From Chloroflexota bacterium (lineage in GTDB: Bacteria; Chloroflexota; Dehalococcoidia; Dehalococcoidales; JACPPQ01): DNA of 38,680 nucleotides. The position numbers and the translations under genes are program-made. This document shows, piece by piece, positions 1-38,680 of this stretch (the first letter of the stretch is position 1; every line of letters starts with the position of its first letter). The stretch spans positions 1 to 38,680 of the forward strand of contig JACPPQ010000084.1 of NCBI GenBank assembly GCA_016190925.1, in the 5' to 3' direction. Below the pieces are notes generated by a model. That model ran no database searches and was not told the DNA's origin. It saw nothing but the letters and a program-made list of their open reading frames with translations.

Positions 1-170
1 CAGGCGGACGGGGAATCCATGAAGCCGATAGCTGGATTCTCCGCCTACGCGGAGAATGACAGTAAATGTAGATGAAGTTGAAAAGGTGATTAGCTATTAA
101 CCTGACGCGATACTAGCTCTCCCGGTTTTTGCGTTGATACAGGTTGCTTCATTACCCATGCTGATTCTTC

Positions 171-485
171 CTACTTCTCATCTGTGGTAGCGCCATGCTT
201 CGCCAGTGCCCGTCCCAGTCCAAGTGCCCATTCTCTGGCCTTGTAGGCAAGGAAGCCGAGCATACCCAGGATGCCTACCGTCGGGAGAAAGATGGCAAAC
301 ACCAGTCCGGCAAACGGCCCGAATATCATCACCAGGGGAGCAGGCACCTTGACATACCTGGCTCCGCCATCGGTGGGCAGGATGCGGATGTCTCCGTAAA
401 GCGGGACAAGCTCCAGGGTAGCCAGGTTGAGATAGACGCCGCGTCTGACAGGTTCTCCTCCATGATACTTCCTCATCATCTTCAT
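171..485 (-). CDS. small hypothetical membrane protein (104 aa)
   Basis: ORF with hydrophobic segment VPAPLVMIFGPFAGLVFAIFLPTVGILGMLGFLAYKA; AGGAGG-like RBS upstream on the minus strand (aaaaaggaggtaagca). Confidence 0.6.
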   Translation of the reverse strand: MKMMRKYHGGEPVRRGVYLNLATLELVPLYGDIRILPTDGGARYVKVPAPLVMIFGPFAGLVFAIFLPTVGILGMLGFLAYKAREWALGLGRALAKHGATTDEK

Positions 486-671
486 TGCTTACCTCCTTTT
501 TCCGATTTCATCCAGCCCCTTATCCACCCACACTTATTCTATTACTGGAGACCGGCGAAGGACATCAGTAGAACACCTGAAAGAAGAGGATAAAACACCT
601 GAGAGATAGCGAAGCGAAGGGTGATTGTAAGAGTAGAGAGGGAAATTGACAACTCAATGGACTCAACAAGC

Positions 672-1346
672 TCATGAGTCTGAGCGCACCAGTCCTTTGC
701 GGATGGCATACTTGATAAGCTCGGCACGGTTGTGGAAGCCCAGTTTCTCCATGAGGTTTGTGCGGTGGGTCATGATGGTCTTGATGCTCAAATGAAGAGT
801 ATCGGCGATTTGCTGTGCGGTGTTCCCCTCGGCAATCAGCTTGAGCACCTGCTTCTCGCGGTCGCTCAACCCGTCATACAGTAGCTCATCTTCAGGCACC
901 TCTGTCCGCTCCAGGAACCCTTTTATCACTTTGTCAGCTATCTCCGGGTCGACAAACGCCCTGCCTTGAGACACGGCTCGTATGGCTGCCAGCAGGTCGC
1001 TTCCCACGGCTTTCTTGAGCACATAGCCGGCCGCGCCTGCCTTGAGAAAACGGTAGATATACTCGGTATCGGTATACTGCGTCAGCACCAGAATCCTGGT
1101 CCGGGGCCTTATCTTCATTATCTCCAGGGTAGCTTCCAAACCCCCAAGTCCAGGCATGGCGATGTCCATGAGCACTACGTCCGGTGATAGCTCGATTGCC
1201 CTTTCAATAGCCTCTTTCCCATCGGCGGCTTCTCCTACCACTTCTATATCTTCATGAGGCGAGAGAATCATGCGTATTCCCTCACGGACAATTCCGTGGT
1301 CATCGGCAACTAATACCCTGATTTTTGTTGTGCTATGGTCTTCCAT
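672..1346 (-). CDS. NarL/FixJ family response regulator (receiver + LuxR HTH)
   Basis: RVLVADDHGIVREGIRMIL...DVVLMDIAMPGLGG...LSDREKQVLKLIAEGNTAQQIADTLHLSIKTIMTHRTNLMEKL. Confidence 0.95.
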   Translation of the reverse strand: MEDHSTTKIRVLVADDHGIVREGIRMILSPHEDIEVVGEAADGKEAIERAIELSPDVVLMDIAMPGLGGLEATLEIMKIRPRTRILVLTQYTDTEYIYRFLKAGAAGYVLKKAVGSDLLAAIRAVSQGRAFVDPEIADKVIKGFLERTEVPEDELLYDGLSDREKQVLKLIAEGNTAQQIADTLHLSIKTIMTHRTNLMEKLGFHNRAELIKYAIRKGLVRSDS

Positions 1347-3072
1347 TCACCGGCACCTCGATGGTGATGTGCGTTCCGCTTCCCGGCTCCGATTCAACGA
1401 GGAGCTTTCCTTCCAGAAGGGCGACTCTCTCTTTCATGCCCAGCAGTCCGAGTCCGCGGGTCTTGTCTGCCTTCAGTCTGACGGCATTTACATCGAATCC
1501 TTCTCCGTCATCTTCCACCTCTATGCGGATGACAGAGTCTTCGAACTCCACGCTGAGTACCACGTTGCGCGCCTGGGCATGCCTGGCTATGTTGGTAAGC
1601 GCTTCCTGAACGACCCGGAAAAGCACCGTTTCTTTTTCCTGAGGGAGCTTCCTTTCACTGCCGGTTACTTCTACGCGTACCTTGATGTCGAGGCTTCCCA
1701 GCCGGCTTTCGGCGTACCATCTTATCGCGGAAAGAAGGCCGAGGTCGTCCAGCACCGACGGACGCAAGTCAAAGATAATCTTGTGCAGGTTGTCTATAGT
1801 CTTGATAGCCAGGTTTCTGGTATCTGTGAGTATGCTCCTGGTCTTTCCCGCAATGCTATCGGATGCTGCCAGGGCTGCCTCCAGCTTCATGACCATGCCG
1901 GCAACCGACTGGCTGGTCTCGTCATGAAGCTCACGGGCGATGCGTTTTCGCTCTTCCTCCTGTGCCGTGAGGACCTTCCGTAGCAGTTCCCCGCGGGCAG
2001 CCTCCTCCGCTTCAATCTCGCGGAATGATTCTTCTAGCTGCCTGGTGCGCTCCTCGACCCTTGCTTCAAGCTCCTTGTTCCAATTCTGGCTTTCATCCAG
2101 GGATTTCTTGAGTTCTGACCGCATGGTATCGAAGCTGCGGCTGAGCTGGCCGATTTCATCGTCGCCAAGCTGCGGGATAGGTAGAGAAAGGTCGCCCCTG
2201 GAAATGCCTCTGGCTGCTGAGGTTAGCTGGCCTAGCGGCTTGACCAGGCTCCGTGCCATGCCCCAGCTTAGCAGGAGGGCAATTACCAGCGATGAGAGGC
2301 CGAAAATGATGAAGCGTTCCCGCATGGTACGCACCGGGGCAAGGGCTTCCCTTTCCGGCTGCCTCAATGCCACAGACCACGGAGCACCGGAAAGACGCGC
2401 AAGTTCGGTGACCTCGGCTTCAGCCGGGTTAGCGCTGTCCTGCCCTCTCCCAAGCACCCGCTGGGGATTGCTGCTCGCCAGTACCACTCCTTTGCTATCA
2501 ATTATATCGATGTAGCTGCTTCCTCCCAACGCAATAGGCCGGGTGAAGTCCTGGAAGGTGCGGCCTGCGGGGTCAATCTGACCTCCCACCAGGCCGGCCA
2601 TTTTCCCCTCCCTGTTCCGCAGGGGAGTGACCATGAAGATGGTTTTCTGGTCGGCAGGCTTGGTGGTGAGAACGTCGGAGATGAGCGGCCGCCCGGTGTT
2701 CAGGCTCTGTGCTATCGGGGGATAACCACTGATGTCAGCCCCCACGAAGTCCTGGTTGAATGGCTCAGACCATAGCACGGTGCCTGTTTCATCGGTGATG
2801 AAAACCCCGCCGTTGAAGATAGAGCCGAGGTATACACTGTGCAGCTCCCGTTTCTCAGGCCCCGGGTCGTTGTCCTCTATGTCTACTCCCTGTGCGAACC
2901 GGATATTGTCCAGGCGTTCGAGGTTTTGTCTTAATATATAATCAAGGTAGTTGCCGGTTGCCTGTGCCAGGGCCTGGCGTTCGTGGGACACCCGCTCCGA
3001 GCTTTCCCGCACGGCCAGCCAGCCCGATACTACCAGGGCGGTAAGCATCAGGAGCATGGCCACGGCCACCAT
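1333..3072 (-). CDS. sensor histidine kinase (extracytoplasmic Cache-like domain, HAMP, HisKA_3, HATPase)
   Basis: N-terminal TM, HAMP-like region after second TM, RIARELHDETSQ H-box, HATPase motifs DDGEGFD...GLGLLGMKERV; overlaps the response regulator gene. Confidence 0.93.
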   Translation of the reverse strand: MVAVAMLLMLTALVVSGWLAVRESSERVSHERQALAQATGNYLDYILRQNLERLDNIRFAQGVDIEDNDPGPEKRELHSVYLGSIFNGGVFITDETGTVLWSEPFNQDFVGADISGYPPIAQSLNTGRPLISDVLTTKPADQKTIFMVTPLRNREGKMAGLVGGQIDPAGRTFQDFTRPIALGGSSYIDIIDSKGVVLASSNPQRVLGRGQDSANPAEAEVTELARLSGAPWSVALRQPEREALAPVRTMRERFIIFGLSSLVIALLLSWGMARSLVKPLGQLTSAARGISRGDLSLPIPQLGDDEIGQLSRSFDTMRSELKKSLDESQNWNKELEARVEERTRQLEESFREIEAEEAARGELLRKVLTAQEEERKRIARELHDETSQSVAGMVMKLEAALAASDSIAGKTRSILTDTRNLAIKTIDNLHKIIFDLRPSVLDDLGLLSAIRWYAESRLGSLDIKVRVEVTGSERKLPQEKETVLFRVVQEALTNIARHAQARNVVLSVEFEDSVIRIEVEDDGEGFDVNAVRLKADKTRGLGLLGMKERVALLEGKLLVESEPGSGTHITIEVPVNGRP

Positions 3073-3310
3073 GAGTGCTATTCTTCGACCCAGATGAGTG
3101 CTAATGGCGGACTCCTCCTGTGTACTAAAGGCTCAAAATTGAAAGTTCAAAAAAGGTTAGCGAGGATTAATTGCACGTTGCACCTTATACTCTCTATGTA
3201 GTATATTCTCTAATATGTTATGCCGTAATTGCAGGTATGTCAAAACCGTGAAAACAGGAATTGTTACAGCTACGCAATAGCAAATATTTGGGATGTTATC
3301 TAAGCGGCAA

Positions 3311-3335
3311 ACAGGTACTTTTCGGGAATAGCACT
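3311..3335 (+). promoter_or_regulatory. putative regulator site (ACAGGTACTTTT-N-GAATAGCA motif)
   Basis: acaggtacttttcgggaatagcact lies in the divergent intergenic region and resembles intergenic motifs at 7338 and 18629. Confidence 0.3.
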
Positions 3336-3508
3336 GTTCTGACAACGCAACCATGCGTGAAAAATGACGTGTTCATGCGATTGTAGAAATCAGGTATAGG
3401 GCATCCTGTATTATCATTAATTAGCGAAAAACAGGGCAAATATTGTATAAATGCAGGGTATATTTTACTTCAAATCTGACCAGATAAGGATTAGAATAGT
3501 AGACGGGT

Positions 3509-4222
3509 ATGGATGCTATCACGGTATTACCACTTATTTCCTCTATATTGAGCCTTATCTTTGGACTGACAGTCCTTGACCAGTTCTTGGCCAGGAGAAA
3601 ACCCTATCAGCTCATATGGGCCATCGGCCTGCTTATGTACTTCATCGGCACGGGATGCGAGTTCTGGGCCGGGAAGTGGGGGCTGAATGCCACGGTCCTT
3701 CGCGTGTGGTATCTTTTTGGCGCTGTGCTGGTAGCCGCATACCTCGGCATGGGCACGCTTTACCTGGTTACTCCGCGGCGTACTGCCAATATAGTCCTGA
3801 CAATCCTCCTTGCAGCATCTGTATATGCTGCTTTTATGGTGTTTACTGCAAACATCGACCTGCGTGGCTTTACCACTCTTTCCGGTGAAGCAATGCCCGG
3901 TGGTATCAGGCTTATGACTCCCGTTTTTAATACCTTCGGAACGGTTGCCCTGGTGGGAGGCGCGGCGTACAGCGCCTGGGTCTTCTGGAAACACAAGCTT
4001 ATGCCCTACCGTATGATTTCCAATATTCTCATCGCCGTTGGGGCAATAATGCCAGCCGCCGGAGGTACCTCGATGAGGCTGACCGGGCACCTTACGCTTT
4101 TCTACGTCCTTGAACTCATCGGTATTATACTTATCTTCACCGGTTTTCTGCGCAGCCGGGAGGTTTTCGGATTCTACCGTTTTCCTTTTGTTCACGGGTT
4201 TCACAAGATAGGGTCGGACTAG
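3509..4222 (+). CDS. polytopic membrane protein, unknown function (about 7 TM helices by eye)
   Basis: 237 aa with many hydrophobic segments; first gene of the + strand cytochrome operon. Confidence 0.75.
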   Translation: MDAITVLPLISSILSLIFGLTVLDQFLARRKPYQLIWAIGLLMYFIGTGCEFWAGKWGLNATVLRVWYLFGAVLVAAYLGMGTLYLVTPRRTANIVLTILLAASVYAAFMVFTANIDLRGFTTLSGEAMPGGIRLMTPVFNTFGTVALVGGAAYSAWVFWKHKLMPYRMISNILIAVGAIMPAAGGTSMRLTGHLTLFYVLELIGIILIFTGFLRSREVFGFYRFPFVHGFHKIGSD

Positions 4223-4285
4223 ACCTGCTTTCTCTCCGCCGAAGTTGTAACCAATAATTCTCAACGACTGGGAAGGAGGATAGGC

Positions 4286-5236
4286 ATGGGATTGAATGTA
4301 CCAGAGTACCCGGGACCCGGAAGGAAGAGAGCTTTTCTTTTACTGACAGCGGTGGCGGCTGCTGTAATCGGTATCCTCGTTTTCGGAACCGCCAGGGACT
4401 ATGTCCAGGGTGGGGGTTATGTCCCCGACGAAGCAAAATGCCTGGTATGCCATAGTAACCCGGACCTGGCCAAGAACACTCCGCAGGGTAAAATATCACT
4501 GTATGTCAACGAGGTTGTTGCCAGCACCTCGGCCCACCGCTTCATCGATTGTACTACCTGCCATACCACCAAGCCGCATGAAGTGGCTACTCCGTTGACC
4601 AAGCTCTCTCTGGCCCAGAAATGCGGCTCCTGTCACCAGTATCAGTACAAGCTGCACCTGGAGAGCATTCACGGACAGCAGTTAGCCCAAGGCAATCCAG
4701 ACGTTGCTACCTGTGTTGATTGCCACAGCAGAAAAGGTGACTCGCACGGCGTTATCCGCGTGCTGGAGCACGATGCGCCTACGTATAAGAAAAACATCGC
4801 CGAGACCTGTGCCAGGTGCCATGATAATGATGAGCTGATGAAAGACTATGGCATCGTGGAGAAGGTCTACGAATCATATATGCGCAGCTTCCATGGCAAG
4901 GCCTTGCAGTTGAGCGGCTACGAATTAGGCTCCCTCAACAAAGCTACATGCACCAATTGTCATGGAGTGCATGACATAAAGAGCGCCGGTGACCCCCAGG
5001 CGCCGGTTGCCGGCGCGGACAACCTGGTCAAGACATGTGAGCAGTGTCATCCCGGCGCCGGGGTGGAGTTTGCCAAAGGTTTTCTGGGGCACCGGGAGGC
5101 TTCCCGTGATAACGTTCCCCAGGCGCATTATACCGAGATTATCTTCCGCACACTGATGATATCTGTCGTTGCCTTCGGTATCTTCCTGATGCTAATTGCC
5201 ATCGTGAGATTCTCGATTAACAGGTGGAGGGAATAG
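4286..5236 (+). CDS. membrane-anchored hepta-heme cytochrome c (7 CXXCH)
   Basis: CLVCH, CTTCH, CGSCH, CVDCH, CARCH, CTNCH, CEQCH; N-terminal signal/TM and C-terminal TM; RBS gggaaggagg upstream. Confidence 0.93.
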   Translation: MGLNVPEYPGPGRKRAFLLLTAVAAAVIGILVFGTARDYVQGGGYVPDEAKCLVCHSNPDLAKNTPQGKISLYVNEVVASTSAHRFIDCTTCHTTKPHEVATPLTKLSLAQKCGSCHQYQYKLHLESIHGQQLAQGNPDVATCVDCHSRKGDSHGVIRVLEHDAPTYKKNIAETCARCHDNDELMKDYGIVEKVYESYMRSFHGKALQLSGYELGSLNKATCTNCHGVHDIKSAGDPQAPVAGADNLVKTCEQCHPGAGVEFAKGFLGHREASRDNVPQAHYTEIIFRTLMISVVAFGIFLMLIAIVRFSINRWRE

Positions 5237-6001
5237 ATGGAGAGGATATCTACGGAAGCCACAACCGCCAGTTTAGCTAAACCTGTGGAAGAGAAAATCA
5301 AGCGTTTTGATATCCACCAGATAATCCAGCATGCCTGGATGATGGTGAGCTTTATCCTTCTGGTAGTCACCGGCTTCCCCCTTAAGTTCAGCGAGTGGGC
5401 TTTCAGCCAGTGGTGGGTGGGCGTGTGGGGTGGAATCGATGCCGTGCGTTCGGTGCACCATGTCTCCGCTTATGCTATTGTCATCGTTTGCATCTATCAT
5501 CTCCTTTATCTGGGATATAATAGTCTGATTCTTCGCAGGCCGATAGGTGTAAAGATGATTCCCAGCATTGACGACTTCTCCAAGCTGCTCCAGGAAGTTA
5601 GCTATTTCATGGGTATCAGCAAAGAGCGTCCTGAATATGACCGGTTCTCCTGGAAGGAGAAATTCGATTACTGGGCTATCTTCTGGGGCATGCCGGTCAT
5701 GGGAGGCTCCGGCTTTATCCTGATGTACCCGGTGTTCGCCAGCAAGGTCCTTCCGGGATGGATGATACCGGCGGCTATGATAGCCCATAGCGATGAGGCG
5801 ATGCTGGCCTTGAGCTGGATATTCCTGGTACACATCTTCTTTAATCACTTCTCTCCCGGTATCTTCCCCATAAATACCTCCATATTCACTGGCAAGGTTG
5901 CCACGGAGCGATATGCCAGGGAACATCCTCTGGAGTATCGCAGCCTGACGGGTGAGCCAGAAACGGAGGAGGGTACGGAAGAGAGTAAGGAGCAGGCATG
6001 A
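5237..6001 (+). CDS. cytochrome b / b561-family integral membrane subunit (FdnI/CbcL-C-terminal-like)
   Basis: multiple TM helices with conserved His (IIQHAW, SVHHVSAYAIVIVCIYHLLYLG, IFLVHIFFNHF). Confidence 0.88.
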   Translation: MERISTEATTASLAKPVEEKIKRFDIHQIIQHAWMMVSFILLVVTGFPLKFSEWAFSQWWVGVWGGIDAVRSVHHVSAYAIVIVCIYHLLYLGYNSLILRRPIGVKMIPSIDDFSKLLQEVSYFMGISKERPEYDRFSWKEKFDYWAIFWGMPVMGGSGFILMYPVFASKVLPGWMIPAAMIAHSDEAMLALSWIFLVHIFFNHFSPGIFPINTSIFTGKVATERYAREHPLEYRSLTGEPETEEGTEESKEQA

Positions 6002-6246
6002 AATACTTTCGTGAAATCTTCGATGATAAGCTAACCAAAGCCGCGGGCATAATTCTCCTGCTTATCATAGGACTGGTTACCTTTAATAGTGTTTCCGACC
6101 TCCCGGAAGAATACCCGCTTTTTGGGGTCCTCAACTTTTCACTGGTGCCGGTGCTGTTCATCGCCGGTGGTATCGTTTTTGTTCTTGCCATTCTGAAATT
6201 TAGCAACGGAGAGGACGATGGGACATCTGAGAAGTCATCGGAATAA
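5998..6246 (+). CDS. small two-TM membrane protein of the cytochrome operon
   Basis: 82 aa; AAGIILLLIIGLVTFNSV and LVPVLFIAGGIVFVLAIL; overlaps both neighbours. Confidence 0.75.
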   Translation: MKYFREIFDDKLTKAAGIILLLIIGLVTFNSVSDLPEEYPLFGVLNFSLVPVLFIAGGIVFVLAILKFSNGEDDGTSEKSSE

Positions 6247-7339
6247 ACTGTTCTTTCTGATGTTCGGCGGGGCAATAGGAATAATCCTGCTGGTCGTTGG
6301 CGGATACCAGCTTGTGGAGTTCTCCGATTCCGTTGGATTTTGTGGCCGGCTCTGTCACACCGTGATGTATCCAGAATATACCACTTACCAGGCATCTCCC
6401 CATTCCAGGGTGAAGTGCGCGGAATGCCATGTCGGCTCCGGCGCGGATTATCTGGTGAGGTCCAAGGTCAGCGGCGTGCCGCTCATCTTCTCTACTATCT
6501 TTAATAGCTATCATCGACCCATTCCCACCCCGGTGGAGAACCTGCGTCCTGCCCCGGAGACCTGCGAACAGTGCCACCGCCCGGAAAAGTTCTCCGGCGA
6601 CCTTGTCCGCGTACATATCTCTTACCAGCAGGACGAAAACAACACCAGGAAGGTTGACACCCGTGTCTTGCCCGTTGGCGGGGGCGGCCTTGATGCAGCC
6701 CAGGGTATCCACTGGCACATTGCCGCCAGGGTCTGGTATCTGGCGCTGGACGAGCAACTCCAGGACATCGCCTGGGTTGGGGTTGAGGAACAGGGAGGTG
6801 AGCTGACCGAATATCTTGACCCGAAGAAGGCGGCTGAAGTCACTCCGGAGCGGCTCAAGAACGAGAAACGCCTGATGGACTGCATCGATTGTCACAATCG
6901 GGCGACTCACATCTTCCGCTCTCCGAACGACCTGATTGATGCGGCGCTTTCTCAGGGTATGATAGATAGCAGCCTGCCTTTTATCAAGCGGGAAGGACTC
7001 AAAGCCCTCGACCCGCCCAATTCCAGCCTGGCTGAAGCTGTCGCCAAAATAGAAGCCATCAAGGACTTTTACCGCACTTCTTATCCCCAGGTATCAAAGG
7101 AAAAGAAGGCCGCTATTGACAGGGCGGTCGAGCAGCTAAAGGAAGTTGCCCGTCTGACCACTTTCCCTGAGATGAAGGTTACCTGGAAGAGCTACCTCAG
7201 CAATGCCGGGCATCAGGAATCTCCGGGTTGTCTAAGATGTCACGGCAAGCTGACAGCCACCAGCGGCCCGCAGAAGGGCACCCCCGTTGGCATTAACTGC
7301 GAGTCCTGCCACTACTTTGAGTTGCGCATACCAAAATAG
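6218..7339 (+). CDS. NapC/NirT-like multiheme cytochrome c (5 CXXCH + 1 CX3CH)
   Basis: N-terminal TM then FCGRLCHTVMYPEYTTYQASPHSRVKCAECHVGSGADYLVRSK; CEQCH, CIDCH, CLRCH, CESCH. Confidence 0.9.
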   Translation: MGHLRSHRNKLFFLMFGGAIGIILLVVGGYQLVEFSDSVGFCGRLCHTVMYPEYTTYQASPHSRVKCAECHVGSGADYLVRSKVSGVPLIFSTIFNSYHRPIPTPVENLRPAPETCEQCHRPEKFSGDLVRVHISYQQDENNTRKVDTRVLPVGGGGLDAAQGIHWHIAARVWYLALDEQLQDIAWVGVEEQGGELTEYLDPKKAAEVTPERLKNEKRLMDCIDCHNRATHIFRSPNDLIDAALSQGMIDSSLPFIKREGLKALDPPNSSLAEAVAKIEAIKDFYRTSYPQVSKEKKAAIDRAVEQLKEVARLTTFPEMKVTWKSYLSNAGHQESPGCLRCHGKLTATSGPQKGTPVGINCESCHYFELRIPK

Positions 7340-7368
7340 GTACTTTTCCTGAAAAAAGCAGGTACTTA
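7338..7368 (+). promoter_or_regulatory. putative regulator site: AGGTACTTTTCCTGAAAAAAGCAGGTACTTA repeat
   Basis: AGGTACTT occurs twice 22 bp apart with TTTTC/GAAAA symmetry between; about 30-60 bp upstream of a TATAAT (7399-7404). Confidence 0.35.
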
Positions 7369-7398
7369 TATCCTATGGAATGCGCAGGTAGTTAGTGC

Positions 7399-7404
7399 TA
7401 TAAT
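7399..7404 (+). promoter_or_regulatory. putative -10 element of the 9-heme lipoprotein gene
   Basis: tataat about 100 bp upstream of the ATG at 7506, just downstream of the AGGTACTT repeats. Confidence 0.3.
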
Positions 7405-7505
7405 ATCCCCTGAAACTAAGTATTTGCGTATCATCAGTTTGCCCTAAAAAGCTGTTTTTGGTGCTTGTGCGTTCAGAAATCTCTTAATTTTCTAAGGAGG
7501 TGTAG

Positions 7506-10103
7506 ATGCGTCATATAACCAGAAACCTGGGGTGGTGGGGCGGAGTGGCGCTGCTGGCGGCATTGCTGGCCGTAACGGCAGCCTGTAAAGCAGGGCCAGC
7601 GGGGCCAGCCGGACCGGCCGGGACCGCAGGACCCGCAGGGCCAGCAGCCAAGAACACCGGCACTGTAGCAGGGAAAGTTATCAACAGCCTTACAAAAGCT
7701 CCAGTTGCAGGGGTAGCGGTTACCACTGTGCCTGCTATTGCCGGCGTGACAATCACTTCCGGCGCCGACGGCGCGTTCACTGCTGAACTTCCTATCGGTA
7801 ATTACACCCTGACCTTTAAGAAAGCCAACTTCAAGGACGGCACTGACACGGCAGCGGTGGCAGCCGGCCAGAAGGTTACTGTTAAGGACACAGCCCTTCA
7901 GCCTCTGAAGCCGGTAGCGGTTACCATCGCGGCGCCGCAGCCATCGGCACCCGGCGCATCGGTCGCGCTTAAGGCGACCGTTGAGCCTCTGGACGGTTCG
8001 ACCGTCTCCAGCATCGAGTGGAAGCAGGTATCCGGCACGGTTGCTACGCTGGATAAGACCACCGGCGATGCCGTAAACGCCAAGCTCGGCAACGAAGCCG
8101 CTTACAAAGGGCAACTCATAAAGTCGCTAAAATTTGAAGATAGATTTGGCGTTGTGGGTATAAACCCGCATGCACTGTCCTCGACCACGACCGCTGTTTT
8201 CCAGGCTACCGTAAAGACATCCAGCGGCACCTACAGTGGTATGGTAAATGTGGTTGCCAAGCTTCCTTATAAGGATACACTCGGCATAGCCAACGTCCCT
8301 GTTGGTGTCCCCGTTCTGGTACATGCCAAAAACCAGCCCGCTTTCGCCTGGTCAATCGCTGGACCATCTGGTTCCCAGGCTAAGGTGGACACCGCTTCTG
8401 ACCAGAATGCCGTATTCACTCCTGATGTCGCCGGGAAATATACCCTTACCGAGACCAGGAGCGGGGCAAAGCTTGATGTCACCGCCGGTACCTGGGCCGG
8501 GGCTATCACCGGCATAGGCGCAGATGGCAAGCCGCTTTCTGCTGGCTGCACCACCTGTCATAACGGGACTGTTGCCGCCGATAAGTTCAAGGACTGGAAA
8601 CTCTCCGGCCACGCGGAAATCTTTACCCAGAACATCAATGACCCCAACGGACATTGGGCCATTAACTGCGCCCAGTGCCACACTGTTGGCTATGACCCGG
8701 ATGCCAAGAACAACGGGTTCGATGAGGCTGTCGCCGCTGAGGGCTGGAAAGTACCGCCGCATGGCGATGTGGGCCTCTGGCCCAAGATAGCCAAAGAGTT
8801 CCCCAAGACGGCCAGTCTGGCCAATATCCAGTGCGAGAACTGCCACGGCCCCAACAACTCCGCGCTGCATGCCAACGGCAAGATTGATGCCGAGCGCGTA
8901 AGCATATCATCCGAGACCTGCGGTTCATGCCACGGAGAGCCGCTGCGACACGGCCGCTTCCAGCAGTGGGAAGAGAGCGGGCACGCCAACTTTGAGCTGG
9001 CAATCGATGAAGCCACCGTGGAGAACCGCGGTGCTACCGCCGCTCACTGCGGACGCTGCCATTCCGGACAGGGCTTCCTTTCATGGTCAAAGCAGGGCGA
9101 CCTGACCAAGCAGATTCAGGGCAAGAGCGGCAATGCCACTGTTGACGAACTGAAGGCGATGGGTCTTACTAAAGACATCGTCCAGCCCCAGACCTGCGCT
9201 GTCTGCCACGAGCCGCATAACCCCGGCAGTATCACCGGTGAGCCGAACAACGCTACTGTACGCATTATGGGCAGCACCTCGTTGCTACCAGCAGGGTACA
9301 AGGCGGAGCATGTCGGCAAGGGCGCTCTGTGTATCACCTGCCACAATACCAGGAACGGGGCGCACAATGACAGCAAGCCGCCCACCAACTACAGCGCGCC
9401 GCATACCGCTGCCCAGGGTGACGTGCTTATGGGTGAGAACGCCTACTTGGTGGCCGAATCACAGAGGTCTCCGCACAGCTTCCTTGAGAATACCTGTGTC
9501 ACCTGTCACATGAATGCCACTCCTCCTCCGGCGGAGTTCAGCTATAACCTGGCAGGCACCAACCATTCCTTCAAGGCCAGTCCCGAAATTTGTGCTGACT
9601 GCCATACCAAGGAGTTGAACGGCGAGGCATTCAAAGAGGGGGGCGAAGCAAAACTGGAGAAGCTTGGGAAGGCGATGAGCGACTACCTGCTCAAGAAGCT
9701 CCCGTCAACCCGGGTATATATCAAGGACTACACGCCGCACAATTTTAACAACAAGTTCTACGATGTAAAGAGTGACCAGGTCATCGTCGATAGAGCAAAC
9801 ATTCTAGGGGCAGAGCCATTTGAGCCGCACGGGCAGCAGGGCTTCATCTTCAAATTCAAGACCCCCGTGACCGTCACCTATAAACCGGCGAATGAGGCTG
9901 CCCATACCGTCCAGATGAGCGAGGTTGAAATCCAGCTGGGTGACATCAGCCCGGACGGCGCCAATGCCCTCTTTGCGCCCACTGATACCTTCGTAAAGGT
10001 GGGGTGGAACTTCTGGCTGATTCACGGTGATGGAAGCGGCGGTATCCATAACCCGCTGTTCACCCAGAGGGTCATAGATGCCTCCATTCAAGCCCTGAGA
10101 TAG
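7506..10103 (+). CDS. lipoprotein multiheme cytochrome c (9 CXXCH) with collagen-like linker and carboxypeptidase-regulatory-like domain
   Basis: lipobox LAVTAAC; AGPAGPAGPAGTAGPAGPA; CTTCH, CAQCH, CENCH, CGSCH, CGRCH, CAVCH, CITCH, CVTCH, CADCH; RBS aaggagg. Confidence 0.93.
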   Translation: MRHITRNLGWWGGVALLAALLAVTAACKAGPAGPAGPAGTAGPAGPAAKNTGTVAGKVINSLTKAPVAGVAVTTVPAIAGVTITSGADGAFTAELPIGNYTLTFKKANFKDGTDTAAVAAGQKVTVKDTALQPLKPVAVTIAAPQPSAPGASVALKATVEPLDGSTVSSIEWKQVSGTVATLDKTTGDAVNAKLGNEAAYKGQLIKSLKFEDRFGVVGINPHALSSTTTAVFQATVKTSSGTYSGMVNVVAKLPYKDTLGIANVPVGVPVLVHAKNQPAFAWSIAGPSGSQAKVDTASDQNAVFTPDVAGKYTLTETRSGAKLDVTAGTWAGAITGIGADGKPLSAGCTTCHNGTVAADKFKDWKLSGHAEIFTQNINDPNGHWAINCAQCHTVGYDPDAKNNGFDEAVAAEGWKVPPHGDVGLWPKIAKEFPKTASLANIQCENCHGPNNSALHANGKIDAERVSISSETCGSCHGEPLRHGRFQQWEESGHANFELAIDEATVENRGATAAHCGRCHSGQGFLSWSKQGDLTKQIQGKSGNATVDELKAMGLTKDIVQPQTCAVCHEPHNPGSITGEPNNATVRIMGSTSLLPAGYKAEHVGKGALCITCHNTRNGAHNDSKPPTNYSAPHTAAQGDVLMGENAYLVAESQRSPHSFLENTCVTCHMNATPPPAEFSYNLAGTNHSFKASPEICADCHTKELNGEAFKEGGEAKLEKLGKAMSDYLLKKLPSTRVYIKDYTPHNFNNKFYDVKSDQVIVDRANILGAEPFEPHGQQGFIFKFKTPVTVTYKPANEAAHTVQMSEVEIQLGDISPDGANALFAPTDTFVKVGWNFWLIHGDGSGGIHNPLFTQRVIDASIQALR

Positions 10104-10165
10104 GGTAAAAGCTGCCAATTCGCAGTGTGCACGTTGAGTTGCAACATAGGGCGAAACAGGGAAGA

Positions 10166-10196
10166 GGGGGATACTGAGTTTGCGGTATCCCCCTTT
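10166..10196 (+). terminator. rho-independent-like terminator
   Basis: GGGGGATAC tgagtttgcg GTATCCCCC then TTT, 62 bp after the 9-heme gene. Confidence 0.65.
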
Positions 10197-10270
10197 CGCT
10201 GGAAAGCGGCTTGTGATATGATAATATGTTGTAATCAATGGTATAATTCATAAGGAGGAAAAAAGAAGAA

Positions 10271-10678
10271 GTGAAAGGCAAGTTCTGGTTTGTACTCGCC
10301 GCGATGTTAGCTCTGGTTGTGGTGGTTGCGGCCTGTGCCGCCCCGGCGCCATCTCCGGCTCCTAAACCGACGCCTGCGCCTACTCCTGCGCCGTCGCCCA
10401 AGCCGACACCGACACCTACGCCAACGCCTACACCAACACCAACGCCTAAACCCACGCCCACGCCAACTCCGACACCTACTCCTACGCCGACAGCGACGCC
10501 AAAGCCTACCACACCGGCCGGGCCGCCAGCGTTGCCAGCGAGCCATGCCGGACGTACCGCTTGTCTGGTATGCCATAAGGATGGAATCGGTGGGGCGCCC
10601 AAGGCTCCGGCGAGTCACGCTTCTTACAGCGATACAGCTCCGGCTAATGCAGCTCTTTGTTTGGGTTGCCATAAGTAA
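10271..10678 (+). CDS. di-heme c-type lipoprotein with long Pro/Thr-rich spacer
   Basis: GTG start with upstream aaggagg; lipobox VVVVAAC; (PTP)n tract; C-terminal CLVCH and CLGCH. Confidence 0.88.
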
Positions 10679-10747
10679 TAAAAACGATTGGTGGAAGTGA
10701 GGAGTGTTCGGCAGGCGCTTCTTCATTTATACCTGCGGGGTGAACAA

Positions 10748-11140
10748 ATGTTAAAAAAGAGAAAATTTCTCATCGGCGGAATAATCGTAGCATTGGCCGT
10801 GGGCTACCTTATCTTTTCGAGCTTCGGCAGCGCCACGTACTTCTTGACCGTCAGCGAACTTCTGGACCGTAAAGATACAATCTACGGACAGAATGTGCGT
10901 GTGGGCGGGCAGGTTGTGCGTGAGTCAGTGGTGCAGGAAAGCAGCGGCATGGTGCTCAAGTTCGAGGTTTCCGATGGGAAAGTAACAGTCCCGGTGGTTT
11001 ACCAGGGTGTTGTCCCTGATACCTTTGCTACCAGCGACGAGGTGGTGGTCGAGGGCCGTTTCGGGGAGTCCGGCGTGTTCCAGGCTGACCAGCTTATGCC
11101 CAAGTGCGCTTCCAAGTATGAGCCTGTTGAGCCGTCCTGA
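10748..11140 (+). CDS. ccmE: cytochrome c maturation protein CcmE, CXXXY-type heme chaperone
   Basis: single N-terminal TM; YFLTVSELL...GQNVRVGGQVV...KFEVSDGKVTVPVVYQGVVPDTF...VVVEGRF...LMPKCASKYEP. ORF track start 10688; ATG at 10748 (MLKKRKF) preferred. Confidence 0.9.
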   Translation: MLKKRKFLIGGIIVALAVGYLIFSSFGSATYFLTVSELLDRKDTIYGQNVRVGGQVVRESVVQESSGMVLKFEVSDGKVTVPVVYQGVVPDTFATSDEVVVEGRFGESGVFQADQLMPKCASKYEPVEPS

Positions 11141-11158
11141 TGCGGGAAAACTGAGTCG

Positions 11159-11422
11159 ATGGCGGACGTATTATATGCCGCTACTTTTCTGGCTCTGGAA
11201 GCCTTGCTATACTTGACGGTGGCTGTTATATACGGGACAAGAATAAGGCACCGGGCACTCGGTGAGAGTGCCCGGACTTTTATATGTAACGTTTTTGTGT
11301 TGACAGCTGTTTCCATGTTTATATCTGTTCCCTCCGCCAACCGCTGCACACCACTCGTTCACCTCACCAAAACTTTGTGGCCAGGCAAATCAGGCTTCCT
11401 TTTGCCCGCAGACCTGGTGTAA
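11159..11422 (+). CDS. questionable small ORF, one hydrophobic segment
   Basis: MADVLYAATFLALEALLYLTVAVIYG is plausible membrane sequence, but the ORF runs through a strong terminator hairpin. Confidence 0.2.
   Translation: MADVLYAATFLALEALLYLTVAVIYGTRIRHRALGESARTFICNVFVLTAVSMFISVPSANRCTPLVHLTKTLWPGKSGFLLPADLV
11251..11283 (+). terminator. rho-independent-like terminator after ccmE
   Basis: CCGGGCACTC ggtga GAGTGCCCGG perfect 10-bp stem then acttttat. Confidence 0.75.
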
Positions 11423-11550
11423 AATTGTGATAGTTGTTTGGCTCTCATTTTCAGGTTAACTGAAGCTTTTGCCGATTTTGGGTATTTGGAATTTGTTTGG
11501 TTATTGTATCTTGGTTATTGGTTATTTCTACCAGGGTTAGGAGGGGGTGC

Positions 11551-12741
11551 GTGATTAAGCGTATCGTTTTGCTAATTGCGTCGTTTCTACTGTTTCTGCC
11601 TGTGACAGCCCGTGCAGCCGAGCAAGGCAACGGGACCATCAACGGGCAGGTGGTCAATGGGACTGCCGGCGGCGCCAGTGTGGCCAATCTGGACATTACT
11701 CTGAAAACTTTTCTGAAGGATGCCGCGGTAGGCATCACTTCCAGGAAGACGGACGCCGAGGGACGGTTCTCCTTCAGCGGCCTGGCAACCGACCCTACCA
11801 ATAGCTACGAGGTGAGGCTTACCTACCAGAAGGCGGACTACTTCAGCGACCTTATCAATTTTGGCCAGGGGGAGACTACCCAGTCTGTCACTGTGAACGT
11901 CTTTGATTCCACGACCAGTGACGATGCAATCAGCATTGTGCTGGCGCACATGGTATTCTATGCGGGGGAAGGCTTCTTGCAGGTGAAAGAATATGTGCAG
12001 GTCGCCAACATGTCCGACCGCACTTACATCGGGTCGACGGAAGAACCTTCTCTGAGAAGAAACGAGACATTGCGATTCGACCTGCCTGCGGGAGCAACCG
12101 AGTTGAAATATTCGCTGGGACTCAAGGAAGGCTACATAGCTTCCAGTGGAGATGGCTTTGTTGACACCCTGCCTATCATACCCGGCGCAAGAGAGGTGTC
12201 CTATTCCTACAAAGTCAGCTATGACCCGGCGGGATATACCGTCTCAAAGAAAGTGACCTATCCCATTATGAACTTCAACCTCCTCATCGAGGATAAGGGC
12301 ATCACTGCCGCCAGTAGCATGCTGACTGCGCAGGAAACCCTGAACATCGGGGGTGTCCAGTTAAAACACTACGCCGGGGGTAAGTTTACCCGGGGTGATA
12401 CTATTTCGGCGCAACTTTCCGGTGTTCCCCAGGCGCAGGCGCAGCCACAGCCACAGTTACTCGACCAGGATGACACTGCCAAATGGGTTGGACTGGCAGT
12501 AGCATCGCTGGCTGCCGCTTTTGGTGTTATCATGCTCAGGCGGAAGAAACCTCAGCCTGCGGCATCTCTGAACAGTGCCAGACAGAAAGAAGAACAACTG
12601 CTCCTGGAGCTTGCCAGGCTGGATGATGATTTTGAGAAGGGGAGCATCCCCGAGGAGTCTTACCGGAAGCTGCGGGCTGATAGAAAAGCGCAGCTGGCGG
12701 CGCTCATCCGGAAGCCGAAAGGTGATGCGGGTAAGATTTAG
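11551..12741 (+). CDS. secreted/membrane-anchored protein with carboxypeptidase-regulatory-like (Ig-fold) domain
   Basis: GTG start after ggaggg RBS; signal peptide MIKRIVLLIASFLLFLPVTARA; GTINGQVVNGTAGGASVANLDITLKTFL; C-terminal TM WVGLAVASLAAAFGVIML then charged tail. ORF track start 11497. Confidence 0.8.
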   Translation: MIKRIVLLIASFLLFLPVTARAAEQGNGTINGQVVNGTAGGASVANLDITLKTFLKDAAVGITSRKTDAEGRFSFSGLATDPTNSYEVRLTYQKADYFSDLINFGQGETTQSVTVNVFDSTTSDDAISIVLAHMVFYAGEGFLQVKEYVQVANMSDRTYIGSTEEPSLRRNETLRFDLPAGATELKYSLGLKEGYIASSGDGFVDTLPIIPGAREVSYSYKVSYDPAGYTVSKKVTYPIMNFNLLIEDKGITAASSMLTAQETLNIGGVQLKHYAGGKFTRGDTISAQLSGVPQAQAQPQPQLLDQDDTAKWVGLAVASLAAAFGVIMLRRKKPQPAASLNSARQKEEQLLLELARLDDDFEKGSIPEESYRKLRADRKAQLAALIRKPKGDAGKI

Positions 12742-13472
12742 TGGCAGAACCATTTTCGACGGTTTGGGCAGTTGAGACTCAGGACGTTACCAAGGTCTTT
12801 GGTAACCACCTCGCTTTGAGAGGCGTGAACCTCAAGGTAGCCGGAGGCGAGTCTGTGGTGCTCTATGGCCCTAACGGTGCCGGGAAAACCACGCTGCTCA
12901 GGGTGCTTTCCACCATTATGAAGCCCACCTCCGGCAATATTCTTATCGATGGCCTGAATTTGAAAGACCATGCCGAGGCTCTTCAGAGGAGGATGGGCAT
13001 AGTTTCTCACCACACTTTCCTCTATAACAGCCTCACCGCCTTCGAGAACCTGGACTTCTACAGCCGGATGTATGATGTGCCCGATGCCAGGGAGCGAATC
13101 CGGGAGGTGGTCGACATGGTGGGAATGACTGCCCGCCTCCACGACCGTGTGGGCATCCTTTCCCGCGGTATGCAGCAAAGGCTCTCCATAGCCCGCGCCC
13201 TGCTGCATAAGCCGTCCCTGATGCTCCTGGACGAGCCTGAGACCGGGCTCGACCAGCAGGCCATCTCCATGCTCTGGGAGGCCTTGAAAAGCGAAGGACA
13301 GGGAAAACGCACTGTCATTTTCACCACCCACACTCTTGAAAGAGGGCTGGAGCTTGGGGAACGTCTGTTGATTCTGGACCGGGGCAAGATTGTGCATGAA
13401 AGCGCTACAAAAGATATGGACCTGGCATGCCTCAAGGAAACATACCGGCGCGCCACGGGGGTGGGGGTATGA
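12741..13472 (+). CDS. ccmA: heme exporter ABC ATP-binding protein CcmA
   Basis: Walker A GPNGAGKTT, signature LSRGMQQRLSIARALLHKP, Walker B LMLLDEPETGLD; followed by ccmB/ccmC. Confidence 0.92.
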   Translation: MAEPFSTVWAVETQDVTKVFGNHLALRGVNLKVAGGESVVLYGPNGAGKTTLLRVLSTIMKPTSGNILIDGLNLKDHAEALQRRMGIVSHHTFLYNSLTAFENLDFYSRMYDVPDARERIREVVDMVGMTARLHDRVGILSRGMQQRLSIARALLHKPSLMLLDEPETGLDQQAISMLWEALKSEGQGKRTVIFTTHTLERGLELGERLLILDRGKIVHESATKDMDLACLKETYRRATGVGV

Positions 13473-14140
13473 GTTTCTGGCGCAAGGCGCTGGCCATCAC
13501 CCGCAAGGACGCCCTCTCCGAGCTGCGCACCAAAGAAATTATATCTTCGGTGCTGGTGTTTGCCTTGCTGGTCATCCTGACCTTCAACTTTGCTTTTGGC
13601 GCCAACCAGGAGACCATGAAGCTGGTAGCGCCGGGCATCCTGTGGGTGACTTTTACCTTTTCCGGAGTCCTGAGCCTCAACCGTTCCTTTATCTCGGAGG
13701 TGGAGCAGGACTGCCTCGAGGGCCTGAAAGTGTGCCCTGTAGGCAGGGAAGCCATTTACGTCGGCAAGGCTCTGGGAAGCCTTCTTTTTATGCTCATTAT
13801 CGAGGCAATCGCCTTGCCGGTCTTTGCCTTGTTCTTCAACCTGCAGGTGCTCTCGCCTCAACTGGTGCTTATCACCTTCCTTGCCACTGTAGGATTTGTT
13901 TCTGTCGGAATCCTGTTCTCGGCTCTTTCGGTGAACACCAGGGCGCGGGAGATGGTCTTGCCCATCCTCTTTCTCCCCATTGTCGTTCCGGTGGTCATCA
14001 GCGCGGTAAAGGCTTCGGAACTGGCGCTATCCGGCGCCACCTGGAGCGCGCTGTCATCCGGGATTTTGATAATTCTGGCTTTCGATGCGATTTTTCTGGT
14101 GGCATCGTTCTTTACGTTTTCCTTCGTCATCGAGGAATAG
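13469..14140 (+). CDS. ccmB: heme exporter membrane protein CcmB
   Basis: MSFWRKALAITRKDALSELRTKEIISSVLVFALLVILTFNFAF; six TM-like segments; ATGA overlap with ccmA. ORF track start 13427. Confidence 0.92.
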   Translation: MSFWRKALAITRKDALSELRTKEIISSVLVFALLVILTFNFAFGANQETMKLVAPGILWVTFTFSGVLSLNRSFISEVEQDCLEGLKVCPVGREAIYVGKALGSLLFMLIIEAIALPVFALFFNLQVLSPQLVLITFLATVGFVSVGILFSALSVNTRAREMVLPILFLPIVVPVVISAVKASELALSGATWSALSSGILIILAFDAIFLVASFFTFSFVIEE

Positions 14141-14149
14141 GAGGCAAGC

Positions 14150-14821
14150 ATGAAAAACAATCACGTAAGGAATATCGTGCTGGCAGTGAGCCTGGCGCTT
14201 ACGGTGCTGGCTATGTACATGGTCTTTATATTCGTGCCCACGGAGAGGACTATGGGCATTGTGCAGAGAATCTTCTATCTCATGCTTCCAATGGGATGGC
14301 TGGCCATGCTTGCCTTTACCATCATCTTTATCAACAGTATCCTCTACCTTAAAAAGCGGGAGGACAAATACGACCTCCTGGCACGCTCTGCGGCTGAACT
14401 GGGACTGGTCTTCACCACCCTCACGCTTATTACAGGCTCCCTGTGGGCCAGGCCTGTATGGCATGTGTGGTGGACCTGGGAGCCGCGGTTAACTACCACG
14501 CTGGTCCTCTGGGTAATTTACATTGCCTATTTCATGGTGCGCTCCTTTGCCTCGGAAGAGCATCGGGGTGCCACCTTCGCTGCGGTAGTGGGAATCATCG
14601 GTTTTATTGATGTGCCTATCATCGGTATGTCAACCAGTATCTGGAGAGGGCTGCACCCTGGCGCGATTATGTTTCAGGGTGGGTTGGCTCCTCCCATGGT
14701 GCAGACACTCGTGGTTAGCCTGCTGGCCTTTACGGGTATTTTTTCAGTCCTTTTGATACAGCTTGTTGCCCTGAAGAATGATGAAAATGCCCTGATGGTA
14801 TTGAAGAAAATACCTGATTAA
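14150..14821 (+). CDS. ccmC: heme exporter/handling protein CcmC
   Basis: tryptophan-rich WARPVWHVWWTWEPRLTTTLVLWVIYIAYF and HPGAIMFQGGLAPPM. Confidence 0.95.
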   Translation: MKNNHVRNIVLAVSLALTVLAMYMVFIFVPTERTMGIVQRIFYLMLPMGWLAMLAFTIIFINSILYLKKREDKYDLLARSAAELGLVFTTLTLITGSLWARPVWHVWWTWEPRLTTTLVLWVIYIAYFMVRSFASEEHRGATFAAVVGIIGFIDVPIIGMSTSIWRGLHPGAIMFQGGLAPPMVQTLVVSLLAFTGIFSVLLIQLVALKNDENALMVLKKIPD

Positions 14822-14854
14822 GTATATAATCAAAGTGAGGAATAGGGTAGAAAA

Positions 14855-15001
14855 ATGGAGAATGGCGGATATTTATTTGCTGCTTATTCCGTAGTCTGGG
14901 TGGCGGTTTTTGCATATATCACTCTCCTTATCAGAAGGCAAAAAAGACTGCACCGGGACATCGAACTGCTGCGCCAGGCACGGGAAAAGCAAGACAAATA
15001 G
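14855..15001 (+). CDS. ccmD: CcmD-like small membrane protein (48 aa), absent from the supplied ORF track
   Basis: manual translation MENGGYLFAAYSVVWVAVFAYITLLIRRQKRLHRDIELLRQAREKQDK*; single TM plus basic tail; immediately after ccmC. Confidence 0.88.
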   Translation: MENGGYLFAAYSVVWVAVFAYITLLIRRQKRLHRDIELLRQAREKQDK

Positions 15002-15126
15002 TGATGCGTCCGGGACATTCCAGGGAGGAAGTGCCGTTTCCCCGCAGTGATTCTATCGGCTCCTTGTTTGGCAGTGCCTTTGTCATTCGAAAATGAAGGG
15101 CAATCCCTATTTCAGGAAACCGAGCG

Positions 15127-17475
15127 ATGAAGTCCCTGAATAATTTGACCCTGGGAAAGAAAATCACTTTCCTGACCGCTGTAGGGCTGCTGCTGGGTGT
15201 CGGCATCCTCAGTTTTCTGGGCATGCGCGCGGTGAACGATTCAACGGATACAATGCTTCGTGACCGCCAGACTACCGCCCGTATAGTGGCAGACTATCTG
15301 GATGAAACGCTGGGGCGTGCCCTTACGGAGTTGACCAGGACCGCCGGTATGCTGGATACCCGCCAGAATCCGGATGAAATCGATTTTCGGATACGGGTAT
15401 TGGAGGACCGCTATTCCCTTCTCTCGATTGAAACTCAGGGTGTCTATCTTCTCAATCGAGAGGGTCGGGTTGTTTGGAGCAAACCGACAGCTCCAGGAGA
15501 AACGTTTGGCGATGTCGTCTCCTATTCCACCATCATCCAGACTTTGCGAGAAAGCAAGACTACCGTCTCCGGCCTGGTTCCAGCGCCCAGGACGGGTACA
15601 CCGGTGGTGCTTCTTGCCAGTCCCGTCAGGGTAGGGGAAATGGGCGCGCTGGTGGTAGCCGTTTACCCTTCGGCGTCAAGCATCGGGGGCTTTGTCCGTC
15701 CAATAAGATTGGGCGAAACAGGCTATGTGGAGATTGTAGACCAGAATGGCACGGTGGTTGTCAGAACGGAGCCGGGGCCAAAGCTCGCTCCATTTGAGAA
15801 AAGCGACCACAGCGGCCGGTTTGTCGCATTGATAGAGGCGGGAGAGCCGACCCGCGGCCTGTGTCATACCTGTCATGAACCCGGTCAAAGGGTGATGAAC
15901 AAGGATGTGCTGGGTTTTGTCCCCCTTTCTCAGGCGCGCTGGGGAGTCGTTATCCGCCAGTCGGAAGATGAAGCGCTGGCTTCTATCGGCGATTTGCGCC
16001 GGGGCATTATACTCTTCGGTGTTGGACTGATTTCGGTTGCCCTTATCTTCGTGGCGGTAACTACGCGGGATGTCGTGGGTAGAATCAGGATGCTGACGCT
16101 GGCTTCCCGCAGGATGGCAGAGGGTGATATGGCCAGTCCCGTTGATGTAGCCCGTGGAGACGAGGTTGGCCTGCTGGCAAGCACTTTTGAGGATATGAGG
16201 ACCAAGCTCAGGGACTCCTACCTGGAGCTGGAGCAAAGGACTAAAGAGCTTTCTTCACTGCTTTCTCTTTCCGATATTCTCTCCGCTCTCAGAGACCTCT
16301 CCAATCAAGAGTCTATACTCGGCAAAGCGCTGGACAAGACACTGGAGATAATGAAGGAGGATATCGGCGGCATTCTCTTGCTTGACGAAGGTAAGCAGAC
16401 ATTGTGCTACGCAGCCCACCGAGGACTATTGCCGGAGGATACTCAGAGCGCATGCTATCATGTGGGTGAAGGCCTGGCTGGCAGGGTGGCTGAAACCGGG
16501 GAGGCCATCCTCGTCGGCGATGTCCTGAACGACCCCCGGCTGGTACCCTCCGACCGTACCCACGATGTTGACGGGCTTAAGGCGCTGGCAAATGTTCCTT
16601 TGCTCTCCAAGGACAAGGTGCTTGGCGTGCTAACTATCGGCAGTCGCGAGGTTCGCAGGTTCACCGGGGATGACGCCCGGCTGCTCGAGGTGATAGCCGG
16701 ACAGATAGCTACGGCTCTGGAAAACGCCCAGTTGCAGCAGGAAGTGCAGCACAAGGAAGAGATGCGCGGCGTTTTGCTGCGGGAGATTTTCTCTATCCAG
16801 GAAGAGGAGAGAAGGAGAATTGCCCGCGAGCTGCACGATGAGACCAGCCAGGTGCTCGCCAGCTTGAGCGCCAGCCTGGAGGCGGCTTCCAGCCTGCTGC
16901 CCGATGGCGTGCAAAAGACCAGGGCAATCCTGAAGAAGGCCCAGGCACTGTCAATCCATATCCTGGACGAGATACACAAGATAATCTATGAACTCCGTCC
17001 TACGTTACTTGACGACCTGGGTCTGGTTGCTGCCGCACGCTGGTTGGCTGATAATAACCTGGGTGAGGCCGGGATAAAGGCTACCTTCAAGATTGTAGGG
17101 CAGGAGAGGAGACTGCCGCCCCAACTGGAAGCAACCGTCTTTCGAGTTATCCAGGAAGCGGTGTATAATATTGCCAGGCATGCTCAAGCTACGAGCGCTA
17201 CTATAAGTCTGCAGTTCAGGAAAGACTCGTTAGGGGTCCGCGTTGAAGATAATGGAGTAGGCTTCGATGTTGAAAAGGTCATAAGCTCAGCCGATAGGCC
17301 GCGCGGGCTGGGCCTGTTAGGCATGAGGGAAAGGGTGGAGCTTATCAACGGGACTTTGAGAATTCTTTCGTATCCCGGCAGTGGTACCGAAATTGACATA
17401 GAGATTCCTTTGAATCCTGAGGAGGTATTAGATGGACAAGGAAAACAACAAGATAAAAGTATTGATGGTAGATGA
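15127..17475 (+). CDS. sensor histidine kinase with extracytoplasmic CXXCH heme c motif, HAMP, GAF, HisKA_3, HATPase
   Basis: Cache-like periplasmic region containing RGLCHTCHEPG (15862-15876); HAMP; GAF-like region; RRIARELHDETSQ; EDNGVGFD. Confidence 0.93.
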   Translation: MKSLNNLTLGKKITFLTAVGLLLGVGILSFLGMRAVNDSTDTMLRDRQTTARIVADYLDETLGRALTELTRTAGMLDTRQNPDEIDFRIRVLEDRYSLLSIETQGVYLLNREGRVVWSKPTAPGETFGDVVSYSTIIQTLRESKTTVSGLVPAPRTGTPVVLLASPVRVGEMGALVVAVYPSASSIGGFVRPIRLGETGYVEIVDQNGTVVVRTEPGPKLAPFEKSDHSGRFVALIEAGEPTRGLCHTCHEPGQRVMNKDVLGFVPLSQARWGVVIRQSEDEALASIGDLRRGIILFGVGLISVALIFVAVTTRDVVGRIRMLTLASRRMAEGDMASPVDVARGDEVGLLASTFEDMRTKLRDSYLELEQRTKELSSLLSLSDILSALRDLSNQESILGKALDKTLEIMKEDIGGILLLDEGKQTLCYAAHRGLLPEDTQSACYHVGEGLAGRVAETGEAILVGDVLNDPRLVPSDRTHDVDGLKALANVPLLSKDKVLGVLTIGSREVRRFTGDDARLLEVIAGQIATALENAQLQQEVQHKEEMRGVLLREIFSIQEEERRRIARELHDETSQVLASLSASLEAASSLLPDGVQKTRAILKKAQALSIHILDEIHKIIYELRPTLLDDLGLVAAARWLADNNLGEAGIKATFKIVGQERRLPPQLEATVFRVIQEAVYNIARHAQATSATISLQFRKDSLGVRVEDNGVGFDVEKVISSADRPRGLGLLGMRERVELINGTLRILSYPGSGTEIDIEIPLNPEEVLDGQGKQQDKSIDGR

Positions 17476-18091
17476 CCATGCAGTGTTGCGGGATGGCATC
17501 CGTGCTCTCCTGGATATGCATGATGACATCGAGATAGTAGGCGAGGCTTCGGAAGGACGGGAAGCCATTGAAAAGGCCGTTGCTCTGTCCCCTGATGTAG
17601 TCATCATGGATATAGCCATGCCGGGCATGGATGGCCTGGAGGCAACCCGCCGCATAGCCAAGAAAAACCCGAAGGTGAAGGTGCTGATTCTAACCCAGCA
17701 CGATAACCGGGAGTACATACTCTCCGCCATCAAGGCTGGGGTTGCTGGTTATGTGCCCAAAAGGGCAATGGGCTCGGAACTGGTATCTGCCATACGCGCC
17801 GTGCACAAGGGTGAATCCTTCCTCTATCCTTCTGCGGCTTCGGCGCTCATCGAGGTCTACCTGCGCCAGTCCGAGGACGAGCCTTATGACCGACTGACCG
17901 ATAGAGAGCGGGAAATCCTCAAGCTCATCGCCGAGGGACATACCAGCAGGGAGATAGCGGAGCGGCTTTTCATCAGCCTGAAGACCGTGCTGGGCCACAG
18001 GACGAAGATAATGGAGAAGCTGGATATCCATAACCGGACCGAGCTTATCAAATATGCCATGCGCAAGGGTCTGGTCACTATGGATACATAG
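17432..18091 (+). CDS. NarL/FixJ family response regulator
   Basis: KVLMVDDHAVLRDGIRALL...DVVIMDIAMPGMDG...LTDREREILKLIAEGHTSREIAERLFISLKTVLGHRTKIMEKL. Confidence 0.95.
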   Translation: MDKENNKIKVLMVDDHAVLRDGIRALLDMHDDIEIVGEASEGREAIEKAVALSPDVVIMDIAMPGMDGLEATRRIAKKNPKVKVLILTQHDNREYILSAIKAGVAGYVPKRAMGSELVSAIRAVHKGESFLYPSAASALIEVYLRQSEDEPYDRLTDREREILKLIAEGHTSREIAERLFISLKTVLGHRTKIMEKLDIHNRTELIKYAMRKGLVTMDT

Positions 18092-18160
18092 AATCTCCTT
18101 CCGAAAATAGCAATCAGTCCCACTCAATGTTATTCCACGCAGAGCCTGCTCCATGGCTTG

Positions 18161-18178
18161 TCCCGTATTAATACGGGA
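18161..18178. repeat. 18-bp perfect palindrome TCCCGTATTAATACGGGA
   Basis: seen directly about 70 bp downstream of the response regulator stop. Confidence 0.6.
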
Positions 18179-18212
18179 TTGATGTGGGGCTGAAATCCCC
18201 TCATATTGACAA

Positions 18213-18331
18213 AGGCTGTCCGAAAACAAGAAAATCGTTAGATTTGTCATTCCAGCGAAGGCTGGAATCCAGGTGAGGTGGGGAGAGATTCTTCGTCAAG
18301 AGCCTTCTCAAAACCATTTTCGGACGGCCTC
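18213..18331 (+). repeat. ~120-bp inverted-terminal element, copy A
   Basis: aggctgtccgaaaa...ttttcggacggcctc ends; interior tcattccagcgaaggctggaatcc; homologous to copy B in opposite orientation. Confidence 0.8.
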
Positions 18332-18628
18332 CCAGGGGCGGAGATAGTGAGTCCGGATTCTGGCCTCTTTGGGCTGAAGGCAGGCTGAAGCCTGCGCGGG
18401 ATGACATATTATTCGCATTGGCTATCATGAGGGCACAGAAAAACGGTGGCACTCGCCCCCTGGCGGACTGTGCATCTGCCCTGCACTAATCTGCCATCCT
18501 GGTTGCAACATGGAATTAGTAGCGGTGCTTCTATTCTCATAAAAAGCCCGCTTTCCCTCCCTTCTTTCCCACCTTTGTTCATAGTATAGAGACCCTCCTT
18601 TTCTCCGATAAATCGCACCCGAACAAAA

Positions 18629-18660
18629 ACAGGTACTATTTTTTCAAAATAGCAGGTATT
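18629..18660 (+). promoter_or_regulatory. putative regulator site (ACAGGTACTATTTTTTCAAAATAGCAGGTATT)
   Basis: shares AGGTACT...AAAA.AGCAGGTA.T with the 7338 site; CTATTTT ttc AAAATAG symmetry; upstream of the 66-aa ORF. Confidence 0.35.
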
Positions 18661-18823
18661 ATTTGCTCGTTACATGACAGAAATGCTGTTGTCCAGGGGA
18701 TATTGTTGGGCGGATAATTAAAGCAAGAGGTTGGGACAAGTGACCAGGGAGATGTCTTCGGGTCGATGGTTCCCGCCTCTATTTTTTAGAAGGGTTTTCA
18801 AAACACAGTAGAGGAGGTGCGCC

Positions 18824-19024
18824 ATGAGGGGTCTCAGAAATTGCCTGGTAGCACTGCTTTTTGGCATAAGCGCGCCGGCGCTAATCTGGGTGGGTGCGGG
18901 TGCTGCCCTGTACCAGAAACGAAAAGCGGCAAAGAAGGAATCCCCGGTATTCGCTTGCTCTATCGATGAGGATTGTCCGCCGGGATTCGTCTGCTTCAAA
19001 GGACGCTGCGTTCTTGCTGAATGA
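18824..19024 (+). CDS. small membrane-anchored cysteine-rich protein (66 aa)
   Basis: RBS gaggagg; TM LVALLFGISAPALIWVGAGAALY; C-terminal CSIDEDCPPGFVCFKGRCVLAE; followed by a strong terminator. Confidence 0.7.
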   Translation: MRGLRNCLVALLFGISAPALIWVGAGAALYQKRKAAKKESPVFACSIDEDCPPGFVCFKGRCVLAE

Positions 19025-19094
19025 TGGCTGATGGGGAATCCCGGGTCAGTATAGAAACGTAGCCATCCGGGGACAACTGACGATTATTAAGTGT

Positions 19095-19133
19095 AAGTGG
19101 CGACTGTGTGTGCGGTCGCCACTTTGTATTTTA
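19095..19133 (+). terminator. rho-independent-like terminator of the 66-aa gene
   Basis: AAGTGGCGAC tgtgtgtgcg GTCGCCACTT then tgtatttta. Confidence 0.75.
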
Positions 19134-19175
19134 CAAGGGTCAGCATTTATCTTTGGGGGTGGGGACAGCTAACAG

Positions 19176-19226
19176 TTACTAATCGTCTTAAAATAGAATG
19201 GTCTTACTATTTTTATGCCATGTGAG
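19176..19226. repeat. ~50-bp repeat also present at the end of the window
   Basis: ttactaatcgtcttaaaatagaatggtcttactatttttatgccatgtgag matches 38632-38680. Confidence 0.8.
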
Positions 19227-19233
19227 AAGTGTT

Positions 19234-19280
19234 CGTCTCCCTTTCGTAAAGGGAGAATGAGAGGGATTCTCAAATCCCCC
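19234..19280. repeat. repeat with CTCCCTTTcgtAAAGGGAG hairpin
   Basis: cgtctccctttcgtaaagggaga...gagagggatt...aatccc matches 20788-20831. Confidence 0.7.
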
Positions 19281-19398
19281 TTCAGTACCCCCTTTTTCAA
19301 AGGGGAAGACCTGCGTCCAGATTATTATGAGACTCTTAGTAACCGCAAATAGCTAAAGGCTAATTTTCAGGGGTGGTGTGGGGTCTGAAAGCTGATAG

Positions 19399-20688
19399 CT
19401 ACACCGCCTTGAGCGCATTTCCAATCGCTTCCACGGTGCGCTTGATGTCCTCGTCGCTGTGTGCCAGTGAGACAAAAGCGGCTTCGAACTGGGATGGCGG
19501 CCAGTACACCCCTTCGGCGAGCAGATGGGTGAAGAACCTGCTGAACAGCGCCGTGTCCGATTTCTTCGCTGAATCATAATCGGTTACCGGAGTGCCGGTG
19601 AAGAATGCGGTAAGCAGAGAGGCAATGCGGGAGGTGCGCAATCTGACGCCCGCCTCAGAAGCGACCTTTGCTATCCCATCCTCCAGCTTTGAGGTCTTCT
19701 CCTCCAGTTTGCTATAGACGCCGGGCTGACCGAGGACGTTGAGCGTTTCTATGCCCGCCGTCATCGCCAGCGGATTTCCCGAGAGCGTACCCGCCTGGTA
19801 AACCGGCCCGACCGGGGCCATCATCTCCATTAGTTTACGCCCGCCGCCGTAGGCGCCTACCGGCAGCCCTCCGCCGATGATTTTGCCCAGGCAGGTGAGG
19901 TCGGGGGTTACGTTGTAGAGGGACTGTGCCCCTCCGTATGCTACCCGGAATCCGGTGATGACCTCGTCGAAGATGAGGAGAGCGCCTGAGTCCCTGGTCA
20001 GTTGGCGCAGGCCGCCAAGAAAACCGTGTTCGGGCAATACCACACCCATGTTTGCCGCTACGGGTTCCACTATGACCGCAGCGATTTCTCCGGGGTAGCG
20101 CTCGAAGAGTTGCTTCACATCCCCGATATTATTATAAGGCGCAACGAGGGTATTCTGGGTGTAGCTTAACGGGACTCCCGGAGAGTCCGGTATGCCCAGA
20201 GTCGCCAGTCCTGAACCGCCTTTGGTTAGCAGGCCGTCTGAGTGGCCGTGATAGCCGCCGTCGAACTTGATAATCTTATCTCTCCTGGTGAATGCCCGCG
20301 CCAGGCGCAGCGCTGACATGGTGGCTTCCGTCCCGGAATTTACGAAACGCAGCATCTCCATCGAAGGGAAAGCCTTCGATATGAGCTTCGCCAGCCTAAC
20401 CTCCAGCTCTGTTGAAGCGCCGAAGCTCGTGCCCTGCTCCACAGCCTTCTTCAATGCCTTTACTACCTGCGGGTGGGAGTGCCCCAGTATCAGCGGTCCC
20501 CACGAGCAGACGTAATCGATGAACTCGTTGCCATCCTCATCGTGAATTTTTGAGCCTTTTCCTCTCACTATGAAAATCGGAGTCCCCCCCACTGCCTTGA
20601 AGGCGCGCACGGGGCTATCCACCCCACCGGGCAAGTACTGTTGTGCTTCTTCAAACAGCTTCTGCGAACGTTCCAGTTTCATTAGCAC
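19399..20688 (-). CDS. hemL: glutamate-1-semialdehyde 2,1-aminomutase
   Basis: [11 protein letters not shown], [16 protein letters not shown], [36 protein letters not shown]. Confidence 0.97.
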
Positions 20689-20787
20689 CTCACGATATCA
20701 AATCCTAAGCCCTGAGCACTAAATCCTAAACAATTTGTCATGCGCCTGAGGCGCACTCACGAACGATGAAAATAATCACAAAAGAAA

Positions 20788-20831
20788 CGTCTCCCTTTCG
20801 TAAAGGGAGATAGAGAGGGATTTTTAATCCC
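20788..20831. repeat. second copy of CTCCCTTTcgtAAAGGGAG repeat
   Basis: cgtctccctttcgtaaagggagatagagagggatttttaatccc. Confidence 0.7.
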
Positions 20832-20869
20832 ATTAAGTCAAACTAAGCGCCTTTATTTTCTGGTAATGG

Positions 20870-21472
20870 TTAAACTTTCAAAACATTGATTTTGTATCCA
20901 AGTTTGTTGAGCTTTGACTTAGCGCGGCGTTCCATTTCTTCGGTTGTAACTACATAAAACTTATCTCCCGGCATATCAGAGAGCTTCTTAAGGGTTGTTG
21001 ACATTTTACCATCAATGGCCCCTTTGGGATTAGGGGAGGTTGTAACCTCAGCCGAGACAATAACTTGGTTCATATTCATACCTTTCAGATCGGGTTCATC
21101 CTTGCCACCGGTTTGACGGGGATTCCAAAACCACTTAATTAATGTTGTCGGATAGAAGTTAGTCTGAAGCAATTTTACCGTTCTTAATATTAGTCCCTCG
21201 TGTGGTAGCTGGTTCATGTCCTCGGCCACTAAGTTTCGGAGACTTTCCAAGATTTCTAAACTCAAATAAAGATCCCTCGGTTCAACCTGACCAGCCTTTC
21301 GGATATGGGGAAAAACCTCTCTAAGTTGACCATGAAGCCTATTTTCTGCTAGCGCAATGTTACCGATTTCGTCCATTTGTGCGAACTCCTCCGTTACTCT
21401 ATTTGTAATAGTCCAGTTCCTGAAGTGTCCAACACTCGTCCAAGCTTTATCCCCGCAACCACTTCGCCACAT
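20870..21472 (-). CDS. uncharacterised protein inside the hem operon; possible nuclease-like fold at the C-terminus
   Basis: ORF of 200 aa whose 5' end overlaps hemB by 26 bp; alternative ATG at 21376 gives [14 protein letters not shown] (168 aa). C-terminal [11 protein letters not shown]...[31 protein letters not shown]. Confidence 0.6.
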
Positions 21473-22424
21473 CTTTAGCGTGGTAGGTGATGATGATGTC
21501 CGCCCCGGCCCTCTTTATGGCCGTAAGAGACTCCATTACCACCCGCTGTTCCTCCAGCCAGCCTTTCTGCGCCGCTGCCTTGAGCATGGAGTATTCGCCG
21601 CTGACGTTGTACGCCGCCAGCGGATGGTTGAAGGTATCACGCACCTTGCGTATGACATCGAGGTAAGCCAGGGCGGGCTTGACCATAATGATGTCGGCTC
21701 CCTCGTTGATGTCCTGTTCTACCTCGCGCAGAGCCTCCCGCACATTCGGCGGGTCCATCTGGTAGGAGCGGCGGTCCCCGAACTGCGGCGTTGACTCCGC
21801 TGCCTCCCGGAAAGGCCCGTAGAACGCGGAAGCGTACTTGGCAGCATAGGACATTATGGGGATATTCGGGAATCCCTTTGCGTCCAGCGTCTCGCGGATG
21901 GCCTTCACCCTGCCGTCCATCATGTCTGAAGGGGCTACCATGTCAGCCCCGGCCTCTACATGGGACAGAGCCATCTTAGCCAGCAGGGGCAACGTCCGGT
22001 CATTATCGACATCGGTTCCGGCTATTACGCCGCAGTGCCCGTGGCTGGTGTACTCGCAAAGGCAGACATCGGTCACTACCAGGAGTTCGGGAACGGCCTT
22101 CTTTATGACGCGGATGGCCTGCTGGACGACCCCCTTCGGGGCGCAGGACGCCGAGCCGGTCTCATCCTTGCGCTCGGGAATGCCGAAAAGAATGACGGCC
22201 GGTATTTTGAGACGGGCGATTTCCTCAACCTCTTTGGATAACCTGTCCGGTGAGAAGTGGTGGATGCCCGGCATGGAGGAAATTCCCTTTTTTATGCCTT
22301 TGCCCTCGACCACGAACAGCGGGTAAATGAGCTGCTCCACCTGGACACGGGTCTCGCGGACAAGCGCCCTCATCGATTCCGTCTGCCGGAGCCGTCTCAG
22401 GCGCAGTTGAGGGAATTCCGCCAT
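21447..22424 (-). CDS. hemB: delta-aminolevulinic acid dehydratase (porphobilinogen synthase)
   Basis: RPRRLRQT-type start, [59 protein letters not shown]. Confidence 0.97.
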
Positions 22425-22450
22425 CTAAATCTCCTTTAATGAAAATTACC

Positions 22451-22570
22451 GAGGCTGTCTGAAAATTTATTTTGTTGAAGGTGGTGACGAAGAATTCGCC
22501 CTCACCCCACCTGGATTCCAGCCTTCGCTGGAATGACAAACCACTTGATTTTCTATTTTCGGACAGCCTC
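22451..22570 (-). repeat. ~120-bp inverted-terminal element, copy B
   Basis: gaggctgtctgaaaa...ttttcggacagcctc; reverse complement aligns to copy A along its length. Confidence 0.8.
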
Positions 22571-22587
22571 TAAATAATGTACAGGGT

Positions 22588-22696
22588 AAAGGGACGGAGT
22601 CCCTTGGCCGCACGCAGAGCTTGCCTGAGCCTGCCCTGAGCGAAGCCGAAGGGTACCTGATACGGGGGTCAATCCCCTGCAGTGCGGAATTGCTTT
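22588..22696 (-). repeat. 109-bp dispersed repeat, copy 1, overlapping the 3' end of cobA-hemD
   Basis: aaagggacggagtcccttggccgcacg...gcagtgcggaattgcttt; about nine mismatches by eye to 26482-26590. Confidence 0.88.
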
Positions 22697-24204
22697 ACGA
22701 AGTATCGCTCGATAGCTGCCACCAGGCCGGGTATAGTCTGCTCGGTGGCAAGTATATCTACCTTCAGTCCCGCCTTGACCGCCGTATCTGCCGTCTTGGG
22801 GCCGATGCAGGCGACCCTTGTGCCGTTCATCGCCGGTGGTTCTTTCCCGAACAATGCCATCAGGTTTGACACCGTCGAAGAGCTGGTAAATGTAATTATA
22901 TCGATTTCCCCGTTAATTAGCAGCTTCTTTGCCCTGGCAAGCGCATCGGCAGGGAGAACGGTGTGGTACGCGGCGATTTCGTGCACCTCGCCGCCGAGCT
23001 TGGTGATTCCGTCTACCAGTTCCCTGTCCGCGATATCGGCGCGCGGGAGCAGGAACCGTTGCCCGGCAATGTCACGCTTCTTGAGTCCAGCCACAAATCC
23101 CTCGCTGGTATAGATTTCGGGAACGTAATCTGCGGCTATCCCTTTGTTTTCGAGCGTCAGGGCGGTAGCAGAGCCGATAGCCCCGATTGTGACCTTGCTC
23201 AGGGCGCGGGCATCCAGCTTCAAGGCGTGAAGTCGCTGGAAGAATGCCTCGACTCCGTTGGTGCTGGTGAAGACCAGCCAATTATAGCTTTGAAGACCCA
23301 GAATTGCGTTGTCTATTTCTGAAGTGTCGGTCACCGGCTGTATGTCGATGGCCGGCAGTTCGACAGGCTGAGCGCCTCTTTCCGACAAAAGCCTGCTCAG
23401 CGAGCTTGCCTGCTGGCGCGACCTGGTGACCAGCACCCGCTTGCCGAAGAGAGGGCGGTTATCGAACCAGCGAAGCTGTTCCCTGAGTTTGACCACCTCT
23501 CCCACCACGACCACCGAGGGCGGCCCCAGCTTGCTATTCTTTACTTTGCTCACTATGTCCTTAAGTGTTCCGGTCACTGTTCTCTGTGACGACCTTGTAC
23601 CGTCCTTGATGACGGCCACTGGTGTCCCGGGTGTTCTCCCGTGCTCGATAAGTTTGGCTACGATTTCGGGCAGGTTCTGCATCCCCATGAGGAAGACCAG
23701 GGTATCCACTGCCGTGGCTAACTTTTCCCAGTTGATGCTGGTGTCCGGCTTGGTGGGGTCTTCATGGCCGGTGACTACGGCAAAAGACGATGCCAGATGA
23801 CGGTGGGTGACGGGGATTCCGGCATAGGCCGGGACTGCCACCGCCGAGGTTATTCCGGGGACAACCTCGAAGGGGATGCCTTCGGTTTTCAGCGCTTCCG
23901 CTTCCTCCCCACCCCGCCCCAGCACGAACGGGTCGCCCCCCTTGAGGCGCACCACGGTCTTGCCCTCTTTCCCCTTTTCCACCAGCAGCCGGTTTATCTC
24001 ATCCTGCTCTTTCGCGTGTTTTGCCCCGGTCTTGCCGACATAGAGTCTTTCCGCCTGCGGGGTCGCCGCGTTTAGAAGTTGCTCATCGAGCAGGTGGTCG
24101 TAGACCACAACGTCGGCTATTGCCAGGCACTCGAGTCCCTTCTTCGAAATAAGGCCGGGGTCGCCGGGCCCGGCTCCGACCAGGTAAACCTTGCCTGTTT
24201 TCAT
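22669..24204 (-). CDS. cobA-hemD: fused uroporphyrinogen-III C-methyltransferase / uroporphyrinogen-III synthase
   Basis: GKVYLVGAGPGDPGLISKKGLECL...VVRLKGGDPFVLGRGGEEAEAL (SUMT) followed by RVLVTRSRQQASSLSRLL...ITFTSSSTVSNL...ACIGPKTADTAVKAGL (HemD). Confidence 0.95.
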   Translation of the reverse strand: MKTGKVYLVGAGPGDPGLISKKGLECLAIADVVVYDHLLDEQLLNAATPQAERLYVGKTGAKHAKEQDEINRLLVEKGKEGKTVVRLKGGDPFVLGRGGEEAEALKTEGIPFEVVPGITSAVAVPAYAGIPVTHRHLASSFAVVTGHEDPTKPDTSINWEKLATAVDTLVFLMGMQNLPEIVAKLIEHGRTPGTPVAVIKDGTRSSQRTVTGTLKDIVSKVKNSKLGPPSVVVVGEVVKLREQLRWFDNRPLFGKRVLVTRSRQQASSLSRLLSERGAQPVELPAIDIQPVTDTSEIDNAILGLQSYNWLVFTSTNGVEAFFQRLHALKLDARALSKVTIGAIGSATALTLENKGIAADYVPEIYTSEGFVAGLKKRDIAGQRFLLPRADIADRELVDGITKLGGEVHEIAAYHTVLPADALARAKKLLINGEIDIITFTSSSTVSNLMALFGKEPPAMNGTRVACIGPKTADTAVKAGLKVDILATEQTIPGLVAAIERYFVKQFRTAGD

Positions 24205-25124
24205 CTTTTTCTAGCCTCGGCTATGAACTCGGAAGCGCCCTTTGCCAGCATCTTTTCCGCCAGCCGGTTGCCCAGCTCCTCGGGAAAAGCAGCGTCACCT
24301 TCTTCAATATTGCGCATCACCTTTTTGCCTGTTGGGTCGGCTACCATTCCTTCGAGTCTCAGGGTGGAGCCGTTCACCGTTCCCAGTGCGCCGATAGGTG
24401 CGCGACAGCCGCCTCCCAGGGTCAGGAGGAAAGCGCGCTCCGCTAATACGCTTTTCCATGTGGGAAGGTGGTTCAGCGGGGAAACAACCTCCGTCACCTT
24501 GCTATCATTCAGCCGTCCTTCTATTACCAGCGCTGCCTGCCCCACTGCCGGCAGGAAGTGCTCCAGGGGCAAATATTGGGTTATTTTATCATTCCAGCCC
24601 AGGCGGTGCATTGCCGCTGCTGCCAGCATCACGCCATCGAACTCGCCGGAAGCTACTTTACGGATGCGGGTATCGACATTTCCTCTGATACTGCATGCTT
24701 GCAGGTCCGGGCGGTAATGGGCCAGTTGTGCCGAGCGCCGCAGGCTGTCTGTACCTATCCTTGAACCTGTGGCAAGCTGGTCGAGATTGCCCCCACGGGA
24801 TATCAGGACATCTCGCGGGTCTTGTCTTTCCAGTGATGCCATCAGGCAAAGTCCCGGCGAAATCTCGGTGGGCACGTCTTTCAGGCTATGCACCGCTATG
24901 TCAATCCTGCCATCCAGCAGGGCTTCCTCAAGTTCCTTGACGAAGATACCGATGCTTCCGACCTGCTCCAGCGGAATGCTGCGGTTGCGGTCGCCTTCAG
25001 TCACGATTTTCTTGATAGTTACATCGAGGCTGGGATGAACCGCTCTGAGCTCGACTGCCACTGTCTCGGACTGGACCAGGGCCAGTCTGCTTCCCCGGGA
25101 ACCAACGATAATATTTTCTTTCAT
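24201..25124 (-). CDS. hemC: porphobilinogen deaminase (hydroxymethylbilane synthase)
   Basis: MKENIIVGSRGSRLALVQSETV, IAVHSLKDVPTE, GGGCRAPIGALG. ORF track extends to 25202; ATG at 25124 overlaps the hemA stop. Confidence 0.96.
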   Translation of the reverse strand: MKENIIVGSRGSRLALVQSETVAVELRAVHPSLDVTIKKIVTEGDRNRSIPLEQVGSIGIFVKELEEALLDGRIDIAVHSLKDVPTEISPGLCLMASLERQDPRDVLISRGGNLDQLATGSRIGTDSLRRSAQLAHYRPDLQACSIRGNVDTRIRKVASGEFDGVMLAAAAMHRLGWNDKITQYLPLEHFLPAVGQAALVIEGRLNDSKVTEVVSPLNHLPTWKSVLAERAFLLTLGGGCRAPIGALGTVNGSTLRLEGMVADPTGKKVMRNIEEGDAAFPEELGNRLAEKMLAKGASEFIAEARKR

Positions 25125-26380
25125 CAGTGTTTTTCCAGCTTCAAGCGGAAGAGCTCTGCCAGGGCCTTTGCGTAGCCATTGTTTTTGTCTGCTTTGACGC
25201 ACTGTATGGGGTCGTTGAGCAGCTTGTTGACTATCGCCCTGGTCATCGCCTCCAGGCTTTCACGTTCTTCATCGGAGAGCGGATGCAGCTTTTTGAGAGT
25301 CTGCTCCAACTGGTTTGAGCGTATTTCTTCGGCTTTACGGGTCAGGGCGCTGACGATTGGTGTGACCTCAAGGGTCTGCCACCACAGGAGGAACTTGTCT
25401 ATCTCTTCCGCCACTATTTTGGCGGCCATTTGCGTTTCGCTCTCCCGTTCTTTGCGGTTCGTTTCGGATAGGTGATTAAGGTCGTCTATGTTGTAGAGGA
25501 ATACGTTTTCGAGCTTCCCGACCTCCGGCTCCACGTTGCGGGGAAGCGCGATATCGATTATCACCAGGGGAAGCTCAGGACGCTTCTTCATGACGTCCTT
25601 GATATTGCGGGCATGAATCAGGGGGTGGGGCGCTGCGGCGCAGGTGACCACTATATCGGTTGTGCCCAGCTCGTTATCCAGGTTTTCCATCCCGGTAGGT
25701 ATACCGCCTAATGTTTCCGCCAGTTCCTGTGCCCTTTCCCTGGTGCGGTTCGCAACCACAATCTGTCGGGTTCCCCTCTCTTTGGCCGCCTTTGCCACCA
25801 GCTTGCCGGCTTCCCCGGCGCCGATAACCAGCATTCTGCATTTTTCAAAGTTGCCAACCGCCTGTGCGGCCAGGGCTACTGCTACAGAGCTGATGGAAAG
25901 GGCATTCCGGCTGATTCCGGTTTCATCCCGGACGCGCCTGCCGGTACGGATGGCGCTCTGGAATAGCTGGCGCAGGGGAAGGTTCACCGTTCCAGCCTTC
26001 TCTGCCGCATCCAGCGAGTTTCCCACCTGGCCCAGCACTTCATACTCCCCCGTAATCTGGGAATCCAGTCCAGAGGCGACATGGAAGAGGTGCTTTACCG
26101 CTTCCTGGTCCTCGATGTGATAGGCGTGTTGGAGCAGATAAACATCCGAGGTGTTAAGCAGGGACTTGTAGAAGTCCAATCCCGCCTTCCCTGCGCGAGC
26201 GGCATTCTCGTCCACGGTGTATACCTCAGTGCGATTGCAGGTGGAAAGAATCACACCCCAGGGTGTATAGATGCGGAGTGAAGACAATGTATCGGCAAGC
26301 TGCTGGGTGCCGATGGCCACTTTTTCCCGGATGCTCACCGGCGCAGTTACATGGTTCACCCCGATCAGGCTGATATGCAT
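25124..26380 (-). CDS. hemA: glutamyl-tRNA reductase
   Basis: GVNHVTAPVSIREK, LSTCNRTEVY, HLFHVASGLDSQITGEYEVLGQV, VIGAGEAGKLVAKAAKERG. Confidence 0.97.
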   Translation of the reverse strand: MHISLIGVNHVTAPVSIREKVAIGTQQLADTLSSLRIYTPWGVILSTCNRTEVYTVDENAARAGKAGLDFYKSLLNTSDVYLLQHAYHIEDQEAVKHLFHVASGLDSQITGEYEVLGQVGNSLDAAEKAGTVNLPLRQLFQSAIRTGRRVRDETGISRNALSISSVAVALAAQAVGNFEKCRMLVIGAGEAGKLVAKAAKERGTRQIVVANRTRERAQELAETLGGIPTGMENLDNELGTTDIVVTCAAAPHPLIHARNIKDVMKKRPELPLVIIDIALPRNVEPEVGKLENVFLYNIDDLNHLSETNRKERESETQMAAKIVAEEIDKFLLWWQTLEVTPIVSALTRKAEEIRSNQLEQTLKKLHPLSDEERESLEAMTRAIVNKLLNDPIQCVKADKNNGYAKALAELFRLKLEKH

Positions 26381-26413
26381 ACGGCCTCCACCGTCATTTT
26401 ACGTAAGTAAACG

Positions 26414-26462
26414 CCCTGCGCCTGCTTGCCCTCCGTAACTTTAGTGAAGGAGGGGCGCAGGG
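26414..26462 (-). other. strong hairpin in the hemA upstream region
   Basis: minus strand CCCTGCGCC ... GGCGCAGGG outer 9-bp stem with inner CCTCC/GGAGG stem; about 35 bp upstream of the hemA ATG. Confidence 0.55.
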
Positions 26463-26481
26463 TTAAAATATGCAGGTTTCC

Positions 26482-26590
26482 AAAGGGACAGAGTCCCTTG
26501 GCCGCACGCGGAGCCTGCCCCAGCCTGCCCTGAGCGAAGCCGAAGGGTACTTGATACGGGGGTCAACGCCCCGCAGTGCGGAATTGCTTT
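26482..26590 (-). repeat. 109-bp dispersed repeat, copy 2, overlapping the 3' end of the precorrin-2 dehydrogenase gene
   Basis: aaagggacagagtcccttggccgcacg...gcagtgcggaattgcttt. Confidence 0.88.
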
Positions 26591-27234
26591 CCTGTCTTCA
26601 GATTGTTTGTCAGAATGACCCTGGCTTTCTCTCTTTCGCCCTTCCTCAACAAATCAATGAGCGTATCCAGGTCGAGGGCTTCCTGCCAGGCTTCGCTTTC
26701 AATCTTGATTTCGCGCTGTTTCAATTCCGTGCGTACCTCGTCTACCAGAAGCGCGAGGGCGGCAAGCTCATCCCCGAAGTCTTTTTCCAGCCTGGTGCGC
26801 AGCTTCCGGGCCAGGGCAGGGCTCCTGCCGCTGGTCGAAACAGCAACGGTGATATCCCCTCTGCGCATGCAGGAGGGCACGATAAAATCGGAGTTCTCTG
26901 CGTCATCCACCACATTGATGAGGACCCCCCTCTTGCGTGCCTCCGCTGAGACTTCCAGATTGGTCGTACCGCTATCGGTTGCCGCTATTGCCATGAAGCA
27001 GCCTTTCAGGTCGCCCGTCCGATATTCCCGCCGCATCGCTTGTATCTCCCCGCTCTCTGCCAGTTCGCCGAGTTCCGGGCAGATGTCGGGGCTGATTACC
27101 TCGACGCTGGCGCCATGTTCGAGGAGCGCCTTTACCTTGCGCAGGGCAACCTGCCCGCCACCCACCACAGCGCACCTTTTGCCGCGGACATTCAGAAAAA
27201 CGGGATAGTAAGGCGTTCCGTTAAGCTTCTTCAT
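26563..27234 (-). CDS. sirC: precorrin-2 dehydrogenase (CysG N-terminal-like / SirC)
   Basis: YYPVFLNVRGKRCAVVGGGQVALRKVKALLEHGA...VINVVDDAENSDFIVPSCMRRGDITVAVSTSGRSPALARKLR. Confidence 0.94.
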   Translation of the reverse strand: MKKLNGTPYYPVFLNVRGKRCAVVGGGQVALRKVKALLEHGASVEVISPDICPELGELAESGEIQAMRREYRTGDLKGCFMAIAATDSGTTNLEVSAEARKRGVLINVVDDAENSDFIVPSCMRRGDITVAVSTSGRSPALARKLRTRLEKDFGDELAALALLVDEVRTELKQREIKIESEAWQEALDLDTLIDLLRKGEREKARVILTNNLKTGKQFRTAGR

Positions 27235-28208
27235 ACGTTGTACTTGATTCTGGTCTTCTTGAATTCCTTCGTGCTGAGGAGCATCATCCTGTCGCTCAGG
27301 CCGGTCTCTTCCGATACCCTGTTGACTATTTCTTCACAGGCTTCTTTTGTCCGACCATGAATCATGGCAAAGAGATTGTGCCGCCACAGAGGGCCGGTCA
27401 GTCTTTCATAGCAGTGGCTGACTTCGCGAAGAGAAGCCAGCTTCTTCCCGATGGCATCCGCCGCATCCGGCGGAACCACCCAGCAGGTCATGGCGTTGGC
27501 GTTGAACCCTGCCCGGCGATGGTTTACCGCAGCCCCGTAGCGACGGAGCACGCCGCGCTGCAAAAGCGACTGGCACCCGTTCAAGAAGTCTTTTACGCTC
27601 ATCCCTGCTTGTCTCGCAATCTCATCGAATGGACTCGGTGTGAGAGGCAGGTCCTGTTGCATCTCGTTGATGAGCAGCCGGTCCGTTCTGGAGAGTTTGA
27701 CCTCCGGGTTGAGGCTGCCACCTTTTTGCCCCGTCCCTGCGTGATTGGTTTCTCCATCCATGTCGAAATGTGCGTTTATCTTGTATAGCTTTGTCGCTGG
27801 AAGTGATACGACAGCCTCAGTCTGTATGTTAGAAGTCAGTTTTTTCAATTCAGTCTGCATATCCGCTCCGGGCGGCGCTGCAAAGGTAATCCAGATGTTG
27901 AAATAATGCTCCCGTTCATAGCCGTGGCTCACCGCCGGATGCTTTGCGATAATCTCCTCCGCGCTTTCCAGGTTCTCCCTTTTCACCGACATCGCCACCA
28001 GCGTGCTCTGGTAGCCCAGGCTCCTGGCATCCAGCACCGGCCCTATCTGCCGGATGAGTCCCTCTGCCTTCAGGGATGCAAGCCGCCTTATGACCTCGTC
28101 TCCGTTGATTCCGAGTTGCTTTCCCAGGTTGGCGTAAGGTTCTTCCACCAGCGGGAACTCCGCCTGCACCAGGCTCACCAATTTCCTGTCTATGCTATCC
28201 AGATTCAT
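27231..28208 (-). CDS. ahbAB: fused siroheme decarboxylase AhbA-AhbB (two AsnC/Lrp-like modules)
   Basis: module 1 IDRKLVSLVQAEFPLVEEPYANLGKQLGINGDEVIRRLASLKAEGLIRQIGPVLDARSLGYQSTLVAM; module 2 TDRLLINEMQQDLPLTPSPFDEIARQAGMSVKDFLNGCQSLLQRGVLRRYGAAVNHRRAGFNANAM. ATG at 28208 preferred over 28247. Confidence 0.9.
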   Translation of the reverse strand: MNLDSIDRKLVSLVQAEFPLVEEPYANLGKQLGINGDEVIRRLASLKAEGLIRQIGPVLDARSLGYQSTLVAMSVKRENLESAEEIIAKHPAVSHGYEREHYFNIWITFAAPPGADMQTELKKLTSNIQTEAVVSLPATKLYKINAHFDMDGETNHAGTGQKGGSLNPEVKLSRTDRLLINEMQQDLPLTPSPFDEIARQAGMSVKDFLNGCQSLLQRGVLRRYGAAVNHRRAGFNANAMTCWVVPPDAADAIGKKLASLREVSHCYERLTGPLWRHNLFAMIHGRTKEACEEIVNRVSEETGLSDRMMLLSTKEFKKTRIKYNV

Positions 28209-28256
28209 TCCTATTCCTCTGTCATCTTTGTCAAAAGTCACAAGCAATCACATAAT

Positions 28257-28312
28257 TTGTCATTGCGAGACCATTCACGACACAGTCGTGAAGGCGAAGC
28301 AATCTCAGTGGT
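28257..28312. repeat. TGTCATTGCGAG...GAAGCAATCTC type interspersed repeat
   Basis: tgtcattgcgagaccattcacgacacagtcgtgaaggcgaagcaatctc; ends partly complementary, internal TTCACGAC/GTCGTGAA palindrome. Confidence 0.6.
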
Positions 28313-28317
28313 TTGAA

Positions 28318-29469
28318 TTATATTGTTCTGCCACTTATCTCAGAGCTTGCCGCCTTGCACCAGGCAGCCGGTTGATATACACAGTAAGGCTCCGCCTCCA
28401 GATAATCTCCCGTTGCCTCATAAGCGCGGGCACGGCAGCCGCCGCATATTCTCTTATACTCGCAGGCGCCGCATTTCCCCTTCATCAAGGAAAGGTCTCT
28501 GAGAGCGTTGAACAGCGGCGAATCTGCCCATATCCTGTCGAAGGACTGCTCCCGGACGTTTCCTGCTTCCACGGTAAGGTAGCCGCACCCTTGCACCTTG
28601 CCCCGGTGCGAGATGAAGCAGAAGCCGGTGCCGGCCAGGCAGCCGCGGGTGATGGAATTGGCCGGATTATGCCCTCCCGGATGGCCGGGATGCCCCGGAT
28701 GACCTGTGCTCTGTGACGTCGAGTTATCGGACTGACTGTCCTGTTTCTGCCTCTGCTTCATTATGCGCAAATAGTGCGGGGCATCGGTGGGCTTGAAGAA
28801 CATCCTGTCTCCAAGCTCCTTTTGCCGGTCATAAATCCAGTTCAGAGTTTTCTCATACTCTTCCGGAGAAAGCTCTACCGCTTCCAGCCCTTTGCCGCGT
28901 CCCGTCGGCACCAGCATGAACGGATGGAAAGCGGTTGCCCCAACCTTCAGCGCCAGGTCGAGCAGGTCATCGAGGTAAGCCACATTCATCTTTGTGATGG
29001 TGCTGTTAATCTGCACCGGAATTCCTGCCTTGCGGGCGCTTGCGATTCCGGCCAGCGCTGCATCGAAGGCACCGGCTTTGCCCCTGAACCTGTCCTGCAT
29101 TTCGGGGATGGGGAAGTCCAGGCTAACTCCCAGCCGCGCCAAGGGTATCTCTTTCAGGCGGGCAGTCGCATCGTCATTGATGAGGGTGCCGTTGCTGCCC
29201 ATTACCACCCTCAGTCCTTTGCCCGCGGCGTATTTGCCAATCTGGAATACATCGCTGCGCGCCAGCGGCTCGCCGCCGGTCAATATCAGAATCGGTTTGC
29301 CCACCTTGAGTATGTCATCGATAACCTGGAAGCATTCCTCAGTAGTCAATTCGCCTTCATAATGTCCGCCTTCCGCCGAAGCGCGGCAGTGGGCGCATAG
29401 CAGGTTACAGCTTTTGGTAAGCTCCCAGGCCACCAGTTGCAGCGCGGGTTTGATGATGTCCGGTGTCAT
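28318..29469 (-). CDS. ahbD: AhbD-like radical SAM heme synthase (Fe-coproporphyrin III decarboxylation)
   Basis: ELTKSCNLLCAHCRA radical SAM CX3CX2C; GCLAGTGFCFISHRGKVQGCGYL; CGACEYKRICGGCRARAYEATGDYLEAEPYCVYQP. ATG at 29469 overlaps the ahbC stop. Confidence 0.92.
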   Translation of the reverse strand: MTPDIIKPALQLVAWELTKSCNLLCAHCRASAEGGHYEGELTTEECFQVIDDILKVGKPILILTGGEPLARSDVFQIGKYAAGKGLRVVMGSNGTLINDDATARLKEIPLARLGVSLDFPIPEMQDRFRGKAGAFDAALAGIASARKAGIPVQINSTITKMNVAYLDDLLDLALKVGATAFHPFMLVPTGRGKGLEAVELSPEEYEKTLNWIYDRQKELGDRMFFKPTDAPHYLRIMKQRQKQDSQSDNSTSQSTGHPGHPGHPGGHNPANSITRGCLAGTGFCFISHRGKVQGCGYLTVEAGNVREQSFDRIWADSPLFNALRDLSLMKGKCGACEYKRICGGCRARAYEATGDYLEAEPYCVYQPAAWCKAASSEISGRTI

Positions 29470-30653
29470 TGTCCCAGTCCTATTTCTTTGTCGGTGAGAT
29501 AGCACGCGGGGTCTTCCGCCCAGACGTCATTGAAGACCGCCTCGGCGCGCACCCGCAGGTTTCCGTTGCACAGGTCCACGTAGCGGCACGCAGCGCAGCG
29601 TCCCTTGAGCAGCCCTTTGCGGTCCTTCAAGCCCTTCATTATCGGCTCGGATGTGTCGTTCCATATCTCTCCGAACTTCCGCTGGCGGACGTTTCCCAGC
29701 GAGTGATGCCACCAGAACTGGTCCGGATGGACGTTGCCGCGGTCATCGACCGCTCCAATCTTGATGCCCGAGTTGTTGCCCCCGTTGATTTTGAGCAGCT
29801 CCAGGACTCCACTGGCGCGCTCCGGGTCGCGCTCTTTGAGCTTGAGATACAGGTAAACACCGTCTGCATGATTGCCCACCGTCAAAACCTCCTTCCGCAA
29901 ACCACGATTATGCAGGTCGATGGTATGCTCGCAAATGGTATCCAGCACCCGCCTCGTCTCGGCGTGGCTGATGTCTTCCTTCTGCAGTTTGTTTCCCCGG
30001 CCGGCATAGGCCAGGTGGTAGAAGCACACCCGGTCGATTTTCTCTTCCTCCAGCAATCCGAAGATAGCGGGTATTTCTTGAAAGTTGAAGCGGGTTATGG
30101 TCAGGCGCAGAGAAGCCCTTAACCCCAGGGCAACACAGGCCCTGATGCCGTTGAGTGCCGCCTGATAAGCCCCCTCCGTTGCCCTGAAGCGGTCGTTGAT
30201 TGCTCCGACACCATCTATGCTGATTCCCACCTCCGCAAAACCGATTGCCTTGAGCCTGCGGGCGATTTCAGGCGTCACCAGGGTGCCATTAGTCGAGATG
30301 GCCACTCTCACTCCCTGTTCGGTGGCAAATTCCGCCAGGTCCAGGAGGTCCTCCCTCATCAAAGGTTCGCCGCCTGAAAACAGAAGTACCGGTGCCTTGA
30401 ACTCAGCCAGGTCGCGGATGAACTTCTGTCCCTCGGCTGTGCTCATTTCCTCCGGCATTTTCCTGGCTCCGGCGGAGGCGTAGCAGTGGAGACAGCGCAG
30501 GTTGCACTGCCTGGTGCAGTTCCAGACCACCACCGGACGCGAGACGCCGGGCGCCTGCCTTATGCCCGTGGGATGATGCGAGGTTTTCTCCCCGTAGCGC
30601 AGGCTGTCACCCGGGCTGACAGTATCGCACAGAAGGCGCGAGATGGAAATCAT
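29466..30653 (-). CDS. ahbC: AhbC-like radical SAM 12,18-didecarboxysiroheme deacetylase
   Basis: ISISRLLCDTVSPGDSLRYG; VVWNCTRQCNLRCLHCYASAG; FSGGEPLMREDL; CAACRYVDLCNGNLRVRAEA. Confidence 0.92.
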   Translation of the reverse strand: MISISRLLCDTVSPGDSLRYGEKTSHHPTGIRQAPGVSRPVVVWNCTRQCNLRCLHCYASAGARKMPEEMSTAEGQKFIRDLAEFKAPVLLFSGGEPLMREDLLDLAEFATEQGVRVAISTNGTLVTPEIARRLKAIGFAEVGISIDGVGAINDRFRATEGAYQAALNGIRACVALGLRASLRLTITRFNFQEIPAIFGLLEEEKIDRVCFYHLAYAGRGNKLQKEDISHAETRRVLDTICEHTIDLHNRGLRKEVLTVGNHADGVYLYLKLKERDPERASGVLELLKINGGNNSGIKIGAVDDRGNVHPDQFWWHHSLGNVRQRKFGEIWNDTSEPIMKGLKDRKGLLKGRCAACRYVDLCNGNLRVRAEAVFNDVWAEDPACYLTDKEIGLGQ

Positions 30654-31339
30654 GCGGGAATGCCCTCCTTTGAGCCATTGTTGCTTTCATTCCAGCACTT
30701 CTGATGTGCTGCCACCAGGCATACCAGAGCGTCGTCCGTGACGCGGGCTGCCAGGGGTATTGCCTCGATGATGCGGCTGCTCGACGTTTGTCGTTTCTTC
30801 ACCAGGAGAATAGCGGTGTTCATGATGGGTTCGCGGTGCAGAACGAAGGCTTCAACCGAATCCGTGAGCGGAAGACCCAGCCTGGCAAGCGTCTCACCAA
30901 AGCCGCGCCCCGTGTCTTGAGCAAGCTTAAGGGCATCATCTCGTTTTGCGGGCTCGGTTACATACTTGATAATGGCATTGAAAATCTGTCTGCTTAGCTC
31001 GGCCAGACGCATCCGTGACTGGGGAGTAAGATTGTTGTACCAGATGGCATTGTTAAAGTTTCTTGAAATCTGGCGGTGTAGCTCAACAGTATCCTCCAGC
31101 CCTATAGCGAGGTCCTTGATGCCGGCTTGTTTCTGGTTGGGACTCATGAATTTTTTTAAGTCTGCCCTGGAATAGCGCCGGTGGCCGCCCGGTGTTATGA
31201 AAGCCTTAAGCTTGCCTTCATCTGTCCACTGTCGGAGGGCCGCCTCACTCACCCCCAGAATGTGGCTGGCGTCACTTATACTAAGGAGAGGTTCCTGGCT
31301 CAATGAAACTCCAATCCGTGTCAAATTGGCTTCGAGCAA
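30650..31339 (-). CDS. MerR/excisionase-type HTH regulator with uncharacterised helical C-terminal domain
   Basis: LLSISDASHILGVSEAALRQWTDEGKLKAFITPGGHRRYSRADLKKFM; first gene of the hem/ahb operon; ATGA overlap with ahbC. Confidence 0.85.
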   Translation of the reverse strand: MLEANLTRIGVSLSQEPLLSISDASHILGVSEAALRQWTDEGKLKAFITPGGHRRYSRADLKKFMSPNQKQAGIKDLAIGLEDTVELHRQISRNFNNAIWYNNLTPQSRMRLAELSRQIFNAIIKYVTEPAKRDDALKLAQDTGRGFGETLARLGLPLTDSVEAFVLHREPIMNTAILLVKKRQTSSSRIIEAIPLAARVTDDALVCLVAAHQKCWNESNNGSKEGIPA

Positions 31340-31524
31340 ATTTGAGAAATCTATAAGAATCTGTAAAATTCTATGTAATTATAACTCATGCGGCCTCTCT
31401 AATCAACAGTATCCATCATTTATACTACCTGCTAAATGAAAAATAAATGCTGTGTTTTTCGGAAAATATGCTCTGTTTATCCCGGCCGGGCAGAACCCTA
31501 GGGGTGAAGGCTCTTCCCAAAAGT

Positions 31525-31557
31525 GAGGCTGCCCGAAAGTGCGAATCGGACAGCCTC
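31525..31557 (-). terminator. short GAGGCTG(T/C)CCGA inverted repeat, likely terminator downstream of trpB2
   Basis: minus strand GAGGCTGTCCGA ttcgcact TTCGGGCAGCCTC then acttttggg; 38 bp past the trpB2 stop. Confidence 0.55.
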
Positions 31558-31594
31558 AAACAATAATCAATTCTGGTAGAGTATTTCTGCTGCT

Positions 31595-32962
31595 TTACGC
31601 TCCCGGCACCGCTGGCAACGAGGTGAGCGCCTCCTTTACCTTTTCCTCCGGATACTCGTAATCTTTCAGTTTCCCGGACAGGTATTCGTCGTAGGCCGAC
31701 AGGTCGAAATGCCCGTGCCCGCTCAAGCCGATGAGGATGGTCTTGGAATGGCCGGACTGGCGGCAGGCCAGGGCTTCATCGATGCCTACCTTGATAGCGT
31801 GGGCCGATTCCGGGGCGGGGAGAATACCCTCGCTACGGGCAAATCTCACCCCGGCCTCGAAGACCGGTACCTGTAGCTCTGCTCTGGCTTCTATCAAGCC
31901 CAGCTTGTAAAAGTGTGAGATGATGGGTGCCATCCCGTGATAGCGCAGTCCGCCGGCATGGACCGGCGGCGGGACAAAGGTATGCCCCAGGGTATGCATC
32001 TTGAGCAGAGGCGTCATGCCGGCCACGTCGCCGAAGTCGTAGGAATACGGCCCTTTGGTCAGGCTGGGACATGCCTGCGGCTCGACCGCGATGATGCGCA
32101 GGTTCTTCTTTTTGCCCTTGATTTTATCCCTCATGAAGGGCATTACCAGTCCACCGAAGTTGGAACCTCCGCCAATGCAGCCGACGATGATATCGGGGTA
32201 GGCGTCTGCCTTCTCCATCTGCTTCATCGCTTCCAGCCCCACAATGGTCTGGTGGAGCAGGACATGGTTGAGCACGCTGCCGAGGGAGTAATGAGTATTA
32301 TCGTGGGTAGCGGCGTCTTCCACTGCTTCGCTGATGGCAATCCCCAAACTGCCAGGGGAATCAGGGTCCTTTGCCAGGACATCCCGCCCCGCCTTGGTAT
32401 CGGTGCTCGGGCTGGGCACGCATTTTGCGCCCCAGGTCTCCATCATGATACGGCGGTAAGGCTTGCTCTGGAAGCTCGTCTTGACCATGTAGACCTTCAG
32501 CTCCAGCCCGAAGAGCATGCAGCCCATTGCCAGGGCGCTGCCCCACTGCCCCGCCCCGGTCTCGGTAGCCAGCCGCTTGACGCCCTCTGCCTTGTTGTAA
32601 TATGCCTGCGCCACGGCGGTATTCGGCTTGTGGCTCCCCGCAGGACTTGTTCCCTCGTATTTATAGTAAATCCTGGCCGGGGTGTCCAGCGCTTTTTCCA
32701 ACCCGTACGCCCGGTGCAGGTTGGTGGGCCTCCACATGCGGTAAATGGCCTGTATCTGCTCCGGGATTTCAATGTTACGCTCCGGGCTGAACTCCTGCAT
32801 GATGAGCGCCATCGGGAACAGCCGTTTCAGGTCGTCAGGGGTAACAGGCTTTCCGGTGCCCGGATGCAGCACCGGCGGCAGGGGCTCCGGCAGGTCGGGC
32901 AGAATGTTATACCAGGAAGTGGGCATCTCTTTTTCGGTGAGCATAATCTTGGTTACGTCCAT
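31595..32962 (-). CDS. trpB: TrpB2-type tryptophan synthase beta chain
   Basis: [58 protein letters not shown]. Confidence 0.95.
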
Positions 32963-33192
32963 TTAGTCCTCCTCATGTTTCCTTGTGTTGGCGAAAACTC
33001 TAGCACCATGATGCGGTTTTGTCAATATGGGAGGTGTGCCCGGGAAAGCATGAATTACGCGAATTTCCACCATTAATTACGTAGGCTTACGAATATCCAA
33101 TTAAAGAAAGGGCGATTATCCTTAATAATATGTCCTTCGTTAAATTCTCAAGAGTTCAAAAAGCGTGTGAAGGTAGTTTACAGGAGGCCAAA

Positions 33193-33705
33193 ATGGCTAT
33201 CAAGCTGCATTCCAAAAACCGGTCAGTGCTTTCCGGTATCATAGCTATTTCCATTATCATCCTGTTCGTAAGCGGGTGTACGTCAAGGCCGGCGCTACCT
33301 GAACCGGCCGGCGGGGATTTGTATAATTACATAACCTCCACAGCAAAATATACGGAGTGGAAAATGTGGCCTGGCAAGCAGGCGCTTTATCCCGGCACGG
33401 AACCTCACGGTATGCTCCTCACTACCTACGTGACTGACGGAGCTTTCTCAGCAATTACCGGCAAAATAGGCAACATTCCCGAAGGCGGAATAATTGTCAA
33501 AGAGAATTACATGCCTGACCGGACACTGGCTGCGATTACCGTCATGTACAAAGTAAAAGGTTACGATTCAGCCAATAACGATTGGTTCTGGTTGAAATAT
33601 GCCCCGGACGGCACAATCGATGTTCAAGGCAAGGTACAGATGTGCATTGATTGTCACGGGCAGCAGAAAGCTAACGATTATATCTGGACATCCGGTCTAA
33701 AGTAA
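33193..33705 (+). CDS. cytochrome P460-like lipoprotein, one CXXCH
   Basis: lipobox LFVSGC; WPGKQALYPGTEPHGMLLTTYV...YDSANNDWFWLKYAPDG...CIDCHGQQKANDYIW; ATG at 33193 after caggagg. Confidence 0.8.
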   Translation: MAIKLHSKNRSVLSGIIAISIIILFVSGCTSRPALPEPAGGDLYNYITSTAKYTEWKMWPGKQALYPGTEPHGMLLTTYVTDGAFSAITGKIGNIPEGGIIVKENYMPDRTLAAITVMYKVKGYDSANNDWFWLKYAPDGTIDVQGKVQMCIDCHGQQKANDYIWTSGLK

Positions 33706-33760
33706 GCTGAAAACAAGCTCGGTATACTCGGACCGCATCCTTGCGCATAAGGAACTCACT

Positions 33761-34564
33761 TTACCCGGGTGCCTCCTGCTTGCTGCTTTTCTGAATCCCC
33801 TGTAGCAGGTCGGCGCACATACTCTCCAGCACAGTGAATGAAGTCTTACTGTGCGACTCAAACTGCAGGGGGGTGATGGAAATGTAGCCCTGGTCTATGG
33901 CCCACATATCGGTACCCTTTTCGGTGATAACGTTCTGCTTCTGGCGTACCAGCCAGTAATGCTTCCACTTGCTGTGGGTTCCTTCTTCGGCGGTATCTAT
34001 GTGGCTATAGTGCGCCAGTCTTGTAATCCTGGCGCCTTTGACTTCTTCCAGGGGCATGGTGGGCAGATTGACATTAAGGAACAGCTTCGATTGCACCGGG
34101 CGGGACAGGGTTGCTCTGGCAAGCAGGGCGGCTACCCTGGCGGCCCCTTCGAGAAGGTGGCCGTTCTCCCCCGCCTCTTTCGAGATGGCTAAAGCGGGGA
34201 AACCCCTGAGGTAGCCCTGCAGAGCGCCGCTTACCGTCCCCGATATGAGCACATCATCACCCAGGTTCAGCCCGTCGTTGATGCCGGAGACCACCATATC
34301 CACCTTGCCCTCGACCAGTTTGCTGAGGGCCAGTATGACGCTGTCAGCCGGGGTTCCCTGCACGGAAAAGGTTTCCACTCCGGGGAGCAACGGCCTCACG
34401 CTCTGCACCCTGAGGGGCTGGCGCAGGCTCACCGCGGTGCCGATGGCGCTCTGCTCCCTGTCAGGGGCTACTACTACCACCTGGGCGACCTTTTGCAGCT
34501 CTTTGACCAGGGTCCACAACCCTTCAGCGAATACACCATCGTCATTCGTTACCAGTATTTTCAA
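33761..34564 (-). CDS. surE: 5'-nucleotidase SurE
   Basis: LKILVTNDDGVFAEGLWTL, VVAPDREQSAIGTAVSLRQPL, VVSGINDGLNLGDDVLISGTVSGA; TTG start preceded by AGGAG. ORF track start 34633. Confidence 0.93.
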   Translation of the reverse strand: MKILVTNDDGVFAEGLWTLVKELQKVAQVVVVAPDREQSAIGTAVSLRQPLRVQSVRPLLPGVETFSVQGTPADSVILALSKLVEGKVDMVVSGINDGLNLGDDVLISGTVSGALQGYLRGFPALAISKEAGENGHLLEGAARVAALLARATLSRPVQSKLFLNVNLPTMPLEEVKGARITRLAHYSHIDTAEEGTHSKWKHYWLVRQKQNVITEKGTDMWAIDQGYISITPLQFESHSKTSFTVLESMCADLLQGIQKSSKQEAPG

Positions 34565-34746
34565 TCGAACTTGCTCCTTGCAGCCATCTGACAAAAGTTT
34601 ATCATGGCAGAGCTCGAGACAGCAAACGAACATGAAAAGCTATCAGCGGTCAGCAATCAGCAGTCAGCTTCGGGCGGGTATAGAAAGAACTGAAAGCTGA
34701 TAGCTCTAGATTGGATTATTTTCTCGCACCTGTATTATAATCTGTC

Positions 34747-35160
34747 TTGGATGGCGAGATGAAAGAGAAGCTTCTGGCTGTGGATGATGACCCCGATATC
34801 CTGGAAGCGCTGACCATGATTCTCGATTCGCAGGGCTACAGCGTTGTTACCGCCCGGGACGGGATGGGAGCTCTCGACAGGCTAAAATCTGAAAAGCCCG
34901 ACCTGATGATTCTCGACCTGATGATGCCGAAGATGGACGGGTTTACCGTAATCAGGAAGCTCCAGGCGCCGGAGTGGAAGGACCACGGGCATATCCCCGT
35001 CCTTATCCTCACCTCGATAAGGGAAGATGCCAGCAGGCGTCGCTACGAGCTGGAAACAGGCAAAGAACTCGGAGTGAATGACTACATAGAGAAGCCCTTC
35101 TTGCCTGACATATTGGTGGCAAGAGTGGAGAAAGCCCTCGAAAGCCGGAAGAAGGTCTAG
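34747..35160 (+). CDS. stand-alone response regulator receiver protein
   Basis: KLLAVDDDPDILEALTMIL...DLMILDLMMPKMDGF...IEKPF; no output domain. Confidence 0.92.
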   Translation: MDGEMKEKLLAVDDDPDILEALTMILDSQGYSVVTARDGMGALDRLKSEKPDLMILDLMMPKMDGFTVIRKLQAPEWKDHGHIPVLILTSIREDASRRRYELETGKELGVNDYIEKPFLPDILVARVEKALESRKKV

Positions 35161-35203
35161 GCGCGCGGCCCTCAAATACACATTTAAGGAGGCGTCAGAA
35201 AAA

Positions 35204-35602
35204 ATGAACAGAAGAGCCAGGATCCTGCTTATCGACGATGACCGCAGTTTCGTAGAGGCCACCAAGACAGTCCTGGAAAGCCAGCCCTATGACATATTTG
35301 TGGCCTATGACGGGGATGAGGGCCTGCGCAAGGCGCGTGAGGTAACACCCGATTTGATTCTCCTGGATGTAATCATGCCGGTGAAAGACGGTTTTGCGGC
35401 CGCTGAGCAGCTCAAGAAAGACCCCAGGCTGGCGAGTATTCCAACCTTGATGCTCACCAGCTTCGCTTCCCAGCGTGCCGGAACGGGCATACCAGCGGGG
35501 CGGGGCCTGTCACTCGAAGCTGAGGACTATATCGATAAGCCGGTAAGCCCGCAAGACCTTCTTTCGACGGTGGCCAGGTACCTCAAAAAGGCAGGATTTT
35601 AG
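35204..35602 (+). CDS. stand-alone response regulator receiver protein
   Basis: ILLIDDDRSFVEATKTVL...DLILLDVIMPVKDGF...DYIDKPVSP; no output domain. Confidence 0.92.
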   Translation: MNRRARILLIDDDRSFVEATKTVLESQPYDIFVAYDGDEGLRKAREVTPDLILLDVIMPVKDGFAAAEQLKKDPRLASIPTLMLTSFASQRAGTGIPAGRGLSLEAEDYIDKPVSPQDLLSTVARYLKKAGF

Positions 35603-35708
35603 TTTCGCCTTTGTTTTTCAGGTTAGCTTCTTTCTGACATAATCTATTTCCCATGGATTCCTCCCCAACGCTGACTATGAACCGGAGCAACGAAAGGAGA
35701 AGACTTCT

Positions 35709-36584
35709 ATGAGCTTGAAACCGCTATTCGCGGCGGGAAAGTTTGTTATTACTGCCGAGTGCGGTCCTTTGAAGGGCACCGATACCACCGAGATAGTGGA
35801 AATTGCCGAACTGCTGCGGGGAAGGGTGGATGCCGCCAATGTCACAGACCAGCAAAGCTCGGTGATGAGGCTGGGTTCACTGGCTGTCTCTCATATTCTC
35901 AAGGAAAAGGGGCTCGACCCGGTGTTCCAGGTCACCTGCCGCGACAGGAACCGGCTGGCGCTGCAATCCGACCTCCTGAGCGCCTGGGTGCTGGGAATAG
36001 AGAACGTCCTGGCCATCACCGGGGACCTGCCTGTTCTCGGTGACCATCCGCAGGCGAAACCGGTCTATGATTTGGACTCGGTGCAGCTTTTGTGGGCTAT
36101 TCAGAAGCTCAACGAAGGCCGTGACATCGTGGGAAACGAGTTAAAGGGCAAACCGGACTTCTTCCCGGGGGCGGTGGTCAAACCCATATCCAACACCGAG
36201 GCTTCCATGGAATTGCAACTCATCAAGATGGAGAAAAAGGTCAAAGCCGGGGCCAAGTTCTTCCAGACCCAGGCGGTCTACGAGCCGGATGTCTTTGCGA
36301 AGTTTATGAAACGGGCGATGCAGTTCGGCGTTCCCGTCCTGGCCGGCGTCATCCCTTTGAAGTCCGCCGGTATGGCGCGATTCATGAACAAGAACGTTGC
36401 CGGGGTACATGTGCCCGAAGATATGATAAAGAAAATGAGTGATGCGCAGGACAAAACGAAGACAGGCATGGAAATCGCTGCCAGCTTGATTAAAGACTTC
36501 AAAGGCATCGGCCAGGGAGTGCATCTCATGGCCATCGGCTGGGAGAAGAAGGTGCCGGCAATACTGGACATGGCTGGACTGTAG
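35709..36584 (+). CDS. methylenetetrahydrofolate reductase family protein
   Basis: FVITAECGPLKGTDTTEIVEIAELL...VDAANVTDQQSSVMRL...ENVLAITGDLP...GAKFFQTQAVYE. Confidence 0.88.
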   Translation: MSLKPLFAAGKFVITAECGPLKGTDTTEIVEIAELLRGRVDAANVTDQQSSVMRLGSLAVSHILKEKGLDPVFQVTCRDRNRLALQSDLLSAWVLGIENVLAITGDLPVLGDHPQAKPVYDLDSVQLLWAIQKLNEGRDIVGNELKGKPDFFPGAVVKPISNTEASMELQLIKMEKKVKAGAKFFQTQAVYEPDVFAKFMKRAMQFGVPVLAGVIPLKSAGMARFMNKNVAGVHVPEDMIKKMSDAQDKTKTGMEIAASLIKDFKGIGQGVHLMAIGWEKKVPAILDMAGL

Positions 36585-36620
36585 TCCTGGTTCAAAATTG
36601 CCACTATCATGTCATTGCGG

Positions 36621-36741
36621 GAGGGTGTCTGAAAATGTCATTCTGAAGGAGCAACGCGACTGAAGAATCCGTTTATCCATACGTAAAACACGGATTCTTC
36701 TCTGCGCTCAGAATGACAATTCGCTGTTTTCGGACAGCCTC
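36621..36741. repeat. ~120-bp inverted-terminal element, copy D, with a different interior
   Basis: gagggtgtctgaaaa...ttttcggacagcctc ends; interior tgtcattctgaaggagcaacgcgactgaagaatccg...cggattcttc...cagaatgaca. Confidence 0.75.
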
Positions 36742-36852
36742 GAAGCAATCCGTCTCTCGCTATGGCGATTATAGAATTTGTCTTGTAATTCTGTATATTC
36801 GTTCTGCGCTGGTTCGGTGGGTGTATAATAATGACGAGACAATGAGGCAAAT

Positions 36853-37887
36853 GTGGTGAGGACCAGCGATTTTGATTATTCTCTCCCCCCTGAGCTTATC
36901 GCTCAAACCCCCCTGGAGCACAGAGACCGGTCGCGGCTCATGGTACTGGAGCGCAGCAATGGCTCGATAGCGCACCACAGGTTCCGTGATGTTATCGAAT
37001 ACCTGCATGCCGGGGATGTCCTGGTGTTCAACGATAGCCGCGTCATCCCCGCTCGATTGAATGGGAGAAAGGTCGATAGCGGCGGAAAGGTGGAGTTCCT
37101 CCTCCTGCGCAGGCTCGAGGCCAATCTCTGGGAAGCCCTGGCTAAGCCCGGCAGGCGGGTGAATATTGGCACCCGGGTACGCCTGACCAACGGTTCCTGT
37201 GAAGTTGAAGTTTTAGGGGAGATAATTGAAGTTGGCGCCGGCGGCACGAGAGTGGTCAGGTTCTCCGATGATACCCTGCTGCCGAAACTGGGTGAGGTGC
37301 CTCTGCCTCCGTACATCCATACCCCTCTCAGCGACAAGGAACGATACCAGACGGTTTATAGCCGCGAAGAAGGCAGTGCGGCTGCGCCGACGGCAGGCCT
37401 TCATTTCACTCCCGCTCTCCTCTCTGACCTTGAGCAAAAGGGTGTGCGTTGCCTGTTTGTCACCCTGCACATAGGGCTGGATACCTTCCTGCCCGTTCAT
37501 GAAGAAGACCCCTGCAAACATATCATCCACCGGGAGTACGGCATTGTCTCTTCGGATGTTGCCACCCAGCTTTCACAGGCCAAAATCGAGGGGCGGAGGG
37601 TTATCTGCGTGGGCACTACCTCTGTCAGGCTCCTGGAACATGCTGCCAGGGATTGTGACTCTGCTAATCTAAAGCAGTTTGGGGGTTGGGTGGACACGTT
37701 TATCCTGCCGGGACACCGCTTCCGCATGGTGGATGCCATGCTGACCAACTTTCATCTCCCCCGCTCCACCCTTCTGATGCTTGTTACCGCTTTTACGGGA
37801 AACGACCTTATCAAGCGGGCGTATAGCGAGGCGATTTCATCCCGCTACCGCTTCTACAGCTTCGGCGATGCGATGCTGATTGTGTAG
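36853..37887 (+). CDS. queA: S-adenosylmethionine:tRNA ribosyltransferase-isomerase
   Basis: DFDYSLPPELIAQTPLEHRDRSRLMVL, VFNDSRVIPARLNG, APTAGLHFTPALL, GTTSVRLLEHAA, FHLPRSTLLMLVTAF. Confidence 0.97.
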   Translation: MVRTSDFDYSLPPELIAQTPLEHRDRSRLMVLERSNGSIAHHRFRDVIEYLHAGDVLVFNDSRVIPARLNGRKVDSGGKVEFLLLRRLEANLWEALAKPGRRVNIGTRVRLTNGSCEVEVLGEIIEVGAGGTRVVRFSDDTLLPKLGEVPLPPYIHTPLSDKERYQTVYSREEGSAAAPTAGLHFTPALLSDLEQKGVRCLFVTLHIGLDTFLPVHEEDPCKHIIHREYGIVSSDVATQLSQAKIEGRRVICVGTTSVRLLEHAARDCDSANLKQFGGWVDTFILPGHRFRMVDAMLTNFHLPRSTLLMLVTAFTGNDLIKRAYSEAISSRYRFYSFGDAMLIV

Positions 37888-37894
37888 TACATCG

Positions 37895-38437
37895 TCAATA
37901 TAGCACGCACCCGGTCCAGGTGATTTTGTCCGGGTAGAACTGGTTGTCCAGTCCGAGTTTTCTCAGGAGGGAAAGGACGTTGATTCCCGCTGCCTCCATT
38001 GATGTCCTGGCCTTATCCGGATGGGCACACGGCTCCTGGCGCGTGGCCTTGCAGGGCTCACACAATGAGCAACTGCCGCCTATCAAGCCCCACGCCGCCC
38101 TCTCTCCTTTTAAGAACTCCTCCATCTGGAGAATCTTGTGGTGAAACTCCACCTTTACCTGTGTCACTGCTTTGCGGTTGTTGGCCACGTCCACCGGCTT
38201 CGAGTACTGGAGCAGAATGCCGCGTTTGAATCCGCCCAGCCTCGTTTTCATTTCCTCGATTGTCCCCACTTCGGGCGGGCACATATGGTTTTTGCCGTAG
38301 CACCCGCACCTGTTATCGATACAGAACCCCCTTATCGCTTCCTGCGGGACAAGTAACGCGGGGTCGAGGTCACGGCAGGTCTCGATTCCTATTTGGCTGG
38401 CAAACTTTGATATAGTAGATATTTCCATCGGCAGCAA
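37895..38437 (-). CDS. DUF2284-like cysteine-rich metal-binding protein
   Basis: CIDNRCGCYGKNHMCPPEVGTIEEM and GSCSLCEPCKATRQEPCAHPDKARTSMEAAGINV. Confidence 0.85.
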   Translation of the reverse strand: MLPMEISTISKFASQIGIETCRDLDPALLVPQEAIRGFCIDNRCGCYGKNHMCPPEVGTIEEMKTRLGGFKRGILLQYSKPVDVANNRKAVTQVKVEFHHKILQMEEFLKGERAAWGLIGGSCSLCEPCKATRQEPCAHPDKARTSMEAAGINVLSLLRKLGLDNQFYPDKITWTGCVLY

Positions 38438-38631
38438 ACACCTCGATTCCTATGAGTATATTCTATCATAAACAGCGGATATTTACGGTTCAGATTGCAA
38501 ATGTAAATCGCAGCCATTTAGTGGTGCTTGCCCGCCGAAGCCTCTACGCGCAGGCAGGAGCCTGTCGAACCGCTTAAGAAAAAGCATTCCTCACTCCCCA
38601 TTTCGAAGCTTGATACGGACTTCGATGTGAA

Positions 38632-38680
38632 TTACTAATCGTCTTAAAATAAAATGGTCTTACTATTCATGCCATGTGAG
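38632..38680. repeat. second copy of the TTACTAATCGTCTTAAAATA repeat, running to the window edge
   Basis: ttactaatcgtcttaaaataaaatggtcttactattcatgccatgtgag matches 19176-19226. Confidence 0.8.

Follow-up and report, generated by a model that had tools for sequence, protein, structure and literature searches.

The histidine kinase HK1, encoded at 15127–17475 on the forward strand of the window (the whole 38,680-nucleotide stretch of DNA analysed here), probably belongs to a second family of Cache sensors with covalently bound heme. This putative family has a double-Cache scaffold, is independent of the known sCache_heme domain, occurs in Chloroflexota, Nitrospirota and Acidobacteriota, carries a fixed H-x17-CHxCH signature and appears to have lost the heme site repeatedly in kinases that keep the operon; the probability of this reading is put at about 0.7. 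The heme c Cache sensor is a known kind of protein, while the double Cache, the position of the motif in another loop and the signature appear to be new in the literature searched. If the reading is true, heme c was acquired by Cache sensors on at least two occasions, at sites on either side of one strand.

Domain architecture and topology of HK1

The HK1 open reading frame is intact and its product, of 782 amino acids, is arranged as TM1, a dCache sensor with CHTCH, TM2, HAMP, GAF, HisKA_3 and HATPase_c. Pfam places dCache_1 at residues 48–214, HAMP at 312–363, GAF at 395–532, HisKA_3 at 561–627 and HATPase_c at 669–763, confirming the original prediction of a kinase with a Cache-like sensor, GAF and HisKA_3 domains. 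The match to dCache_1 (PF02743) scores 47.8 bits, above the curated cut-off of 45. HK1 is a HisKA_3 two-component kinase by its HisKA_3 and HATPase_c domains and its adjoining NarL-type regulator; this NarL/LuxR-type response regulator (17432–18091, forward strand) overlaps the end of HK1 and is its probable cognate partner.

The sole CXXCH of HK1 is C246-H247-T248-C249-H250 (15862–15876, forward strand). C246 and C249 are two of four cysteines in the protein, and the number of CXXCH motifs expected by chance for its composition is ~0.0003. Hydropathy indicates two TM segments, at residues about 12–37 and 289–318, and the motif is assigned to the extracytoplasmic side because these hydrophobic segments flank it; it lies about 40 residues upstream of TM2 and HAMP. 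The original prediction had placed it in this region and had named a cytoplasmic position as grounds for refutation; the topology bears the prediction out. An exported CXXCH is a substrate of the Ccm system. Exactly 18 residues upstream of the first Cys is His228 (15808–15810, forward strand), a candidate distal ligand.

The sensor region that was modelled and aligned spans residues 30–292 (15214–16002, forward strand). Its AF2 model (pLDDT 88.6, pTM 0.86, from a 41-row alignment) predicts a double Cache, with two Cache modules following a long helix, and its top Foldseek matches among solved structures are PctB, PctA and HK1S-Z16. In the predicted membrane-proximal module the order is b1, b2, helix 229–238, b3 242–247, CXXCH 246–250, b4 259–266 and b5 273–279 (protein numbering). 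Structure prediction, which had been proposed as a check, thus puts the motif where b3 ends, ahead of b4; the lowest-confidence part of the model is the loop with CXXCH, after the motif. The assignment of the motif to the Cache region stands in a more precise form, namely in the second, proximal module, a placement that comes from the structure model alone, the Pfam dCache_1 match stopping at residue 214.

Conservation of the motif among relatives

To judge from the sequences compared, the CHTCH of HK1 is no accident, as the same site occurs in paralogs and relatives. Three more kinases in the same genome carry CXXCH at the equivalent site. When 84,980 species genomes were scanned with a search pattern that drew partly on the motif itself (CHxCHE), 29 loci were returned, all with CXXCH; they are mostly Dehalococcoidia/Chloroflexi, with two Nitrospirota, one Vicinamibacterales and one labelled Deltaproteobacteria. 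CXXCH is also present in all nine loci that depart from CHxCHE. Profile searches did not require the motif, but CXXCH members were the basis of the profile and its scores favour them. The HK1-family profile matched in 20 of 400 genomes of the phylum, gave a strong match, with or without CXXCH, in 38 of the 294 genomes of the window's class, and matched in 5 of 199 and 5 of 198 genomes of two other phyla. In the phylum of a Nitrospirota locus, 198 genomes yielded 31 strong matches, whose scores stood well clear of those of ordinary dCache matches. Every one of the 41 family members tested matches dCache_1.

An alignment was made of 150 related sensor domains from Chloroflexota, Nitrospirota, Acidobacteriota and one more group. 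CXXCH occupies the same column in 99 rows, CX3CH is found in one and neither in 50, so that both Cys and the His, whose lack of conservation in orthologues had also been named as grounds for refutation, are retained in 99 of the 150 relatives. The first x of the motif is His in 96 of the 99 rows (CHxCH), as against about 0.3% of 314 CXXCH motifs in the multiheme cytochromes found at these loci; at the level of sequence, His at this position is therefore a feature of the HK1 family. Heme attachment does not need a His there, and its near-invariance suggests that the site may do more than hold heme, or something else. A His at position −18 from the first Cys is present in 91 of the 99 CXXCH rows and also in 41 of the 50 rows without CXXCH. 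It therefore has no simple reading as a heme ligand, and its candidacy as a heme-specific one is weakened. About a third of the HK1 family is without CXXCH, in some cases within the same operon type, and the putative heme would thus be non-essential to the architecture.

Several relatives depart from the signature in other ways. In L117 and L118, CHRCK replaces CHRCH and the upstream His is absent; a CXXCK of this kind resembles the active-site heme motif of NrfA. A Nitrospirota subclade (L098, L103, L104, L108, L109) has HHDHG...CxHG instead of H-x17-CHxCH, possibly a different metal site. L053 and L055 have CLGCTG, that is, CxxC without the His; the His is lost in L161 (CHDCGQ), and L166 has the CX3CH variant CHSGCH. 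CXXCH is kept in L090, L093, L095, L102 and L105, where the upstream His is replaced by Y or R and a Cys two residues before is a possible alternative axial ligand.

Relationship to sCache_heme and other sensors

Kinases with heme c bound in a Cache domain have already been described as sCache_heme, which, according to a 2026 preprint, was the first Cache domain known to carry a covalent cofactor and is rare in, or absent from, Chloroflexota (PMC12889525). The sCache_heme domain (PF11845; Tll0287, GSU0582, GSU0935) resembles the HK1 sensor in having an extracytoplasmic Cache-type fold with CXXCH and in its frequent fusion to HAMP and a kinase or another output. It differs in being a single Cache module and a separate sequence family, with its CXXCH inserted beyond the xPL strand, between the final two strands. 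The PF11845 profile has no match in HK1, in 41 HK1-family members or in this genome, and it matches in 2 of 294 genomes of the window's class; as a control, both the PF11845 and HK1 families are found in the two Nitrospirota genomes tested, showing that the search works. When the HK1 family is compared with PF11845 by hhalign, only the motif aligns. CXXCH precedes the conserved xPL strand in the HK1 family, whereas it follows this strand in the sCache_heme control model; the controls for strand order were this model, which finds 5b82 and 3b42, and the 3b47 sequence.

Profile, hhalign, structure model and strand order together reject membership of HK1 in PF11845. Because there is no PF11845 match, no profile likeness beyond the motif, and a position on the opposite side of the xPL strand, the CXXCH of the HK1 family looks like a second, independent acquisition by Cache sensors, apart from sCache_heme, as far as sequence comparison can tell. 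HK1 had been put forward as an attractive new case. As a heme c Cache kinase it is not, sCache_heme having been described; its novelty lies in falling outside sCache_heme, with a double Cache and the motif in a different loop.

In fold and domain family HK1 sides with the dCache_1 sensors (PF02743: PctA/PctB, sporulation kinase D), which supply its top structural and sequence matches; it differs from them in the CXXCH loop of its proximal module. Most known ligands of dCache_1 sensors are amino acids (PMC4822843), and no covalent cofactor is described for these sensors in the literature searched. DcrA of Desulfovibrio vulgaris, a periplasmic c-type heme sensor of redox potential and oxygen (PMC8396549), resembles HK1 as interpreted here but is a chemoreceptor, not a kinase; the comparison is by description. 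The periplasmic domain of DvhD (9rc2), a weak structural match of the control model, was rejected as a heme sensor; its paper deals with a c-di-GMP receptor that acts in adhesin control and never mentions heme.

Genomic neighbourhood

The window brings together multiheme cytochromes, Ccm genes, heme synthesis and two kinases. The forward strand carries multiheme cytochromes within 4286–10103 (4286–5236, 6218–7339 and 7506–10103), with a cytochrome b561-type protein at 5237–6001 among them. These are followed on the same strand by CcmE (10688–11140; its CASKY is a CxxxY-type heme motif), a membrane protein of unknown role with an apparent signal peptide and a charged tail (11497–12741), CcmA (12741–13472; above the TIGR01189 curated cut-off), CcmB (13427–14140) and CcmC (14150–14821), the last two being best matches to ccmB and ccmC under the curated cut-offs. 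A 48-aa ORF at 14855–15001 is CcmD-like by sequence and position only. HK1 comes next, and its adjacency to the ccm genes, as originally described, is upheld. The genome encodes CcmABCE and a CcmF-like protein. Downstream, on the reverse strand at 19399–31339, lies a near-complete siroheme-type pathway of heme biosynthesis genes: a HemL-type class-III aminotransferase, hemB, a uroporphyrinogen methyltransferase-hemD fusion, hemC, hemA and a siroheme synthase-like gene, together with a NirDL-like decarboxylase, two radical SAM proteins and a MerR-type regulator. An operator search by inverted repeats found scattered short repeats, none of them clearly shared.

The order membrane protein-ccmA-ccmB-ccmC-kinase-regulator was observed in four genomes only, that of this window and those of L013, L014 and L015. 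Elsewhere in Chloroflexota, ccm genes are mostly absent from the flanks read, although L170 has ccmE nearby. Most HK1 relatives instead adjoin regulator and/or cytochrome genes, so the adjacency of ccm genes, taken originally as a clue to function, does not amount to a general rule. In one survey of 23 distinct Nitrospirota CXXCH loci, a NarL-type regulator adjoins the kinase in all 23 and multiheme cytochrome and/or cytochrome b561-type neighbours are present in 20; the order at nearly all loci read is multiheme cytochrome, cytochrome b561-type gene, kinase, NarL-type regulator. Neighbours of one or both of these cytochrome types are also present at L034, L035, L036, L037 and L011. The co-occurrence of c-cytochrome assembly genes was tried as a test for heme and is non-discriminating: a Cytochrom_C_asm protein is found in 25 of 27 CXXCH-carrier genomes checked and in 24 of 24 motif-free relatives checked.

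Proposed mechanism and alternative explanations

HK1 is most likely a heme c redox (or NO) sensor over cytochrome and heme genes, given that it lies among multiheme cytochromes, Ccm genes and a siroheme-type pathway. In the proposed mechanism, one heme c would be bound covalently at C246 and C249 of the membrane-proximal Cache module, with H250 as the proximal ligand. The Cache module and TM2 would shift when the iron changes its oxidation state or takes up NO or some other small ligand, H228 or a different distal ligand possibly being displaced. HAMP and GAF would then relay the signal to the HisKA_3 kinase, and phosphotransfer would carry it on to the NarL-type regulator, whose most plausible targets, to go by gene position only, are the cytochrome, Ccm and heme genes around it. 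On balance this scheme, from covalent heme through kinase and regulator to nearby genes, seems rather better than an even bet. The HK1 family would then provide a candidate sensor for timing the electron-transfer machinery in uncultured, cytochrome-rich Chloroflexota and Nitrospirota.

Two of the alternatives concern what the putative heme senses. Heme c sensors that respond to redox state and NO have precedents in GSU0582/GSU0935 and sCache_heme (PMC8396549, PMC12889525); GSU0582/GSU0935 bind NO and CO (PMC8396549) and signalling-type sCache_heme binds NO tightly (PMC12889525), from which it is possible, though clearly short of even odds, that the heme of HK1 senses gas, chiefly NO, and not redox potential. 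The conserved His at −18, however, could give a six-coordinate bis-His heme, which would favour redox sensing, and the neighbourhood consists of cytochromes and heme synthesis; the window proteins scanned include no enzyme recognised as making or detoxifying NO, except for a weak NrfH-like stretch within the cytochrome at 6218. The original suggestion that the kinase senses the maturation status of its own locus, the apo-sensor signalling a shortage of heme or Ccm capacity, draws on the ccmA-ccmB-ccmC-kinase-regulator order kept in L013, L014 and L015 and on the heme pathway downstream in the window. This is improbable for HK1 and unlikely as a function of the family: that order was observed in four genomes only, and most of about 100 CXXCH kinases lie away from ccm genes (flank lengths vary).

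Two further explanations concern the site and its origin. A non-heme metal site (e.g. Zn or Fe with Cys/His ligands) or a redox disulfide would accommodate the near-invariant His at the first x (96 of 99), so rare in neighbouring cytochromes, the likewise near-invariant His at −18, and the HHDHG...CxHG found in the motif's place in the Nitrospirota subclade. Such a site is nevertheless unlikely: the motif is an exact extracytoplasmic CXXCH, as recognised by Ccm, its neighbours are cytochrome genes, and the upstream His persists where the Cys are lost, unlike in a shared metal site. It is very improbable that the HK1 sensor is a distant sCache_heme member with a diverged scaffold; what the two share is a Cache-type fold and a CXXCH close to a module's last strands, but against this stand the lack of any PF11845 match in HK1, the 41 family members tested and the genome, the alignment of the motif alone by hhalign, and the location of CXXCH on the other side of the xPL strand. 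A covalent heme c in a double-Cache sensor remains the preferred reading.

HK2 and the evolution of the motif

A second kinase in the window, HK2 (1333–3072, reverse strand), adjoins its own regulator (672–1346, reverse strand). It is like HK1 in its double-Cache sensor and kinase family, and differs in having neither CXXCH nor the upstream His, the stretch that holds SDH...CHxCH being absent. HK2 also adjoins multiheme cytochrome and cytochrome b561-type genes, and relatives so placed mostly carry CXXCH.

Relatives without CXXCH, HK2 among them, occur in several branches. On a sensor tree built with the motif columns left out, the motif is clustered (11 changes vs 42 in shuffles), and supported branches force at least three changes. 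The tree is unrooted, comes from a quick search and leaves many forks open, and for these reasons gain and loss are in general indistinguishable. The position of HK2 on the tree is among CXXCH rows, though not strongly supported, and the L156 kinase that adjoins the matching cytochrome genes has CXXCH; together these favour loss of the motif in HK2, as far as the sequences go. Relatives with and without CXXCH in the same operon type offer natural pairs for asking what the putative heme adds. In L156, one contig carries two CXXCH kinases around multiheme cytochrome genes.
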